Assembly (NCBI RefSeq): GCF_004339525.1
Contig: NZ_SMGE01000001.1
Coordinates: 1,550,001-1,614,000 of the forward strand
Direction of reading: 5' to 3'
Origin: Flavobacterium sp. 90
GTDB lineage: Bacteria; Bacteroidota; Bacteroidia; Flavobacteriales; Flavobacteriaceae
DNA length: 64,000 nt
Shown: one piece after another, positions 1-64,000 of the stretch
Layout: the number at the start of each line of letters is the position of its first letter
Position numbering within the stretch: position 1 is the stretch's first letter
Program-made: the position numbers and the translations under genes
The notes under the pieces: generated by a model
Told to the model about the DNA's origin: nothing
The model's database searches: none
Seen by the model: the letters and a program-made list of their open reading frames with translations, nothing else

Positions 1-334
1 CTAAAAAAGCAATTTTTTCTAGTTGTGGACTATAATAAATTGTATCAATATAAATTCTCGTAAAACTATTATCTAAGTACATTTTTTTATTTTCTAATGG
101 AACAAAAGAATAATATGGATCCTGATGCTTCTCTATTTTATCTCTAATAATGGAAATTAAATTTAAACTGTCTTTTAAATACTGCTCTTTAGAAACATGT
201 ACTATAGATTTAAATTCTTTCGATGTATAATTATTATGCCTAAATCCCAGCCATCCCAAGATATATTTGAAGTAAATAAAAGCTATCACAACAATAATTA
301 ATACAATGCCAGATATAATAATTTTCTTTTTCAT
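1..334 (-). CDS. Hypothetical single-span membrane protein, C-terminus cut by window edge
   Basis: An open frame of 111 codons starts with ATG at 334 and runs off the left edge without a stop. It begins with a lysine-rich start and one hydrophobic segment (about residues 4-24), so most of the chain is probably periplasmic. Residues after the span (GW-x-x-FR, KEF, KDS, Y-I-DTI-YYSP, LEKIAF) line up with the next gene upstream at 359-1024, so the two are tandem paralogs. It is the last visible gene of the minus-strand RHS operon. Families of this sort next to RHS toxins are often immunity proteins or duplicated accessory proteins, but I do not recognise the family and that role is inference. 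Confidence 0.7.
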   Translation of the reverse strand, partial: MKKKIIISGIVLIIVVIAFIYFKYILGWLGFRHNNYTSKEFKSIVHVSKEQYLKDSLNLISIIRDKIEKHQDPYYSFVPLENKKMYLDNSFTRIYIDTIYYSPQLEKIAFL

Positions 335-358
335 TGCTAATATTTTATCCTAGCCATT

Positions 359-1024
359 TTATTTTGGTTCGGAAATATTTTTTGGATTCTTTATTTTTTC
401 TTCTTCAAATTCTTTTTCTGATTTTCGACGTTGTTCTAAATTTTGCCAGTCTATACTTTTATCCCAATAACGAATATCATCTAAATTATAAATATTTTTA
501 TTTCCATTAATGTCTGAATTAGAAGCATATTTTAAAAAACATAATTTTTTTAAGTCATTAAATAAATCTTTTTTGTTACTATAGTTTCTATATCCAATAT
601 TTATTGAGTTTATTATAATTGAGTCATTTTCTTTATTACCTATGTAACAATACCCATCATAATACCATTTATGTTCTTTATTAGGCACAAGTTGCCTATT
701 TGTAGGATTTTCAACAATGACAAAAATAGCTAGCTTTTTAAAATCAGGGCTATATAAAATAGTATCTATAGTAATTTTTGTAGAATCAAAATATTCTTTA
801 GAATAAAAAGATTCTTTATGCTCTTTTATATAACCTTCCATTTTAAGCACTATTCGAACACTATCTTTTGAATAGTTTTCCTCTTTTATTTTAGTATGAT
901 TAAGGAATTCTTTCGGGGTTTTCTGGTACAAACGAAATTCGTACCAACCATAAATATAATGGAAGTAAAAAAATAAACCCATCAAAAAAACAGCACTAAA
1001 TACGATCATTATTTTCTTTTTCAT
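359..1024 (-). CDS. Hypothetical single-span membrane protein, paralog of the gene at the left edge
   Basis: The 221-aa protein has an N-terminal basic stretch and one transmembrane segment (about residues 4-23), followed by a hydrophilic domain of about 190 residues ending in a charged Glu/Lys-rich tail. It is related to the truncated neighbour downstream, sharing the GWYEFR-like segment after the membrane span, KEF, the KDS block and an IDTILYSP block. It lies 71 bp after the 120-aa membrane protein and in the same direction as the RHS genes, so it is probably in one transcript with them. The duplication next to an RHS protein suggests an immunity or accessory role, but no known family was recognised. 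Confidence 0.7.
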   Translation of the reverse strand: MKKKIMIVFSAVFLMGLFFYFHYIYGWYEFRLYQKTPKEFLNHTKIKEENYSKDSVRIVLKMEGYIKEHKESFYSKEYFDSTKITIDTILYSPDFKKLAIFVIVENPTNRQLVPNKEHKWYYDGYCYIGNKENDSIIINSINIGYRNYSNKKDLFNDLKKLCFLKYASNSDINGNKNIYNLDDIRYWDKSIDWQNLEQRRKSEKEFEEEKIKNPKNISEPK

Positions 1025-1095
1025 AACTTATTGTTTTACTCAGTTTTTACCATCGTATTCATACGTTCCTTCTGATAAAAATTACAGCAAATACC

Positions 1096-1458
1096 TTATT
1101 TATTATTCTTCATTTTTATCCTCGACCAAGTAAAAATATTAATTAAGAAAGTTCCAATTACGATAATTAAGAAACCGTATTTTCCACCAAAATCAAAACC
1201 GTTTAAAACATACTTAAGCGGAATGAGAAGCATTACTGGAAGAATAAAAGAAATAATAGAATTATTATTCATTATTTTTATTGCTATTACCGTAAATACC
1301 AAATCATATAAATACAATAAAATTGAGGTCATTAAGGCTAGTACAATAACAAATAATATTGTACTTGTGTCCTCTCCTATGATATTGGCATAAATTATAC
1401 ATATAGGTATGTATATAAAATTAAGCAAATAATACTTTGCTACATTGCTGATTTCCAT
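1096..1458 (-). CDS. Small four-span inner-membrane protein, candidate immunity partner of RHS protein
   Basis: The 120-aa product is almost entirely hydrophobic with four predicted membrane segments (about residues 8-26, 32-58, 66-86 and 93-111) and a short basic C-terminus. Its ATG lies only 5 nt after the stop codon of the large RHS gene, so translation is probably coupled. A small gene immediately downstream of an RHS C-terminal effector domain is the usual place for the cognate immunity gene, and a membrane immunity protein would fit an effector acting on lipids or in the periplasm. That is positional inference; no family motif was recognised. Confidence 0.7.
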   Translation of the reverse strand: MEISNVAKYYLLNFIYIPICIIYANIIGEDTSTILFVIVLALMTSILLYLYDLVFTVIAIKIMNNNSIISFILPVMLLIPLKYVLNGFDFGGKYGFLIIVIGTFLINIFTWSRIKMKNNK

Positions 1459-1463
1459 AATAT

Positions 1464-4400
1464 TTATTTTTTACAAGTTGTACATTCCCAAGAAGTTCCA
1501 TTCCACTTATAAGTCCCTTCCTGAAGACTATTAATATCACCTAAATAAGTCATAATTGAGTGTGCAGACTGAGTACTGTCTTCATGATAATTACTGTCAT
1601 TAAGTCCTTCTTGTCGTTGGTCTGCTAGTATGCCAATATGTGTAAATTGTTCAGTAAATACATTATTATTTGTGCTCAGACTCCCTCCTTGATAAGGATC
1701 GAAATCTGCAACTAAAGTAATTTTAATTTGATATTGCTGTTCTGTAGGTAGTGTTTTTATATAAGCTTTAAGTGCTTTCACATAGCCCTTGCCATAAGCT
1801 CCCCCCATACTGTGTGTTATAATTTTTATCGTTTCTACTATTTCTCCTGTTGTTTTATCCCTAGCTAAATTATCAATTATGGATTTAGCATCTTTTTTTC
1901 CTTGACTATATCCGCCAGCAACTCTATCAGACACATTTAGACTACTGCCAATCATACCATATTGATTAATAATATTACTAGCACCGCCAATTGCACCGTC
2001 TCTATACATAGCATGTTGATCTCCTAATTGATTCATTACTGATTTATCAAAAGCAGCAGTTTCTCTTTCATAAGAGCCATATGTATTATAAGAAAAACCC
2101 ATAACTTTTTTAGTCCCAGTCATGTATCTAATAGTCTCATATGTTCTCCAATAGTCCGAAGTTCCTCCACTCCCACCGTGCATTCCATTAATAAAAATAA
2201 CAAGATTACCATCAGGATCTACAGCTTGGACAGGCGTATTAGAGGCATAAACATATGGTGAACTGCCAAAATATAATTCTCCTTTTCCATCCATCACATT
2301 CCATCTTCCTGACGCTGGATCGTAATTACGATTTCCATAATCGTAGAAGTTAAGGCCTAACTCCTCTTGAAGTTCTTTCCCGTTGTACTTATATTTATTA
2401 GTACTTGGTAAATAATCATTATACCCCTGATGCTTAAAACCAAAAGGATAATAATTACTCTCCTCCAGAATCTCAACTTTACTTGTTGTTGGATTTTTAG
2501 TATAACTTACACGAACGTTTCCTAAATGATCTAAATAATTAAATACATATTGAAAAACATTTGTTGCCGGATTCGTACTGGTGTTTTTTACATATCCTTC
2601 GGCTGTTGGAAAAAACTGTAAAACATTGTTTTTATACTGAAAGCCATTTAAGTATTTCGTATTGGTGATAACTCCTTTTTCCGTTACAATTTTCTCGAGT
2701 TTTTGCCCTGATGCATTATAAATATACTCAATATTGCCAGTTGTACCAAATGCAATTTTCTTAGGTAAATTGAGATGGTTATAAGTTATTTCAATGATGC
2801 TTTTGTTTTGATCTTTGGTGAGATTTCCGTTGTCATCATAGGCGTAATCATCTTCGATATCATTATAACCATTACTGTCGTCTTTAAATCCTTGCGGGTT
2901 ATTTGTCGTATCGGTTACTTTCATAAGCTGGTTGGAATTATTAGGATAAAAATATCCCAGATTATCCATATCATCTGCATAAGGATTACTTATTGTTCCA
3001 GCCATAAACTTGCGTTGCAATTTCATAATATTTCCGTTTTTATCATAATCTATATTCTCTCCAAAGTAGTTTTTATTATCGGTAAGTTTTGGTGTTTGAT
3101 AGGTGGCATTTTTCAATCGGTTTAACTGGTCGTATTGATAACCATAACCGCGTAAAATACCACCATCTGAATTTGATGTCCAAAAGGTTTCCGCTATATT
3201 ACCGTTGTAAAGTGCCTTGGTAACAGCTGAATTCGCTTCAGTTGTATTGTAGTTTATTTTGAATGCAAATAAATCTTTCGGGTCTGAACCTTGTTGTAAA
3301 TTAGCGGTTTTATTAATCTCTGTTAGCCAGCCTCGTATATTATAGTTGTATCCTATTTTCTGTAAAGGGCTTCCTGCAATGTTACCTACATTTTTACCAA
3401 CAAGCTGTCCTAATGCGTCATAGGTATTATCTACAAGAAGTTGTTCTTTTTCTGCACCAATTTGGTGTGTATGAGTCAGTAAACGATTTTGCGCCGTATA
3501 GGTGAATTTTTCTTTTACAATAATTTTTGCTCCTCCACTTACCTGTTGATGTTCCGTCATGCTGCTAAGTGTCTTTCCCGTAAAATCAAGTTCGCTATCT
3601 GTATGGCTTATCCCTCCTAAATGATTTTTTATGTAATTACTTATCACTCTTCCTTTACTGTCATAAAAAATAGTTGCTGTTTCCCCTGTTATCGCCGACG
3701 TCGTTGTAAGCGTTCTTGTCCAGTTTCCTGTAGCAAGACCTTTAGCATTTGCTAACGTTTTTTGCCCTATAATCGTAGCTGGCATCGCCTGAGCTGCAGG
3801 AAAAGTATAATCATCATAATAATTCACTGTCAAAAGTTTAAAGCTAGTTGGTGCTATACTATTGTCATAATTAGTAACGATACCATCAATCGTAGTTGCT
3901 TTTTTAGTCTCGAACAAAATGGTTGCCAAATTTTGAGCTGTCTGTAATGTGTTCCTAGTAACTGTGCTAACATTCTGAGAGCTCCAACCGGTATAAATAG
4001 GTCGGCCAAAAATATCGTACTTGGTAACAAGCCAGCCTGCGGTTTTATCTGCCGCAAAGGGCGAAAATGCAGGACCTGTAGCTACTGGTCTGCCTAATTT
4101 GTCATAAACAATAAACTCCCATTGTTTGCCCGGTAATCTCTTTTCGACTAAACGCTTTTTGTTGTCATATTTATATTGATAACATAAACCGTCTAAAACT
4201 GTCTGATTTATGGTGCTATCTGCTTTTGGAGGAATTACATAAGTCAGATTTCCATATATATCATAAACATAATAGGTATCGTGTTTAAGTCCTGCGTTGT
4301 AGGTTCTCTTTAAGACGATTTGCCCTTCTTTATTTTTAAATTCTATTGTTGAGCCTGAAGATTCACTTGGATTTACTCCGGAGTTCTCATCGTAAGTTAC

Positions 4401-5240
4401 ATTTTTGTATAACTCATATTCATCATAAGTCCCTGCGCTTGAAAAAGCAATATCGTAAAATCCTTTAGCTACTTGCCAACTTGTAGTTGCCTTGTATAAT
4501 TTTACTGCATCGGCAGAAATATTGGTCTGGTAATCTGATTTTATCGTATTTTTTTTAAGATTACTCATCGCCCAATCATTTCCTGGCGCTGCCTGTTCTA
4601 ATACGCGATTAAGTGGGGACGATTCAAATCTTTTTTCAGAAAATGGGTTTAGAGTTTTGCTGTATTTATCTATATTGTAAAAGCTTAAAACCTTAGTCAA
4701 AGCATCTTGTGAACTCGTTCTTGAATAAGTATTACCCGTATTAGGAAGAGAGAAAGGTAAATATTCTTTTCCTTGTCTGCCAAATCCATCATATTCAATA
4801 TGTGTTATAATATCTGAAGCATCTCCGCCTTGACGGATTGCATTATTTTGCACAGGTCTGCCTAATCCGTCAAAATAAGTGATACTTTCCTGTACATCTC
4901 TATTGTTTTTAATTCCTTTAACGGTCGCCATTGGAGATTGAAAAACACGTGTGTATATGTAATTATCATTTTTAGAAATAGACGGATCAACAGGAATAGC
5001 AATATCCTGAGCGACGGAACTTATCCTGGCTGTAAAAGTACTTCCGGCTTGTATAAATGTACCAGGTCCAAAAGTGATGGTCTCGCTGGCAATTAATGTA
5101 ACAGGACCTGTTGCCGCTGTTACCGTATAACTGGTGGCAGGTTTTTCTGGTTTTGATATGACTACGGGTGTCTGGGCATGTAATGCAATCGTTATAAAAA
5201 ACAACAAAACGACTGTATATTGGGAGATATTTTTTATCAT
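1464..5240 (-). CDS. RHS/YD-repeat protein with C-terminal alpha/beta-hydrolase-like effector domain
   Basis: This 1258-aa protein has an N-terminal signal peptide (about residues 1-22, ending AQ). A beta-sandwich-like segment and a block typical of Bacteroidota RHS proteins (phrases YFDGLGRPVQ and IEYDGFGRQ, DUF6443-like) follow at about 90-240. A long tract of YD repeats runs to about 960. The RHS core-associated motif (YNGKELQEELGLNFYDYGNR, then DPASGRW and DPDGN) ends near residue 1012. The last 246 residues form a different domain: a start VIFINGMHGG like the oxyanion strand of lipases, a THSMGG nucleophile elbow with Ser near 1144, an acidic VADFD near 1177-1181 and a His near 1227. This suggests a serine hydrolase tip. 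The gene starts 2 bp after the previous RHS stop. No T9SS C-terminal domain is visible. Confidence 0.85.
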   Translation of the reverse strand: MIKNISQYTVVLLFFITIALHAQTPVVISKPEKPATSYTVTAATGPVTLIASETITFGPGTFIQAGSTFTARISSVAQDIAIPVDPSISKNDNYIYTRVFQSPMATVKGIKNNRDVQESITYFDGLGRPVQNNAIRQGGDASDIITHIEYDGFGRQGKEYLPFSLPNTGNTYSRTSSQDALTKVLSFYNIDKYSKTLNPFSEKRFESSPLNRVLEQAAPGNDWAMSNLKKNTIKSDYQTNISADAVKLYKATTSWQVAKGFYDIAFSSAGTYDEYELYKNVTYDENSGVNPSESSGSTIEFKNKEGQIVLKRTYNAGLKHDTYYVYDIYGNLTYVIPPKADSTINQTVLDGLCYQYKYDNKKRLVEKRLPGKQWEFIVYDKLGRPVATGPAFSPFAADKTAGWLVTKYDIFGRPIYTGWSSQNVSTVTRNTLQTAQNLATILFETKKATTIDGIVTNYDNSIAPTSFKLLTVNYYDDYTFPAAQAMPATIIGQKTLANAKGLATGNWTRTLTTTSAITGETATIFYDSKGRVISNYIKNHLGGISHTDSELDFTGKTLSSMTEHQQVSGGAKIIVKEKFTYTAQNRLLTHTHQIGAEKEQLLVDNTYDALGQLVGKNVGNIAGSPLQKIGYNYNIRGWLTEINKTANLQQGSDPKDLFAFKINYNTTEANSAVTKALYNGNIAETFWTSNSDGGILRGYGYQYDQLNRLKNATYQTPKLTDNKNYFGENIDYDKNGNIMKLQRKFMAGTISNPYADDMDNLGYFYPNNSNQLMKVTDTTNNPQGFKDDSNGYNDIEDDYAYDDNGNLTKDQNKSIIEITYNHLNLPKKIAFGTTGNIEYIYNASGQKLEKIVTEKGVITNTKYLNGFQYKNNVLQFFPTAEGYVKNTSTNPATNVFQYVFNYLDHLGNVRVSYTKNPTTSKVEILEESNYYPFGFKHQGYNDYLPSTNKYKYNGKELQEELGLNFYDYGNRNYDPASGRWNVMDGKGELYFGSSPYVYASNTPVQAVDPDGNLVIFINGMHGGSGGTSDYWRTYETIRYMTGTKKVMGFSYNTYGSYERETAAFDKSVMNQLGDQHAMYRDGAIGGASNIINQYGMIGSSLNVSDRVAGGYSQGKKDAKSIIDNLARDKTTGEIVETIKIITHSMGGAYGKGYVKALKAYIKTLPTEQQYQIKITLVADFDPYQGGSLSTNNNVFTEQFTHIGILADQRQEGLNDSNYHEDSTQSAHSIMTYLGDINSLQEGTYKWNGTSWECTTCKK

Positions 5241-5242
5241 AA

Positions 5243-8200
5243 TTATTGATTTATATAATGATATTGACTTTCAGAAATTAAATTTCCTTGCGCATCTTTT
5301 ACAAATTGCAATCTTCCCTCAAGATCATAGGTGTAAGTAACTTTATCTCCTTTTGGGTCAATAATAGTACTTACCCCAACTAGCGGAATATAAGTATAAG
5401 TTGTAATCATTGCATTTGGCAAGGAAGCCCTTAGTGCATTTAATGATAGAATTAAGTTTGCCTCAGTTCCTGTATTGGATAGGTTTTGAAGATTTGCAAC
5501 ATATGAGGTGATTAGGCTGTAATTTGCGTTTTCTATTTTAGCAATAGGTTGTGTTTTATTGTAACCCCAAATGATAGAAACAGGAATACCGTTTTCAATT
5601 GTGTATTGCAGAACATTCCCTTTATCATCATATTGATCGTAAGTTATTTTTCTATCTGCTATAGCAATACTGCTTACTCCTTTATTTGAAAAAACATATC
5701 TGGGTAATAATAAATTGCTTGTAACAATACTTTTATCGTAGACCGTTTTTTGCTCAGATAATTTATTTTTCTCTCTAAAAATTTGTAAGTTTAGAGGTGC
5801 TCCAACCCTGTTTCCTGCTATTAACTCTTTTACAAATGGCTCACTCGCCATTTGAGAATCTTGTGGATAAAAGTATTTTGTTTCTAAAGTTTCTCCTTTA
5901 GAATTTGTTGTGATTTCACTTTTGGTAACTTGATTGTGAATTGGATTTTCATAACTATATGAAGTTGTTTTTTTGATAGTAGGCTTTTCACTGTTGTCAT
6001 AATCTGTTTCTGTAGTACTGGTCATTACTTTTTTCCCTAGAGAAACACCTCCGGTGAAGAAAAAAAACTGCGCACTGTAACGGTCCTTATTTATATCATA
6101 AGGAACTTGATTACTCCAACTATTTGCGGCATCATAAGGAACTTCTACCGTATTAAATACTACATTGGTTGGTATTGTTTTTTCTATTAGCTTTTTATAA
6201 TTACTATTTGTACTTTTTATTAATTTGAACGTTTTAGATTCATCTTTTTTATAATATTTGGTTTCTATAAGCGATCCATAATTCCACGAATCATTTTTAT
6301 AATACCCAAAATCACTAATACTAGTAGCATAAGAAAGTAAAGGAGAAGCCATTGTCAAGCTGTAGTTTGGATGTCTAAATACTGTTGGAAAAACACCGAC
6401 CTCACGTTGTGGAAAGGCTTTTTCAAAATAATATTCTATTTTACCATTTGCTTCTAATGTGATTGGATTAACTTCTGTTTCTATAACTTTTCCGTAGGTC
6501 ATATTGGGACCACCGCCAATGTTATTATTATAAATAGTCGAAGAAGAGCATATTAGTCTTACAAGTGATATGTTATCCGAATTAATTATTTTTCGGCTAT
6601 AAGTTCCCATTCCTTCATCGTTGAGAATACTTTCTTGTTCATAAGCATATTGTTTCGCTGTGGCAGGTAAAATATCTCCGTTTAGATAGTTCTTTACAGA
6701 TTTCACACGTAATCCACCTACATATACAGTTGTGGGAGTTATTATTGCACCCGAAGCTTCTTTCCAGGAAGCATAAATACTTATAAAACTACAACCCGAA
6801 ATACCATCAGTTCCAACTCTATTTTCTACGGCTTTTGTTGTATGAAGACCTTCTCCAAAATTATAAGAAACGGTCTCTGACAACATGGGATAGCTCTTTT
6901 TTTGAGGATCATAATTAAGTCTGTAAACAATCGTATTGTCCCATTGTACAAATGAATTTGCTCCGATTTCGTTTGTTGCACTCGAAAAAAAGTAAGTTAT
7001 TTTTCCGCTTCCGGCTACATAGTTGGGACCTACTGTAAATGATGTTTCTTTATAACTAGGCGTACAGTCCTTTTTTCCAGTTCCTGCAGAATAAACCATT
7101 ACACTTTGAGAAGACTTATCAACTGTTACTATACTCTTTATTTCCTTAACATATCGATTTGCTTCATAATCAAAAACAGTATAACCTCCTTCGGGATATA
7201 TAATCTTTTCCAGAATTCCTGCTTTCATAATTATCTCATCAGCTTTCCTGTCTCCAGTGCCAAAACTTATATTTACTTCTTTTACCGCTATTGTTTTAAT
7301 TACACCCACACTTGTTGTTGGAGGGATTAATGATCCTGTATTATTGTTCATATATCCCCAATAATCCTGAGCTGTTGTTCCTCTGCTTTTTAGTGGAGTG
7401 TTGTTGTATTCAAAACTATATTTTGTATTGTTAATAACATTTTTGACTTCTTTTAATCGCAATGCATAATATTTACTTTTTTGTATTTTTTCATTCTTTG
7501 CCAATGGATCTCCAACAGCGACCGGAGATATTCCTCCATTTCTATGATAGTAATCATAAGTAAAATCAGATTTTTTAACCAATGTATTTTTACTGTTAAT
7601 TATCGAATATACCTCAACTGAATTTAGCTTATAATCATCTGCTAGATCTTGTCGATCAAGAGTTGATATAAAATCAATTTTACCATTTGGAAAAATAATA
7701 GTTTGTAAAAACTGTTTTTTAATTTTTACAGAATTCCCACCATCTCCCCTTGGATAATTTCCTTCAATATAAGGAGTGGTTCCTCCACTACTGTACACTA
7801 CATTTTCGCTTGTTGCTACTGAGTAATCAATACTATTAATTGATTTATACTGAAAAGAAACGATTTCTGTTCCGTTTACGGCTATCATTTCTGTTAGATA
7901 CCACGCTGAAATAAAATCTTGTCCCATGGATTGAACTAATTCGTTGGGATTTGATGTTACTTCTACTACTTCAATGCCTTGAAGATTTTTACCAAATTTA
8001 TAGATGGTTCCATCATCTTTAATGATTTCAATTTCGGTATCCGAAATTATCCTAACCTTAGTATTTTGAAAATCTCTGAAATAGGCTTTATAAGAATCAT
8101 TCTGATCAAAATAGAAGGATCCGGATAGTCCCGGTGCACTAACTATATATTCATCTGGTGCTGTATCTCGTTCACCTTTTTGCATATAATACAGCGCTTT

Positions 8201-8620
8201 GTAGTTTTCTCCAGTAAAAGCAAAACTGCTAGATAGTGCAGGAATAGGAGTCCAAAATTTTTGACTACTCAATGCGCTATCTGGTCTTCCTTTTGTATTT
8301 CTTACAATAGCTCCACCTGCATTTAAATTCCAACCAAGTCCGACCCACGAAGCGGTTTCGTTAAGTTGTATACCTGAGGTATTATAACTAAGTGATATCG
8401 GCACTGATAGCGCTTTGACCGCAATATTGTAGATTGGCACACTTACACTAAGTTTTCCTGTAAAATAATCCACCGGATAGAAACCTTGTTTGGCAAATGA
8501 TGCTGCATTAGGACTTACAGGAAAATAATCAGGCAAGTCATTGGTTACTTGTGCAGTGGAACTATATGCAAATAAAACTAACATACACAAATGCGCTATT
8601 TTTTTTACTATTTCTTTCAT
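5243..8620 (-). CDS. Large secreted RHS/YD-repeat family protein
   Basis: The 1125-aa protein starts with a signal peptide ending in STAQ (about residue 23). The early motif DYFPVSPNAASFAKQGFYPV, followed by repeated SLSYNTSGIQLNE- and GLGWNLNAGGAI-like phrases, is typical of the N-terminal half of Bacteroidota RHS systems. The C-terminal end holds YD-type repeats (TYDQYDDKGN, TYTYDLEGRLQFVKD). It has no RHS core motif and no toxin tip, so it resembles the front part of a split RHS/Tc-like shell whose second part is the next gene. The two genes are separated by 2 bp. It may be a structural partner of the downstream effector-bearing RHS protein; that pairing is inferred from the order. Confidence 0.8.
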   Translation of the reverse strand: MKEIVKKIAHLCMLVLFAYSSTAQVTNDLPDYFPVSPNAASFAKQGFYPVDYFTGKLSVSVPIYNIAVKALSVPISLSYNTSGIQLNETASWVGLGWNLNAGGAIVRNTKGRPDSALSSQKFWTPIPALSSSFAFTGENYKALYYMQKGERDTAPDEYIVSAPGLSGSFYFDQNDSYKAYFRDFQNTKVRIISDTEIEIIKDDGTIYKFGKNLQGIEVVEVTSNPNELVQSMGQDFISAWYLTEMIAVNGTEIVSFQYKSINSIDYSVATSENVVYSSGGTTPYIEGNYPRGDGGNSVKIKKQFLQTIIFPNGKIDFISTLDRQDLADDYKLNSVEVYSIINSKNTLVKKSDFTYDYYHRNGGISPVAVGDPLAKNEKIQKSKYYALRLKEVKNVINNTKYSFEYNNTPLKSRGTTAQDYWGYMNNNTGSLIPPTTSVGVIKTIAVKEVNISFGTGDRKADEIIMKAGILEKIIYPEGGYTVFDYEANRYVKEIKSIVTVDKSSQSVMVYSAGTGKKDCTPSYKETSFTVGPNYVAGSGKITYFFSSATNEIGANSFVQWDNTIVYRLNYDPQKKSYPMLSETVSYNFGEGLHTTKAVENRVGTDGISGCSFISIYASWKEASGAIITPTTVYVGGLRVKSVKNYLNGDILPATAKQYAYEQESILNDEGMGTYSRKIINSDNISLVRLICSSSTIYNNNIGGGPNMTYGKVIETEVNPITLEANGKIEYYFEKAFPQREVGVFPTVFRHPNYSLTMASPLLSYATSISDFGYYKNDSWNYGSLIETKYYKKDESKTFKLIKSTNSNYKKLIEKTIPTNVVFNTVEVPYDAANSWSNQVPYDINKDRYSAQFFFFTGGVSLGKKVMTSTTETDYDNSEKPTIKKTTSYSYENPIHNQVTKSEITTNSKGETLETKYFYPQDSQMASEPFVKELIAGNRVGAPLNLQIFREKNKLSEQKTVYDKSIVTSNLLLPRYVFSNKGVSSIAIADRKITYDQYDDKGNVLQYTIENGIPVSIIWGYNKTQPIAKIENANYSLITSYVANLQNLSNTGTEANLILSLNALRASLPNAMITTYTYIPLVGVSTIIDPKGDKVTYTYDLEGRLQFVKDAQGNLISESQYHYINQ

Positions 8621-8661
8621 TTTTATTAAAATTTGATGTTACGCAAAATGATTTTCATCAC

Positions 8662-10317
8662 CTAATTTTTCCCTTTTCTAATCACTTTCACGCCATCGCT
8701 TTGTACATTCGTCTTTATATTTATCACATAAATTCCCTCTGCGTAGTAACTAAAATCAACCGGAATGGTTTTTCCGGATATATTAAATTGCTGTAGAATC
8801 CTGCCCGCCATATCAACAACAGTTGCAGTACCTGTTTCATACTCGTAGCCTATAATAATATTGGTATAAGTGACCACAGGATTGGGAATTACTTCTATGC
8901 TTTTTCTTTTGAGCTTATCCGGTTTTAATTGGTCTTTTACTTTTACAACCCAAAAATCATTACCTCCAATACTGGAATTTTTATTCTTTGAAGTGCTTGA
9001 TTTTGATGTTCCCGCCATAAGATATCCGCCATCTCGGGTTTCAAACAATTTTTGTAATACATCTTCTCCATTACTTCCAATGATTTTCTCCCAGATTTTT
9101 TCGCCTTTTTCATCAATTTTCAGAGCGATATAGCCTTCTTCTTTATTCTTTTTTGTAACTCCCGTCGCTTTGCCTATTATTCCTTCTCTTGAAATATTTT
9201 CGCTCTGAGAATATCCTCCAACTAAGTAAGTTCCATCTGTATTTTCAATTAGTGAGGTTAAAATATCTGTCTTGCCAAAATCATAGGTTTTACTCCATAC
9301 AACTGCTCCTTTTTCATCTAATTTTAAAACCCAGTAATCTGTACCATTACTAACAATACCACCTAATGAAGTAAGCGGGCTGGTACTGTTCGAATTTCCT
9401 CCTGCTATGTAGCCACCATCTAGTGTTTGATGAATTACATACAATTGATTATCTCCATTGCCTCCGTAACTATTTTGCCATTCGATTGCGCCTATATTGT
9501 CGATTTTCAGAATCCAGTAATCTCCTATTCCTTTAAGAGCTTCTGTTTTGTCGCCAGATTCAGGTGAATTAGAATATCCGCCCAAAATGTATCCGCCATC
9601 TATAGTTTGCTCCATACTTCTTAATATATCTGCATATTCTCCGCCGTATGTTTTTTGCCATTCTATCGTTCCGGTTTTATCGAGTTTTATGATCCAGTAA
9701 TCCATATTCCCACGACTCTTTTCTGATTTATTGTATAGATCCGGTTTTTCTAATGAAGATGATCTCTCTATTAAATCCTCCGTTATTTCCGGACTTGAAG
9801 ATGATGAACCTCCCAACATATATCCTCCATCTCTGGTCTGAAAAGCGCATAATAATTCATCCTGACCAGTTCCTCCAATAGTTCTTTGCCATTGTTCTGT
9901 TCCTGTTGCGTCTAGTTTTATTACCCAAAAATCAGTACCTCCTTTGCAAGGATCTTTTTTCTGAAAATCATTTGTAGAATTAGAAGTTCCGGCAAGAATG
10001 AAACCGCCATCTCTTGTATTCTTAATACTTTGTAATACATCAAAGCCGCTTCCGCCAAAACTTTTCTGCCAATCGAGATCTCCAGTTTCACTCATTTTCC
10101 AGATCCAGTAATCCAGATCGCCGTTATTGTTTCCTTCTTTATTACCGGTTTTATCAGATAAGGAACTTCCCGCTAGTATAAAACCATAATCAGCTGTAGG
10201 TTGAGCATCAAAAAGATAATCGGCGTGAATACCACCATAGGTTTTTTCCCAGAGAATATCTTGAGATTGCATTATTAGAGGAAAAAGAAATAAGAGCAGT
10301 AAGTAGTGATTTTTCAT
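8662..10317 (-). CDS. T9SS type A sorting-domain protein with tandem propeller-like repeats
   Basis: The 551-aa protein has a signal peptide (about 1-18, ending QSQ). Seven to eight repeats of about 50-65 residues follow, each with the pattern DGGYI-x-GG-S-S, then DYW-hLK-D, G-x-h-x-WQKTYGG and a following D. This is what one expects from a beta-propeller or related beta-rich repeat fold. The last 80 residues (IPNPV..., VVDMAGRIL, FSYYAEGIYVINI, V-K-V-I-R-KGK) match the type A C-terminal domain recognised by the type IX secretion system, so the protein is probably exported and anchored at the surface. It is the first gene of the RHS operon, 41 bp upstream of the first RHS gene, and may deliver or display RHS material outside the cell. 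Confidence 0.85.
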   Translation of the reverse strand: MKNHYLLLLFLFPLIMQSQDILWEKTYGGIHADYLFDAQPTADYGFILAGSSLSDKTGNKEGNNNGDLDYWIWKMSETGDLDWQKSFGGSGFDVLQSIKNTRDGGFILAGTSNSTNDFQKKDPCKGGTDFWVIKLDATGTEQWQRTIGGTGQDELLCAFQTRDGGYMLGGSSSSSPEITEDLIERSSSLEKPDLYNKSEKSRGNMDYWIIKLDKTGTIEWQKTYGGEYADILRSMEQTIDGGYILGGYSNSPESGDKTEALKGIGDYWILKIDNIGAIEWQNSYGGNGDNQLYVIHQTLDGGYIAGGNSNSTSPLTSLGGIVSNGTDYWVLKLDEKGAVVWSKTYDFGKTDILTSLIENTDGTYLVGGYSQSENISREGIIGKATGVTKKNKEEGYIALKIDEKGEKIWEKIIGSNGEDVLQKLFETRDGGYLMAGTSKSSTSKNKNSSIGGNDFWVVKVKDQLKPDKLKRKSIEVIPNPVVTYTNIIIGYEYETGTATVVDMAGRILQQFNISGKTIPVDFSYYAEGIYVINIKTNVQSDGVKVIRKGKN

Positions 10318-10445
10318 ATTTTGGTATTACGTGACGGAAAAACAAATTAAAAACTGTAAGTTTTAACTTATTTTTAAGAACGTAATACTAGGGAGATTAA
10401 ACAAGAACCACAATACCCACTTTTGGTGATTTTTTATAAAAAACT

Positions 10446-10467
10446 AAACCCTCTAATTATAGGGTTT
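10446..10467 (-). terminator. Weak hairpin in the gap before the T9SS/RHS operon
   Basis: A 7-bp inverted repeat (AAACCCT / AGGGTTT, 8-nt loop) is followed on the minus strand by a short T-run. It lies just beyond the stronger terminator at 10518-10545 and could be a second stop for the barrel gene transcript. The rest of the gap 10318-10517 shows nothing else that I recognise. Confidence 0.3.
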
Positions 10468-10517
10468 ATAATTGAAAAGCAAAAAGTTTATTTAAATCTC
10501 ATTTTCTATAAAACGAA

Positions 10518-10545
10518 AAAAGCATCCGCCGCCGCGAATGCTTTT
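10518..10545 (-). terminator. Intrinsic terminator of the outer-membrane barrel gene at 10570
   Basis: An inverted repeat AAAAGCAT / ATGCTTTT encloses a GC-rich loop and is followed on the minus strand by a run of T (complement of 10511-10520). The same sequence, with only the loop slightly changed, terminates the paralogous gene at 11292-11319, so the duplication included the terminator. Confidence 0.85.
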
Positions 10546-10569
10546 CTGAAATTGAATTATATCCTAAAA

Positions 10570-11160
10570 TTAAAAATTCTTTGAAATCCCTACAGAAAAT
10601 GCCTGACCAAAAGTAAAATCAAAACTATTTCGATCTGTTCCGCTATTATTGTCATTATCAAAATTCATACTTCCATAATTTAAACCTCCAATATTGAAGT
10701 TTAAACCAAAGCCCTTATTAACATTGATGAAAATTGCCGGAGTAATTCCAACATAAAATCCATTGCCTTTGTTAGTTGTATTAATCAGTCCGTTTCTGGT
10801 TGTAACTTTGCTGTTTTGATACCCCATTCCTAAATCAGCGTAAGCAGAAAAAGTTTGATTTAAAGGTTTAGAATAACGCAAAAAACCTCCTAAAGAAAAG
10901 GTATTTGTTTTTGATTCATAGACAGTACCATCTTCATTTTTTACCGTTGAAACCGCACCTGTAAGACCTGCAGTCCAATTTTCATGAAACTGATATCCTA
11001 CTTTGGGTGAAAAACTGAAATAATGATAATTATTCTCAAAAGCTTCATGTCCACTGTTTTGAGAATTATAACCAATACTTCCCATAACTAAAACTGACCC
11101 TTTTTGGGCATTTGCAAAGCTAAATATAGCTAATGCAGCGATAACTAGAATTTTTTTCAT
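10570..11160 (-). CDS. Outer-membrane beta-barrel protein (paralog 1)
   Basis: The 196-aa protein has a signal peptide ending ANAQ (about residue 18). Alternating amphipathic strands (SFSPKVGYQF, WTAGLTGAV, FSLGGFLRYSKPL, FSAYADLGMGY, FYVGITPAIFINV, GFGLNFNIGGLNY) follow, and the chain ends ...VGISKNF with a terminal Phe. This is the pattern of a small 8-stranded outer-membrane barrel inserted by BAM. It is a close paralog of the gene at 11345, with the same start, strand pattern and end. The specific function is unknown; such proteins are usually structural or small porins. Confidence 0.85.
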   Translation of the reverse strand: MKKILVIAALAIFSFANAQKGSVLVMGSIGYNSQNSGHEAFENNYHYFSFSPKVGYQFHENWTAGLTGAVSTVKNEDGTVYESKTNTFSLGGFLRYSKPLNQTFSAYADLGMGYQNSKVTTRNGLINTTNKGNGFYVGITPAIFINVNKGFGLNFNIGGLNYGSMNFDNDNNSGTDRNSFDFTFGQAFSVGISKNF

Positions 11161-11186
11161 AAGTGTGATATTTAAATTTTAGTAAT

Positions 11187-11213
11187 CTTTTAACAAGAAC
11201 AATGCCATCGCTG
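11187..11213 (-). promoter_or_regulatory. Conserved 5' leader motif of barrel paralog 1
   Basis: A 27-nt segment 27-53 nt upstream of the start codon matches the segment at the same distance upstream of the second barrel gene (11952-11978) at about 21 of 27 positions, although the flanking noncoding sequence has diverged. It may be a shared 5'-UTR element (sRNA target, RNA structure or ribosome-loading signal). The function is not known. Confidence 0.4.
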
Positions 11214-11291
11214 CTAAACTTTAAATAACTAACAAACATTCAGGTAATTACACAAGCATTTAACAAGCCTAAAAAGCTTTTAGACATAAAA

Positions 11292-11319
11292 AAAAGCATC
11301 CGCCGCGGCGAATGCTTTT
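11292..11319 (-). terminator. Intrinsic terminator of the outer-membrane barrel gene at 11345
   Basis: The arms AAAAGCAT / ATGCTTTT enclose a perfectly self-complementary GC core (CGCCGCGGCG), giving a long stable hairpin. A T-run follows on the minus strand, complementary to the A-run at 11287-11295. It is nearly identical to the terminator of the paralogous gene. Confidence 0.9.
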
Positions 11320-11344
11320 CTGAAATTGAATATAAAACTTAAGA

Positions 11345-11926
11345 TTAGAAGTTTTTAGAAACTCCAATGTTAAATGTTTGTCCAAAATTGAAGTAGAATT
11401 TACTGTAATCAGCACCGTTGTTATCATAACTTAGTGTTTCATATCCTAAACCACCAATACTGAAGTTTAAACCAAAACCTTTTTTCATGTTAATGAAAAG
11501 AGCTGGAGTTATACCTACATACATACCATCTGCTTTAGATTTTGCGAAAGCATTTCCTGGACCGTATACTTTAGACTTAGCATTTTGAAAACCAGCACCC
11601 ATATCAGCAAAAATAGAGAACGTTTGGCTTAATGGCACTGAATAACGAACGAATGCTCCTATTTTGAAATTATTATCTTTAATTTCTCTAGTTCCATTGT
11701 CATCCTTAGCAGAAGCTACTGTAAATTCACCCCCAACAGTCCAGTTGTCATTAAATTGGTAACCAACTTTAGGAGAAAAGCTAAATTCATTGTTTGTAGC
11801 TTCACCAAATTGATATTCTGATTTTTCAGAAGTGAATCCGATGTTTCCACCAACTAAGATTGTTCCTTTTTGTGCATTTGCAAAACTGCAGATAGCCAAT
11901 GCAGCCATCACTAGAATTTTTTTCAT
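11345..11926 (-). CDS. Outer-membrane beta-barrel protein (paralog 2)
   Basis: The 193-aa protein has a signal peptide ending ANAQ. It is built from barrel strands (FSFSPKVGYQF, WTVGGEFTV, FKIGAFVRYSVPL, FSIFADMGAGF, MYVGITPALFINM, GFGLNFSIGGLGY) and ends in GVSKNF, with the terminal aromatic residue used as a BAM signal. It is the tandem paralog of 10570-11160, and its own terminator separates the two, so each is probably transcribed alone. The substrate, if any, is unknown. Confidence 0.85.
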   Translation of the reverse strand: MKKILVMAALAICSFANAQKGTILVGGNIGFTSEKSEYQFGEATNNEFSFSPKVGYQFNDNWTVGGEFTVASAKDDNGTREIKDNNFKIGAFVRYSVPLSQTFSIFADMGAGFQNAKSKVYGPGNAFAKSKADGMYVGITPALFINMKKGFGLNFSIGGLGYETLSYDNNGADYSKFYFNFGQTFNIGVSKNF

Positions 11927-11951
11927 TGTAATTATTTTTTAATTTACTTTC

Positions 11952-11978
11952 CTTTTAACAATAACGGTGCCGTAGCTG
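11952..11978 (-). promoter_or_regulatory. Conserved 5' leader motif of barrel paralog 2
   Basis: This is the counterpart of the motif at 11187-11213, at the same distance (26-52 nt) upstream of the start codon. The core is CAGC, GGCA, then GTT-x-TTGTTAAAAG in the sense orientation. Conservation at a fixed position suggests a functional 5'-UTR element rather than a residue of duplication, but both explanations remain open. Confidence 0.4.
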
Positions 11979-12046
11979 TTGGCTTTTAAGTTTTTTTTAT
12001 GATTTCTTTAAAAGATAAAAATGTAGCAATCGAGCGTATTTCTGTT

Positions 12047-12054
12047 TACTTTTG
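12047..12054 (+). promoter_or_regulatory. Candidate -7 element of gldA
   Basis: TACTTTTG fits the Bacteroidota -7 consensus TAnnTTTG and lies 16 bp before the gldA start codon, which implies a very short leader. No clear -33 TTG element is seen at the right distance. Confidence 0.4.
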
Positions 12055-12070
12055 TACCAAATAAAAAGTC

Positions 12071-12967
12071 ATGTCGATAGAAGTAAACAACATATCAAAA
12101 AGTTACGGATCTCAAAAAGCCCTAAATTCAATTTCGTTTTCTATTCAAAAAGGAGAAATTGTTGGATTTCTTGGTCCAAATGGTGCAGGAAAATCTACTT
12201 TAATGAAAATTTTGACCACTTATTTATTGGCAGATGATGGCTCAGCCCTTGTAAATGGTCACGATGTCATGACAAACGCTAAAGAAGTGCAACGTTCGAT
12301 TGGATATTTACCAGAGCATAATCCGTTGTATTTAGATTTGTATGTTCGTGAGTATTTGGCTTTTAATGCCGATGTTTATAACGTGCCAAAATCAAGAATT
12401 GAAGAAGTAATTCAACTGACAGGACTGACACCGGAGAGCCATAAAAAAATAGGACAATTGTCTAAAGGATATCGCCAGCGTGTGGGACTTGCAAATGCTT
12501 TACTACACAATCCTGATGTTTTAATTCTGGACGAACCAACTACCGGTCTGGACCCGAATCAGTTAATGGAAATTCGAAATGTAATTAAAAATGTAGGGAA
12601 AGATAAAACGGTTTTTTTATCGACTCACATTATGCAGGAAGTCGAAGCTATTTGTGATCGTGTCATTATTATTGACAAAGGAGAAATTGTTGCCGATAAA
12701 AAATTAGATCATTTAGTTTCTGAAAATAAAGAACAAGTTATCGAAGTAGAATTTGATTATCAGATCCAAGAACAACTTTTGGCAAAACTCCCAAATATTA
12801 CTTCTTATATTAACATTCATGATATGACTTGGGAATTAACTTTTGTTGCCGAAAAAGATATGCGTCCGGCAATATTTGATTTCGCCAACGAAAACGGATT
12901 AAAAACACTTCAATTAAATCAAAAAAATAAAAATCTGGAAGCTGTTTTTAGAGAAATTACCAAATAA
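12071..12967 (+). CDS. gldA: GldA-type ABC transporter ATP-binding subunit (gliding motility)
   Basis: The 298-aa ATPase has a Walker A GPNGAGKS (35-42), a modified Q-loop region LPEHNPLY (near 79-86), signature LSKGYRQR (130-137), Walker B LILDEPTTGLDP (151-162) and switch His186 in STH. The C-terminal 80 residues form the extra domain seen in multidrug/gliding-type ATPases. The sequence, length and single-gene setting match GldA of flavobacteria, which works with the membrane subunits GldF and GldG (not in this window) and is needed for gliding. The ATG at 12071 sits just after a -7-like element. A strong terminator follows at 12999. Confidence 0.9.
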   Translation: MSIEVNNISKSYGSQKALNSISFSIQKGEIVGFLGPNGAGKSTLMKILTTYLLADDGSALVNGHDVMTNAKEVQRSIGYLPEHNPLYLDLYVREYLAFNADVYNVPKSRIEEVIQLTGLTPESHKKIGQLSKGYRQRVGLANALLHNPDVLILDEPTTGLDPNQLMEIRNVIKNVGKDKTVFLSTHIMQEVEAICDRVIIIDKGEIVADKKLDHLVSENKEQVIEVEFDYQIQEQLLAKLPNITSYINIHDMTWELTFVAEKDMRPAIFDFANENGLKTLQLNQKNKNLEAVFREITK

Positions 12968-12998
12968 GTTTTCAATTTACAGTCTCAGTTTTGCAGAC

Positions 12999-13040
12999 AA
13001 AAAAGCAATTTATTCCATTTTGGAATAAATTGCTTTTTTT
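12999..13040 (+). terminator. Intrinsic terminator after gldA
   Basis: A very long perfect hairpin (arms of about 18 nt from the A-run through GCAATTTATTCCA, loop TTT) is followed by a run of T. A-runs on the other side make it potentially bidirectional. The rest of the gap 13041-13457 holds a -7-like element and a short ORF. Confidence 0.9.
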
Positions 13041-13233
13041 ATTGAACATCATTTCTCTTCGCTGTTTTTCCCGAAATGTTAAGTCTTATTTTTTCTGGCT
13101 TTGTTGCCAAAATTCTCCCTTTAATCTAAACTTTTTACTTTTTTACAAAATCACGAACAACTAGCTATCAGCTTGTTAGAATTTCTTGTTGCAAATTTTA
13201 ACTATATTTATTTAGACTTAATATAAATAGTGT

Positions 13234-13241
13234 TATATTTG
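13234..13241 (+). promoter_or_regulatory. Candidate -7 element upstream of a short ORF and receptor gene
   Basis: TATATTTG is a perfect TAnnTTTG match 27 bp before a 36-codon ORF and 217 bp before the receptor gene. The -33 region is not convincing, so a long 5' leader for the receptor is possible but unproven. Confidence 0.35.
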
Positions 13242-13267
13242 AACTCTGAAACTCTAAATTTCCTGAC

Positions 13268-13378
13268 ATGTTATCAGCATTCGGCCTCATAAAGAATACT
13301 TTTTCTAAGCTTTTAAATTATATTTTACTTCTTCGAAATACAATTTCTGATAAACTAGAGAAAATAGTTTTAAAGTAG
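13268..13378 (+). CDS. Possible short ORF (36 aa) in the leader of the receptor gene
   Basis: An ATG shortly after a good -7 element opens a 36-codon frame with mixed hydrophobic and basic residues (LIKNTFSKLLNYILLLRNT). It ends 79 bp before the receptor start. It has no amino-acid bias like the Cys/Met leaders elsewhere and no terminator after it. It could be a small amphipathic peptide or a chance frame. Confidence 0.2.
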   Translation: MLSAFGLIKNTFSKLLNYILLLRNTISDKLEKIVLK

Positions 13379-13457
13379 AAAGCTCTACCTAAAACGAGTT
13401 TTTTCTTTTCGAATAAAAACATCAAAATCCTTATCCAAAAAAATCAATCAATATATA

Positions 13458-15581
13458 ATGAAGAATATTTTAACATCTATTATGCTCGCATTTTCAGTCT
13501 ACGGGTACTCTCAGACGGAAAAAGAAAGCGACAGCATTGTCGAAACCTCGATCAATGTTTTGGATGAAATTGTTATCACAAAAAAGAAAGTTTTATATAC
13601 TCAAAAATCAGACAGATTAGTTTTTAATGTAGAAAATAGTATTGTTTCTGAAGGCGGAACTGCTCTTGACGTTTTATCGCGCGCTCCGGGTGTTGTCGTT
13701 TCTCAGGATGGCGAATTATCGATTCGTGGACAACAAGGTGTTGGTGTGATGATTAATGGCAAACTAACACAGCTTTCGCAAAAAGAGCTTGCCAATTATT
13801 TAAAATCGACAACCTCATCAAACATTAAACAAATTGAAGTTATTACGAATCCTTCTTCGAAATATGATGCCACCGGAAAAGCCGGAATGATCAATATTAT
13901 TCTAAAGAAACCAAATGCCGGCGGTCTTAAAGGAACGGTTTTTACCAATTATGGAAGAGGCCGAAAAAACAGAACGAATTCTGGTGTAAATCTTAGTTAT
14001 AATAAAGAAAAATTTGGGGTTTACGGAAACTACAGTTACACTTTTAGAGGTGAAGAGGAACGCAAAGAATTCGATCAGAATCAATATACAGATAATACTC
14101 GTCAAACAATTTCGACAAAAAATCATCAAACATCAACGACCGATGAACCTTTGACTTCGAACAATTTTAAGATAGGAACGACTTATGAAGTTTCGCCTAA
14201 AACAAATCTGGAAGTTTATATTGATGCAAAATTAGGTCGATACGAAAACATCGCAAACGGTAGAAATACATTGCTAAATGCTATGGATCAAGTCCAATTT
14301 GATGCTTCTACATATAATGATAGTAGAGAAAAATGGAATGATTACACGTATGCTTTTTCAGGTGTTCATAAGTTTAATACCGAAGGAAAAAATATGTCTT
14401 TTGATTTTGAATATGAAACTTCAAAATTCAGATCAAATCAATTTCAAAGTGCCACAAATATAGATCAGTCCAATACAAATGTTATCAATGACCGAAGAGG
14501 TTTTATTCCGTCGCAATTGAAAGTTTTTACCGGAAAAGTTGATTTTACAAATCCTTTAAAAGAAAAACAATCTATAGAATGGGGTTTTAAAGCGAGTATA
14601 AAAAACAATGATAATCCATCTGTTTATGAATATAAAGACAACAATCAGTGGATTATTGATCTTAACTCGACGAATCATTTTGAGTATAAAGAACAAATTT
14701 ATGCGGCTTATGCCAATTATAAATACCAACTCGAAAACTTCAACATTCAAGGCGGTTTAAGAACGGAATATACTACCATAAATATTTTGCAGAAAACCTT
14801 AAACGAAGAGCATAAAGACGATTATTTAAAATGGTTTCCGAGTGTTTCTCTAAAATACGAATTAAGCTCCAATCATTCTTTGCATGCTTCTTACAGTAAA
14901 AGAATTAACAGACCAAGTCAATTTGATTTGAATCCGTTCCGTTTCTATGATGATTCGTTCAACTATTCTCAGGGAAATCCGAATTTGGTTCCTGAAATTA
15001 CACATTCAACTGAAATTGGATATGCCTGGAAAAGTGCCTTTATGGCTTCGTTATATTTCAGCAAAACCAAAGATGTTTTTACAGAAGTATATGTGTATAA
15101 TCCGGCGAATAACACAACGGTAACTTCCCAAATTAACGTGGACAAATCGTATAATTACGGCGCTAATATTACTAATACTGCCGAAATTTATAAATGGTGG
15201 TCAGTAAATACGCTTTTCAATATTTTCGAAAATAAATTCATGGGGAATGTAGTAAATACAGACAAAATCGATCCTATTGTTACCTTGAATTTAAGTGTAC
15301 AAAACTCTTTTACAATCTCTGAAAGCTGGAAAGCCGAAGCAAACGCACAATACCAGTCAAAATCTAATCTGGGCATTTATGAAAGAGATGCTTTCTTTGA
15401 TTTTAGCATCGGAATTTCGAAACAGGTTTTAGCCAATAAAGGAAATATCAAATTGAATATTACGGATATTTTCAACACTAATAATTTTCACATTAATTCG
15501 GTTATCGCACAAACGAGCATTAATAAAAGATACGATCTTGACAACCGAATTGCAACAATAGCCTTTACCTATAGAATATAA
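13458..15581 (+). CDS. TonB-dependent receptor-like outer-membrane beta-barrel protein
   Basis: The 707-aa protein has a signal peptide (about 1-18, ending YSQ). A plug domain at about 30-150 (LDEIVITKKK, ALDVLSRAPGV, QGVGVMINGK, IEVITNPSSKYDATG-AG-INIILKK) is followed by a large beta-barrel ending ATIAFTYRI. It belongs to the 'outer membrane beta-barrel family' group of Bacteroidota TonB receptors. Unlike most members it lacks the N-terminal carboxypeptidase-like domain. It stands alone between two terminators with no SusD-like partner, so the substrate cannot be read from context. Confidence 0.85.
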   Translation: MKNILTSIMLAFSVYGYSQTEKESDSIVETSINVLDEIVITKKKVLYTQKSDRLVFNVENSIVSEGGTALDVLSRAPGVVVSQDGELSIRGQQGVGVMINGKLTQLSQKELANYLKSTTSSNIKQIEVITNPSSKYDATGKAGMINIILKKPNAGGLKGTVFTNYGRGRKNRTNSGVNLSYNKEKFGVYGNYSYTFRGEEERKEFDQNQYTDNTRQTISTKNHQTSTTDEPLTSNNFKIGTTYEVSPKTNLEVYIDAKLGRYENIANGRNTLLNAMDQVQFDASTYNDSREKWNDYTYAFSGVHKFNTEGKNMSFDFEYETSKFRSNQFQSATNIDQSNTNVINDRRGFIPSQLKVFTGKVDFTNPLKEKQSIEWGFKASIKNNDNPSVYEYKDNNQWIIDLNSTNHFEYKEQIYAAYANYKYQLENFNIQGGLRTEYTTINILQKTLNEEHKDDYLKWFPSVSLKYELSSNHSLHASYSKRINRPSQFDLNPFRFYDDSFNYSQGNPNLVPEITHSTEIGYAWKSAFMASLYFSKTKDVFTEVYVYNPANNTTVTSQINVDKSYNYGANITNTAEIYKWWSVNTLFNIFENKFMGNVVNTDKIDPIVTLNLSVQNSFTISESWKAEANAQYQSKSNLGIYERDAFFDFSIGISKQVLANKGNIKLNITDIFNTNNFHINSVIAQTSINKRYDLDNRIATIAFTYRI

Positions 15582-15625
15582 TATTTGGATCTTTGGTTTC
15601 CTTGTTTTTGTTTTTTTTTTGAATG

Positions 15626-15660
15626 AAAGAGCCTGTTTGTAGTTAGCAGGCTCTTTTTAT
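15626..15660 (+). terminator. Intrinsic terminator after the receptor gene
   Basis: The arms AAAGAGCCTG / CAGGCTCTTT enclose an 11-nt loop and are followed by a T-run, 45 bp downstream of the stop. Confidence 0.9.
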
Positions 15661-15687
15661 TTCTTGTTTATAGATTAATAGATGGAG

Positions 15688-15735
15688 AAAAATGGCACGC
15701 GGATGATACGGGTTTAAACGGATTTATGCTGATTT
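15688..15735. repeat. Dispersed 'CGCGGAT...GGTTTAAACGGATTT' repeat, single arm
   Basis: This stretch (GCACGCGGATGATACGG then TTTAAACGGATTTATGCTGATTTT) is the same family as the paired arms at 54591-54758 and 59503-59682. Here only one arm is evident. It is intergenic between two convergent genes. Confidence 0.5.
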
Positions 15736-15804
15736 TTTTATTTTATTTTGTTGTGTTTATAAACTTTTTGTCATCTCGATTTTTATATAAACCCATTTTT
15801 CTCT

Positions 15805-15913
15805 TCAACGGATTAAAATCCGTTACTACAATATAAATCATTCCTTCGGAATTTTTCTTTAAGAAGTTCCAGAGGAACAAAACATATTGTAGGGATGGAT
15901 TTTAATCCATCCT
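15805..15913. repeat. Inverted pair of bipalindromic repeats
   Basis: One unit has palindrome AACGGATT/AATCCGTT, spacer TACAATATAAATC and a second palindrome around TTCC-TTC-GGAA. It is followed by an inverted, diverged unit (GTTCC-AGA-GGAAC, then ATATTGTAGGGATGG, then GGATTTTAATCC). The same unit occurs at 28923, 29263, 34494, 35268 and 40658. The rest of the gap 15661-16019 holds a fragment resembling another common flavobacterial repeat (CTTCGGCTTCGCTCAGCCTG near 15958). Confidence 0.65.
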
Positions 15914-16019
15914 TCACAAGAAGCTCCATAACGTTGAGTTACACATTTTTGCGGGACTTCGGCTTCGCTCAGCCTGACAACGTTTTTTTTGATTTATTTC
16001 TTTATTTATAACGCATAAA

Positions 16020-16058
16020 AAAGTCTTTTGGAGAATATTACTTCTCACAAAAGACTTT
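16020..16058 (-). terminator. Terminator of the PepSY/DUF4374/TonB receptor operon
   Basis: A hairpin with arms AAAGTCTTTT / AAAAGACTTT and an inner GAGAA/TTCTC stem is followed on the minus strand by a T-run (complement of 16017-16022). It lies about 40 bp after the PepSY gene stop. Confidence 0.85.
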
Positions 16059-16098
16059 AGAAACTAACTAACAAAAAGGTCTAAAAATCAAATAAGTA

Positions 16099-17265
16099 TT
16101 ATGCTTTTGACTTCTGTTTTTTCTTTCTTCCCCACCAAATATAAAATCCGGTAATGGGTAAACTGGCACATATTAAACTGGCGGTGAAATATATAATCTT
16201 GGTCGGAATTCCTCCTATTGCACCAATGTGAAGGCTATAATTAGATCGCATTAACCAATCTGAAAAACGTTCGTTGTTGATGTGTTTTTGAGAATTTGGA
16301 AGTAATTCAAGCGTTTTAGAATCAAAGTATAAATCTCTCCAAATACCTTTATGCATATCTGTGCAGGCATAAATATCTTCTTTTGGATCATCCGGAAAAT
16401 GAATTATTACAGCTTCTTTATTTTCTTTGGCAATTTCTGTTCTCACTTTTTTCCAAATAAAATCGGCGGCAGCCAACTTATCAATTTGTTGTTTGGATAA
16501 AGTGTCTTTTTTAGCAGAAACAACTTGTTCTTTTTTATCTTTCTCGTCTGCCCAACCTCCGCTAATCCAATACGTGCTTTCGCGAAGCCAATGAAAACTC
16601 ATTAATAATCCTGTAAAAGAAATTAATACTGCCAAGATGAGCGCATAAAATCCCATAACGTTATGTAGATCATAATTAAGGCGTTTGAATTTGGCATCCC
16701 ATTTAATTTTAAAACTACTATTTCGGGTTGTTTTATTCCATTTTTTCGGAAACCAAAGTATAAGTCCGCTTATGAGCAAAAAGAAGAAAATAAACGTTGC
16801 CCAAGCTGTTATTTGAGATCCAATTTCACGATCCAGCCAAAGATTCCGATGCCCTTCATCAACAATATGAAAAAAATCTTCATGGTCTACCATTCCGGTG
16901 ATTTTACCGTTATAAGGATTTACATAAATCAACGAATCCGATTCTATATCGACTTTAACTGATTTATCTAAACCATTATACCAAACGCCATGAATTTCTT
17001 TATTGGGTAAAACTTTATGAACAGCAGCGTAAATTTGCGAAGGCGGTAATAATTCCTCCGGGCTTTGAGCTTCAACATTTAACCAAGGCGATGTAAACTG
17101 TTTTATTTCGGGTTCAAAAACCAAAATGCAACCTGTAATTGCCATAATAAACACAATTATTCCGGAACCCAATCCAAGCCATAAATGCAGCCAGGCATTG
17201 ATTTTACTAAAACGTGATTTTCCTTTATTGGGTGGTTTACTGGAACGGCTTTTAAAAATATTCAT
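16099..17265 (-). CDS. PepSY-associated transmembrane protein (siderophore/iron uptake type)
   Basis: The protein has 388 aa from the ATG at 17265. An upstream in-frame ATG at 17307 would add 14 residues, but the later start gives the usual basic N-terminus directly before the first helix. Four membrane spans are visible (LHLWLGLGSGIIVFIMAITG, ATFIFFFLLISGLILWF, VMGFYALILAVLISFTGLL, YFTASLICASLPITGFYIW). PepSY-type domains lie between spans 1 and 2 and between 3 and 4. Histidines in the spans could ligate heme, as in ferric-reductase-like members. It is the last gene after the TonB receptor and DUF4374 lipoprotein, a standard Bacteroidota iron/siderophore arrangement, and probably reduces or releases iron at the inner membrane. 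Confidence 0.8.
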   Translation of the reverse strand: MNIFKSRSSKPPNKGKSRFSKINAWLHLWLGLGSGIIVFIMAITGCILVFEPEIKQFTSPWLNVEAQSPEELLPPSQIYAAVHKVLPNKEIHGVWYNGLDKSVKVDIESDSLIYVNPYNGKITGMVDHEDFFHIVDEGHRNLWLDREIGSQITAWATFIFFFLLISGLILWFPKKWNKTTRNSSFKIKWDAKFKRLNYDLHNVMGFYALILAVLISFTGLLMSFHWLRESTYWISGGWADEKDKKEQVVSAKKDTLSKQQIDKLAAADFIWKKVRTEIAKENKEAVIIHFPDDPKEDIYACTDMHKGIWRDLYFDSKTLELLPNSQKHINNERFSDWLMRSNYSLHIGAIGGIPTKIIYFTASLICASLPITGFYIWWGRKKKQKSKA

Positions 17266-17312
17266 CGAAGTATAATTTGAAAAAAATAATGCTTTTAAGT
17301 AATACATAAAAA

Positions 17313-17345
17313 GGCCTGAGGATTACCGAAATAATACCTCAAGCC
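17313..17345 (-). other. Intercistronic hairpin between DUF4374 and PepSY genes
   Basis: The arms GGC-TGAGG / CCTCA-GCC have a 15-nt loop and lie between the two genes of the operon. It may set relative expression by partial termination or mRNA protection. There is no strong T-run on the minus strand. Confidence 0.35.
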
Positions 17346-17362
17346 AATTATAAAAAATTAAT

Positions 17363-18607
17363 TTAGTAAGTCAATTTACCAATCGCTGGCAAGTAAAGAC
17401 CTTCTTTGATAAGTGCTCCGGCTTTTGCAGTTCCCGTTGCAATATCTATTTGATAAACGCGAGCCTGATCACCTGTTACGAAACTTTTGTATGCTTTTCC
17501 GTTTTCAACAAACATACTGCTTAGTCCAAAGAATTCATCTCCTCCGTGATCCGGTAAACCTGTAACAGCTACGATCGTTTTTGCAGATAAATCAAGAATT
17601 GCTGATTTAAAAATTGGCTTTGTATTCAGGAAACTATATACTGCATTTGCCGCATCTACATCATTAGGAATGTAAGAGATAAAAACTTTTTCTCCTCCTA
17701 ACGGATATGCCGCCAAAACTTTTCCTTTTAAAGTGCTTGCTTCAAGGTCAAAGAAGTAACCCGGATCAAATTTTGCATCTCCTTTTTTAATACGTAAAAC
17801 ACCCGAAGTAACCGTTTTAACAGGATATCCACCCGCACGAGCATTAGATGAGAATGTATAAATATCTCCAGACTCAGTTTGCACAATTCCTGTATTTGTG
17901 TAATACATTCCAATGGCAGTTGTTCTTGTATCTTTTATTGTAGTTACATATTCTAAAGACGGATATTTGTAAACTCTTACCGTAGCATCAGATGATAATA
18001 CTTTATTTGTTCCATCAGAAACATCTTTAATATAAACCGGTACAAAAAGTTTGTCTCCGGAAACTGCAGCTCCGGTTGGCCAGTACAATACTTTTTTATT
18101 TTCAGGAGAAACTGTAAAATCATTGAATTTTCTTCCATCAATAGAAACCGTTGTTGGGTTGTAAATCATAAGTTCATAATCTGATGAACTTCCATCCCAG
18201 GTTGCACCAATATTGATCATTTTTTTATCATCTGTATAACCTACAGCATAAGATGATTCGAAAGCAAGTTTATCTCCGGCTACTAATTTTCCGGTGGTAT
18301 TAAGGTGAAATGAAACTGATCCTTCGTCATTTGTGCTTAATGCAAAAAATGTATTGTTAGCAGGAAAACAACTTCCATCTTGCTCAATTCCGACTCCTTT
18401 TGCACTAATTTCTCCAGTCATTAATTGATCTGTAGAAGCAAAGTCTAATATATACTGCGTATAATCTGCCAACCAATAAGAGGCAACGTATTTAGTACCA
18501 TTTACAGCTGGCGTATCGTCTTTTGCTGCATCATCACTGCTGCATGAAAAAATAGTTAAGGACAGAAAAGCCAATGCAAAGCATTTTGCGAATTTGTTTA
18601 CAAACAT
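17363..18607 (-). CDS. DUF4374-type lipoprotein of iron uptake operon
   Basis: The 414-aa protein has a lipoprotein signal peptide with lipobox IFSC and Cys at residue 22. It is rich in beta strands with repeated propeller-like blades (VSPENKKVLYWPTGAAVSGDKLFVPVYIKD, TTAIGMYYTNTGIVQTESGDIYTFSSN, MFVENGKAYKSFVTGDQARVYQIDIATG). Length, lipobox and position between a TonB receptor and a PepSY protein fit the DUF4374 family, whose members sit in siderophore or iron operons. It is probably a periplasmic or surface lipoprotein that helps the receptor bind its iron complex. The role is known only by association. Confidence 0.8.
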   Translation of the reverse strand: MFVNKFAKCFALAFLSLTIFSCSSDDAAKDDTPAVNGTKYVASYWLADYTQYILDFASTDQLMTGEISAKGVGIEQDGSCFPANNTFFALSTNDEGSVSFHLNTTGKLVAGDKLAFESSYAVGYTDDKKMINIGATWDGSSSDYELMIYNPTTVSIDGRKFNDFTVSPENKKVLYWPTGAAVSGDKLFVPVYIKDVSDGTNKVLSSDATVRVYKYPSLEYVTTIKDTRTTAIGMYYTNTGIVQTESGDIYTFSSNARAGGYPVKTVTSGVLRIKKGDAKFDPGYFFDLEASTLKGKVLAAYPLGGEKVFISYIPNDVDAANAVYSFLNTKPIFKSAILDLSAKTIVAVTGLPDHGGDEFFGLSSMFVENGKAYKSFVTGDQARVYQIDIATGTAKAGALIKEGLYLPAIGKLTY

Positions 18608-18642
18608 GATTATAATTATTAAGGGTTATTATTAAAATTGAA

Positions 18643-20991
18643 TTACTGAAGAAAGTATCTGAACTTTACTGAAAAAGCACGTCCCGGTTTTTGAACTTTG
18701 AAATAATCGTACACTTTTACATCTGTAATATTTCGACATTCAAAAGCCATATTGTATTTTCCGTTCAAGAAAGAATAGGCAACCATTGCATTTTGAGTAA
18801 ATTGTTCCGGAATTGATTTTTTAGTATCTAAACTTCCTAAAACAGGCCAGGTCAGATAAAAAGCATCGATATAATTTGCACTTACATTTAGAGAAAGTCT
18901 ATCGTCTTTATATTTGATGTTTTTAAAATTAAAAGTCAAATCAGCATTTCCGTAGAAGATTGGAACGTTTGGCAATTGCGCATCATATAATACATCCGGA
19001 CTCGTAGTTCCTACTTTGTATTTGTTTTTATTGAGGCTTTTTTGATAGGTTCCATTTACTTCAAAAGTCACTAAATCTTTATAACCATATTTAAGAACAC
19101 CATCAATACCTGTTATTTGCACATTTTGAAGGTTTTCAAAAACAGTTTTATCTCCAACTTGCTGTTCTCGAATAAAATCTTTGGCTTCTCTGTAAATCAA
19201 ACTTGTCTCTGCCGCAAACTGATTTTTATTTTTTTGAGTAAGAAATGCCAATCCTAAATTTGCATTATCACTACTTTCCGGTTTTAATCCTATGTTGCTG
19301 TTTATTATTAGCCCGTCTCCAAGCATTTCTATATCCGAAGGCAAACGGTAAGCATGTTCGTAAGATCCTTTTATTTGAAATTTATCTGATAAATGATACG
19401 CCGCCGTAGCTCCATAACCAAAGTTCGTTGACGAAGTAGATTCACTGACATTATTAAAAATCATTTTGGTAGAAAGGTCAAACATTTTCCCAAATCCCGA
19501 AATCGCCAATCTATTGTCTAAACCGCTAAAATTATAGCCTAATCCTAAAATATTTTTATCAATAGTAGGTTCCCCAAGTTCTACTACTTTTAAGTACTCT
19601 TCGGTTTCTTTTCGCTTATATCCCAGATAAGAATAATTTACAGCGATCGAATGTTGCTCATTTAGCTGATATTTTAAATTTGTTGTCACCTGCGCATTCG
19701 CCTCATCATAAACATAGATCGTTTTGTTTCCTAATTCGCCTTTATCATTGGCTCCGGCAAATTGTCTGTAGACATAATTTCCTGTCCAGTCATAAACCCT
19801 TGAAGAAGTATCAACTGAACGGTTATTTACCAAAGCATAAGTGCTGTTAATGTTCAACGTTAATCCTTTTGTAAAAAGATCACTTTTTTTAAATTTTAAT
19901 GAAGTAATAAAACTTTCACTATCAGTAAAGGCTTGTCCAACGACTCTTTGCATTGTTCGACCTTGCTGAATTTCTTTTTTATTCCCCGCCATAGTAAAAC
20001 CAACAAGCAAATAATCAGCAAAACTTTTGTTCTTAAAACCAGCTTCTGCCATTATAGTTCCGGATTTATAACCATCGTGAAAGTGCTTGTATTTTTGTTC
20101 GGGCAAAAACTTCGATGTGTTTTTATCTACAACACTTACATCTACTTTATAATCGTTGTCTGAGTAATTTGCAAAGGCGTTTATGTTTGCAATAAAACCA
20201 TCTCTGCCAGAAAATCTGGTATTAACAGCAGCTCTGTGTGTATTAAACGAACCATAACTGTAAGAAGCATCAACATAACGGCTTACATTTTTATTAGTAA
20301 CGATATTTACTGCACCACCCAAAGCATCTGCGCCCAATTCTATAGGAACCACTCCTTTGTAAACATCGATTCTTTCCGCCATATTTACGGGAATATTATT
20401 CAGCGTAAGCGCAGAACCATAGCTATCCATTGGAACTCCATCTAGAAAGAACTTCACTTGATTTCCTGAAAATCCGTTCAACGAAAAATTAAAAGCAGAT
20501 CCTAAACCTCCATATTCACGAATACGAACTCCTGTAGTTTTATTCAAAACCTGATTTAAATCGGCAGACGTATTGTATGTCTTTTTCAGATCAATTGCGG
20601 TAATATTATACGCTTGTTCGCGTGCTCGTTGTACTTTAGATTTTCCTGTTATAGCAACTTCACTTAAAGTTGCCATATCTTCTTCCATCGTAATATTCTG
20701 AGTAAATTTTCCGCCTTGTTTTAGATAAATGGCTGTTTCTGTTGTTTTATAACCAACATGAGTAACAGACAAAACATAATTACCTGCATCTGCGTTTATT
20801 TTATATTCTCCTTTTGAGTTTGTCAAAGTTGCGTATTCCGTTCCTTTTAGTGCTACCGAAACTCCTTCAGCAGGTTTTCCAAGATTGGTTACGATAACCC
20901 CAGTTAAGCTTACTTTGTTTTTTTGTGAATACCCTTGAAGTGAAGTAAAAAAAATCGTAATCAAGAGTAATAATCTACCTATTTGCATCAT
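18643..20991 (-). CDS. TonB-dependent siderophore-type receptor with carboxypeptidase-like domain
   Basis: The 782-aa protein has a signal peptide ending YSQ. A carboxypeptidase-regulatory-like domain spans about 27-105 (LTGVIVTNLGKPAEGVSVALKG, NSKGEYKI, SVTHVGYKTTE). A plug lies at about 110-235 (LSEVAITGKSK, LNQVLNKTTGVRIREYGG, FSLNGFSGNQVKFFLDGVPMD, IDVYKGVVPIELGADALGGAVNIVT). A 22-strand-type barrel ends in VKFRYFLQ. It is the first gene of the operon with the DUF4374 and PepSY genes, which points to uptake of an iron chelate or heme. A promoter and a Fur-box-like palindrome lie upstream. Confidence 0.88.
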   Translation of the reverse strand: MMQIGRLLLLITIFFTSLQGYSQKNKVSLTGVIVTNLGKPAEGVSVALKGTEYATLTNSKGEYKINADAGNYVLSVTHVGYKTTETAIYLKQGGKFTQNITMEEDMATLSEVAITGKSKVQRAREQAYNITAIDLKKTYNTSADLNQVLNKTTGVRIREYGGLGSAFNFSLNGFSGNQVKFFLDGVPMDSYGSALTLNNIPVNMAERIDVYKGVVPIELGADALGGAVNIVTNKNVSRYVDASYSYGSFNTHRAAVNTRFSGRDGFIANINAFANYSDNDYKVDVSVVDKNTSKFLPEQKYKHFHDGYKSGTIMAEAGFKNKSFADYLLVGFTMAGNKKEIQQGRTMQRVVGQAFTDSESFITSLKFKKSDLFTKGLTLNINSTYALVNNRSVDTSSRVYDWTGNYVYRQFAGANDKGELGNKTIYVYDEANAQVTTNLKYQLNEQHSIAVNYSYLGYKRKETEEYLKVVELGEPTIDKNILGLGYNFSGLDNRLAISGFGKMFDLSTKMIFNNVSESTSSTNFGYGATAAYHLSDKFQIKGSYEHAYRLPSDIEMLGDGLIINSNIGLKPESSDNANLGLAFLTQKNKNQFAAETSLIYREAKDFIREQQVGDKTVFENLQNVQITGIDGVLKYGYKDLVTFEVNGTYQKSLNKNKYKVGTTSPDVLYDAQLPNVPIFYGNADLTFNFKNIKYKDDRLSLNVSANYIDAFYLTWPVLGSLDTKKSIPEQFTQNAMVAYSFLNGKYNMAFECRNITDVKVYDYFKVQKPGRAFSVKFRYFLQ

Positions 20992-21021
20992 TTAAGTTTG
21001 GTTTGAAAATTAAATTAGCAA

Positions 21022-21052
21022 CAAAATTAGGGTCTCCAAAGAGTTTTTCCAA
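21022..21052 (-). promoter_or_regulatory. Promoter of the iron-uptake operon
   Basis: On the minus strand TTG (21050-21052) and TAATTTTG (21022-21029) are separated by 20 bp, matching the Bacteroidota consensus. The start codon at 20991 lies about 30 bp downstream. Confidence 0.5.
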
Positions 21053-21053
21053 T

Positions 21054-21076
21054 TTATTTTTAATTATTCTAAATAA
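21054..21076 (-). promoter_or_regulatory. Candidate Fur-like palindrome upstream of the iron-uptake operon
   Basis: An AT-rich imperfect palindrome (TTATTT...AAATAA arms around TAGAATAATTAA-like sequence) abuts the -33 element. It resembles a half-conserved Fur box. The local sequence is so AT-rich that chance cannot be excluded. Confidence 0.3.
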
Positions 21077-21232
21077 AAATTATAATTAACTTTTAAATCG
21101 AAGAATCAATAAAAAATATCCGTATCCTTAACAAATAATTAAATTTAAATTAAGATTTGCTTAAAATTAGCTATCGAAAAAGTTATAGTATTTAAGCTCA
21201 ATTTTAGCAAAGACTTGGAATTAGCGCATAAA

Positions 21233-21261
21233 AAAGCCCGCTTATCAAATAAGCGGGCTTT
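21233..21261 (-). terminator. Terminator of the PLP decarboxylase gene
   Basis: A perfect 13-bp hairpin (AAAGCCCGCTTAT / ATAAGCGGGCTTT, loop CAA) is followed by a T-run on the minus strand. It lies 18 bp after the stop codon. Confidence 0.93.
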
Positions 21262-21279
21262 AAAATTTTAAAGATTTTA

Positions 21280-22692
21280 TTATATTTCCAGATCTAAAAT
21301 TGTTTCTTTTAGCTCTTCCATTACAATCTTAACGTCATTTTCTGTTGTACGCCAATTCACAAAAGAAGCTCTGATTCCTTTACGATTTTGATACACTGTT
21401 GGCGTCATAAACACTTTTCCCCTGTCGTTTAAACGAGTCAAAAACTCACTTACTTTATCCTGATTGTGATTTCCTTTTAAAGTAAAACAAACATTATTTA
21501 ATCGAATTGGCGCCAGAAGTTCAAAATTCCCATTTTCAATAAGTTCATTTCCGAAGTGCAAAGCAAGATGAGCGCTATTTTCTATAATATCCTGAAAACC
21601 ATCTTTTCCATAAGCCAACAAAGAAAACCAAACTGGCAAAGCTCGCAATCGTCTTGAGTTTTCCGGCACTACATTTAAGTAATTAAAATTTTCTAACGGA
21701 TTACCTAAATAAGGTGCATTTGAATTTTGAAAAGTTTCGATCTGTAAATTTGTATGTTCTTTTTTAATCAAATAAAAAGCACTTTCATAAGGCACATTTA
21801 GCCATTTATGACAATCAATAGTAATACTGTCTGCTCCTTCCCATCCTTCTACAAGATGTTTGTATTTTTCCGAAACAGCAGCAAATCCACCGAAAGCAGC
21901 GTCAATATGCCACCAGAATTTGTATTTCTCTTTTAGCTTTGCAATAGCTTTAAAATCATCAAAATCAGCCGTATTTACCGTTCCTGCACTCGAAATTAAG
22001 ATGAAAGGTTTTCCGTCTAACTTTTTAATATTTTCTTCTAAATCAATTATATCTATTGCTTCACGATTACCTTCTATAGTTTTTATTACGGTATAATTGT
22101 TACTTCCGATACCTAACATTGCCAGTGTTTTTACAGAAGAAGAATGTGGTGTTGCAGTTAGAATATTTATAGTTTCAGAAATTCCGTTTTTCGCAAAATC
22201 TTTCCCTAATTGGTTTCCAAACCATTGTCGTGCAACTCCCAGACAGGTAAAATTTGACATTGTCGCACCAGTTACAAATCCGCCTAAAAAAGAATCCGGT
22301 AATCTTAATAATTGCAATAACAGATTGATGGTTTCAAATTCTATCAATGCCGAGTTTCCTCCTTGTGATTTTATCGATTGCGCATTTTGATCATAAACAG
22401 ACGACAACCAATCTCCCACAAGAGAAGCCGGAGTAGATCCTCCGGTTACAAAACCCAAATATCTTGGTCCCGAAGAAGCAACCATTAAAGGTGCCAATCG
22501 TTCTTTAAATTCTTCTAAAGTTGCTAATGATCCTAAACCTGATTCATTTAAATTTCTTGTTGTTGGATCAATTGATTCTTTTTTGGAAGTTGGAACATTT
22601 TCAATATTATTCAAGAAATCTATTCCTTGTTGTTTTGCCTGATTAAGAATATTTTCGATATCGTTTAAATCATGCTGAAGTGCTAAATTCAT
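21280..22692 (-). CDS. Pyridoxal-phosphate-dependent decarboxylase family protein
   Basis: The 470-aa group II PLP decarboxylase-like enzyme has the cofactor Lys at residue 296 (DCHKWLN), the PLP-pyridine Asp at 264 (HIDAAFGG), an SAGTVNTADFD segment and a GFVTGGSTPASL N-terminal active-site strand. These fit the glutamate/aromatic L-amino acid decarboxylase superfamily, which removes CO2 from an amino acid to make an amine. The exact substrate cannot be told from the sequence. The next gene upstream encodes a dicarboxylate/amino-acid symporter in the same direction, suggesting (inference) that the pair handles an acidic amino acid. Confidence 0.85.
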   Translation of the reverse strand: MNLALQHDLNDIENILNQAKQQGIDFLNNIENVPTSKKESIDPTTRNLNESGLGSLATLEEFKERLAPLMVASSGPRYLGFVTGGSTPASLVGDWLSSVYDQNAQSIKSQGGNSALIEFETINLLLQLLRLPDSFLGGFVTGATMSNFTCLGVARQWFGNQLGKDFAKNGISETINILTATPHSSSVKTLAMLGIGSNNYTVIKTIEGNREAIDIIDLEENIKKLDGKPFILISSAGTVNTADFDDFKAIAKLKEKYKFWWHIDAAFGGFAAVSEKYKHLVEGWEGADSITIDCHKWLNVPYESAFYLIKKEHTNLQIETFQNSNAPYLGNPLENFNYLNVVPENSRRLRALPVWFSLLAYGKDGFQDIIENSAHLALHFGNELIENGNFELLAPIRLNNVCFTLKGNHNQDKVSEFLTRLNDRGKVFMTPTVYQNRKGIRASFVNWRTTENDVKIVMEELKETILDLEI

Positions 22693-22821
22693 TATATATT
22701 GCTGTTTTAGTGCTTAAATCCATAACTTTTCGTTGCTAAAAAATAGCCCCAAAATCGCATAGATTAAGCGGATTAATATTGATTTAAAATAAGTTTTTTG
22801 TATTTGTTTAAAAGAACTGTG

Positions 22822-24045
22822 CTACCACTTGGTTTTTTCAGAGAATCGCGAAACCATCATAGAACAAATTACATCTCCGTTTGCATTCAATAAAGTTGCG
22901 ATTGGATCAACAAGAGTTCCTAAAATCATGGCAACCGGCAAAGCTTGTTCCATTGGCAATCCATAAACGGTAATGGCGAGAACTTCTCCTATATAGCCTC
23001 CGTTTGGAATTCCGCCTTCGACAATCGACACTATTATCGTAATTCCTAATGCTAAAAGAATAGTTGACGGCGAAGTAAAATCTTTTCCAAACATGGCAAA
23101 GAGAAAGGTTATTTTTAAAATAGACGACATACTCGAACCGTCTTTATGTAATGGCGCTCCAAGCGGAATAACTAAATTCCGAACATGTTTTGGTATTCCC
23201 ATTTTTTCAGCTGCATCCAGATTTGCCGGAATAGTTGCGATACTGCTGCAAGTTCCAATTGCCGTTAAGGAAGGCGTGATATTATTACTCCAAAAAACTA
23301 CAAAAGCTCTTTTCGCTCCAGCTACTAAAGCATACAAACTAAAAAACACAAAGAAATAAAACACACAAGCGGCATAATAAACTCCTAATGGTTTGGCATA
23401 AACACCAAATAATTGCGGACCATAATAACTAACCTGATAGGCAAAATAAGCACCTAAACCTATTGGAGCCAATTTCATAATCATAGTCAAAAGCTGTTTC
23501 ATAACTTCGTTTCCTGAGTCTAGAAAACTCTTGAAAGCATTACCTTTTTCTCCTGACTGCAAAGTGGCAAATCCTATTAGAAAGGAAAAGATAATAAGCG
23601 CCAACATACTTTTTCGGGACAATAATTCATAAAAATCATTTGTCGTAAGCAATTGTGCTATTTGATCTCCAACACTTCCGGATTTAATATTTTCAAGCGG
23701 AATTTTAGTAATTATAATGTTCTCATGAATTGGAAAAAGAGAAACAGCGATAATCATAACAATAGCCGAAATAAGAAGTGTTCCTAAAAAAACTGCAATC
23801 ATTATAACAAATAGTCTTCCCAGCTTTTCTGTTTTTTCCAGATTAGCAATAGAGGAACTTATTGTAAAGAAAACAAGCGGAATAATTGCTGTGAAAAGCA
23901 AGTTTAGGAATATATCTCCCAAAGGTTTTATAACAGCAACTTTTTCTTTAAAAACTAACCCAAAAATACTCCCCAATATAATACCGCCCAAAAGCAATAA
24001 TACACTGCTGTAGCTTTTTAGAAAATTGATTTTTTTAACCTCCAT
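22822..24045 (-). CDS. Dicarboxylate/amino acid:cation symporter (DAACS family)
   Basis: The 407-aa inner-membrane protein has eight helices plus re-entrant loops. Family landmarks are the LLFTAIIPLVFFTI early helix, the SLTAIGTCSSIATIPAN re-entrant segment in place of the usual serine-rich motif, GAPLHKDGSSM, and the C-terminal VDPIATLLNANGDVICS substrate/cation-binding motif. Members take up glutamate, aspartate, C4-dicarboxylates or serine with Na+ or H+. The ATG at 24045 gives a lysine-rich start. It lies 129 bp upstream of the PLP decarboxylase in the same direction and may supply its substrate. Confidence 0.88.
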   Translation of the reverse strand: MEVKKINFLKSYSSVLLLLGGIILGSIFGLVFKEKVAVIKPLGDIFLNLLFTAIIPLVFFTISSSIANLEKTEKLGRLFVIMIAVFLGTLLISAIVMIIAVSLFPIHENIIITKIPLENIKSGSVGDQIAQLLTTNDFYELLSRKSMLALIIFSFLIGFATLQSGEKGNAFKSFLDSGNEVMKQLLTMIMKLAPIGLGAYFAYQVSYYGPQLFGVYAKPLGVYYAACVFYFFVFFSLYALVAGAKRAFVVFWSNNITPSLTAIGTCSSIATIPANLDAAEKMGIPKHVRNLVIPLGAPLHKDGSSMSSILKITFLFAMFGKDFTSPSTILLALGITIIVSIVEGGIPNGGYIGEVLAITVYGLPMEQALPVAMILGTLVDPIATLLNANGDVICSMMVSRFSEKTKW

Positions 24046-24187
24046 AATTTAATCGTATTACAATTTGGGAATAGAAATGTGAAAATAAAAATCAATTAAA
24101 TTACTCAAAAATTGAGCACTAAAATTATTTTTCACCGCCACAGATTAAAATAATTTCAAATGATTTTTTAATTTATGCGAATTAAAT

Positions 24188-24327
24188 GTGCCGTTAGGCA
24201 CTAAATGTCGGCAGACCGTAGTTGGCGTGTCGTAGGTACGCAATAGATATCGGTTTGTCGCGTACCTACGGCACGCCAAATCTATTTTAATTCATGATTT
24301 CTACCAACATTTAGTACCTTACGGTAC
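24188..24327. repeat. Nested inverted-repeat (REPIN-like) element
   Basis: Outer 21-nt arms (24188-24208 and 24307-24327) match at 18 of 21 positions as reverse complements. Each contains its own small stem (GTGCC-GTTA-GGCAC and GTACC-TTAC-GGTAC). Inner 20-nt arms (24222-24241 and 24260-24279, TTGGCGTG then CGTAGGTACGC) pair with a single G-T wobble and an 18-nt loop. Two REP-type units facing each other is the REPIN layout. It fills most of the 317-bp gap between the methyltransferase stop and the symporter start. No transposase is nearby. Confidence 0.75.
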
Positions 24328-24362
24328 AAAATAAAGAGTTTACGTCATGAATTCGCTAACCA

Positions 24363-25016
24363 TTATTTTTCTAAAACCAAAGTAGTAAAAGCTCTGTCGA
24401 CTAATTCTCCTGTTTTGCTTTTTACTTTTTCGGTTAAAGTTTCCTTATTTATGATTTTGAAAGCCGATTTTTCAATTAGTTTTTCGGCTTTTTCAGTGCT
24501 GTAAAGTTCAAATTCAAATTGAGTAAAAGGAAGTTGCTTCATAAAACTTTCTTCGGCAAAAGTGATGCAGAAAATTCCTTTTGGCTGTAAAACTCTATAA
24601 ATTTCTGAGAGCAATTTTTCTGGCTCTTGCCAAAAATAGATCGTGTTTACTGTAAATATTTTATCGAAAGAATCGTCTGAAAACGGAATTATGTTTCCAT
24701 CGTAAAGCGAGAAAAAAGCTTGTTTTTGAGAAACATAATTCCTGTTGATTTGGCGCGCTTCCTGAAACATTAGTTCAGACATTTCAAGTCCGTAGTATTT
24801 CAGGTTTTCGGTTTGTTCAAATATAAATTCGACATGACCTGCATTTCCATGACCTAATTCAAGAATTGTATTTCCTTCTGCTATATTAAGATTCTGAATC
24901 GAATGGTACGTCATATTGATGTTTGTTTCATGCATCATATTTGCCATTTCGATCCCTTTTTCTCCCGTTGGATGTTTTAACTGAGAAGCTATTGCTTGTA
25001 ATTCTTCTTGTTTCAT
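24363..25016 (-). CDS. Class I SAM-dependent methyltransferase
   Basis: From the ATG at 25016 the protein has 217 aa. A longer frame to 25103 runs through a dispersed repeat and gives an implausible N-terminus, so I chose the internal start. The motif I region is ILELGHGNAGHVEF, followed by acidic YYGLEMSELM, FSLYDGNIIPFSDDSFDKIFTVNTIYFW (motifs II/III) and LLSEIYRVLQPKGIFCITF, typical of the UbiE/Methyltransf_11 group. It would use SAM to methylate a small molecule; the substrate is unknown. It is the gene after metF on the same strand, across a repeat-filled gap. Confidence 0.8.
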   Translation of the reverse strand: MKQEELQAIASQLKHPTGEKGIEMANMMHETNINMTYHSIQNLNIAEGNTILELGHGNAGHVEFIFEQTENLKYYGLEMSELMFQEARQINRNYVSQKQAFFSLYDGNIIPFSDDSFDKIFTVNTIYFWQEPEKLLSEIYRVLQPKGIFCITFAEESFMKQLPFTQFEFELYSTEKAEKLIEKSAFKIINKETLTEKVKSKTGELVDRAFTTLVLEK

Positions 25017-25077
25017 AATCGTTATAATTAAATTCCAAATAATCCCGAAGCTTCGGGACCAAATTCCAAGCTTTCTT

Positions 25078-25180
25078 GTCATTGCGAGAAATGAAGCAAC
25101 CACACAAAAAACTCCTCATAGAAAGTTTTCAATCTTTGTCGAATCACTAGTGTGATTTCTCCTCCGTCGAAATGACAATC
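25078..25180. repeat. Dispersed 'CATTGCGAG...GAAGCAA' repeat
   Basis: CTTGTCATTGCGAGAAATGA followed by AGCAACCACAC at one end, and CCGTCGAAATGACAATC at the other, belong to a common flavobacterial intergenic repeat. Related copies are at 28981 and 29323. The repeat fills the gap between metF and the methyltransferase. Confidence 0.5.
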
Positions 25181-25194
25181 TTTACGCTTAACTC

Positions 25195-26151
25195 TTAAAA
25201 AATCTGACTTGCGATTTGACGAATATTCTCAGATTTCCCCATAGAATAATAATGTAAAACAGGAACTCCGGCAGCTTTCAATTCTAGTGATTGCTGAATT
25301 GCCCATTCGATTCCTACTTGTTTGATTTCTGCATTATTCTTGCATTTATCTACGGCATCAATTAAATCTTCCGGTAAATCAATTCTGAAAATCTGTGGTA
25401 AAATTTGTAAATGTCTCTGAACTGCAATTGGCTTAATTCCGGGAATAATAGGAATTGTGATTCCTATTTCTCTTGCTTTTTCTACAAAAGCAAAATATTT
25501 AGAATTATCAAAAAACATTTGAGTTACTACGTAATCAGCTCCAGCATCGACTTTTTCTTTCAGTCTTTTCAAATCTGATTGTAAAGATGGAGATTCTAAA
25601 TGTTTCTCCGGATATCCTGCAACGCCAATACAGAAATCAGCTTTATTATCGGCATCCATAACTTCATGCAGATATTTACCGCAATTTAAATCGTTGATTT
25701 GTCGAACCAAATCAATAGCAAACTTATTACCGCCTACTTTTGGCACAAAAGATTGCTCGTCTTTCATTGCATCACCACGAAGCGCCATTAAATTATTGAT
25801 TCCCAAATATTGACAATCTACAAGCATGTATTCTGTTTCTTCCTGTGTGAAACCACCGCAAAGTAAATGTGGTACGGTATCAACATTGTATTTATGTTTT
25901 ATAGAAGCGCAAATTCCAAGTGTTCCCGGACGCATACGGGTTAATTTTTTGTCCAAAAGTCCGTTACCTTTATCAATATAGATATACTCTTCGCGCGAAG
26001 TAGTTACGTCAATAAATGGTGGTTTGAACTCCATTAAAGGATCAATATTATCGTATAATTCCTGAATACTTTTCCCTTTCTGAGGCGGAATAAGTTCAAA
26101 TGAGAATAATGTATTTCCTTTGGCGTTTTCTATATGTTCTGTTACTTTCAT
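25195..26151 (-). CDS. metF: Methylenetetrahydrofolate reductase [NAD(P)H]
   Basis: The 318-aa TIM-barrel flavoprotein shows family motifs: FSFELIPPQKG (the conserved FE-PP start), PPFIDVTTS, LLCGGFTQEETEYMLVD, LGINNLMALRGDAMKDE, ADFCIGVAGYPEKH, DAGADYVVTQMFFDN and IPIIPGIKPI. It reduces 5,10-methylene-THF to 5-methyl-THF with FAD, the methyl donor for the MetH halves encoded just upstream. It lies 78 bp after the large MetH half, probably in one transcript controlled by the SAM-I riboswitch at 31665-31780. Confidence 0.95.
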   Translation of the reverse strand: MKVTEHIENAKGNTLFSFELIPPQKGKSIQELYDNIDPLMEFKPPFIDVTTSREEYIYIDKGNGLLDKKLTRMRPGTLGICASIKHKYNVDTVPHLLCGGFTQEETEYMLVDCQYLGINNLMALRGDAMKDEQSFVPKVGGNKFAIDLVRQINDLNCGKYLHEVMDADNKADFCIGVAGYPEKHLESPSLQSDLKRLKEKVDAGADYVVTQMFFDNSKYFAFVEKAREIGITIPIIPGIKPIAVQRHLQILPQIFRIDLPEDLIDAVDKCKNNAEIKQVGIEWAIQQSLELKAAGVPVLHYYSMGKSENIRQIASQIF

Positions 26152-26162
26152 TATTAAGTCTT

Positions 26163-26225
26163 AAAGTTGTAAAGTCGAAAGTCGAAAGTCTTTCCTTTCG
26201 GACTTTATGACTTTTGACTTTAGAC
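26163..26225. repeat. Reduplicated 'AAAGTCGAAAGTC' word repeat with hairpin
   Basis: The gap between metF and the large metH half is a tandem of AAAGTCGAAAGTC words followed by inverted GGACTTTATGACTTTTGACTT words, which together form a hairpin. A similar array occurs at 50488-50524. No gene is present. Confidence 0.5.
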
Positions 26226-26229
26226 TAAT

Positions 26230-28905
26230 TTAATCTGCTATATTAGGATTTAACCATTTCATTGCGTAATCTGTTGGCACATTGCGTCGTTTGGCGTAAT
26301 CTACAACCTGATCTTCTTTTATTTTTCCAAGTCCGAAATACCTGCTTTTTGGATTTCCGAAGTAATATCCCGAAACCGATGAAGCCGGCCACATCGCCAT
26401 ACTTTCCGTCAAGGTTACTCCAATTTCTTCGGCTACATTTAAAAGTTTCCAGATTGTTGGTTTTTCCAAGTGATCCGGACATGCAGGATATCCTGGCGCA
26501 GGACGAATTCCTTTATAATTTTCTTTTATCAATTCTTCATTCGTTAAAGATTCTTCGGTATCATAACCCCAGAAATCTTTACGTACTCTTTCGTGAAGAT
26601 ATTCGGCGAAAGCCTCAGCAAAACGATCTGCTAATGCTTTTACCATGATCGAATTATAATCGTCAAGATCTTTTTCAAATTCAGCCGCCCATTCATCTAC
26701 ACCAAAACCAGTTGTTACACAAAAAGCTCCCATATAATCTTCTATTCCGCTTTCTTTTGGCAAAATATAATCGGCTAAAGCGATATTTGGAGCGCCTTTT
26801 GTTTTTTGCGACTGCTGACGAAGCGTTAAGAATTTCTCTAAAACTTTTCCGTTTTCATCACGCAATTCAATATCGTCATCATCAACCTGATTTGCAGGGA
26901 AAATTCCGTAAATACCTTTTGCGGTTAGCTTTTTCTCTGCTAAAATCACTTTCAGCATTGCCTGAGCATCTGCAAAAACCGAAGTCGCTTCTTTACCCAC
27001 AACCTCATCCGTCAAGATTGCCGGATATTTTCCGTACAATTCCCAAGTCTGAAAAAATGGTGTCCAGTCAATATACGGAACCAAAACATCTAATTCTATT
27101 TCGATAGTTTGCGCTCCAATTACTTTTGGTTTTGTTGGAGTATATTCAGACCAATCTATTGGAAATTTATTTCTTCGGGCATCTTCAATCGTCAGGAAGT
27201 TTTTATCTCTTGAACGATTCAAAAACGTTTCTCTAAAAGAATCGTATTCTGCACGAATATCTGCCGCATATATTTTACGGTTATGATCCAAAAGGTTTCC
27301 TGCAACAGTAACGGCTCTCGATGCATCATTTACGTGAATTACAGTTTCTCTGTATTGCGGAGCGATTTTCACGGCGGTATGCGCACGCGAAGTCGTTGCT
27401 CCACCAATCATAATCGGGATTTTAATTCCTTGTTTGTCTAATTCTTTGGCCAAATAAACCATCTCGTCAAGCGAAGGTGTGATCAGTCCGCTTAAACCAA
27501 TAATGTCTACATTATGTTCAATCGCCGCAGCAATAATTTTTTCCGGAGGCACCATAACACCAAGATCTACAATCTCGTAGTTATTACAAGCCAAAACTAC
27601 CGAAACAATATTTTTACCAATATCGTGAACGTCACCTTTTACAGTTGCCATCAATATTTTTCCGTTTCCTTGTTTGTCTCCGGCTTGTTTACTAGCTTCG
27701 ATATAAGGCAATAAATATGCAACGGCTTTTTTCATTACACGTGCCGATTTTACTACCTGAGGCAAGAACATTTTTCCACTCCCAAATAAATCTCCAACGA
27801 CATTCATTCCCGTCATCAAATTGATTTCGATAACTTCAATAGGTTTTACAGCAGCAAGACGAGCTTCTTCAACATCTTCTTCAATAAAAGCGTCAACTCC
27901 TTTTACTAATGAATGTGTAATACGTTCCTGAACCGTTCCTAAACGCCATTCCTGAATCGCTTTTTCATCTGATTTTACTTCGCCTTTTACGTTCTCAGCA
28001 AAGTCCAAAAGTCTTTCTGTTGCATCATCGCGTCGGTCAAGAATTACGTCTTCAACGTGTTCTAATAAATCTTTTGGGATATCATCATAAATCGAAAGCA
28101 TCTCTGGATTTACGATTCCCATTGTCATTCCGTTCTTGATCGCGTGATATAAAAACACCGAGTGCATCGCTTCACGAACCGTATCATTTCCTCTAAAAGA
28201 GAACGAAACGTTACTCACACCACCACTAATATGCGCGTGAGGCAAGTTATCACGAACCCATTTTGTACCTCTAAAAAAGTCCAAAGCATTTAAGCGATGT
28301 TCTTCCATTCCAGTTGCAACTGGGAAAATATTCAAATCGAAAATAATATCCTGTGGCGGAAAACCAACTTTGTTAACCAAAATATCATACGAACGCTGAC
28401 AGATTTCAACTCTACGATCGTAATTATCAGCCTGACCCACTTCGTCAAATGCCATAATAATAGCTGCAGCTCCGTAACGTTTGATTAATTTAGCATGGTG
28501 AATAAAGGCTTCTTCGCCTTCTTTCAACGAAATCGAGTTTACAACGCTTTTCCCTTGTACTACTTTTAGACCTGCTTCGATGATTTCCCATTTCGAACTG
28601 TCGATCATAATCGGCACTCTCGAAATATCCGGTTCTGATGCAATTAAATTCAAAAATTTAGTCATCGCCTGAACCCCATCAAGCATTCCCTCATCCATAT
28701 TAATATCGATGATCTGCGCTCCTCCTTCTACCTGTTGTCTTGCAATATCAAGTGCCTCGTCATACTTCTCTTCCTTGATTAATCTTAGGAATTTTCTTGA
28801 ACCAGTTACATTCGTACGCTCTCCAATGTTTACAAAAACACTAGTTGGCGTAATAATCAACGGTTCTAATCCTGCTAATACAAGGTCTCTTCTATTTTCT
28901 GCCAT
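26230..28905 (-). CDS. metH: Methionine synthase, cobalamin-dependent, pterin/B12/activation half
   Basis: The 891-aa protein corresponds to the C-terminal three modules of MetH. The methyl-THF-binding barrel is at about 10-280 ([39 protein letters not shown]). The cap and B12 domains are at about 310-540, with the cobalamin ligand His427 in [11 protein letters not shown] and [12 protein letters not shown]. The SAM-dependent reactivation domain is at about 570-890 with [12 protein letters not shown] and [16 protein letters not shown]. The homocysteine-binding module is a separate gene at 30344-31348, so MetH is split. It transfers the methyl group from 5-methyl-THF to homocysteine through cobalamin. 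Codons and length are otherwise normal for the family. Confidence 0.95.
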
Positions 28906-28922
28906 TTCTTTTTTTCAATTTT

Positions 28923-28970
28923 CAACGGAATAAATTCCGTTGCTACAATATATTTCGTTCCTCTGGAACT
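28923..28970. repeat. Bipalindromic intergenic repeat
   Basis: Palindrome AACGGAAT/ATTCCGTT, spacer GCTACAATATATTTC, then GTTCC-TCT-GGAAC. It belongs to the same family as the copies at 15805, 29263, 34494, 35268 and 40658. Confidence 0.65.
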
Positions 28971-28980
28971 TTTATTTCAA

Positions 28981-29014
28981 CGTCTTGCTTGTCTTTGCGA
29001 AGAACTAAGCAATC
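28981..29014. repeat. 'TTTGCGA...GAACTAAGCAATC' dispersed repeat
   Basis: A diverged copy of the CATTGCGAGGAACGAAGCAATC family, directly next to a bipalindromic repeat. Confidence 0.45.
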
Positions 29015-29050
29015 TTACTCTATTATTTTACAATCTTAATTTTGTTATTT

Positions 29051-29146
29051 TGGGCGTGTCCCTCCGGGTCGGGCTATTCGTTCATAGTCCTCGCACTTCC
29101 TTCGTCAGGCTGTGGGCTAACCACTTCTATCCCTCACGCGAATCTC
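29051..29146. repeat. GC-rich structured repeat beginning GGGCGTG and ending CACGCG
   Basis: A 95-bp island far more GC-rich than its surroundings starts GGGCGTGTCCCTCCGGG and ends CTATCCCTCACGCG, with complementary ends GCGTG/CACGC. I recall similar blocks in many flavobacterial intergenic regions. It creates a long plus-strand open frame (29042-29464) that I do not regard as a gene. The rest of 29147-29399 holds more repeat copies. Confidence 0.5.
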
Positions 29147-29224
29147 GGTTTCAAAACATTTTTTTTATTCTTCACGATTTCAATTATCGTTTTTGAAACA
29201 ATTTTTCGTTTGCTACCGATCTGT

Positions 29225-29310
29225 CGTTCCTACGGAACTTTTGTCTTGCGTCTTCTTTCTTTTCAACGGAATAAATTCCGTTGCTACCAAAATATTGTTC
29301 CTACGGAACA
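29225..29310. repeat. Bipalindromic repeat, one partial and one full copy
   Basis: GTTCCTACGGAAC alone (29225-29238) is followed by a full unit: AACGGAAT/ATTCCGTT, spacer, GTTCC-TAC-GGAAC (29263-29310). Confidence 0.6.
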
Positions 29311-29322
29311 TTCATATCAACG

Positions 29323-29352
29323 TTTTGCTTGTCTTTGCGAGGAACGAAGCAA
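29323..29352. repeat. 'TTTGCGAGGAACGAAGCAATCTCA' family repeat
   Basis: The best-preserved copy in the window of the dispersed GCGAGGAACGAAGCAATC repeat. It lies next to a bipalindromic unit just as the copy at 28981 does, so the pair may move or duplicate together. Confidence 0.5.
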
Positions 29353-29399
29353 TCTCATTATAACACTTCACATTCTAAAAGATTTACAAATCTTTATAT

Positions 29400-29849
29400 C
29401 TATTTCCACTTTGTTTTTTCTATATATTTACAAGTTACACCTGCGTCATATATGTAATATTTAACTTTAGTAAAACCAGCTTTAACTAATGTAATTGAAT
29501 CAGGTTTTAATTCTTCTTCTAAAACAATATGGTTTTCTTCGGGTTTATTTAAATCGTATTTTAACTTAAAAAACTTATTTAAAATTCCCTTGCCATATTC
29601 CTTAACATAAATTACCGATCTAATTTTTTTATCCAGATAAAAATAATATTGTAATGTATATCCGTGTTCATCATGATCTCTTTCCCGAGTTAGCAATCCT
29701 ATAGTTTCTCCTTTAAAAGATTTTATATAATCATCCTGTTCTTTATCATTATAATACATTGCATATATAAATGAACCAACCAGTACAAAAAAGACGATTA
29801 CTTTTATCCAATTCGTTTTATGAATTATTCTAACGTCTTCTTTTATCAT
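29400..29849 (-). CDS. Small single-span membrane protein, paralog inserted in met operon (copy 2)
   Basis: The 149-aa protein has one membrane span (about 14-31) and an outside domain with KGETIGLLTR, HEHGYTLQYYFYLDKK, NKPEENHIVLEEEL, and a C-terminus SLVKAGFTK-x-KYYIYDAGVTCKYIE-x-x-KWK nearly identical to that of its neighbour at 29902. The two are recent tandem duplicates lying between the halves of split MetH. I do not recognise the family. The strongly conserved Tyr-rich C-terminus with one Cys suggests a folded periplasmic domain. Confidence 0.75.
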   Translation of the reverse strand: MIKEDVRIIHKTNWIKVIVFFVLVGSFIYAMYYNDKEQDDYIKSFKGETIGLLTRERDHDEHGYTLQYYFYLDKKIRSVIYVKEYGKGILNKFFKLKYDLNKPEENHIVLEEELKPDSITLVKAGFTKVKYYIYDAGVTCKYIEKTKWK

Positions 29850-29901
29850 TTTACTTTCAATGATTACAATTATCTAAAAGATTTTAAAAACCATTTATTC
29901 A

Positions 29902-30339
29902 CTATTTCCACTTTGAGTACTCTATATATTTACAAGTTACACCTGCATCATATATATAATATTTAGTTTTGGTAAACCCTGCTTTAACTAATGAAATTGA
30001 ATCAGGATCTAATTCTTCTTCTAAAACAATATAGTTTTCTTCTGGATTATTTAAATCGTATTTTACTTTATAAAAGTTATTTACACGCCCATAATCTTTA
30101 ATGGAAACTTCAGATAAAACTTTTTTATTTGCGTAAAAATAATATCTCAAAGACCTAGTTTTTCGATGATATTTGGCTCTAGTTATAAGTCCTATTGTTT
30201 CTCCCTTAAATGTCTTTCTATACTTTTCAGATTGATCATGATCAACATCCTTACGACTAAAAAGAATCATTAGCATTATTACTAATATAAAACCTGCTGC
30301 TGCTAAATAATTTGCTTTTGCATCGTTTTTTTCTTCCAT
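29902..30339 (-). CDS. Small single-span membrane protein, paralog inserted in met operon (copy 1)
   Basis: From the ATG at 30339 the protein has 145 aa; the longer frame to 30396 would overlap the MetH homocysteine half and is unlikely. It has one membrane span (about 9-28) followed by KGETIGLITR, LRYYFYANKK, NNPEENYIVLEEEL and the same C-terminal YYIYDAGVTCKYIE segment as its duplicate. The start lies 4 nt after the stop codon of the homocysteine methyltransferase half, so it is likely co-translated with methionine synthase. No function is evident. Confidence 0.75.
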   Translation of the reverse strand: MEEKNDAKANYLAAAGFILVIMLMILFSRKDVDHDQSEKYRKTFKGETIGLITRAKYHRKTRSLRYYFYANKKVLSEVSIKDYGRVNNFYKVKYDLNNPEENYIVLEEELDPDSISLVKAGFTKTKYYIYDAGVTCKYIEYSKWK

Positions 30340-30343
30340 AATA

Positions 30344-31348
30344 TTAAGCAAAAACCGGCGCCACACGTGGCTTATAATCCTTCGCAACCTCAGCAATTAA
30401 TCTAATGTGATCCGGAGTTGTTCCGCAACAACCACCAATTATGTTGATTAAATTATCGTCTAAATATTCTTTGATGAAAGCCTGAGTTTGTTCAGGTGTT
30501 TCATCGTATTGCCCGAATGCGTTTGGCAATCCTGCATTTGGATGTGCCGAAACATTGAAACTTGTATGTTGTGATAATGTTTTCAAGTATGGTTTCAACA
30601 AATCAGCCCCAAGAGCGCAATTAAATCCTACACTCAGTAACGGAATGTGCGAAACTGAAATCAAAAATGCTTCTACCGTTTGTCCAGAAAGTGTTCTTCC
30701 TGAAGCATCTGTAATTGTTCCTGAAACCATGATTGGAATATCAAGATTACGTTCGTCTTTTACTTCTTCGATTGCAAAAAGTGCTGCTTTTGCATTTAAA
30801 GTATCAAAGATTGTTTCTACCAAAAGTAAATCGCAGCCACCATCCATTAAGGCTTCTACTTGTTGTTTGTACGCAATTCTTAAATCATCAAATGTTACGG
30901 CTCTGTAACCCGGATCGTTTACATCTGGTGACATACTTGCCGTACGGTTTGTTGGACCAATTGAACCGGCTACAAAACGTGGTTTGTCCGGATTTTTGGC
31001 TGTAAATTCATCAGCTACTTGTCTTGCAATTTTAGCCGATTCGTAATTTAATTCGTAAACCAAATCTTCCAGAAAATAATCGGCCATACCAATTGTCGTT
31101 CCTGAAAAGGTGTTGGTTTCTACGATGTCTGCACCCGCTTCATAATAAGCGGCGTGGACATCGCGAATTGCTTGTGGTTGTGTTATGGATAGTAAATCGT
31201 TGTTTCCTTTTAATGGATGCGGAAAATCTTTGAAACGCTCTCCACGAAAATCTTCTTCGGAGAAATTATAGCGCTGCAACATTGTTCCCATTGCTCCATC
31301 AAGGATTAGGATATTTTTTTTTATTGCTTCCTGAATTGTTATTGACAT
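30344..31348 (-). CDS. Methionine synthase, homocysteine-binding (methyltransferase) half
   Basis: The 334-aa protein equals the N-terminal module of MetH. It starts [13 protein letters not shown] and contains [26 protein letters not shown] and the zinc ligands Cys244 (GFNCALGA) and Cys307-Cys308 ([10 protein letters not shown]). It binds and activates homocysteine for methylation by the cobalamin half encoded at 26230-28905. In many bacteria both are one polypeptide; here two small membrane genes and a repeat array separate them. It is the first gene after the SAM-I riboswitch at 31665-31780. Confidence 0.93.
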
Positions 31349-31417
31349 GATTTTCCCTTTCTTGCTAAGACATTAAATGCCAAGCTTTTTTAATTCTATT
31401 ATTATCTTGAATATATA

Positions 31418-31444
31418 CCTAACAGGTTTTTGAAACCTGTTAGG
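31418..31444. repeat. Perfect inverted repeat CCTAACAGGTTT / AAACCTGTTAGG
   Basis: A 12-bp perfect stem with a 3-nt loop lies between the metH riboswitch and its gene. It lacks a clear T-run on the minus strand, so it looks more like a dispersed palindrome than the riboswitch's own terminator, although it could act as one. Confidence 0.6.
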
Positions 31445-31497
31445 ATACGTTATTTTGATTCACATTAATTCCAAAAATTCACTTTTGTTGGCTCATT

Positions 31498-31556
31498 AGC
31501 CCCGATTGAGCCGGTATCCTCGCAATGAAATGGAGAGATATAGGCGAAAGCGGGAA
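31498..31556 (+). ncRNA. Structured element in metH leader region (Flavo-1-like, tentative)
   Basis: Nested complementary segments in fixed order (CCCG; GCC; TATC-CTC; then GAGAGATA; GGC; CGGG) form one hairpin with internal loops. The start AGCCCCGAT, the GATATAG segment and the purine-rich GGCGAAAGCGGGA resemble a structured repeat common in Flavobacterium intergenic regions, possibly the Flavo-1 motif. The name is from memory and unverified. It is read on the plus strand, antisense to the metH leader. Confidence 0.35.
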
Positions 31557-31664
31557 CGATTGACGGCAAAAATGCTCAATGATTCGCTCATGATACCAAA
31601 GTGAATTCGGTAAAATTATATTGTAAGTTGTCAGGAAATGTTTTGAGAAATACTTTTATGTATT

Positions 31665-31780
31665 TGTGTTATCTATCTTAGATACTATGATTAGTACAAA
31701 GTAGAATGTAGCACCTTCTTTATGATAAAGGGTTGCTAAGGTTTCATCGGGTCTTTCCCTCCGCCTTTCGTGATAACTTT
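31665..31780 (-). promoter_or_regulatory. SAM-I (S-box) riboswitch of the metH/metF operon
   Basis: On the minus strand the aptamer core reads GGCGGAGGGA, GACCCGATGAAACCTTAGCAACC, a P3 hairpin, then GGTGCTACATTC, all hallmarks of the S-box. P1 is closed by GTTATC (complement of 31772-31777) and GATAAC (complement of 31668-31673), and P4 by TACTA/TAGTA. About 320 nt separate it from the start codon, including a perfect palindrome and a structured repeat. Binding of SAM would lower expression of the methionine synthase halves and metF. Confidence 0.93.
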
Positions 31781-31800
31781 CAGTAATTTTAAGAACAGTG

Positions 31801-31832
31801 CAAAGTAAAGACATAACCTGAACAATTGCAAG
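31801..31832 (-). promoter_or_regulatory. Promoter of the metH riboswitch transcript
   Basis: CTTG (31829-31832), 20 bp, then TTACTTTG (31801-31808) on the minus strand. The same spacing and a similar -7 box are found before metX and the Cys/Met leaders. Transcription would start about 20 nt before the riboswitch. Confidence 0.55.
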
Positions 31833-31847
31833 TGTTTTTTTAAGTTT

Positions 31848-31882
31848 CTCAGCTTCTGAGTTGCTAAGGTCCTAAGTTTAAA
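31848..31882. repeat. 'GCTAAGGTCCTAAG' word repeat
   Basis: CTCAGCTTCTGAGTTGCTAAGGTCCTAAG is a short member of the reduplicated TCTGAG/CTAAG word family seen at 33199-33335. The remaining gap 31883-31992 shows nothing else that I recognise. Confidence 0.4.
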
Positions 31883-31992
31883 ATTTTATGTATATTTTGC
31901 TTATGCTTTTTGAAGAATTTCATTACTCCTTCATGATCTGTAAATTCGATTTCTTCTTTTGATAAATTTTCAAACCAATCTTCCGCAACTTT

Positions 31993-32805
31993 TTATTTGT
32001 AATAGGTTAATTCAAAATTTTGGACCTGATTTAAGTAGAAATAATTTGTAATTAATTTTAGCAAAATATTGATTTTCTCCTGAAGCTTTTCTGCTCTTTC
32101 AGTTGCTCTTTTTTTATTATATCTGCGATCTTCCTGATTATCTACATTCTGACTTTCTTCGTCTGCAACATATTGAATCAAGGTTTTGATATACAAATCT
32201 TTTTGCTTTTGAAAATTATATTTCTTTTCAAAATATTCTTTCCCTTTTGATAATTGATAAATAGAATATTCTACAGACGCATTTAGTCTTTTATGTTGAT
32301 GTCCGTAATAAGTTCCGCTATAATTTAGACCTTCGTAAAGTCCGTTTAATGCACGATACAATTGGATTAGGTTTTCTCTTTCTGATTTGAATTTTTCTTC
32401 TCCGTTTTTTTGCTTGAGATAATACGCATACACTAAACAAAATTCATCTCTGCCAGCTTCACTCCCAAATGTTATAGATTCTTCTTCTCCGTCTTGATTA
32501 ATATATTTTTCCCATGCTTTACCTGCGTATGATTCATTTGGGTTTGAAGGAAATTCTGATTTGAATACAGGAAAAAGTTTCTCGATTTTATTCAGTTCAT
32601 TTTTAGAAATTATTAAAGAATCATTGCCTTCTTCAGCATAAATTAATACTTTTTCATTTTCAAGTTTAGGATTATCACTTAGATGAGGCAGACATTTATT
32701 GGTACTAACTTCTGTATCTTCTTTGACAATTGCTTCTTTTTTAGGTTCATTACAACCAACAAGAAAAACAAATAAACCCAATAAAAAAACGCTGTAATTT
32801 TTCAT
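31993..32805 (-). CDS. Hypothetical lipoprotein, helical
   Basis: The 270-aa protein has a lipobox FLVGC with Cys at residue 18, so it is probably membrane-anchored by lipid. The body is rich in Lys, Glu, Asn and Tyr, with helical stretches (LIQLYRALNGLYEGLNYSGTY, RATERAEKLQEKINILLKLI). A GSEAGRDEFCLVYAYYL segment is the most distinctive part. I do not recognise a family. It stands alone between the metH transcript and the TfoX-like gene. Confidence 0.7.
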   Translation of the reverse strand: MKNYSVFLLGLFVFLVGCNEPKKEAIVKEDTEVSTNKCLPHLSDNPKLENEKVLIYAEEGNDSLIISKNELNKIEKLFPVFKSEFPSNPNESYAGKAWEKYINQDGEEESITFGSEAGRDEFCLVYAYYLKQKNGEEKFKSERENLIQLYRALNGLYEGLNYSGTYYGHQHKRLNASVEYSIYQLSKGKEYFEKKYNFQKQKDLYIKTLIQYVADEESQNVDNQEDRRYNKKRATERAEKLQEKINILLKLITNYFYLNQVQNFELTYYK

Positions 32806-32831
32806 TTAATTTGCTTCTGATCTTTAAATAA

Positions 32832-33191
32832 TTATTTTTTCTTACTTGCTTTTGCAAACGGATTATAATCTAAACAAAGTTGTATCCAAAATGCTAAATC
32901 CTGACTTTTTTGCCAACCGTTTTCTGTAACAAAAATGTAGTTTTTCATTGGTCTTTCTGCATTTGGCATCGGTAATACATCATCTTTTTCTATTGCTTTT
33001 GCATAAGCTTTATCATCGATTCGGCATAACAAAAGATTTTCTCCAATTTGTTTGTCAAGACGAGTTCCGCAACACAATTTATTATCTACCATAAATACAA
33101 GTCCGCCAAACATTTTCTTTTCGAAAAAATCGGCGCCTTTGTGTTGGAGAAATGTTCGGATTCTTTGTGCGTTATCTTCGTCGAAAGCCAT
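32832..33191 (-). CDS. TfoX N-terminal domain family protein
   Basis: The 119-aa protein shows the TfoX/Sxy N-terminal domain: KKMFGGLVFMVDNKLCCGT followed by LLLCRI and a C-terminal DLAFWIQLCLDYNPF, with a Lys-rich tail. In gamma-proteobacteria TfoX regulates competence, but stand-alone N-terminal-domain proteins in Bacteroidota have no established role. It lies 26 bp upstream of the lipoprotein gene on the same strand and may be co-transcribed with it. Confidence 0.85.
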   Translation of the reverse strand: MAFDEDNAQRIRTFLQHKGADFFEKKMFGGLVFMVDNKLCCGTRLDKQIGENLLLCRIDDKAYAKAIEKDDVLPMPNAERPMKNYIFVTENGWQKSQDLAFWIQLCLDYNPFAKASKKK

Positions 33192-33198
33192 TTTTTTG

Positions 33199-33335
33199 AA
33201 GGTTCTGAGGTTCTGAGTCGCTAAGGTACTAAGTTTTGAAATTAATATTTCATAAAAGACTGTAAACGAGAAAGGTTCTGAGATGCTAAGTTAAAAAACT
33301 TAGAACCTTAGAACCTTAGTATCTTAGAAGCTTAA
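33199..33335. repeat. Reduplicated 'TTCTGAG / CTAAGGTTCTAAG' word array with hairpin
   Basis: GGTTCTGAGGTTCTGAGTCG, GCTAAGGTACTAAG and GGTTCTGAGATGCTAAG are followed by inverted words (CTTAGAACCTTAGAACCTTAG). The array folds on itself and may terminate the sulfate operon, whose last stop codon is at 33339. Confidence 0.55.
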
Positions 33336-33338
33336 AAA

Positions 33339-34391
33339 CTAAACAATCGCCTTAACAACTGCTTTTGGAGCTTCTTTACGAGTTCCGTCGAAACCGTCTA
33401 CACCAGAAACTGTCGTATATTTCAATACGTATTTTTTACCTGGATTGATGATTTGGTAAGCTGCCTGACACATTAAAGTTGCTTCATGGAAACCGCAAAG
33501 GATCAACTTTAATTTCCCAGGATATGTATTCACGTCTCCAATAGCAAAGATTCCCGGAATATTTGTTTGGTAATCTAATGCATTGTTTACTTTAATGGCA
33601 TTTTTCTCGATATCTAATCCCCAGTCTGCAATTGGACCTAATTTTGGTGTTAATCCAAAAAGTGGAATAAAGAAATCTGTTTCGATTTTACGGTGTGCGC
33701 CGTTTTCTTCGATATCTAACGATTCAACATGCTCAGCACCGTTGATTCCGATAACTTCTGCTGGTGTAATTAATTTAATTTTTCCCGCAGTTTTTAATTC
33801 TTGTACTTTTTCTACAGAATCCAAAGCTCCTCTAAATTCATTTCTACGGTGAATCAAAGTAACTTCTGAAGCTACATTCGCCAAGAAGATACTCCAGTCT
33901 AATGCTGAATCTCCTCCTCCGGCAATTACAACTCTTTTATCTCTGAATTTCTCCGGATTTTTGATGAAGTATTTTACTCCTTTATCTTCATAAAACTCGA
34001 TATCTTCGATAAGTGGTTTACGAGGCTCAAAACTTCCTAAACCTCCAGCGATAGCAATAACCGGCGCGTGAAATTTAGTTCCTTTGTTTGAGGTTACAAT
34101 AAAACTTCCGTCTTCTTGTTTTTCGATTGTTTCAGCACGTTCTCCTAATGTATAACCCGGCTCAAACTGCTTAATTTGTTCTTGTAAGTTATCAATTAAA
34201 TCTCCTGCTAAAACTTCTGGGAAACCAGGGATATCATAAATAGGTTTTTTTGGATACAATTCCGAAAGTTGTCCTCCAGCTTGTGGTAAAGCATCTAAAA
34301 TATGACATTTTAATTTTAATAATCCTGCCTCAAAAACGGCAAATAAACCCGTTGGTCCTGCTCCAATTATAAGTATATCTGTTTTAATCAT
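33339..34391 (-). CDS. Ferredoxin/flavodoxin-NADP+ reductase, thioredoxin-reductase-like type
   Basis: From the ATG at 34391 the protein has 350 aa; the frame extends to 34454 but the internal start puts the FAD motif at the N-terminus as usual. It has GAGPTGL (FAD, 10-16), QAGGQLSELYP, IPGFPEV, a second nucleotide fold with AGGGDSALDW and HRRNEFRG (NADPH), and FAIGDVNTYPGKLKLILCGFHEA. It lacks the CxxC of thioredoxin reductases, matching the YumC-type FNR family. It closes the sulfate operon, so it is probably the electron source (NADPH to ferredoxin) for the sulfite reductase encoded upstream. Confidence 0.88.
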   Translation of the reverse strand: MIKTDILIIGAGPTGLFAVFEAGLLKLKCHILDALPQAGGQLSELYPKKPIYDIPGFPEVLAGDLIDNLQEQIKQFEPGYTLGERAETIEKQEDGSFIVTSNKGTKFHAPVIAIAGGLGSFEPRKPLIEDIEFYEDKGVKYFIKNPEKFRDKRVVIAGGGDSALDWSIFLANVASEVTLIHRRNEFRGALDSVEKVQELKTAGKIKLITPAEVIGINGAEHVESLDIEENGAHRKIETDFFIPLFGLTPKLGPIADWGLDIEKNAIKVNNALDYQTNIPGIFAIGDVNTYPGKLKLILCGFHEATLMCQAAYQIINPGKKYVLKYTTVSGVDGFDGTRKEAPKAVVKAIV

Positions 34392-34493
34392 TATGTTGTT
34401 GTTTATAATCATTCTTAATAATACAAAGAAACGAATAATATATTCTATTGTCAAATGATTTTTATCATTGATTTCTTTGCGAAATTTTTCATT

Positions 34494-34598
34494 GGGTTAA
34501 ACCCGATAGCTATCGGGACGACGCTATAATATAATTCGTCCCTCCGGAATCATCGGGTTAAAACCCGACGCTACAAAATTTGTCGTTCCTCCGGAACT
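34494..34598. repeat. Two tandem bipalindromic repeats with CCCGATAGCTATCGGG
   Basis: The first unit has the 16-bp perfect palindrome CCCGATAGCTATCGGG, spacer and GTCCC-TCC-GGAAT. The second has CGGGTT/AACCCG, GCTACAAAATTTGTC and GTTCC-TCC-GGAAC. They fill the gap between the reductase and the MET8-like gene inside the operon. Confidence 0.65.
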
Positions 34599-34604
34599 CT
34601 TTTA

Positions 34605-35186
34605 TTATTCTTTATTTTTCAATGACGCCGTTATCTCGTTCATTTTTTTAACCTTGTCTTCAAAATCACCTTTTAAGGTTTTCCTGTATTCATTGAGATT
34701 TTCAACCATTTGATTGATATCTTCCGGTATTACTTCTTCAAAAAACTCCCGCAGTCTTTTGGCTGTTGTTGGTGATTTTCCGTTAGTTGAAATCGCAATT
34801 TTTACATTTCCTTTCGTTACAATTCCGCCTAAATAATAGTCACACAAATCTGGTGTATCTGCAATATTGCAAATCAAATAACGCTTTCGGGATAAATCGT
34901 ATACCTTTTTATTGACTTTTAAATCATCGGTACACGCAATAACCATATGACGTTTTTTGAGCATTTTCTTTTTAAACTTCGATTTAGTTAACGTAATCGA
35001 AGGATGTTTCTCTGCCAAAACCTTTATTTCTAAATGGAAATTCGGCGCTACAACCTCAACATTTGCATTAGGACTTGACTTTAGTAAAAAAGACAACTTT
35101 TCTAATCCTACATTTCCTCCTCCAACAATTAAAACATTCAGATTATGAAGTTTTAAGAATATTGGATATAATTCATTTTGTTCCAT
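34605..35186 (-). CDS. Precorrin-2 dehydrogenase/sirohydrochlorin ferrochelatase (MET8/CysG-N type)
   Basis: The 193-aa protein has an NAD-binding VGGGNVGLEK (21-30) and the CNIADTPDLCDYYLGG segment with the likely catalytic Asp110. IAISTNGKSPTTAKRLREFFEE follows, then the dimerisation helix. It equals the N-terminal domain of CysG or yeast Met8: oxidation of precorrin-2 with NAD+ and Fe2+ insertion to give siroheme. The methylase half is the separate cobA gene next upstream. The product is the cofactor of the sulfite reductase in the same operon. Confidence 0.9.
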   Translation of the reverse strand: MEQNELYPIFLKLHNLNVLIVGGGNVGLEKLSFLLKSSPNANVEVVAPNFHLEIKVLAEKHPSITLTKSKFKKKMLKKRHMVIACTDDLKVNKKVYDLSRKRYLICNIADTPDLCDYYLGGIVTKGNVKIAISTNGKSPTTAKRLREFFEEVIPEDINQMVENLNEYRKTLKGDFEDKVKKMNEITASLKNKE

Positions 35187-35267
35187 TTTAATTTAATTTC
35201 ATCCAAACAAAATTAGATGATTTTATTGAACATTAGGAAAATCTAATATTGCAATGTTTATCGTTTT

Positions 35268-35315
35268 CCCCGGGTTAAAACCCGACGCTACAATATAAAT
35301 CGTTCCTTCGGAACT
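35268..35315. repeat. Bipalindromic repeat abutting the cobA stop codon
   Basis: CCGGGTT/AACCCG, GCTACAATATAAATC, GTTCC-TTC-GGAAC. The element runs right up to the last codon of cobA, so the gene's 3' end has probably been bounded by the insertion. Confidence 0.65.
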
Positions 35316-36089
35316 TTATCTAGTGATTTCTTTTGATAGAAATTCTTCGTAAAATCCTTTTAATTTATTGCTTTCGCGAACAACGTTTCCCAAAACAATA
35401 ATTGCCGGCGAACTTAATTGTTGCTCTTTTACAATTTCTAAAATCGAATCTACCGTTCCAACTCCTACTTTTTCTTCAGAAGTTGTTCCGTTTTGAATAA
35501 TTGCAACAGGCAAATTTCCTTTTTCTTCTTTTTGAAACAAATCAATAATTTGTGGTAATTTGTGCATTCCCATCAAAATAACAACTGTCGCAGATGATTG
35601 TGCTGCCAAAGCTACATCTGAAGATAATTTTCTATCAGAAGTTGTTCCCGTAATCGCCCAAAAACTTTCTGAAACGCCTCTTTTTGTAATCGAAATTCCC
35701 TGACTTGCAGGAACAGCAACTACCGACGAGATTCCGGGAATTACAATCGTTTCAATTCCGAAACTTTCAACAAATTCTATTTCTTCACTTCCACGCCCAA
35801 AAATAAAAGGATCTCCGCCTTTTAAACGCACTACATTTCCATACGTTAATGCATTATCTACAATTAACTGATTGATTTGATCTTGTGTATAAGCGTGATT
35901 TCCGATCTTTTTTCCAACAAAAATCTTGATGGCATTTTTAGATGCGTGCGCTAATATTTCGTCATTGGCCAATGCATCATACAAAACCACATTTGCTTCA
36001 GCTAGTGCTTTTACACCTTTGAGCGTAAGCAAATCCGGATCGCCTGGACCTGCGCCAACTAAAGTTACTTTTGGTTTGATATTAAGCAT
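35316..36089 (-). CDS. cobA: Uroporphyrinogen-III C-methyltransferase
   Basis: The 257-aa tetrapyrrole methylase shows the family signatures VGAGPGDPDLLTLKG (about 11-25), VVLYDALAN, VVRLKGGDPFIFGRGSEE (SAM binding), IPGISSVVAVPASQGI and the C-terminal VVILMGMHKLPQI. It adds two methyl groups from SAM to uroporphyrinogen III to make precorrin-2, the substrate of the MET8-like enzyme downstream. Its start overlaps the sulfite reductase stop by 8 bp, showing translational coupling of cofactor and enzyme. Confidence 0.93.
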   Translation of the reverse strand: MLNIKPKVTLVGAGPGDPDLLTLKGVKALAEANVVLYDALANDEILAHASKNAIKIFVGKKIGNHAYTQDQINQLIVDNALTYGNVVRLKGGDPFIFGRGSEEIEFVESFGIETIVIPGISSVVAVPASQGISITKRGVSESFWAITGTTSDRKLSSDVALAAQSSATVVILMGMHKLPQIIDLFQKEEKGNLPVAIIQNGTTSEEKVGVGTVDSILEIVKEQQLSSPAIIVLGNVVRESNKLKGFYEEFLSKEITR

Positions 36090-38172
36090 TTGCTAATTCT
36101 TGAGCTCTGTATTTTTCTATAGTATCAAAAAATGAAATTCCTTGTTGAATGTATACTTTTGCAAACGCTTCTGAAGGTTCATTTTGATTGATTTGATATA
36201 CTAATTCTCTAAATGTTGTTGCCAATTCTATTTTAGAACTTGTTACAAAAACAGTATCAAATAAGTCTACAATTCCAGCGTGATTGTTTGTTTTTTCGTT
36301 TTCTGCAAGCAATAATGCTTTTGCTCCATTTACAAATCCGGCATAAGCATGGTAAATTGCATCTGACCATTTTCCTTCGTCAAAAGATTCTTGCGCAAAC
36401 GTTAATTTGTCTTTTGCTTCTAATAATAAAGTAGCTACTAAATCGATCACAACTCCGGCACATTCTCCAACTCCAACTGCTTTTACATAGTTATCTGCGT
36501 TACCCCAGTCTACGAAATCAGCTTCGGTTAAATTGGTTACATCTGCAAAAGGTTTTAAAATTTCATAGAAATATTTCTCTCCTTTCAGATCGTAATAGTT
36601 TAGGAATTTCTCTCCGTTTGCATTTGTATCAAAATCATTTAAGATTGTACGCAAAGCATCTGGTCCTCTACGGCTTGGAATTTTGATTACTTTATCAGCA
36701 AAACGTCCTGATCCATTTCCTAATCTTCCTCCGCCTAATAAAACTTGTAAAGCCGGAGCTACTAATTTTCCTGAATTGATTGACATTCCCTGGAAACCAA
36801 TTGCCGACATATTGTGTTGTCCGCAAGCATTCATACAACCCGAAATTTTAATCTCAATTTCCTGATTGTTTAAGTATTGCGGATATTCTGCATTCAGTAC
36901 TTTTTCCAGTTCTTCTGCAATACCGGTACTACTTGCAATCCCCAAATTACAAGTATCTGTACCCGGACATGCCGTAATATCTGCAGTAGAATTATAACCT
37001 AAATCAACAAAATTCAATTTGGCTAATTCCTGATAAAAGAATGGCAAATTAGCTTCTTTTACGTGACGTATTACAATATTTTGACGCAATGAGAAACGTA
37101 GTTCATTTGCTGCGTAATTTTTAATTAAATCGGCTAATAATCTGGCTTTATCAGTATAAAAATCTCCTAATAAAACTTTGATTCCAATAGCGTAATAACC
37201 TTCTTGTTTCTGTGCAATTACATTCGATTTTTTCCAGGCTTCATACGCTTTTGTATCTTCGATTGTAACTTGTGGTACTTGTAATAATGGTTCCGGAATT
37301 GGACCATCAAAAGCAGTGGTATCTATTTCGTAAGTTTCGAAAGCGATTGCTTTTTTCTCTTTTTCAACCAAATCAAGGAAAACATCTCTTCCCATTTCTT
37401 TGATTAAGAATTTCATACGCGCTTTCATTCTTTTTGCACGTTCACCATATCTGTCAAAAATACGGATGATTCCTTCTGCTGTTGGAATGATTTCGTTAAC
37501 CGGAACAAATTCCGAAAGTAATTCTGCATGTGCCGGCTGAGATCCTAAACCTCCACCAAACATAATTTTAAAGCCTTTTTCGCCATTTACAATTTTCGGA
37601 ATAAATCCTAAATCGTGTAAATAACTTAAAGCTGTATCTTCGTCTGAAGAAGAGAACGAAATTTTGAATTTACGCCCCATTTCCTGACAAATTGGGTTTC
37701 TTAACAGATATTGAAAAAGTCCGTGTGCATAAGGCGAAACATCGAAAGGTTCGTTTACATCGACACCAGCCAATTCACTTCCGGTAATATTTCTAACAGT
37801 ATTTCCGCACGCTTCACGCAATGTAATATCGTCTTTAGCCAAATTTGCCCAAAGTTCCGGAGTTCTGTCTAAACTTACGTAGTGAATCTGGATATCCTGA
37901 CGCGTTGTAATGTGCAAACGTCCTGTAGAATATTCATCAGAAACTTTAGTAATACGTACCAATTGCTCGCTCGTAACTTTCCCGTAAGGCAATTTAATAC
38001 GAATCATTTGAACGCCTTCCTGACGTTGGCCGTAAATTCCGCGCGCTAAACGAAGACTACGAAAACGCTCATCATCAATTTTCCCTCCACGGAATAAATG
38101 AATCTTTTTTTCTAAATCGATGATCTCTTTCTGAACAATCGGATTTTCTATTTCTGTTCTAAAACTTTCCAT
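36082..38172 (-). CDS. Ferredoxin-type sulfite (nitrite) reductase with C-terminal HEPN-like domain
   Basis: The 696-aa protein has the two ferredoxin-like repeats and siroheme/[4Fe-4S] ligands of the nitrite/sulfite reductase family: Cys402 and Cys408 (ACPGTDTCNLG) and Cys446 and Cys450 (SGCMNACGQHN). STGRLHITTRQDIQIH and NELRFSLRQNIVIRHV are the siroheme-binding strands. Beyond residue 570 comes an extra all-helical domain (LEAKDKLTFAQESFDEGKWSD, then AIYHAYAGFVNGAKALLL) of HEPN type, not present in classical enzymes. Context (cysD, cysN, APS reductase, siroheme genes) makes sulfite to sulfide the likely reaction, with ferredoxin as donor. Confidence 0.93.
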   Translation of the reverse strand: MESFRTEIENPIVQKEIIDLEKKIHLFRGGKIDDERFRSLRLARGIYGQRQEGVQMIRIKLPYGKVTSEQLVRITKVSDEYSTGRLHITTRQDIQIHYVSLDRTPELWANLAKDDITLREACGNTVRNITGSELAGVDVNEPFDVSPYAHGLFQYLLRNPICQEMGRKFKISFSSSDEDTALSYLHDLGFIPKIVNGEKGFKIMFGGGLGSQPAHAELLSEFVPVNEIIPTAEGIIRIFDRYGERAKRMKARMKFLIKEMGRDVFLDLVEKEKKAIAFETYEIDTTAFDGPIPEPLLQVPQVTIEDTKAYEAWKKSNVIAQKQEGYYAIGIKVLLGDFYTDKARLLADLIKNYAANELRFSLRQNIVIRHVKEANLPFFYQELAKLNFVDLGYNSTADITACPGTDTCNLGIASSTGIAEELEKVLNAEYPQYLNNQEIEIKISGCMNACGQHNMSAIGFQGMSINSGKLVAPALQVLLGGGRLGNGSGRFADKVIKIPSRRGPDALRTILNDFDTNANGEKFLNYYDLKGEKYFYEILKPFADVTNLTEADFVDWGNADNYVKAVGVGECAGVVIDLVATLLLEAKDKLTFAQESFDEGKWSDAIYHAYAGFVNGAKALLLAENEKTNNHAGIVDLFDTVFVTSSKIELATTFRELVYQINQNEPSEAFAKVYIQQGISFFDTIEKYRAQELANA

Positions 38173-38175
38173 TTC

Positions 38176-38254
38176 TTTTTAGTTGTTGGTTGTCTGTTGT
38201 TGGTTGTTGGTTTGCTGGCAGAATAACTATCAACTAAAAACCATCAACTAGCAA
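38176..38254. repeat. Reduplicated 'GTTGTTGGTTG' word array
   Basis: GTTGTTGGTTGTCTGTTG followed by more such words, then inverted words (CAACTAAAAACCATCAACTA). It forms an imperfect hairpin between cysN and the sulfite reductase gene. Confidence 0.5.
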
Positions 38255-39499
38255 CTAGCGAATGAATCCTACTCCTGCTGTTGTATTTGTTGCTGTATCA
38301 ATTAAGATAAAAGCACCATTTGATTTATTATCGTTGTAGGCATCAAAATATAAAGGCTTACTTAGTTTGATACTTACTTCACCAATTTCGTTTATGGCTA
38401 ATTGTGACGCTTCTTTTGTTCCTGAGTAGTCAGTTGAGATTGTATTTTTGATACTTTCTACTTTTGCTAAAACCGAATTTGTATTGTGCTGAACGATATA
38501 TTTTGTACCTGCAACTAGTTTTTTACTGTCCATCCAGCAAACTGTTGTAGTGATTTCTTTTTCAATTTTTGGAAGTTCTGATGATTTTACAATCATATCT
38601 CCTCTTGTAACATTGATATCATTTTCTAATTCGATTGTAATCGAAGATCCTGCAGCGGCTTCATCAAATTGTTTATCGAAAAAATGAATTTTTGAAACTT
38701 TTGATTCTGTTAAAGAAGGAAGAACCGTAACGGCATCTCCAACTTTAATAGAATTTCCGTATAATTTTCCCGCATATCCTCTAAAATCATGATATTCTTC
38801 TGTTTTAGGACGAATAACGGTTTGAACCGGAAAACGTGCTTTTCCTGTTTCAAAAACATCATGAGAATGTAATCCTTCTAAATGTTCTAAAACGGTTTGA
38901 CCATCATACCAAGGCATATCTTTTGATTGATCTACTACGTTTCCTCCATTAATTGCACTCAACGGAATGTAACTTACGTTTTGCTCTTTGAAAGTACTTT
39001 TAGCGTTTAATGCCTGAAAATCGGCTTTGATTTTATTGAAAACTTCTTCAGAATAATCTACTAAGTCCATTTTGTTAATCGCAACAATTACCTCTTTCAC
39101 TCTCAATAAATTATTGATAAAAAAGTGACGGTATGTTTGCTCAATAACTCCTTTTCTGGCATCAATTAAAATAATAGAAACCTGAGAAGTCGAAGCTCCT
39201 GTAACCATGTTTCTGGTATATTCTACGTGACCCGGAGTATCGGCAATAATGTAACTTTTCTTTGCTGTCGAAAAATAAATGTGCGCAACATCAATCGTGA
39301 TTCCTTGTTCTCTTTCGGCAACCAAACCATCTGTTGCTAATGAGAAATCCAGATAATCATATCCTTTTTGTTTACTGCTTTTCTCGATTGCTTCTATCTT
39401 ATCAGTAGTCAATGATTTTGTATCGTACAATAATCTCCCAATCAAAGTGCTTTTTCCGTCATCTACACTCCCTGCTGTTGCTATTTTTAAAACTTCCAT
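38255..39499 (-). CDS. cysN: Sulfate adenylyltransferase subunit 1 (GTPase)
   Basis: The 414-aa EF-Tu-like GTPase has P-loop GSVDDGKS (10-17), the switch region EREQGITIDVAH, G3 DTPGH (87-91) and G4 NKMD (142-145), followed by two beta-barrel domains. It is CysN: GTP hydrolysis drives adenylation of sulfate by CysD to give APS. It has no fused APS kinase (CysC) domain, which is common in other bacteria. Together with the APS-type reductase in the operon this points to direct APS reduction. It lies 147 bp downstream of cysD. Confidence 0.95.
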   Translation of the reverse strand: MEVLKIATAGSVDDGKSTLIGRLLYDTKSLTTDKIEAIEKSSKQKGYDYLDFSLATDGLVAEREQGITIDVAHIYFSTAKKSYIIADTPGHVEYTRNMVTGASTSQVSIILIDARKGVIEQTYRHFFINNLLRVKEVIVAINKMDLVDYSEEVFNKIKADFQALNAKSTFKEQNVSYIPLSAINGGNVVDQSKDMPWYDGQTVLEHLEGLHSHDVFETGKARFPVQTVIRPKTEEYHDFRGYAGKLYGNSIKVGDAVTVLPSLTESKVSKIHFFDKQFDEAAAGSSITIELENDINVTRGDMIVKSSELPKIEKEITTTVCWMDSKKLVAGTKYIVQHNTNSVLAKVESIKNTISTDYSGTKEASQLAINEIGEVSIKLSKPLYFDAYNDNKSNGAFILIDTATNTTAGVGFIR

Positions 39500-39646
39500 T
39501 CTTGTAATTTTGTTTCAGGTTTAAATTTTTTGTTTCAGGTTTCAAGTTGTTGAAACGCTTTCACAAATTTTAAATCTGTATGTTTTTTTTGAATTTTACT
39601 TTCCAGTATTTTTAATTAATAATTTATAATTCACAATTAATAATTA

Positions 39647-40552
39647 TTAAAAATACCCTTGTTGTTTTCTCTTTTCCATTGCAGCTTCAGAACGTTTGTC
39701 GTCGATTCTGGCTCCTCTTTCAGAAATTGTTGATTCTCTGATTTCGCCTACAACTTCTTCGATTGTTGCTGCGTAAGATTCAACTGCGGCTGTACAACTC
39801 ATATCTCCAACGGTTCTAAAACGAACAATTCTTTCTTCGATTTGTTCGTCTTCTTCCTGATACACAAAAGGAGAATGTGACCAGATTAAACCGTCTCTCA
39901 AAAAAACTTTTCTTTTATGTGAAAAATAGATCGATGGAATCTCAATATGTTCTTTTTCGATATAACTCCAAACATCTAATTCTGTCCAGTTTGAAATTGG
40001 GAAAACACGAACGTTTTGTCCATTTTCGATTTTTCCATTCAAAATATCAAATAACTCAGGTCTTTGATTTTTTTCATCCCATTGACCAAAATCATCACGC
40101 ACTGAAAAAATACGTTCCTTTGCTCTTGCTTTTTCTTCGTCACGACGTGCTCCACCAATACAAGCATCAAACTTAAATTCTTCGATTGCATCTAAAAGTG
40201 TGATTGTCTGTAAGCTGTTTCTACTAGAATATTTTCCGGTTTCTTCAACTACTTTTCCTTCATCAATAGCATCCTGAACATTGCGAACGATTAATTCTAA
40301 TCCTAATTCTTCTACCAATTTGTCTCTAAAAGCAATTGTTTCAGGGAAATTGTGTCCTGTATCAACGTGCAATAGAGGAAACGGAATCTTTGCCGGAAAA
40401 AATGCTTTCTGTGCCAAACGCACTAATGTTATAGAATCTTTTCCTCCAGAAAAAAGTAAAACAGGCTTGTCAAATTGTGAAATTACTTCTCTGAAAATGT
40501 ATATCGCTTCACTCTCTAAAGCGTTTGTTTTTAATACTGAACTTGAACTCAT
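39647..40552 (-). CDS. cysD: Sulfate adenylyltransferase subunit 2
   Basis: The 301-aa PP-loop ATP pyrophosphatase has SGGKDS (35-40), PLLHVDTGHNFPE, GGARRDEEKARAKER, FPISNWTELDVW and the C-terminal RFRTVGDMSCTAAVES plus ERGARIDDKRSEAAMEKRKQ, all diagnostic of CysD. It joins sulfate to ATP to form APS with CysN. A 367-bp stretch made largely of repeats separates it from the APS reductase gene upstream; no terminator is evident there. Confidence 0.95.
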   Translation of the reverse strand: MSSSSVLKTNALESEAIYIFREVISQFDKPVLLFSGGKDSITLVRLAQKAFFPAKIPFPLLHVDTGHNFPETIAFRDKLVEELGLELIVRNVQDAIDEGKVVEETGKYSSRNSLQTITLLDAIEEFKFDACIGGARRDEEKARAKERIFSVRDDFGQWDEKNQRPELFDILNGKIENGQNVRVFPISNWTELDVWSYIEKEHIEIPSIYFSHKRKVFLRDGLIWSHSPFVYQEEDEQIEERIVRFRTVGDMSCTAAVESYAATIEEVVGEIRESTISERGARIDDKRSEAAMEKRKQQGYF

Positions 40553-40657
40553 TTGATATTTTGTTTAATGCTTGACAGTTTTTCTAATTTTAGATTGTTG
40601 TGAGTTTAATCTAAAACCTATAAAGCTATCGTTATTCTGTGTTTTTTGTTTTTGTTT

Positions 40658-40840
40658 TTTCAACGAAATAAAATCCCGTTACTTCAAGGCGTTCCCTTCA
40701 TCAATCTTCCCCGGATTAAAATCCGGCGCTACAATATAAATCTTCCTTCATTGATTGGGTTGAAATATCACATTGCAATCCTCAACCTCCCCCGGATTAA
40801 AATCCGGCGCTACAATATAAATCGTTCCTTCGGAACTTTA
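40658..40840. repeat. Cluster of three bipalindromic repeats between cysD and cysH
   Basis: A degenerate unit (AACGAAATAAAATCCCGTT, GGCGTTCCC) is followed by two units with identical first halves (CCCCGGATTAAAATCCGG, GCGCTACAATATAAATC) at about 40701 and 40788. Only the last has the full GTTCC-TTC-GGAAC. The rest of the gap (40553-40657, 40841-40919) is AT-rich with no gene. Confidence 0.65.
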
Positions 40841-40919
40841 ATCTATTGCCTTAAATCTATATTCTTTATTCTATTCTCTTGTATCTTGCCTTTAGCTTCT
40901 TGCCTCTAAAAATCTAGAC

Positions 40920-41630
40920 CTACTCTTTCTTAGCGCTATGCAAACCACACTCTTTATGGCTCGATTCCCACCACCATCTTCCGGCTCTGATATCTTCGCC
41001 AGGAAAAATTGCTCTTGTACAAGGCGCGCATCCAATACTTACGAAACCTTGTTTGTGCAAAGCATTTTGAGGAACATTATTTTCTGATAAATACGTTTCT
41101 ACTTCTTCTAAAGTCCACTTTAATAAAGGATTGAACTTTATGATTTCGAAACCTCCATCGTATTCAAACAATTGTAAGTCGTTTCTATTCTCAGATTGTT
41201 CAGCTCTTAAACCTGTAATCCAAACCGAATTTCCTGCCAAAGCTTTTCTCAACGGAACCACTTTTCGAATAAAACAACATTCTTTTCTATTTTCAACCGA
41301 ATCATAAAAGCTGTTTGGACCTTTATGTTTCAGTAAATTTTCGACTGCAGTTGCTTCCGGAAAATAAACCTCGATTGGCTTTTTATACTTTTTTAATGTT
41401 TTATGAAAAACATCGTACGTTTCCTGAAACAATCTTCCGGTATCTAATGTAAAAATCGTGATATCCTGATTACTTTTTGCGATAAAATCTGTAATCACCT
41501 GATCTTCCTGTCCAAAAGAAGTCGAAAAGATTACTTTGCCAGGAAATTCACTTGCTAAAAAAGCTAATGTTTCTTCCAGTGAAAAATCTTTTGTTTCATC
41601 TAATAATGATTGTATAATCGTCGCACTCAT
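40920..41630 (-). CDS. cysH: Assimilatory adenylyl-sulfate (APS) reductase, [4Fe-4S] type
   Basis: The 236-aa PAPS/APS reductase-family enzyme has an FSTSFGQEDQ P-loop-like start and FTLDTGRLFQETYD. The cysteine pair 118-119 (KECCFIRKVVPL) and Cys201/Cys204 (GCAPCTRAI) together form the CC...CxxC cluster motif of APS-using enzymes. The catalytic Cys228 lies in KECGLH near the C-terminus. The cluster motif, and no cysC in the window, favour APS rather than PAPS as substrate. It lies 27 bp after the TauE-like gene and upstream of cysDN. Confidence 0.9.
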   Translation of the reverse strand: MSATIIQSLLDETKDFSLEETLAFLASEFPGKVIFSTSFGQEDQVITDFIAKSNQDITIFTLDTGRLFQETYDVFHKTLKKYKKPIEVYFPEATAVENLLKHKGPNSFYDSVENRKECCFIRKVVPLRKALAGNSVWITGLRAEQSENRNDLQLFEYDGGFEIIKFNPLLKWTLEEVETYLSENNVPQNALHKQGFVSIGCAPCTRAIFPGEDIRAGRWWWESSHKECGLHSAKKE

Positions 41631-41657
41631 AATCTCTTCTTTCCTTTCTAAAAAATA

Positions 41658-42560
41658 TTACAATAATTTAGATAATGTTTTTAAACTCAATAATATAATT
41701 AAAATTCCAACCGCAACCATCATTGGTTTTCTTTTGATTTTGTTAACCAAATAAGCCGCTAAAGGTGCCGAAATTACGCCTCCTATAATCAACCCAAAAA
41801 TAACCTGCCATCCATGAATTCCTCCAAAAAGCATAAACGTGATTCCACTTGCAAATGAAATTGCAAACTCAGCTGCATTCACAGAACCTATTGTATATCT
41901 TGGATTTCTGCCTCTTCCTAATAATGTAGAAGTTACAATTGGTCCCCAGCCACCGCCACCAACCGAATCCATAAAACCTCCAAAAGTGGCTAAATATCCT
42001 AATTTTGTTGTTTTCTTTTTTACAACCGTTTTAGACAATGCTTTTTTGATAATAACAGCTGCCAAGATGATCATATAAACCGCAATAAATGGCTTAATAA
42101 TATCTCCGTTAATTACATCTGATAATAAATAAGCTCCTGTAATAGAACCTAAAACACCTGGAATTAATAAATGCTTTACCAGTTTTTTATTGATGTTCCC
42201 AAATTTATGATGCGAAAGCGCCGATGCTCCTGTTGTAAACATTTCAGAAACGTGAACTGCTGTACTGCTCACAACTGGCGGAACTCCATAAGCCAATAAA
42301 AATGACGTTGAAGTTGCTCCGTAACCCATTCCTAATGTTCCATCAACCAATTGAGCAAAAACTCCAATTCCAAAAAATACTAAGAACTCCTGATTGAAAC
42401 CTCCAACAAACCCACTCCATGAAAACTCATTGTAGTGATTAAAAATTAATGTAGATAATAAACCTACTAATAAAACAACTGGTATTACTACCCATAATTT
42501 CTCTTTTATAGAGACATCAGATCTAACATCATAATTATTTATTTTCAATTCTTTTTCCAT
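41658..42560 (-). CDS. TauE/SafE-family membrane transporter, first gene of sulfate operon
   Basis: From the ATG at 42560 the protein has 300 aa; an upstream in-frame ATG at 42587 is possible but overlaps the operator-like palindrome end. It has about eight membrane spans with the family's glycine-rich repeats (LVDGTLGMGYGATSTSFLLAYG, GGFMDSVGGGGWGPIVTSTLLG, NAAEFAISFASGITFM). TauE/SafE proteins move sulfite, sulfate or organosulfonates. As no CysPTWA, SulP or CysZ gene is in the window and this is the first gene of the sulfate operon, it may be the sulfate importer or a sulfite exporter. Confidence 0.85.
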   Translation of the reverse strand: MEKELKINNYDVRSDVSIKEKLWVVIPVVLLVGLLSTLIFNHYNEFSWSGFVGGFNQEFLVFFGIGVFAQLVDGTLGMGYGATSTSFLLAYGVPPVVSSTAVHVSEMFTTGASALSHHKFGNINKKLVKHLLIPGVLGSITGAYLLSDVINGDIIKPFIAVYMIILAAVIIKKALSKTVVKKKTTKLGYLATFGGFMDSVGGGGWGPIVTSTLLGRGRNPRYTIGSVNAAEFAISFASGITFMLFGGIHGWQVIFGLIIGGVISAPLAAYLVNKIKRKPMMVAVGILIILLSLKTLSKLL

Positions 42561-42588
42561 ACTCTCATGGTTGGTTTTGGCTTGCAAA

Positions 42589-42616
42589 ATCTATTACCCT
42601 ATCGGGTTAATAGATT
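42589..42616 (-). promoter_or_regulatory. 28-bp operator-like palindrome at the sulfate operon start
   Basis: Arms AATCTATTACCC and GGGTTAATAGATT face each other around TATC. The palindrome begins a few bases after the -7 box of the sulfate operon promoter, so it covers the transcription start, where a repressor would bind. The Rrf2-type regulator encoded at 43744-44154 is the obvious candidate. Confidence 0.55.
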
Positions 42617-42622
42617 ACTATG

Positions 42623-42652
42623 CAAAATTAATACTTATTTCTAAATATCAAA
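42623..42652 (-). promoter_or_regulatory. Promoter of the sulfate assimilation operon
   Basis: TTTG (42649-42652), 18 bp, TAATTTTG (42623-42630) on the minus strand, a full match to the Bacteroidota consensus. The start codon is about 60 bp downstream. Confidence 0.65.
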
Positions 42653-42874
42653 GCATTATTTAATTTTTTTACAACTCTAATTTTCTACAGGTTAACCAAA
42701 GAGCAACTTTAAAAAATATAACAAATTAACCTTTTAAGTTACAAATCATATTAGACTGTATTACAACTAAATAAACTATAAATGATATACATTTGCAAAT
42801 ATAACATTTTAAAGTCTACCATATCCATAGGATAATTATAAAATTGTTATTATTTTTACCGCAAATATTTATTC

Positions 42875-43657
42875 ATGGATTTTCAAATAGGTCTTGTAAT
42901 TGCTGGTTTGGTTGTAGGTTTTGTAGTTGGGTTAACCGGCGTTGGAGGCGGCTCCTTAATGACTCCAATATTATTATACTTCGGAATCCCACCAACTACA
43001 GCCGTTGGCACTGATTTATTATATGCTGCTTTTACCAAAATGGGAGGCGTATTTGTACATCACAGAAAGGGAAATATTAATTGGAAAATTACAGGCTGGC
43101 TTACTTTAGGAAGTGTTCCGGCTGCATTACTGACTTTGTGGGTTTTAAATAGTATCAAAACAGATATTTCAACTATTAATGCTGTAATCAAATACAGTTT
43201 GGGCTGGGCATTACTTTTTACTTCAATCGCTATCTTATTCAAAAAGAAACTACTAAAATACTCTCAGAAACATGCGGGAGATAAATTTCATAGCGAAAGT
43301 CATACTCAAAATATGCTAACTATTGGAATTGGTATATTACTTGGAGCAACTGTAACATTAACATCAATTGGCGCAGGAGCTTTAGGAACAGTAACATTAT
43401 TCTTTTTATATCCGCTTTTACCAACGCCTCGTTTAGTAGGAACAGAGATTGCGCACGCAGTTCCTTTAACGCTTGTTGCCGGAATAGGTCACGCTTCTAT
43501 GGGAAATTTAGATCTAGTTTTACTCGGTCAATTGCTATTAGGATCGCTTCCAGGAATCTTTATAGGAAGTATGCTAAGCGGAAAAGTTCCGGATTTATTT
43601 CTTAGAAATGCTATTGCAGTAATGCTTTTCTTAGCCGGATATAAATTGATTTTCTAG
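42875..43657 (+). CDS. Second TauE/SafE-family membrane transporter
   Basis: The 260-aa protein has about eight membrane spans with two repeats of the family motif (VVGFVVGLTGVGGGSLMTPIL, then TSIGAGALGTVTLFFLYPLLPTPRLVGTEIAHAVPL). It is transcribed divergently from the sulfate operon, whose first gene encodes a distant member of the same family. A short palindrome (ATCC-ATA-GGAT, near 42824-42834) lies upstream. Together the two could form an importer/exporter pair for sulfate and sulfite; this is inference from context. Confidence 0.85.
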   Translation: MDFQIGLVIAGLVVGFVVGLTGVGGGSLMTPILLYFGIPPTTAVGTDLLYAAFTKMGGVFVHHRKGNINWKITGWLTLGSVPAALLTLWVLNSIKTDISTINAVIKYSLGWALLFTSIAILFKKKLLKYSQKHAGDKFHSESHTQNMLTIGIGILLGATVTLTSIGAGALGTVTLFFLYPLLPTPRLVGTEIAHAVPLTLVAGIGHASMGNLDLVLLGQLLLGSLPGIFIGSMLSGKVPDLFLRNAIAVMLFLAGYKLIF

Positions 43658-43680
43658 AAAAAGCATAATTAATCATAAAA

Positions 43681-43719
43681 AAAAATGCCCATTTCATTAG
43701 TTATGAAATGGGCATTTTT
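43681..43719. terminator. Bidirectional terminator between the second TauE gene and the Rrf2 gene
   Basis: The arms AAAAATGCCCATTTCAT / ATGAAATGGGCATTTTT have a 5-nt loop. T-runs follow on both strands, so it serves the two convergent genes. Confidence 0.92.
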
Positions 43720-43743
43720 GTATCATTATTTAAGCAATATTGC

Positions 43744-44154
43744 TTAAAATGCAATATCTGCTAATGAATTACTTTCCAGAATTTTAAGTGTATTATCACG
43801 AACCTCTGTCATTAAACGTCTTGCTGCACAGGTAGTTTCATCATCACAATCATCACATTTTTCATAAAAGTTATGACTCGCGCACGGAAGCAATGCTATC
43901 GGACCTTCGAGGATACGATAGACTTTTGCCATACTGATATCTTTTGGATCTTTTATCAGATAATAGCCACCGCCCTTTCCTTTTTTCGCTCCTAGAAAAC
44001 CTGAATTTCTGAGGAGTAATAAAATACTTTCTAAGAACTTAATTGAAATATGTTCGCTTTTTGCAATTTCTGCAATTTGTACAGGATCATTATTTTCTCG
44101 TCTGGCTAAATATGTTAAGGCTTTAATTCCGTATTTTGTTTTCTTTGAAAGCAT
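43744..44154 (-). CDS. Rrf2-family transcriptional regulator with four C-terminal cysteines
   Basis: The 136-aa protein has the Rrf2 winged helix: start MLSKKTKYGIKALTYLA, recognition region HISIKFLESILLLLRN, wing GAKKGKGGGYYL, and the dimerisation helix with EGPIALLPC. Four Cys (91, 100, 103, 109) with spacing C-x8-C-x2-C-x5-C lie in the loop that carries the Fe-S ligands in IscR/NsrR, though the spacing differs. CymR-like Rrf2 proteins regulate cysteine metabolism. Its place beside both TauE genes and the sulfate operon suggests that it controls them, either by Fe-S state or by a CymR/CysK-like mechanism. Confidence 0.88.
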   Translation of the reverse strand: MLSKKTKYGIKALTYLARRENNDPVQIAEIAKSEHISIKFLESILLLLRNSGFLGAKKGKGGGYYLIKDPKDISMAKVYRILEGPIALLPCASHNFYEKCDDCDDETTCAARRLMTEVRDNTLKILESNSLADIAF

Positions 44155-44286
44155 TTTTATATTTTAGATCGTAATTATAAATTCTAGTTCTAAAGTTATC
44201 AAAAGAATTAAAACAAACATTACGCATATTTTCTTCAACAAAAATAATCTTTTTAAATGAGAATATAACAGATTCAATCTATATTC

Positions 44287-44299
44287 TACTAAATTAGTA
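44287..44299. promoter_or_regulatory. Palindrome TACTAAATTAGTA upstream of the Rrf2 gene
   Basis: A 13-bp palindrome with odd centre lies about 130 bp before the Rrf2 start codon. It may be a regulator site; it does not match the sulfate operon palindrome. Confidence 0.25.
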
Positions 44300-44363
44300 T
44301 AGTTTAAAGAAGTACAAACTAAAAACAGCCTTTGACTTTATCTAATTTAGCAGAAAATCATTT

Positions 44364-44891
44364 TTATAACAACGATTTCAAAATATCACTACAAATTAAA
44401 GACACATTATTTTTCATCAAATATAATTGATGATTATCGTCTTTGATAATTTCGTGATTTAAATTCAAATCCAAATACCATTGTGAGTGAGGTTTGTTTG
44501 AATCTTTTTCTCCAAAATATAATTTCAGTTCACAATTTGGAGATTCCGTTTCATATCGCAATCTAGTTGAAGAAACAGCAAATAAATTTGAAACTTCAAG
44601 ACCTTTCAAAGCAGCTTTCCACGCTATTGTTCCACCAATACTGAATCCTAAAACTAATACTTTTCCTTTTTCTAAGTTGAGTAAAGTTTCAACCGCTTTA
44701 TCGATTCCTCCGTTAAGAAACTGAGCATGAATATAACTTTCTGAAAAATTAGCCGAATCAATTTCTGCAAGTTTTAATACATCGTAATACCGAATCTCAA
44801 ATTTAATCTTCAGTAAATCTATATATTGCTGAATCCATTCCTGATTATCTCCTCCATATAAATCTGATAAAATAAGTAATCTTGGTTTCAT
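44364..44891 (-). CDS. Small alpha/beta-hydrolase-fold protein
   Basis: From the ATG at 44891 the protein has 175 aa; ten extra upstream residues (start 44921) overlap a palindrome and are unlikely. The nucleophile elbow GFSIGG has Ser84 after strand KVLVL, the acid lies in LYFGEKDSN and the His in DDNHQLYLM, in the order expected for a serine hydrolase. It is much shorter than classical esterases, like the DUF/RBBP9-type or dienelactone-hydrolase-like minimal proteins. It follows metZ on the same strand, separated by a strong hairpin, and its substrate is unknown. Confidence 0.75.
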   Translation of the reverse strand: MKPRLLILSDLYGGDNQEWIQQYIDLLKIKFEIRYYDVLKLAEIDSANFSESYIHAQFLNGGIDKAVETLLNLEKGKVLVLGFSIGGTIAWKAALKGLEVSNLFAVSSTRLRYETESPNCELKLYFGEKDSNKPHSQWYLDLNLNHEIIKDDNHQLYLMKNNVSLICSDILKSLL

Positions 44892-44908
44892 AGAGAATAA
44901 AATAAAAA

Positions 44909-44966
44909 TGTCAGACTGCACGAGAACAAAGCTAAATCTACAACTTTGAATTCGTTCAGTCTGACA
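44909..44966. other. Long hairpin between metZ and the small hydrolase gene
   Basis: Perfect 10-bp arms TGTCAGACTG / CAGTCTGACA plus inner ACGA/TCGT and CAAAG/CTTTG pairs give a 58-nt hairpin 20 bp after the metZ stop codon. It could be a terminator, an mRNA 3' stabiliser or a dispersed palindrome. No strong T-run follows on the minus strand. Confidence 0.5.
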
Positions 44967-44985
44967 ACTATATTAATTAATTCAC

Positions 44986-46158
44986 TTAAGAAAGTGCCTG
45001 ATCTAAATCAGCAATAATATCTTTTACGCTTTCCAAACCTACAGACACACGTACTAAACCTTGTGTGATTCCTACTGCTAATTGATCTTCTTCAGATAAT
45101 TTACTATGTGTTGTTGATGCCGGATGTGTTACTATAGTTTTTACATCTCCAATATTTGCCGAAAGTGAGCATAGTTTAATCTTATCCAAGAATTTTCTTC
45201 CTGCTTCAAGCCCGCCTTTAATTTCAATTGCGATGATGTTACCACCTAAAAGCATTTGCTTTTTAGCAATCTCATATTTTGGGTGTGATTTTAGAAACGG
45301 ATATTTCACACTATTTACATTTGGGTGACTCTCTAAAAACTCTGCAACTTTTAATGCATTTTCGCAATGTTTGTCAACGCGTACAGCCAAAGTCTCTAAA
45401 CTTTTTGACAAAACCCAAGCATTAAATGGTGACATTGCCGGTCCTGTATTTCTTGAAAACAAATAGATTTTACGAATTAACTCAGCGTCTCCAACTGCAA
45501 CTCCACCTAAAACACGTCCTTGTCCGTCAATTAGTTTTGTAGCAGAATGGACAACCAAATGTGCGCCGTATTTAATAGGCTGCTGAATGTATGGCGTAGC
45601 AAAACAGTTGTCGATTATTAAAATCAAATTGTGCTTTTTTGCGATCTGACCTAACAATTCCAAATCAACTACGTCTACACCAGGATTTGTAGGCGTCTCA
45701 GCATATAAAATTTTAGTATTTGGCTTAATAAAACCTTCGATTGTTTCCGGTTTATTGATATCAAAATAGGTTGTTTCAATATTCCATTTTGGAAAATAAG
45801 TCATAAACAACGCGTGAGTCGATCCAAAGACACTTCCCGCAGAAACGATATGATCTCCTGAATCCAACAGTGCTGCAAATGTAGAATATATAGCAGCCAT
45901 TCCGGTTGCAAAAGCATAACCTGCTTCTGCACCTTCCATAGCACAAACTTTATCTACAAACTCCGTTGTATTTGGGTTACTAAAACGGGAATAAATATTA
46001 CGTACTTTTTCTTCTGTAAAAGAAGCTCTCATATCCTCTGCATCTTCAAATACAAAACTTGATGATAAATACAAAGGAGTTGAATGTTCCTGAAATTGCG
46101 ATTTTTCTAAATGTGTGCGTATGGCTAAGGTTTCAAAACCTAATTCTTCTTCGTTCAT
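44986..46158 (-). CDS. metZ: Trans-sulfuration PLP enzyme, O-succinyl/acetylhomoserine sulfhydrylase (MetZ-like)
   Basis: From the ATG at 46158 the protein has 390 aa; a ten-residue extension to 46188 overlaps a word repeat. It is a fold-type I PLP enzyme of the Cys/Met metabolism family with Lys208 in VVHSATKLIDGQGRVLGG, NIYSRFSNPNTTEF, GYAFATGMAAIYS and ETPTNPGVDVVDL. Sequence and operon position after metX and thrA point to direct sulfhydrylation of activated homoserine to homocysteine. It could also act as a cystathionine synthase or lyase; family sequence alone does not settle this. Confidence 0.85.
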   Translation of the reverse strand: MNEEELGFETLAIRTHLEKSQFQEHSTPLYLSSSFVFEDAEDMRASFTEEKVRNIYSRFSNPNTTEFVDKVCAMEGAEAGYAFATGMAAIYSTFAALLDSGDHIVSAGSVFGSTHALFMTYFPKWNIETTYFDINKPETIEGFIKPNTKILYAETPTNPGVDVVDLELLGQIAKKHNLILIIDNCFATPYIQQPIKYGAHLVVHSATKLIDGQGRVLGGVAVGDAELIRKIYLFSRNTGPAMSPFNAWVLSKSLETLAVRVDKHCENALKVAEFLESHPNVNSVKYPFLKSHPKYEIAKKQMLLGGNIIAIEIKGGLEAGRKFLDKIKLCSLSANIGDVKTIVTHPASTTHSKLSEEDQLAVGITQGLVRVSVGLESVKDIIADLDQALS

Positions 46159-46297
46159 TTTTTTAGTTTTTCTAGTTTCAAGTTCCAAGTTCCAAGTTTT
46201 TTCGATAGATAAAAACCAGAATTTAAAACTAAAACTATAGTGAGTTTTAAGTCAACATAAAAATTATCTAATTTTCTATTGGACTAATTTTCTAATT

Positions 46298-46723
46298 CTA
46301 TAATATTTCGTTGTTCAATACAACTTTGTAATTTATTGTAGCTGTTGGTTCAATTGTTTTAGAAACTGAACAATATTTTTCGAAAGAAAGCTGCGCTGCT
46401 TTTTGTGCTTTTTCAGGGTTAATATCCCCTTCTAAGTAAAAAACTACGTTGATTTCTTTAAAAGGTGTTGCTTCTCCAACTTTTACACGTTCTCCTTCAA
46501 CTTCAGCATTGAATGACGTTATTTCCTGACGTTGTTTCTTCAAAATCGAAATCATATCAATGGCGCTACATCCTGCAACTCCCATTAATACTAATTCCAT
46601 TGGGCTTGCACCTAAATCGCTTCCGCCAAATTCGGCTCTGCTATCTACATCAACTACATGACCTCTTTCATTTTTGAGTTTAAAATGAAACGCGTCGTTT
46701 ACTCTGTTTAAAGTTACTTTCAT
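46298..46723 (-). CDS. OsmC-family protein
   Basis: From the ATG at 46723 the protein has 141 aa; the 12 extra residues of the longer frame (start 46759) are low-complexity Asn/Lys from an A/T tract. It carries the paired OsmC cysteines, Cys52 in MGVAGCSAIDMI and Cys118 in FEKYCSVSKTI, with SDLGASPMELVL. OsmC/Ohr proteins reduce organic hydroperoxides with these cysteines. It sits between thrA and metZ in the methionine operon, an arrangement that suggests protection of thiol metabolism, but its substrate is not known. Confidence 0.85.
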   Translation of the reverse strand: MKVTLNRVNDAFHFKLKNERGHVVDVDSRAEFGGSDLGASPMELVLMGVAGCSAIDMISILKKQRQEITSFNAEVEGERVKVGEATPFKEINVVFYLEGDINPEKAQKAAQLSFEKYCSVSKTIEPTATINYKVVLNNEIL

Positions 46724-46800
46724 TGTGTTGTTCTTTTTTTTGTTTTTGTTTGAGCTCAAATCAGAAATCTAAACTCTAAAATCTGCATTCTAAAATCAAA

Positions 46801-49215
46801 TTACCCTTTATCAGATAATCTCAAAATATCTCCAAATACACCTCTCGCTGTTACCGCAGAACCTGCACCGGCTCCCTGAATAACGATTGGACGATCTCCG
46901 TAAGATTCTGTATAAATTTCGAAGAAAGAATCCGAGCCTTTTAATCCGCCCAAAGCAGTATCTGACGGAACTGAAACTAATTTTACTTCGAGAATTCCTT
47001 TGTCATTTTGCAAATCTCCAGACAATTCACCAATGTATCTTAATACGTGATTGGGCTTTTGATCGGCTTTTATTTTCTCATAAATTGGATCGAATTCTTT
47101 TAGTTTTGTCAAGAAATCAGAAACATTTCCTTCACGTAAATGTTCCGGAATTAGGTTTTGAATTGAGATTTCTTCAAACTCATTTTGCAAATCTAATTCT
47201 CTTGCTAAAATCAATAATTTTCTTCCCACATCATTTCCGCATAAATCTTCACGCGGATCTGGTTCTGTATATCCGTTGTCGATTGCTTCTTTCAAAATTT
47301 CGCTAAACGGAACATCTTTCGCAGAGAAATTATTAAATAAATAGCTTAATGTTCCGGAGAAAACTCCTTTTATTTTTGTGATGTTTTCACCAGAAAGATG
47401 CAATAATTTTATGGTATCAATTAATGGTAATCCTGCACCAACATTAGTCTCGTACAAATAATTCTTCTGATTATCTGCCAATGATTTTCTTAGTTCTTTA
47501 TAAAAACCATAACTCAATGTATTCGCTACTTTATTGGATGAAATTAAATCAAAACTGCTTTCAATAAGCGGTATATAATTCTCAACAAAACTTGCACTTG
47601 CTGTATTATCAATCGCAATTAAGTTCTCTAAATGATATTCATTTGCATAAGCGATAATATCTTTGATTGTATAAGCTTCTCCTTTACTTGCAATATCATT
47701 TTTCCAGTTTGAAGTTACGCCATTTCTATTTAAAAGTAACTTTTTAGAATTTGCAATTGCAAAAACATTCAGTTTTACATCTTTACGTTTCTCAATCGCC
47801 GCAGCCGATTCTAAAATTTGATTAATCAAAGTTCCTCCAACTAATCCGTGACCGAAAATAGCAATGTTGATTTTCTTAGAAACTCCGAAGATTTCTCCGT
47901 GAATTACGTTTAAAGCTTTATTCAGTTCTTCTTTTTTAACAACCAAACTCACGTTTTTACCCGTAACGGTATTGTTGAATAATATTGGAACTATTTTGTT
48001 TTTAATTAAAGCCGTGTAAGGTTTATGGAAAGTACTTAAATCCTGTCCAATAATCGAAATTACCGAAACATTATCTGTTACTGTAATTTGGTTTACATCT
48101 TTAGAATAAAAGTCGTTTTCAAACTCTTTTTCTAACTCGACCATTGCAAGAGTTGCTTTATCTTTTGCCACAACCAGTCCGATTCCTCTTTCTGAAGAAC
48201 CTTGAGAAATAATACTTACACTGATGTTATGATCGCCCATAACTTTAAAAATACGAGCATCAACACCTGATTTCCCAAGTAATCCACGACCTTCAAGATT
48301 TACCAAAGAAACATTTTCTAAAACAGAAAGTGTTTTAATCCCTTCTTTAGCAGAATCTGAAGTAATTAAAGTTCCACGGTTTTCATGATTAAAAGTATTT
48401 AAAATACGAAGCGGAATATTTTTTTCTAATAATGGAATTATCGTTTTAGCATGTAGAATTGTTGCTCCAAAATTGGCCAATTCATTTGCTTCATTAAATG
48501 ATAAATATTCAATTTTTTTAGCATCGGCTACCAAATCAGGATTTGCGGTATAAATTCCGTCTACGTGTGTAAAGTTCTGAAGCTCTTCAGCATCCAAATA
48601 ATTAGCAATTAACGAAGCGGTGTAATTACTTCCGTTTCTTCCTAATGTTGTGGTGTCGTTGTTGTTGTTTGAACCAATGAAACCTGTAACGATATTAACT
48701 GTTTCTCCGTTATGTAATTTGAAATAATTGATTACATTTTTTTTCGAAAGTTGTTCTAAAGGCTGTGCATCACCAAATTTCGAATCGGTTTTTAGCAATT
48801 CTCTTGTATCAACAAAATTCGCAGGAATCCCTTTTTCAACTAAAATTGAAGTCAATAATTTAGCAGAAAGCAATTCGCCTTTAGACAAAATCTGATCTTT
48901 AATTTTATTGCTGTAATCTCCTATCAGGCTAACTCCTTCAAAAAGTTTATCCAAAATATTAAACTCTTCAGATAAATCAACTTGTGGAAAATCTGAAGCT
49001 TGATATGCTTTAAAGCTTTCTAATAAAGGTTTGTAATTACCATTTTTAGCCGCTATTCTTAAAATATCTTCAAGTTCATCTGTTGCATTTCCGCGGGCAG
49101 AAACTACTACGGCAATTTTTTCGCCTTGATTTACTTTATCTGAAATGATTGAAACTACCTTGCTAAGTCCTTCTCCGTTTGATAACGATTTGCCTCCAAA
49201 TTTTAATATTTTCAT
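46801..49215 (-). CDS. thrA: Bifunctional aspartate kinase/homoserine dehydrogenase
   Basis: The 804-aa fusion has an N-terminal aspartate kinase with KFGGKSLSN (5-13), TTLGRNGSNYTASLIA and THVDGIYTANPDLV, then ACT regulatory modules (LLGKSGVDARIFKVMGDHNISVSIISQ and a second unit near 390). From about residue 450 comes homoserine dehydrogenase with FGHGLVGG, TNVGAGLPLIDTI, GVFSGTLSYLFNNF and DPREDLCGNDVGRKLLIL. It makes the homoserine backbone used by MetX, starting 1 bp after the metX stop. Being inside the met operon, it may mainly serve methionine. A separate single-domain homoserine dehydrogenase is encoded at 51459. Confidence 0.93.
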   Translation of the reverse strand: MKILKFGGKSLSNGEGLSKVVSIISDKVNQGEKIAVVVSARGNATDELEDILRIAAKNGNYKPLLESFKAYQASDFPQVDLSEEFNILDKLFEGVSLIGDYSNKIKDQILSKGELLSAKLLTSILVEKGIPANFVDTRELLKTDSKFGDAQPLEQLSKKNVINYFKLHNGETVNIVTGFIGSNNNNDTTTLGRNGSNYTASLIANYLDAEELQNFTHVDGIYTANPDLVADAKKIEYLSFNEANELANFGATILHAKTIIPLLEKNIPLRILNTFNHENRGTLITSDSAKEGIKTLSVLENVSLVNLEGRGLLGKSGVDARIFKVMGDHNISVSIISQGSSERGIGLVVAKDKATLAMVELEKEFENDFYSKDVNQITVTDNVSVISIIGQDLSTFHKPYTALIKNKIVPILFNNTVTGKNVSLVVKKEELNKALNVIHGEIFGVSKKINIAIFGHGLVGGTLINQILESAAAIEKRKDVKLNVFAIANSKKLLLNRNGVTSNWKNDIASKGEAYTIKDIIAYANEYHLENLIAIDNTASASFVENYIPLIESSFDLISSNKVANTLSYGFYKELRKSLADNQKNYLYETNVGAGLPLIDTIKLLHLSGENITKIKGVFSGTLSYLFNNFSAKDVPFSEILKEAIDNGYTEPDPREDLCGNDVGRKLLILARELDLQNEFEEISIQNLIPEHLREGNVSDFLTKLKEFDPIYEKIKADQKPNHVLRYIGELSGDLQNDKGILEVKLVSVPSDTALGGLKGSDSFFEIYTESYGDRPIVIQGAGAGSAVTARGVFGDILRLSDKG

Positions 49216-49216
49216 T

Positions 49217-50206
49217 TTATTTTTCTATTGTTTCTGCCTTAAAAATATCGGCAAGTAAATGATCTAATTGTTTGTACTCGATTAAAAAAGCGTCATGTCC
49301 GTGAACTGAATCTATTTCGCTATAAAAAACATTGTCTTTGAACTTTTTTAAGTCCTGAAAAGTTTCCCGATTTTCTTTTGGTGTAAAAAACAAATCCGAA
49401 TTGATTCCGATAATATGAATCGCTGCATTTGTTCTAGACATTAAAGTTTCAAAATCGTCACTATTTCTGGTAATATCTATGGTTTTAAGTAATTGGTTCA
49501 TCAGTTTATATGATGCCAATTGATATCTCTTTTGTAGTTTTTCACCGTGATGTGCCAACCAGCTTTCGATATTAAAAACAGAAAGATTGGCATTGATTGT
49601 ACGCTGAAATTTTTCTTTGAATGATTCAGGAGATCTGTAACACAACATTGCATGAATTCTGGCATCTTCAATAGGACGTGACGAATTATTAAGAATCTGC
49701 TCTTGCAAATAGCAATTAGCAATCATCCAGTCCGTCGATTTCCAGTCTGTAGCAATGGGAATTAGGTTTTGAGTAATATTAGGTTCTAATGCAAGAATTT
49801 CCCAAGCGATTCCTCCGCCAACAGAACCTCCAATAATGGTGTGTACCTGATTAATATTTAAAGCTTCTAAACCTTTTATAAATATTCTGGCAATATCTCT
49901 GGTGGTAAAATCCAGATAATTTTCAATTATAAACGAATCGTTTCCATTTCCCGGAACATCAAATGCCAGGATAGTATATTTTTGGGTATCAATCGTTTTT
50001 TCTTCGCCAATTAAATCATTCCACCAGCCATTTTCTCCAGTTACCTCAGCGTTTCCTGTCAAAGCATGATTAACCAAAACTATAGGCGCACTATGTAAAG
50101 GCAAACCAGAAAGCGTAAAACTTAACGGTAATGAAAGATATGCTGCACCACTTTCGGTGATGAAATCTTGAATTATAATGGGACTTGGTATATTTTCCAA
50201 TTTCAA
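49217..50206 (-). CDS. metX: Homoserine O-acetyltransferase-family alpha/beta hydrolase (MetX-like)
   Basis: The 329-aa alpha/beta-fold protein has the MetX signatures NHALTGNAEV (46-55) and nucleophile Ser128 in IGGSVGGGIAWE, then HIIGINSDLFFTPKE (catalytic Asp) and DSVHGHDAFLIEY (catalytic His). It acetylates homoserine with acetyl-CoA for MetZ/MetY. It is shorter than classical MetX (about 370-380 aa), as is common in flavobacteria. The start codon lies 73 nt after a SAM-I riboswitch, so SAM directly represses it, and it heads thrA-osmC-metZ. Confidence 0.9.
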   Translation of the reverse strand: MKLENIPSPIIIQDFITESGAAYLSLPLSFTLSGLPLHSAPIVLVNHALTGNAEVTGENGWWNDLIGEEKTIDTQKYTILAFDVPGNGNDSFIIENYLDFTTRDIARIFIKGLEALNINQVHTIIGGSVGGGIAWEILALEPNITQNLIPIATDWKSTDWMIANCYLQEQILNNSSRPIEDARIHAMLCYRSPESFKEKFQRTINANLSVFNIESWLAHHGEKLQKRYQLASYKLMNQLLKTIDITRNSDDFETLMSRTNAAIHIIGINSDLFFTPKENRETFQDLKKFKDNVFYSEIDSVHGHDAFLIEYKQLDHLLADIFKAETIEK

Positions 50207-50278
50207 ATCTTTTTATTATTGATTTGTATGTGGAAATATTAGAAAGAAAGTACTAGAGTGAAACTAGAAAAATTCTTG

Positions 50279-50387
50279 TTGTTATCTTTCCACGTTTGGG
50301 CGTGGTAGAATGCAGCACCTTCTTCGATTTAACGAAGGGTTGCTAAGGATTCATCGGGTCTAATCCCTCGTCCTTTCTTTATAACAT
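50279..50387 (-). promoter_or_regulatory. SAM-I (S-box) riboswitch of the metX operon
   Basis: On the minus strand the core reads GGACGAGGGA, GACCCGATGAATCCTTAGCAACC, P3 (CTTCG...CGAAG), GGTGCTGCATTC and P4 CCACG/CGTGG, closed by P1 ATAAC.../GTTAT. It matches the metH riboswitch at 31665 almost base for base in the core. Only 73 nt separate it from the metX start and no terminator hairpin is visible, so control may be translational. Confidence 0.93.
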
Positions 50388-50414
50388 TTCAATACGTTTT
50401 TGAACTTAAAGGTG

Positions 50415-50446
50415 CAAATTAACTACTTATTTCTTAAACTAACAAA
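50415..50446 (-). promoter_or_regulatory. Internal promoter for the metX riboswitch transcript
   Basis: TTTG (50443-50446), 20 bp, TTAATTTG (50415-50422) on the minus strand, 27 bp before the riboswitch. Thus metX can be transcribed independently of the Cys leader further upstream. The rest of the gap (50447-50652) holds a reduplicated AAAGTC word array near 50488-50524 and otherwise nothing that I recognise. Confidence 0.5.
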
Positions 50447-50652
50447 TTTTATCGAAACTGATTCTGCAATTTCTTAAACATAATTTAAAATAAGTCGAAA
50501 GTTTAAAAGTCATAAAGTCAAAAGAATTGGCATCAATTAAATACATCAATCTCTTTTGTTTACTATTTAAAAACTATTATACGCAAAAAATTACCGAACA
50601 ATTTGCCCAGTAAAATTTAGCAGGTTTCCCTTATTTTATGACACTTTCTGAT

Positions 50653-50844
50653 TTAGATAAAAAGTGTTTCATTTTCTTTTGAATACATCAAAAACAATAA
50701 AGAATTTGGTTCTTTTTTCTCCGCTTTTTTATCTGTTTCAGTTATTCCGAAACTTGGATGAATCAATTCGTTTACTGGCGGTGGATTATTTCTTTCGATT
50801 TTGCTTCTGAAAAGTTTTTTTCTTAAGTAGTTAATTGTGCTCAT
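50653..50844 (-). CDS. Small 63-aa protein of the Cys/Met-leader regulon (copy A)
   Basis: A 63-codon ORF begins 84 nt after the attenuator hairpin of the Cys-rich leader. The protein is basic in its first third (YLRKKLFRSKIERN) and ends SLLFLMYSKENETLFI. A second 63-aa ORF in the same position after the metY leader (54075-54266) has the same start M-x-T-x-N and C-terminal pattern SLL-x-LMYS-x-E-x-E-x-x-FI. Same length, same context and a shared C-terminal motif indicate a real family, unknown to me. It may be a small regulator or a modulator of the sulfhydrylases. Confidence 0.6.
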   Translation of the reverse strand: MSTINYLRKKLFRSKIERNNPPPVNELIHPSFGITETDKKAEKKEPNSLLFLMYSKENETLFI

Positions 50845-50927
50845 GATATTTAAGTTTATGTTAGTTTGCGTTTTATAATCTTTATTGTTTGTTTAATTCT
50901 TTGTTATGGTAACCAAATGGAATAAAA

Positions 50928-50961
50928 AAACCCTTTTGGGTTTTTAATACCAAAAGGGTTT
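50928..50961 (-). terminator. Attenuator terminator after Cys leader 1
   Basis: The minus-strand arms AAACCCTTTTGG and CCAAAAGGGTTT have a 10-nt loop and are followed by seven or more T. A competing antiterminator can form: the 10 nt just after and including the leader stop (complement of 50985-50994, AUACUAAAAG) pair with CUUUUGGUAU (complement of 50947-50956), destroying the 5' arm. Confidence 0.85.
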
Positions 50962-50993
50962 AAGTTTTTTACAACTTATATATACTTTTAGTA

Positions 50994-51095
50994 TCAACAG
51001 ACGCATACACAAATACGTGCGACGTTAAACATCTTGTTCATCTGTAGGGATTTATTCATCTTTGATTTACTTGCTATTTTAAAAAAATCTTGCAT
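50994..51095 (-). CDS. Cysteine-rich leader peptide 1 (attenuator of small-protein/metX region)
   Basis: A 33-codon frame runs from the ATG at 51095 to the TGA at 50994-50996; an internal ATG at 51059 would give 21 codons. It ends ARICVCVC, so Cys occupies positions 29, 31 and 33, with Met at 13, 19 and 22. The stop codon overlaps the first base of an antiterminator strand, and the terminator starts 33 nt further on. A ribosome waiting for Cys-tRNA would leave the antiterminator free; one reaching the stop would cover it. It is read as a transcription-attenuation leader. Confidence 0.65.
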   Translation of the reverse strand: MQDFFKIASKSKMNKSLQMNKMFNVARICVCVC

Positions 51096-51313
51096 TTGTT
51101 TGTCTTTAAAAGCTTCTCGAAACTGCTGAATTATTTTTACTTATTTTTCCTCTTCAAAATCAATAAGATATAAAATTCATCAACGGTTTTATCCGATTAA
51201 CATAACTATTATTTAGAATAACTAAATTTATCTTCTTGGTGTTTTTGAGGTATTACAAATGTGCGAATATTTTTTCAATTACGCAAGTGAGGATCAACAA
51301 ATTAATCTTAAAA

Positions 51314-51350
51314 AACGTTAAAAAACATCATTTTAACGTTAAAAAACATC
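51314..51350. repeat. Two direct copies of AACGTTAAAAAACATC, 21 bp apart
   Basis: Identical 16-bp words at 51314-51329 and 51335-51350 are offset by two helical turns. They lie between the hom gene end and Cys leader 1 and could be a protein-binding site. No other feature is seen in 51096-51458; an open frame of 71 codons on the plus strand there looks accidental. Confidence 0.4.
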
Positions 51351-51458
51351 TTACAAAATTGGCTTTTGTTAAAATGAGAGTTAAAACCTACAAAAAATAC
51401 GTTACAAATTTTCCTGTTTCAAAATATCAAAGAACAACTAACTACTATTAAAAGCCAC

Positions 51459-52547
51459 TTACAACCAAACTGCTTCTTTATTTTTAATTTTTTCAGCCAC
51501 TTTCAAAATGTCAGTAATTACTCCTCTTGAAATAGCTTGTTTGCATGCCGATGCACTCTGAATTACGATTGGAACATCTGCGTAAGATTGGGTATAAATT
51601 TCGAAAATAGTATCAGATCCTTTTAGTTGACCAATTGCCGACGAAACCGGTTCTGAAACCAATTTTACTTCTAATGTGTTTTTCTCCACATCAAATTCTC
51701 CTACATATCTTAATACATGATTATCCGCTTGTGTGATTTTTGCAATTTTGAACGATTTATCGACTGCTTCTTTATTAAGAATACCATTTTGTTCTAAATG
51801 TTCTTCCCTAAGCAAAGAATCGATTTTTATATCCGACAGATCAAAATCCTTCCCGATTTCTCTCGTCAAAATCAGTAATTTTCTGGCGGTATCATTTCCG
51901 GATAAATCTTCTTTAAAAGTCGATCGCATTAATCCGAGTAAACTCGCGTCTTTTAAAAGCGAAGAAAAAGTGGCTTCTTCTGTAGCAAATCGGTTAAAAA
52001 CATAACTCAGATTATCTGAAAAAACACCGCGAATCTTTGTAATTTTCTCTCCTGAATGATACAAATCTCTTAAGGTCTGTAAAACAGGAAAACCAGTATC
52101 AACCGATGTTTCATACAAAAACTCTTTATCATACTTTTTAAGATTTGACCTAATCTCTTTATATAAATCAATTGGCAATGTATTGGCTTTTTTATTTACC
52201 GCAACAATATTAAATCCGTTTTCAATCAATGTATTATAATGATGAATGAGTTCGTCACTTGCAGTTGCGTCAACAGCGATTAGATTCTCGAATTCATTTT
52301 CTTTGGCAAATGCAATAATATCCTGCACTTTAAAAGGAACGGCCAATTCTAAGAAATTGGTTTCCCAGGCATATCCAACGCCTTCTTTCTCGAAAAAAGC
52401 TACTGTTGAATTTGTGATAATCGGAAAATGAAAATCAACATTTCTACTTTCGAGAAAAAACTCCTGACTTTCGATAATTTGATTGATCAAAGTACTTCCG
52501 ATATTTCCAATTCCAAAAAGGATGATATTTATTTTAAGCTTTGACAT
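51459..52547 (-). CDS. hom: Homoserine dehydrogenase, single-domain, ThrA-like
   Basis: From the ATG at 52547 the protein has 362 aa; an extension to 52586 is out of character. The NAD(P) motif FGIGNIGSTLINQI resembles the HSD half of the ThrA protein encoded at 46801 over its whole length (VAVNKKANTLPIDLYKEIR, YETSVDTGFPVLQTLRDL, GVFSDNLSYVFNRF, KEDLSGNDTARKLLILTREI), so it is a detached, diverged copy. The Asn-to-Asp change in FSDNLSYVFN versus FSGTLSYLFN is notable near the active site. It follows metY and would supply homoserine when the Cys/Met leader allows transcription. Confidence 0.85.
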   Translation of the reverse strand: MSKLKINIILFGIGNIGSTLINQIIESQEFFLESRNVDFHFPIITNSTVAFFEKEGVGYAWETNFLELAVPFKVQDIIAFAKENEFENLIAVDATASDELIHHYNTLIENGFNIVAVNKKANTLPIDLYKEIRSNLKKYDKEFLYETSVDTGFPVLQTLRDLYHSGEKITKIRGVFSDNLSYVFNRFATEEATFSSLLKDASLLGLMRSTFKEDLSGNDTARKLLILTREIGKDFDLSDIKIDSLLREEHLEQNGILNKEAVDKSFKIAKITQADNHVLRYVGEFDVEKNTLEVKLVSEPVSSAIGQLKGSDTIFEIYTQSYADVPIVIQSASACKQAISRGVITDILKVAEKIKNKEAVWL

Positions 52548-52699
52548 AATTTTTAATTTATTGGGGTTAATTAAACCGTAATCCATTTTAGACGCACTAC
52601 TGTGCGCCTCTACATATATTGGTTTATTTTCTATAAAAAATCACCTCTAGTAGAACTCACACTACTAAAGGCAATTTTTCAAACAAAAAACAAAAAAAC

Positions 52700-54004
52700 C
52701 TAATTTTTATTAATGCTGTATTGCGATTGTGTTACGCTTGCGAAAACGGTTTGCAAATCAGCTATTAAATCCTCTATATCTTCAATTCCAACAGAAAGTC
52801 GGATTAAATCTTTTGAAACTCCAGTTTCTAATTGATCAGCATCAGACAATTGTTGATGCGTTGTACTTGCCGGATGAATAATTAATGATTTTGTATCACC
52901 AATATTCGCCAAAAGCGAGAACAATTTTGTCTCATCGACTACTTTTTTAGCAGCTTCAAAACCACCTTTTAATCCAAAAGTGATTACACCACTTTGTCCT
53001 TTTGGTAAATATTGCTGCGCCAGATCATAATATTTATTGTTTTTTAAACCTGGATAATTTACCCAAACTACCTCATCTTGCTTTTCTAACCATGAGGCCA
53101 GAGCCAAAGCATTTTCGCTATGTTTCTTAATTCGAATTGGTAAAGTTTCTAATCCCTGAATAATTTGAAAAGCATTAAACGGACTCAAAGCTGCGCCAAA
53201 ATCACGCAATCCTTCGATTCTTGCTTTTGCTATGAAAGCTGCATTTCCTAAAGCTTCGTGATAAACTAGTCCGTGATATCCTGCTGAAGGTTCTGTAAAC
53301 TCAGGAAATTTTCCGTTTGACCAGTCAAATTTTCCTGCGTCAATAATTGCGCCTCCTAAAGAAGTTCCGTTTCCTGAAATATATTTAGTTAAAGAGTGAA
53401 TTACGATATCCGCTCCGTACTCAATTGGATTCAATAAATAAGGAGTAGCAACCGTATTGTCTACAATAAAAGGAACTTTGAAGTTTTTGGCTTCCGCCGA
53501 AATTCCTTTCAGATCTAATACATCTAATTTTGGATTTCCCAGAGATTCTACAAAGAATGCTCTTGTGTTTTCTTTGGCCGCTTTTGTGAAATTTTCGGAT
53601 TTAGACGGATCTACAAAAGTTGTTGTGATCCCTAAACGCGGCAAAGTTACATTTAGCAAATTATAAGTTCCGCCATACAAACTGTTTGAAGCCACGATAT
53701 GATCTCCCGCTTTTAGCAAAGTCAATAATGCTGTCGAAATTGCCGATGCTCCAGAAGCTGTAACGACAGCTCCAATTCCGCCTTCAAGCGCTGCTAATCT
53801 TTGTTCTAAAACATCGTTTGTTGGATTATTTAATCGAGTGTAGATAAATCCGGCTTCGGCAAGACCAAATAAATTGGCAGCATGATCTGAATCATTAAAT
53901 ACATATGAAGATGTTTGATAAATAGGCACTGCTCTTGTTCCTGCATTTTTAGTAACATCGTGTCCTGCGTGTAGTGCGTTTGTTGCAAATTTTTGTGTGC
54001 TCAT
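52700..54004 (-). CDS. metY: O-acetylhomoserine sulfhydrylase (MetY-type)
   Basis: The 434-aa PLP enzyme of the Cys/Met family has FATNALHAGHDVTKNAGTRA, IYTRLNNPTNDVLEQRLAALEGG, VTASGASAISTALLTLL, VDNTVATPYLLNP and Lys207 in VIHSLTKYISGNGTSLGG. This long form with YQTSSYVF is the O-acetylhomoserine aminocarboxypropyltransferase type, which makes homocysteine directly from sulfide, the end product of the sulfate operon in this window. It lies 70 bp after the small 63-aa ORF and downstream of Cys/Met leader 2, with hom as the next gene. Confidence 0.93.
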   Translation of the reverse strand: MSTQKFATNALHAGHDVTKNAGTRAVPIYQTSSYVFNDSDHAANLFGLAEAGFIYTRLNNPTNDVLEQRLAALEGGIGAVVTASGASAISTALLTLLKAGDHIVASNSLYGGTYNLLNVTLPRLGITTTFVDPSKSENFTKAAKENTRAFFVESLGNPKLDVLDLKGISAEAKNFKVPFIVDNTVATPYLLNPIEYGADIVIHSLTKYISGNGTSLGGAIIDAGKFDWSNGKFPEFTEPSAGYHGLVYHEALGNAAFIAKARIEGLRDFGAALSPFNAFQIIQGLETLPIRIKKHSENALALASWLEKQDEVVWVNYPGLKNNKYYDLAQQYLPKGQSGVITFGLKGGFEAAKKVVDETKLFSLLANIGDTKSLIIHPASTTHQQLSDADQLETGVSKDLIRLSVGIEDIEDLIADLQTVFASVTQSQYSINKN

Positions 54005-54074
54005 GATCTTAGTTTTTTAGGTATTGTTAATACTATTATATATTGTTATTGAAATTGTTTCTTTTGAAATTGAC

Positions 54075-54266
54075 TTATTGTATAAAAAAATCTTCTCCTT
54101 CTTCTTCAAGGCTATACATTAGAAGCAGTAATGATTTTTGACTTTTTATGTCTTGTTCTACATTTAGTCTTATAACTTCTCTTGATACATCTTCAGATTT
54201 ATTATTGTTGTTTTGAGAGTCGTTTCTCAATAAATACTCTACTGCAATTGAATTTAATGTTCTCAT
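54075..54266 (-). CDS. Small 63-aa protein of the Cys/Met-leader regulon (copy B)
   Basis: This 63-codon ORF begins 33 nt after the attenuator hairpin and ends 70 bp before metY. Its C-terminus SLLLLMYSLEEEGEDFFIQ matches that of the ORF at 50653-50844, and both start M-x-T-x-N. The middle is Asn/Glu/Lys-rich and differs. The repeated order leader peptide, terminator, 63-aa gene, homocysteine-forming enzyme suggests a functional small protein rather than chance. The function is unknown. Confidence 0.6.
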   Translation of the reverse strand: MRTLNSIAVEYLLRNDSQNNNNKSEDVSREVIRLNVEQDIKSQKSLLLLMYSLEEEGEDFFIQ

Positions 54267-54298
54267 AATTTGAAATTTTAAAAGTGTTGAAATAAAAA

Positions 54299-54329
54299 AA
54301 GCCCTTTCGGATGGCTACCAAAAGGGCTT
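54299..54329 (-). terminator. Attenuator terminator after Cys/Met leader 2
   Basis: The minus-strand arms AAGCCCTTTTGG and CCGAAAGGGCTT have a 7-nt loop and a following T-run. The alternative antiterminator pairs GUUGCCAAAAG, the last codons of the leader (complement of 54364-54374), with CUUUUGGUAGC (complement of 54314-54324), 11 bp with G-U wobbles, which removes the 5' arm. Confidence 0.87.
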
Positions 54330-54360
54330 ATAGTTCTAACTATAACAAAGATTTACTCTT

Positions 54361-54441
54361 TCACTTTTGGCAACAGCAATTTTGGATGCACACTTGCATC
54401 ATCTCACAACATATCATCATATTATTTGCTATTGTTTTCAT
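54361..54441 (-). CDS. Cysteine/methionine-rich leader peptide 2 (metY attenuator)
   Basis: A 26-codon frame begins with ATG (54439-54441) and ends TGA (54361-54363). Met is at 1, 8, 9, 14 and 15 and Cys at 11, 12, 18, 22, 23 and 24, so 11 of 26 codons are Met or Cys, including MM, CC, MM and CCC runs. Such bias is the hallmark of a leader that senses charged tRNA. The terminal Cys-Cys-Gln-Lys codons themselves form one strand of the antiterminator. The metY terminator follows 31 nt after the stop. Confidence 0.85.
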   Translation of the reverse strand: MKTIANNMMICCEMMQVCIQNCCCQK

Positions 54442-54492
54442 TTTCGTATTATTTAAATTAATTCATTTTTAAGTTCGACTAATTTGATAGAG

Positions 54493-54524
54493 TAAATATA
54501 GAAACTAATTTTAGAACTACCAAA
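54493..54524 (-). promoter_or_regulatory. Promoter of Cys/Met leader 2 transcript
   Basis: TTTG (54521-54524), 20 bp, TATATTTA (54493-54500) on the minus strand. The bases after TTTG (GGT-A-G) are shared with the promoter of leader 3. Confidence 0.55.
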
Positions 54525-54590
54525 TTAAAAAATGATATTTTGTATTATTTTTTTTTAAGCCCTGTAAATGCTGGAGTTTGCTTTTAAAAA

Positions 54591-54758
54591 ATTTAGCCCG
54601 CGGATCTTGCGGATTAAACGGATTTGCACCGATTTATTTTATTTGTTTTGCAATTAATTAAAAAGTTTAACCACTCCCGATAGCTATCGGGATAAAGGAT
54701 TAAAATGATTAAAAAAAATCTGTGCAAATCCGTTTAATCTGCCAAACCCGTGGCCAAT
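54591..54758. repeat. Long inverted repeat with central CCCGATAGCTATCGGG
   Basis: About 42-nt arms containing GATTAAACGGATTTGCAC (54610s) and its reverse complement (54723-54740) flank a 16-bp perfect palindrome near 54676-54691. It lies 10 bp after the end of the large receptor gene and could act as its terminator. The family is the same as 15688 and 59503. Confidence 0.65.
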
Positions 54759-54768
54759 CTTTATATTT

Positions 54769-57615
54769 TTAGAATTTGAAACTTAGTCTTGCAAAACCAA
54801 ATCTTCCGTTCAATCCAAATTGTGATACTGCTCTTGAATAAGCAAACTGATTTGCGTTTGTCAAATCTGTACTTGGCGCAGGAGACAATGTTGGAGTTGT
54901 ATTTGTAAATGCCGGAGTTGCAGGATTATTTCTATCCGGATAAACGTCTCCTATATTATTAAACCCAATCGTAAATCTGAATTTTTCGTTGATTTGATAT
55001 CCTGCTGATAAATCGGTTACAATTTTTGCACTATAAACAGGATGTTCGTAAACTGAAGATGATCCGTCTAAGTTTACATCTGTCGCTCCAGGATCAGTAA
55101 CTTTTCCGAAATAGCTGTTTCTTAAATAGATATCCAGTTTTTTAATACTGAAAGTTGTCATCAAGTTCGCTTTCAATTTAGGAATCGCTTCTTCTAAATA
55201 AATTCTGCTTGATTCCGGGAAAAATGAATATTTATAAGGATCTCCACCTGCATCAATAATAGATTGAGGAACATTTAAATCTCCTACTCTTTTTGTTTCA
55301 TTATAACTTAAAGCAAGATCATTTCTGATCACAAAATCAGGAATAACATCATATTTCTGAGAAATTACAACATCGATACCTTTAGTTTCAGAGTTGATTC
55401 CGTTAGTCCAGAACGAAGCTCTTTCGACACCTTTTAAATCAAATGCTTGTTGAAACAATGTCAATGCCTCCTTTTGTGCCGGCGATGTTGCGGCATCTAT
55501 TTGCGCAGTTGTTGGTCTTGCATATTGTCCTGTCAATACAACTCTGTCGTCGATTCTTGTAAAATAAGCATCTGTTGCAATCGTAATATTTGCTTCAGGA
55601 ATTTTGAATGTGAATCCTGTACTGATACTTTTAGATTTTTCAGGTTTCAAATCTTCAACTCCAATACTTTTTGCCGCTTGAGAATCATTTGTAAAATATC
55701 CAACCTGATAAGGAGAACCGTTTATAAATTGTGTAGAACTGCTTTCAAAATATTTTTGCTGTAATGATGGCGCTCTAAAACCAGTTTGTCCTGAAATTCT
55801 CCAATTGATATTATCTGTTAATTTCAAAAGAGACGCTAATTTAAAAGTAACTGTACTTCCAAAATCAGAATAATTCTCATAACGTGCAGCACCATTTAAA
55901 AGCCATTTTTCTGTAGCATTTAATTCTAAATCAATATAAGCGGCACCACTTTTTCTATCTCTTTCTTTAGCATCAGATGGTTGAAATCCTGAGAAACCTT
56001 GTGCTCCGGCTCCACGTTTGTTTCCAAAAAAGTCTGTAACAATTAATGGTGAATTACTTGGTAAAATTCCCGAAACCAAATTTCCGTTTATATCATACAA
56101 TCCGTAAGATGCTTCTTCTCCTGCTTTTATCTGATAGTTTTCATATCTGAATTCTCCACCAAAAGCAACGTTCAATCCTGCTAAAACATCATACTTTTTA
56201 CTGAAGTCTAAGTTGGTTGTACTTTGTAAAAACGAAACTTTACCAGCATCAAAACTTGTAGGCGAATTTGTTCCTAAAGTTGCATTAATAGTATTGTTTA
56301 CATCATATTTAAAAGAGTTTGATCCTAAGTTTGTACTTAAATCTGTATCAAAACCAAATAATTGAGTTGTAACTCCAACTGCTGCCGAAGCATCCAGAAT
56401 GTCAGACTCTATTTCCGGTAAAAAACCATTTGAATACACTTGCGTGAAAGTTCCGGAACCATTTGGCAATCTGTTAAAAGCATACGATTTTCCGTTTCTA
56501 TAAGATACTCCACCAAAAGAATATAAAGATGTAATATCGCTTAGCGGATATTTTGCATTATAATAAGCTTGTCCCGAAGCCAATTCTGACTGACCAACAC
56601 TCATATTATAATCACTTCTTTGCTGACCTCTGTACGCCAATTCATTATTGGTTGCATCAAAATTCAAAGCTGTTTGCATTTGAGCAATAGTCGTAGCCGA
56701 AGAAATTGCAGTTTGCTGTGCAGTTGTAAAATAACTTACTTGCGGCGCATATTGTTTTAACGAACTAAGAATTTGCGCTGAGTTTGCTGTATTGTTAATA
56801 TTGCTGAACAAAGAATTAATTTGAACACCATCCTGAGCTGCTCTGTTTTCGACAGCATTGTAACCATTAAAAATTGGGTTACTTCTAATTCCTGCTCTGC
56901 TTGTTGCTTGTCTGGTTACGGCACTGGCAGTAACATTTAGAAAACTTCCTGTTTTACCCAAAGAAGTTCCGTAATTCAAGTCTGCTTGAAGAGTTTGTCC
57001 ATCAGATCCGCCTTTAAAATTATTAGATCCCGAAGATAAGTTAGTTCCATATTGAACCCCTCCCGAAATAAAATTGGCATTCTTTTTCAATACAATATTA
57101 ATAACTCCCGCAATTGCATCTGAACCATATTGTGCTGCTGCTCCATCACGCAAAACCTCGATTCTCTCGATAGCAAATGATGGAATTGCATTCAAATCTG
57201 TTCCAACAGATCCTCTTCCCGGAGAACCATTAATGTTTACCAATGCACTTGTATGTCTGCGTTTACCATTTACCAAAATCAAAACCTGATCTGGTCCTAA
57301 ACCTCTTAATTGTGCCGGATCTACGTGATCTGTTGCATCTGCAGTAGAAGTTGCGTTACTGGTAAATGATGGCGCAACATAATTTAAAATCTGAGTCACA
57401 CTGGTTTGTGGCGAGCCTTTAGTGATTTCAGAAATATTAAAAACATCAACTGGAACAGGCACATCTGTTTTTACTCTGTTTTTACTTCTTGACCCAACTA
57501 TTGTCACTTCAGACAATTCATTATTCTTTAAGCTGTCCTGCTCTTTTTTATTTTCCTGTGCATAAATGCCTGAAAATGTTAGAAGACCTAAAGCTATTAC
57601 TAGATTTCTTTTCAT
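54769..57615 (-). CDS. Large TonB-dependent receptor under Cys/Met attenuator control
   Basis: The 948-aa protein has a signal peptide ending YAQ (about residue 20) and no carboxypeptidase-like domain. Its plug is at about 33-180 (LSEVTIVGSRSKNR, VPVPVDVFNISEI, QILNYVAPSFTSN, AQLRGLGPDQVLILVNGKRRHTSALVN, IERIEVLRDGAAAQYGSDAIAGVINIVLKK). A large barrel ends GRFGFARLSFKF. Its transcript starts with leader 3 (Met and Cys codons) and an attenuator, so it is probably made when Cys or Met is scarce and may import a sulfur compound. There is no SusD-like partner and no cobalamin riboswitch, so it is not an obvious BtuB. Confidence 0.9.
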   Translation of the reverse strand: MKRNLVIALGLLTFSGIYAQENKKEQDSLKNNELSEVTIVGSRSKNRVKTDVPVPVDVFNISEITKGSPQTSVTQILNYVAPSFTSNATSTADATDHVDPAQLRGLGPDQVLILVNGKRRHTSALVNINGSPGRGSVGTDLNAIPSFAIERIEVLRDGAAAQYGSDAIAGVINIVLKKNANFISGGVQYGTNLSSGSNNFKGGSDGQTLQADLNYGTSLGKTGSFLNVTASAVTRQATSRAGIRSNPIFNGYNAVENRAAQDGVQINSLFSNINNTANSAQILSSLKQYAPQVSYFTTAQQTAISSATTIAQMQTALNFDATNNELAYRGQQRSDYNMSVGQSELASGQAYYNAKYPLSDITSLYSFGGVSYRNGKSYAFNRLPNGSGTFTQVYSNGFLPEIESDILDASAAVGVTTQLFGFDTDLSTNLGSNSFKYDVNNTINATLGTNSPTSFDAGKVSFLQSTTNLDFSKKYDVLAGLNVAFGGEFRYENYQIKAGEEASYGLYDINGNLVSGILPSNSPLIVTDFFGNKRGAGAQGFSGFQPSDAKERDRKSGAAYIDLELNATEKWLLNGAARYENYSDFGSTVTFKLASLLKLTDNINWRISGQTGFRAPSLQQKYFESSSTQFINGSPYQVGYFTNDSQAAKSIGVEDLKPEKSKSISTGFTFKIPEANITIATDAYFTRIDDRVVLTGQYARPTTAQIDAATSPAQKEALTLFQQAFDLKGVERASFWTNGINSETKGIDVVISQKYDVIPDFVIRNDLALSYNETKRVGDLNVPQSIIDAGGDPYKYSFFPESSRIYLEEAIPKLKANLMTTFSIKKLDIYLRNSYFGKVTDPGATDVNLDGSSSVYEHPVYSAKIVTDLSAGYQINEKFRFTIGFNNIGDVYPDRNNPATPAFTNTTPTLSPAPSTDLTNANQFAYSRAVSQFGLNGRFGFARLSFKF

Positions 57616-57689
57616 TACTTCTTTTTGGTATTTATTATTACTTTGGGTTAAAAATGATTTACAATTTGGTTTCTTTTTTGAAATAAAAA

Positions 57690-57713
57690 AACCCCTGCTG
57701 TTTAGCAGAGGTT
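57690..57713 (-). terminator. Attenuator terminator after Cys/Met leader 3
   Basis: The minus-strand arms AACCTCTGCT and AGCAGGGGTT have a 4-nt loop and are followed by seven T. The leader codons GCA GAG (complement of 57751-57756) can pair with CUCUGC of the 5' arm (complement of 57705-57710) as a shorter, 6-bp antiterminator. Confidence 0.8.
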
Positions 57714-57738
57714 CTATGTATATTTTTTTGAAAAAAAA

Positions 57739-57804
57739 CTACAACAGCGTCTCTGCGGAAGGCTCCGGCATCTTACAAGACATATTGCACATTGTTAATT
57801 TCAT
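57739..57804 (-). CDS. Methionine/cysteine-rich leader peptide 3 (TonB receptor attenuator)
   Basis: A 21-codon frame begins with ATG (57802-57804) and ends TAG (57739-57741). Met is at 1, 5, 8 and 12 and Cys at 6 and 10, a cluster in the first 12 codons. The remainder (PEPSAETLL) includes the GCA-GAG codons that can form the antiterminator. The terminator begins 25 nt after the stop. The bias favours Met over Cys, unlike leader 1, so the three leaders may weigh the two amino acids differently. Confidence 0.75.
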   Translation of the reverse strand: MKLTMCNMSCKMPEPSAETLL

Positions 57805-57826
57805 TTGTTGGATTAATTTGATGGGG

Positions 57827-57858
57827 CAAATTTGCAAACTATTTTTTAATCGACCAAA
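57827..57858 (-). promoter_or_regulatory. Promoter of Cys/Met leader 3 transcript
   Basis: TTTG (57855-57858), 20 bp, CAAATTTG (57827-57834) on the minus strand, about 25 bp before the leader ATG. Spacing is identical to the promoters of leader 2, metX and metH. Confidence 0.5.
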
Positions 57859-57946
57859 CAAAAACAGAAATAATTTCTATTACCCTATCAAAATAGTATG
57901 TTATGTTAAATTTCTGCTTATAAAATTAAAAAAAACAGAAGTTTAA

Positions 57947-57976
57947 TTTGCAAATCAAAATGGTTTTATACCTTTG
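57947..57976 (+). promoter_or_regulatory. Promoter of metK
   Basis: TTTG (57947-57950), 18 bp, TACCTTTG (57969-57976). The transcript would begin right at the SAM-II-like aptamer. It is divergent from the TonB receptor leader promoter. Confidence 0.65.
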
Positions 57977-57985
57977 CACCCGAAT

Positions 57986-58092
57986 ACAGAGGAAAAATTT
58001 GAACTGATTGCAACCTCTTCATAATGAAACGGTTCGTTATGAATACTGAAAGATTGATTTCAGTAGTAAAAAATGCTAAAGCAGAAATTCTC
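57986..58092 (+). promoter_or_regulatory. SAM-II-type (long-loop) riboswitch of metK
   Basis: P1 pairs AGAGG (57988-57992) with CCTCT (58014-58018) around a loop ending ATTGCAA, as in SAM-II. Two extra hairpins follow (TCATAA/TTATGA and ACTGAAA/TTTCAGT), then AATGCTAAAGC. The 3' segment GCAGAAATT (58081-58089) can pair with loop bases AATTT (57996-58000) and TTGC, giving the SAM-II pseudoknot. The extra hairpins match the long-loop variant reported in Bacteroidota. It lies about 58 nt before metK and probably represses translation when SAM is high. Confidence 0.75.
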
Positions 58093-58149
58093 CTTTAGCC
58101 CTTTTTAAGCAATTTTTTTTCTCACTTAATTTTAATTTAATAAATTATT

Positions 58150-59400
58150 ATGGCTTATTTATTTACGTCAGAATCTGTTAGTGAAGGGCATCCAGACAAA
58201 GTTGCAGATCAAATTTCGGATGCATTAATTGATAACTTTTTGGCATTTGACGCTGATTCAAAAGTAGCTTGTGAGACTCTGGTTACTACAGGTCAGGTAA
58301 TTTTAGCAGGTGAAGTAAAATCGAATACCTATCTTGATGTGCAGCAAATTGCTCGCGAAGTAATCCGTAAAATTGGATATACTAAAAGCGAATATATGTT
58401 TGAGGCAAATTCTTGTGGAATTCTTTCGGCTATTCACGAACAATCTGCTGATATTAATCAAGGTGTTGACAGAGCTAAGCCAGAAGAGCAAGGTGCTGGA
58501 GACCAAGGAATGATGTTTGGTTACGCAACTAACGAAACTGAAAACTACATGCCATTGGCACTTGATTTATCTCATAAATTATTACAAGAACTTGCAATTT
58601 TAAGACGCGAGAATAGTGAAATCACTTATTTACGTCCTGATGCAAAATCGCAAGTAACGTTAGAATATAGCGATGATAACAAACCAACTCGTATTGATGC
58701 GATTGTAATCTCGACTCAACACGATGATTTTGATGAAGAAGCTACAATGTTGGCTAAAATCAAAAAAGATGTTATCGAAATCTTGATTCCAAGAATCATT
58801 GCAAAAAATCCAACTCACGCGCATTTATTCAATGATAAAATCAACTACCATATTAACCCAACAGGAAAATTCGTTATTGGAGGACCTCACGGAGATACTG
58901 GTTTAACAGGAAGAAAAATCATTGTTGATACTTATGGTGGAAAAGGTGCTCACGGTGGTGGTGCATTCTCTGGAAAAGATCCAAGTAAAGTTGATAGAAG
59001 TGCTGCTTATGCTACACGTCATATCGCTAAAAACTTAGTTGCTGCTGGTGTTGCTGACGAAATCTTAGTACAGGTTTCTTACGCAATTGGAGTTGCTGAA
59101 CCAATGGGTATTTTCATTGAAACTTACGGAACTGCAAAAGTTGATTTAACTAACGGTGAAATCGCTAAAAAAGTAGAAGCTATCTTTGATATGCGTCCTT
59201 ACTTTATCGAGCAACGTTTGAAATTAAGAAATCCAATTTATAGCGAAACTGCTGCTTACGGACACATGGGACGTACGCCAGAAGTGGTAACTAAAACTTT
59301 TTCTGCTCCGGGAGGACATGTAAAAACTGTTACTGTTGAGCTATTTACTTGGGAAAAACTTGATTTCGTAGACAAAGTAAAAGCTGAATTTGGATTGTAA
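58150..59400 (+). CDS. metK: S-adenosylmethionine synthetase
   Basis: The 416-aa enzyme has all MetK landmarks: [15 protein letters not shown] with His14, the [12 protein letters not shown] motif, [22 protein letters not shown] and the P-loop-like [19 protein letters not shown]. It joins ATP and methionine to make SAM, closing the pathway from sulfate (sulfate operon) through homocysteine (metX/Y/Z), methionine (metH) to SAM, which then feeds back on the riboswitches. The ATG at 58150 follows the SAM-II-like element and a terminator follows the gene. Confidence 0.97.
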
Positions 59401-59425
59401 TTCAATCTGAAACATTTACATACAT

Positions 59426-59462
59426 AAAGAGGCTGTCTATTCATTTAGACAGCCTCTTTTAT
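59426..59462 (+). terminator. Intrinsic terminator after metK
   Basis: The arms AAAGAGGCTGTCT / AGACAGCCTCTTT have an 8-nt loop and are followed by a T-run 26 bp after the stop. Confidence 0.93.
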
Positions 59463-59502
59463 TTTTACTGGATTTTGAATATTTAAATCTGTGTGTTTAT
59501 TT

Positions 59503-59682
59503 GAACGCGGATGACACGGATTTACTTCGTAAAGACGCGGATAAAAACTGATTTTTTATTTTTAGTTGATTTAAAATCAGACGTTAATTATTTATATTCT
59601 GCTCAAAGCAAAATATAAACCAAGAAAAAAAATCCATTTTTATCCGCGTTTTCGCGATAGCGAATCCCTTTCATCCGCGTCT
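59503..59682. repeat. Inverted-repeat element with CGCGGAT arms
   Basis: GAACGCGGATGA and GACGCGGATAAAAA at one end are mirrored by TTTTTATCCGCGTTT and TTTCATCCGCGTC at the other, with two short internal palindromes (TTCGTAAAG, TTCGCGATAGCGAA). It occupies most of the gap between the convergent metK and M28 peptidase genes. Confidence 0.6.
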
Positions 59683-59707
59683 TATTCTCATACAAGTAAA
59701 ATAGAAT

Positions 59708-61174
59708 TTATCTCTCTAATTGTATATTTGGTAATGTTTTAGGACGATTCGCATCATTAGATAAAATCCAACCTGTACGATAAATCCATTCGGTCATTTT
59801 ATGCAGTTTTACGAAATCAATATTTTCAGATTCATCCATTGGTGTGTGATATTGACTGTGCAAAACACTGGTATAAAAAACAGATGGAATTCCTTTTCTT
59901 GCATAAGGCAAATGATCTGAACGGAAGTAAAAATACTCCGGATGTTCTGGTCTGTCCCAAAGTTTATCCAAGTCAAATTTCGGACCTTCATCATTTGCTT
60001 TTTTAGCAATCGCAACCAAATCAGATGAGTTTTCATGAGGCGAACTGGAACCCAAAAGAGCCGCTTGATTTACATTATTTCTACCAATCATATCTCCGTT
60101 TAAAACTGCAATAATGTCTTTTTCCGGAACTGTTGGATGTGATGCATACCATCTTGAACCTAACAAACCACGTTCTTCTGATCCATGAAATACAAAAAGA
60201 GAAGTTCTTTTTCCCGGTTGTTTTTTATACGCTCTTGCAATCGCTAACATCGCTACACAAGTACTTGCGTTATCATCGGCTCCGTTATAAATAGAATCCT
60301 GACCGTATTTTTGTCTTACTCCATCATGATCCTGATGTCCGCTAAAAAGAACATATTCATTTTTTAATTTAGCATCTGTTCCTTCAATTTTACCAACCAC
60401 ATTTACTGATGGATATTTATAAGTTTCAGAAATCACTTCTGTAGACAATAAATCTTTAGTAGTTTTTAGATAATCCAATTGATCATTATGTACCCAAAAA
60501 ACCGGCATTGTTGAACCAATTCTATCACGAACACCTTCAATTCCATAAATACCTCTTGTCATTTGTGGTTCTACTTGAGACCAGCTTTCTTCTGCTAATT
60601 TATCTGCAACCATTATTAGAGCTGTCGCTCCTTTTTTTACAACAAGATCATAATATTTATTTCGAACAAGACCAGGATAACGTCTGTCAAAAAGCGAAAT
60701 ATCATCTGCAATTCCTTCTTTAGATGCTAATAAAACAACTGCTTTTCCCTTAATATCTGCCTTTTCAATTTCTTCTTTTGTTGCAGCTCCTAAATATACT
60801 AATGGCGCATCAACTTTTATATTTGTGGTTTCTGCCACCAGAACATCTTTCCACAGTTTATATTCTTTTTGTCCAATTTTAAATTTTGTATTTGGAGTTA
60901 CCTGATGTCTGTACAAATCAAAAAACTGAAAATAAGTTCCGTCATCGCCCGCTGGTAACATTCCTGCTTCTTTGGCTTTATTTGCCAACCACATTGATAC
61001 TTTTAATTCATCTAAAGTTCCGGCTTCACGACCATTAAAATGATCACCTGCCATTTGGTACATATCGGTTTTAAGGTCTTTTTTTGTAATTGCTGAAACT
61101 AACGGTTTTTTAATTGCCTGCGAAAAAACTACTCCACTATAAGCAATCAAAACGAGGATCATTTTATTTTTCAT
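59708..61174 (-). CDS. Secreted M28-family metallopeptidase
   Basis: The 488-aa protein has an N-terminal signal (about 1-18, ending FSQ). A protease-associated-like insert is followed by the zinc-peptidase core. Metal ligands are visible in GHQDHDG (His), YNGADDNAS (Asp), GSEERGLLGS (Glu-Glu, one catalytic), NGDMIGRN (Asp) and LHSQYHTPMDES (His). This arrangement is the M28 aminopeptidase/carboxypeptidase family with two zinc ions. It probably acts in the periplasm or outside the cell to trim peptides. It is convergent with metK and divergent from the DUF4153 gene. Confidence 0.9.
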   Translation of the reverse strand: MKNKMILVLIAYSGVVFSQAIKKPLVSAITKKDLKTDMYQMAGDHFNGREAGTLDELKVSMWLANKAKEAGMLPAGDDGTYFQFFDLYRHQVTPNTKFKIGQKEYKLWKDVLVAETTNIKVDAPLVYLGAATKEEIEKADIKGKAVVLLASKEGIADDISLFDRRYPGLVRNKYYDLVVKKGATALIMVADKLAEESWSQVEPQMTRGIYGIEGVRDRIGSTMPVFWVHNDQLDYLKTTKDLLSTEVISETYKYPSVNVVGKIEGTDAKLKNEYVLFSGHQDHDGVRQKYGQDSIYNGADDNASTCVAMLAIARAYKKQPGKRTSLFVFHGSEERGLLGSRWYASHPTVPEKDIIAVLNGDMIGRNNVNQAALLGSSSPHENSSDLVAIAKKANDEGPKFDLDKLWDRPEHPEYFYFRSDHLPYARKGIPSVFYTSVLHSQYHTPMDESENIDFVKLHKMTEWIYRTGWILSNDANRPKTLPNIQLER

Positions 61175-61351
61175 ACATTTTGATTTAGCAATTCAAACTT
61201 AGCAATTTATCACTAAAAAAAGACTTATTTAGATTTCAAACATTGTCGAATTGTTTAATCAATAAAATGCAAACGGTATTTTTTTCGCATTACTATTTTA
61301 TTTGGATATCTCTTACAATTCACTTTACTTTATACAAAATAACTGACCAAA

Positions 61352-63127
61352 ATGAGTAGACTTCCTTCGTTTCAAAACGTTCTAAACGCAACACTAAAAA
61401 CAATTCTTAGATTTCCGTTAGAAATCATAACTGCAATTTCAGGAACTATTTTAGCAATTATTCTAAGTGAAATAAAGTACAATGATCCGAATAAAGAGCT
61501 TTATCAAAAAGCCTTTATGAGTTCTTCTTTATGTTTGGTTTTATTTCTATCTGTCAGTTTATTTTTTATAGCCTCAAAAAAGAATAATCTTATTCGTTTT
61601 ATAACGAGTTTTGTACTTGGCTGTTTAATTACGCTCTTTGTTTTTAACTTTCATAAAAACTTCACTCAAGTAGAAATACAACAATTTTTAGTACTTAATA
61701 TTGCGTTGCATTTACTTGTTTCATTCGCTGGATTTTTACCAAAAACTTACAATCAGGATGAATTTTGGGAATTCAACAAACAGCTTTTCCTACGAATCTT
61801 AACGGCTATTTTATATAGTGGCGTATTATATACTGGCTTGGCATTGGCAATTCTGGCAATCGACAAATTGTTTAATGTAGAATTTTATAATAATATCTAC
61901 ATGCATATCTTTTATATTATTGGAGGAATATTCAATACGCTATTCTTTTTAAACGGAGTTCCGGAAACCAATAATGAAAAAAATCCTCTTGTTTTAAAAT
62001 ATCCTAAAGGACTTAAAAACTTCACTCAATTTGTATTATTACCTTTAATAAGTCTTTATTTGGTGATTTTAATCTGTTATGAAGCCAAAATATTAGTCAC
62101 ACTTTCTTTGCCTGTAGGTTGGGTTTCTTATCTGGTTTTGGTATTTGCCATCTTCGGGATTTTGTCTTTTTTATTGGTACATCCTATTGCAACAGAAACC
62201 GGAAATCTGTGGATTCGAACTTTCAACCGTTGGTTTTATTTTCTGCTAATTCCGTTACTTGGATTACTTTTTTGGGCGATTTTATACCGAATCAATCTTT
62301 ACGGATTTACGCATGAACGCTATTATGTTCTGTTATTATCTGTTTGGCTTTCTATTGTTGTGGCGTATTTTTTAATTCAGAAGAATCCCAAAATAAAATT
62401 TATTCCTGTAAGTATGTGTCTCGCGGGATTGTTTTCGATCGTTGGTCCTCAAAGTGCAAATTCAATTTCGAGAAGTAGTCAATTGTCACGATTTGAAACT
62501 TACCTGCAAAAATCAGATAACAAAAAAATGACTTTCGAACAAGAACAGGATTTAAGTAGTATTGTTACTTTTTTGGAGGAAAATTATGGACTTGAAGTTA
62601 TGCTGCCATATGCTGATAAAAAGTTAGATGCATTATACAAAAAAGATAAAGATCCAATCGCACGTGAAATTGTGGAAAGTTTGGGCTTTAAATATCGCTC
62701 TAAATATGACCGAAAAGACGATACAAACGATTCTTTTAATTATTATTACTATGAAAATAATGATAATATAGTGGAAAATATTCACAACTATGATTTCATA
62801 TTCACTATAAACCAATCTGATCCTTTTGAATGTAACAACTGTATTACTATAGAAAACAAAGTCTTTTCTATAAAAACAAAATCAACAGATTATGGTCAGG
62901 ATTTACAAATTAATAAGGACATTATTCCTCTTAAAATAGACGATTTCATCAATTCAAATTCTGATTTTAATGACAGTTACAATTCAGATAATGAAATCAA
63001 GCAAAAAATCCAAAATTCAAAATACACGATTTTACTAACCTATTTAAGTGCCAATGGTATAATTGAAAATAATAAAAAAGCTCCAATCAATTATCGAATA
63101 AGAGTGATGGTAGGAATAAAAAAATAA
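61352..63127 (+). CDS. DUF4153-family integral membrane protein
   Basis: The 591-aa protein has about eleven membrane spans in its first 380 residues (for example FPLEIITAISGTILAIIL, SSLCLVLFLSVSLFFIA, LFLRILTAILYSGVLYTGLALAILAI, WVSYLVLVFAIFGILSFLLV). A soluble C-terminal domain follows, with many Asp, Asn and Tyr residues. The layout matches the DUF4153 family in Bacteroidota, whose function is unknown. It stands alone, with its own terminator at 63134. Confidence 0.8.
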   Translation: MSRLPSFQNVLNATLKTILRFPLEIITAISGTILAIILSEIKYNDPNKELYQKAFMSSSLCLVLFLSVSLFFIASKKNNLIRFITSFVLGCLITLFVFNFHKNFTQVEIQQFLVLNIALHLLVSFAGFLPKTYNQDEFWEFNKQLFLRILTAILYSGVLYTGLALAILAIDKLFNVEFYNNIYMHIFYIIGGIFNTLFFLNGVPETNNEKNPLVLKYPKGLKNFTQFVLLPLISLYLVILICYEAKILVTLSLPVGWVSYLVLVFAIFGILSFLLVHPIATETGNLWIRTFNRWFYFLLIPLLGLLFWAILYRINLYGFTHERYYVLLLSVWLSIVVAYFLIQKNPKIKFIPVSMCLAGLFSIVGPQSANSISRSSQLSRFETYLQKSDNKKMTFEQEQDLSSIVTFLEENYGLEVMLPYADKKLDALYKKDKDPIAREIVESLGFKYRSKYDRKDDTNDSFNYYYYENNDNIVENIHNYDFIFTINQSDPFECNNCITIENKVFSIKTKSTDYGQDLQINKDIIPLKIDDFINSNSDFNDSYNSDNEIKQKIQNSKYTILLTYLSANGIIENNKKAPINYRIRVMVGIKK

Positions 63128-63133
63128 AAACAA

Positions 63134-63172
63134 AACCCGACAAAATTTTGAATCTTGTCGGGTTCTTTTTTT
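63134..63172. terminator. Bidirectional terminator after the DUF4153 gene
   Basis: The arms AACCCGACAA / TTGTCGGGTT have an 11-nt loop. T-runs follow on both strands, so it can also end the minus-strand gene whose stop is at 63188. Confidence 0.9.
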
Positions 63173-63187
63173 TATAAATCACAAAAC

Positions 63188-64000
63188 TTAATACGTTCCG
63201 TTTTGCATTTTAGTCAACGTTTCTTTAATCTCAGTTGCAGTTTCTTCTTCAACCTCTGCTGTTAAATATTTAACTGCTAATGTCTGTGTTTCTATTGCTT
63301 TTTGCTTTTGATCATCTTTGTAATATAACTGCGCCAAAGTATCTAAGTAATAAGGATTGTTTTTGGACACAACCAAACTATACTCTGACCAAGTAATTGC
63401 CGATTTTAAAAAATTCGAATTCTGTGGTTTCAAAACTACTGTCCAAGCCGCAGAGTTTGACAAGTTCGAATGATATTCTTTAAAAGCTTTCCAACCATTG
63501 TCATATTGATAATCAGAATCAGTACCTAAAGTAGAATACATCGCATCTAATTGTTCGATCACACTTTCTTTTCCTGCTGTCAAATGAGTATTAAAATAAG
63601 AACTAAACTCTTTTAAATAAGTCGTATTAGAACCATCTTTTTCTTCAGCTTCACCCAAATACGCGAAGTAATTTTGATAACAATCATAATTTGCTTTACC
63701 GCCAGCAATTAGCTTTTTATAAACTGAAATTATCTTACTTTGATTTCCATCAACTGAACCTTTTTCTTCTGCAAGATATTTATTCTGTTGTAAGGCACTC
63801 GTTATTTCTGTGTTCAAACTTCCAATTGCATGTACTTCTCCTTCTATATTATTAAATGCTATTCGCTCAGCTTCAATAGCATCATATTGCTTTATCAAGT
63901 AATCTATAGCCAGAAAATCTGTATCATTCAAAACTCTGTCCTCACTAAGAAACTGTTTAGAAAACCCCTGATTTTTAATTTCTTTCAAGATTGTTTCTAC
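63188..64000 (-). CDS. C-terminal part of a larger protein, cut by the right window edge
   Basis: The frame is open to base 64000, with the residues VETIL preceding the TTG at 63988, so this is the C-terminal 270 residues of a longer protein. It is mostly helical. The end contains WSEYSLVVSKNNPYYLDTLAQLYYK, then DDQKQKAIETQTLAVKYL, a tetratricopeptide-like helix pair. Tails of this kind occur after a thioredoxin-like domain in some Bacteroidota proteins, which would be consistent, but no Trx motif is in the visible part. The function is unassigned. Confidence 0.65.
   Translation of the reverse strand, partial: VETILKEIKNQGFSKQFLSEDRVLNDTDFLAIDYLIKQYDAIEAERIAFNNIEGEVHAIGSLNTEITSALQQNKYLAEEKGSVDGNQSKIISVYKKLIAGGKANYDCYQNYFAYLGEAEEKDGSNTTYLKEFSSYFNTHLTAGKESVIEQLDAMYSTLGTDSDYQYDNGWKAFKEYHSNLSNSAAWTVVLKPQNSNFLKSAITWSEYSLVVSKNNPYYLDTLAQLYYKDDQKQKAIETQTLAVKYLTAEVEEETATEIKETLTKMQNGTY

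Follow-up and report, generated by a model that had tools for sequence, protein, structure and literature searches.

The window analyzed here is the whole stretch of 64,000 nt examined from Flavobacterium sp. 90 (GCF_004339525.1, NZ_SMGE01000001.1:1,550,001-1,614,000, forward strand); it lies on a chromosome of 6.65 Mb whose close relatives are Flavobacterium. On its minus strand, which carries all the features described in this section, three short ORFs rich in Cys and Met codons are found, each with an intrinsic terminator 25-33 nt 3' of its stop codon. The ORF of leader 1 (MKLTMCNMSCKMPEPSAETLL, 57739..57804), the prototype of type-1 leaders, includes a segment 1 (TGCCGGA, 57764..57770) which can form a helix with the beginning of segment 2 (TCCGCAGAG, 57751..57759). 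Segment 2 can pair either with segment 1 or, through GCAGAG, with the 5' arm of terminator 1 (CCTCTGC..GCAGGGG followed by a T-run, 57685..57713), located 25 nt after the stop codon. The first gene after this leader encodes a TonB-dependent receptor of 948 aa (54769..57615) with Pfam Plug and beta-barrel domains, for which searches of PDB and NCBIfam returned generic TonB receptor matches only.

Leader 2 (type-2; MKTIANNMMICCEMMQVCIQNCCCQK, 54361..54441) contains the antiterminator segment CCAAAAG (54364..54370), and its terminator (AAGCCCTTTTGG..CCGAAAGGGCTT and T-run, 54294..54329) begins 31 nt after the stop codon. It is followed by a small ORF of 63 aa (54075..54266), by metY, encoding O-acetylhomoserine sulfhydrylase (52700..54004; TIGR01326, 646.7 bits for a cut-off of 495.1), and by a homoserine dehydrogenase-like gene (51459..52544) whose best matches are below their curated cut-offs. 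Leader 3 (MNKSLQMNKMFNVARICVCVC, 50994..51059) has a possible alternative start, an in-frame ATG 12 codons further upstream. Its antiterminator segment (TGATACTAAAAG, 50985..50996) precedes terminator 3 (AACCCTTTTGG..CCAAAAGGGTT and T-run, 50924..50960; 33 nt after the stop codon) and a second small ORF of 63 aa (50653..50844), its likely direct target. Further downstream, a SAM-I riboswitch (50279..50387; RF00162, 76.4 bits) provides separate control of a metX-like homoserine O-acetyltransferase gene (49217..50206; below the curated cut-off).

The positions given in an earlier note for the three minus-strand Cys/Met leaders, their spacings and their terminators were all confirmed. That note had also described leader-end segments complementary to the terminator 5' arms, and these are seen in each case: GCAGAG with CTCTGC in leader 1, CCAAAAG with CTTTTGG in leader 2 and TGATACTAAAAG with CTTTTGGTATTA in leader 3.

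Conservation and distribution of the leaders

Against the background of 29 long ORFs of the window, in which Cys and Met represent 0.45% and 1.34% of residues, the probability of a Cys and Met content at least as high as observed is 2e-5 for leader 1, 8e-12 for leader 2 and 2e-5 for leader 3, these values being calculated post hoc. A scan of 1.69 Mb, comprising 73 related Flavobacterium-type loci and the window on both strands, returned 706 pairs of a short ORF and a terminator. After exclusion of leaders 1 to 3 with their counterparts and of four variants missed by the classifier, 7 of the remaining 491 pairs contained at least three Cys.

It had been proposed to look for the leader ORFs in relatives, and they are indeed conserved. 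Leader 1 is kept in 73/73 related loci, leader 2 in 70/73 (69 by script, plus L031, recognized by eye, where the T-run is broken) and leader 3 in 70/73; three of the 73 loci (L050, L052 and L059) yielded neither leader 2 nor leader 3. The locus of Flavobacterium johnsoniae CI04 (L007), a strain of a laboratory species, has leaders 1, 2 and 3. Fewer than two Cys are present in 15 of the 73 leader-1 matches of the ORF-terminator scan, and a single Cys is left in leader 3 of five loci (L038, L041, L042, L056 and L061). No leader was found at three loci with distant receptors sharing 40-42% identity (L074-L076).

Covariance models extended this survey. Model R1, built on leader 1, had matches in 127 of 199 genomes of the genus, and model R2, built on leader 2, in 120 of them. 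In a sample of the family, R1 matched 46/299 genomes, two of them of this genus, and 38/236 genera. In a sample of the phylum, it matched 13/247 genomes; 12 of these belong to this genus and the last one falls outside the family, and the 12 genomes listed from other genera of the family gave no match. As far as model R1 sees, the predicted leaders are widespread within the genus and occur sporadically beyond it.

One hundred regions, picked on R1 matches, were fetched: 80 belong to the genus and come for the most part from outside the clade of the window, and the others are 20 of the 47 places outside the genus. They contain 137 R1 matches, of which 133 are distinct. Judging from marker proteins, type-1 elements precede metY, metX, metB-like, OsmC/HSD/metH, cysH-cysD-cysN and cysE-cysK genes. 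The cys genes of these regions are putative, being named from the likeness of their translations to known enzymes. Outside the genus, metY or metX comes next at 19 of the 20 places; at the remaining one, the available stretch ends too soon. What had been described as a set of three is instead, according to the R1 matches, a family of elements, often in tandem, located on cys and met operons.

Alternative RNA pairings

In the leader 1 consensus, UGCCGGA pairs with UCCGCA (1:2), whereas CUCUGC in the terminator is the complement of GCAGAG in segment 2 (2:3) and also takes part in the terminator stem (3:4). Pairing between segment 2 and the terminator arm was examined over six 2:3 pairs in 133 distinct type-1 rows, this pairing having been used neither for building the model nor for the alignment. 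Pairing is seen in 92.4% of cells vs 83.2% in shuffles, with 48 double-change cells vs 10.5 ± 2.9 and a covariation score of 0.296 vs 0.155, each of these three values being reached by 0/500 shuffles. Sliding the arms lowers pairing to 37-55% (at most 54.8%). Weaker measures are the number of pairs with a double change (6 vs 4.1; reached by 16/500 shuffles) and the number of further pair types (14 vs 11.6; 49/500 shuffles). Segment 2 and the terminator arm change together, as in GCAGAG/CTCTGC, GCAGCG/CGCTGC and GCAAGGG/CCCTTGC, and a segment-2 complement of at least 6 bases is present in 124/135 cases, a count which is not independent since the best match was picked. The 1:2 and 3:4 helices exhibit 197 double-change cells vs 46, in an alignment fitted to that structure.

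For type-2 leaders, the antiterminator segment is conserved without covariation: in an alignment which includes, in addition, some matches of type-1 or on the opposite strand, it is paired in 76.7% of cells vs at most 60.4% when slid, with a covariation score of 0.103 vs 0.101 in shuffles. The covariation between terminator and antiterminator arms that the earlier note had suggested looking for is present in type-1 leaders and was not detected in type-2.

Folding gave a mixed picture. At all positions tried for the masked ribosome, the terminator is preferred in leaders 1 and 2. For the complete leader 3 without ribosome, the fold of minimum energy contains a 12-bp antiterminator. Masking by a ribosome placed on Met7, on Met10 or on Cys17, which is conserved, also leads to the antiterminator, and masking at the stop codon, Cys19 or Cys21 to the terminator. 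Because these masked folds favor the terminator in leaders 1 and 2 and, at Cys19 and Cys21, in leader 3, kinetic folding must be assumed.

Control codons and the pathway served

Codons were counted in a stall window of five codons before segment 1, leaving out one match without leader ORF, three poorly anchored rows and repeated peptides. At least two Cys are found in this stall window in 11 of 14 distinct leaders of Cys operons vs 1 of 20 metB/metX leaders (Fisher p 1.3e-5, related genomes not being independent), the remaining three Cys-operon leaders being second-position elements with a CC run mostly outside the stall window. Conversely, at least three Met are present in 2/14 Cys-operon and 15/20 metB/metX leaders. 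Leaders of metY (n=65) mix both residues, with on average 1.20 Cys and 2.72 Met. In the 10 fetched genomes which have both kinds, the Cys leader is richer in Cys in 9, with a tie in 1; this within-genome comparison, from which second-position cysH leaders were left out, lessens the effect of kinship and does not remove it. The pattern is absent from the OsmC/HSD/metH leaders and from the first leaders before the sORF, which contain few Cys or Met codons.

Proposed mechanism and alternatives

A ribosome-mediated attenuator requires an intrinsic terminator after the leader ORF, an antiterminator excluding this terminator and control codons suited to the operon. A terminator follows each of the leader ORFs, a covarying antiterminator is found in type-1 leaders (leader 1), and the codons match the pathway, with Cys for cys operons and Met for metB/metX, outside the OsmC/HSD/metH group. 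The earlier proposal of ribosome-mediated Cys/Met attenuation is supported by this match, by conservation and by type-1 covariation, to which the genomic order described below can be added. We consider, with a probability of about 0.85, that the leaders are ribosome-mediated transcription attenuators with Cys/Met control codons; their translation, ribosome stalling, termination and response to Cys/Met are what we infer from the sequences.

A shortage of charged Cys-tRNA or Met-tRNA would make the ribosome translating the leader stall at the Cys/Met codons; segment 2, left uncovered, could then pair with the 5' arm of the terminator, and transcription would go on. When both charged tRNAs are ample, the ribosome would reach the stop codon and cover segment 2, and the terminator would form. 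Leader 1 would thereby control the TonB receptor, leader 2 the 63-aa ORF and metY, and leader 3 the other 63-aa ORF. Numerous relatives have one attenuator of each type in series before a single operon; in the clade of the window, the receptor gene stands between the two.

Cys/Met-rich peptides could also be arrest peptides which sense a metal, a thiol or the redox state through these residues, similarly to CruR, and an upstream ORF controlling a TonB receptor has a precedent (PMC9426467). Such a function is improbable here. The nucleotides of segment 2 are kept and their reading frame varies (66 distinct leaders in phase 0, 31 in phase 2); the end of the peptide is not conserved, and the use of two reading frames indicates that conservation acts on the RNA rather than on the peptide. 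In addition, Cys is swapped for Met according to the operon served, and the three peptides of the window have neither the RAPP end nor the CXXC motif of the CruR-type copper uORF.

A still smaller chance can be given to leaders being short-transcript ends or trans-acting small RNAs with constant read-through into the genes. Terminated leader transcripts, once released, would resemble small RNAs, and a trans-acting leader peptide has been reported (PMC7298713), but this explanation gives no role to the covarying alternative pairings or to control codons matched to the pathway. Least probable of all is a riboswitch for a metabolite, or a T-box, in which the ORF would be fortuitous, as SAM riboswitches do act on neighboring genes but no Rfam family reaches its cut-off in the leaders, even in a permissive search, and the conserved part consists of the ORF and the hairpins.

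Tandem order and probable insertion of the receptor gene

Attenuators of both types are frequently adjacent. A type-2 match starts less than 400 nt downstream of 84 of 136 type-1 matches, and a type-1 match is located less than 400 nt upstream of 79 of 96 distinct type-2 matches, a fraction biased upward because the regions were picked on type-1 matches. In 48 of these, the spacing is below 60 nt, which leaves little room for a promoter between the two elements. The typical order is metK (divergent), type-1, type-2 and metY; in the clade of the window, it becomes metK, type-1, receptor, type-2, small ORF and metY.

Close receptor orthologues (at least 84% identity) are present in 28/199 genomes of the genus, each located 62-101 nt behind a type-1 match according to a comparison by eye. 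This includes the orthologue of G293, which is matched over residues 219-948 only and has a consistent spacing. In one relative, the receptor gene contains an in-frame TAG and shows as two matches (G255:C1:1554188-1557032). More distant receptors (54-58%) are placed elsewhere in their genomes. Four close relatives without a receptor at this place keep, as seen by eye, a promoter-like TTTG box between both attenuators, as expected for a later loss of the receptor. The gene was probably inserted into a pre-existing attenuator tandem in the ancestor of the clade, repeated losses elsewhere being a less economical explanation. A TonB receptor under attenuator control had been proposed from the window; it does stand directly behind leader 1, but it seems to have been inserted between two attenuators at a later stage.

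This arrangement leads us to consider, at even odds, a two-stage gate for sulfur amino acids. Two serial attenuators of a single transcript, each with its own mix of Cys and Met codons, would both have to be passed for full expression; a gene inserted between them, such as the TonB receptor gene, would receive the less stringent response of the first stage, and codons would be retuned between Cys and Met when a leader is reused.

The 63-aa ORFs and metX

Neither small ORF has a Pfam or NCBIfam match, the Pfam scan of 54075-54266 having been run without its last six residues. They share a similar C-terminal end (SLLFLMYSKENETLFI in one and SLLLLMYSLEEEGEDFFI in the other). Among the 120 of 218 relatives of the leader-3 ORF that are listed, those which are named come from Flavobacterium or compost metagenome.

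A terminator-like hairpin is located 3' of the ORF 50653-50844 in 66/71 loci, vs 77/710 shuffled stretches. Before the SAM-I riboswitch of metX, the sequence is almost invariant and reads TTTG..TTAATTTG; it strictly matches the flavobacterial promoter consensus in 3/71 loci and is otherwise close to it. Since a hairpin follows the 63-aa ORF and an almost invariant promoter-like stretch precedes the riboswitch, metX is probably a separate transcription unit. Leader 3, which had been thought to govern metX, probably controls the 63-aa ORF instead. The attribution of leader 2 to metY holds in that metY lies downstream, but the other 63-aa ORF comes first. In relatives, a further attenuator-like leader can be found before leader 3, for instance MNFNICKINKVMSEKSVGKSIA with AAGCCTCCC..GGGAGGCTT (L163:3127-3438(-)); no intact extra unit of this kind was seen at 51100-51250 of the window.

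Other sulfur genes and sensors

The cysH operon of the window (34605-42587(-); TauE, cysH, cysD, cysN, sulfite reductase and siroheme genes) has, by eye, no Cys leader with a terminator. Several other Flavobacterium genomes do have a Cys leader before cysH. The 14-mer GATAGGGTAATAGA occurs in exactly two copies genome-wide, at 57876-57889(-) and 42590-42603(-), which precede the TonB leader and the TauE-cysH-cysD-cysN genes. It may be an operator common to sulfur genes, and an Rrf2-family gene (43744-44154) is a candidate for the regulator acting at this site; with up to two mismatches, the pattern is not enriched over a reversed control (34 vs 48). Another motif, CTATC(A/G)AA, is promoter-proximal at leader 2; it was discarded as a family feature, being present in only 2/135 type-1 upstream regions (shuffled rate 0.6%).

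Three SAM sensors are found beside the three Cys/Met leaders. In addition to the SAM-I riboswitch of metX (50279-50387(-)), a second SAM-I riboswitch (31666-31779(-)) precedes a gene (30344-31348) which resembles the N-terminal part of metH, and a SAM-II riboswitch (57983-58089(+)) is located before metK. At the leaders, near-matches to the trpB motif (E 0.27), rnk (0.32) and the Phe leader (0.64) were below cut-off and were treated as chance.

Relation to known systems

In attenuators of the trp, his and thr type, a short ORF whose control codons correspond to the product is combined with segments pairing 1:2, 2:3 and 3:4 and with an intrinsic terminator. The same short control-codon ORF, pairings and terminator are found here. 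In contrast to these systems, the codons specify Cys and Met, elements of types 1 and 2 stand in series, and one of them serves an outer-membrane receptor. Cys-codon leaders of Actinobacteria were reportedly treated by Canestrari in 2020.

In Actinobacteria, Cys-rich short ORFs precede cysteine operons, and the sections consulted report no conserved terminator hairpins for the mycobacterial Cys leaders (PMC1262725); compared with what is described there, the flavobacterial leaders have intrinsic terminators, a covarying antiterminator and also Met codons. In Rhodobacterales, uORFC-8-2 combines tandem Cys codons in a short ORF with a terminator; according to the portion consulted, it is found in alpha-proteobacteria before cysS only (PMC8632094), whereas the flavobacterial leaders precede cys and met operons. 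CruR of Bordetella is, like leader 1, an upstream ORF before a TonB receptor, but it senses copper, and Rho-dependent termination, RAPP arrest and CXXC copper sensing distinguish it from the leaders (PMC9426467).

In Flavobacterium psychrophilum, leader-peptide attenuation has been proposed before amino-acid operons, with pheA, hisG and others named as conserved; section 19 of this source mentions neither Cys/Met operons nor this receptor (PMC9723704). The earlier note needs correction in that attenuation of flavobacterial amino-acid operons was already stated in general terms, though not for Cys/Met operons in that section. In the open-access literature, judged by title or start of the abstract, no Cys/Met or tandem leader attenuator was recognized in Bacteroidota. 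What would be new here is the dual Cys/Met control, the serial arrangement, the codons tuned to the pathway and the transporter probably inserted between the stages, as they are read from the sequences.

Implications

These leaders would represent a case of leader-peptide attenuation in Bacteroidota which can be tested on sequences. Natural variants differ in control codons, in stem sequence and in their tandem or single state, making codon specificity and the logic of the series testable. The position of the TonB receptor behind leader 1 suggests a sulfur-related substrate, and an outer-membrane transporter could gain amino-acid control through insertion into an existing regulatory leader.
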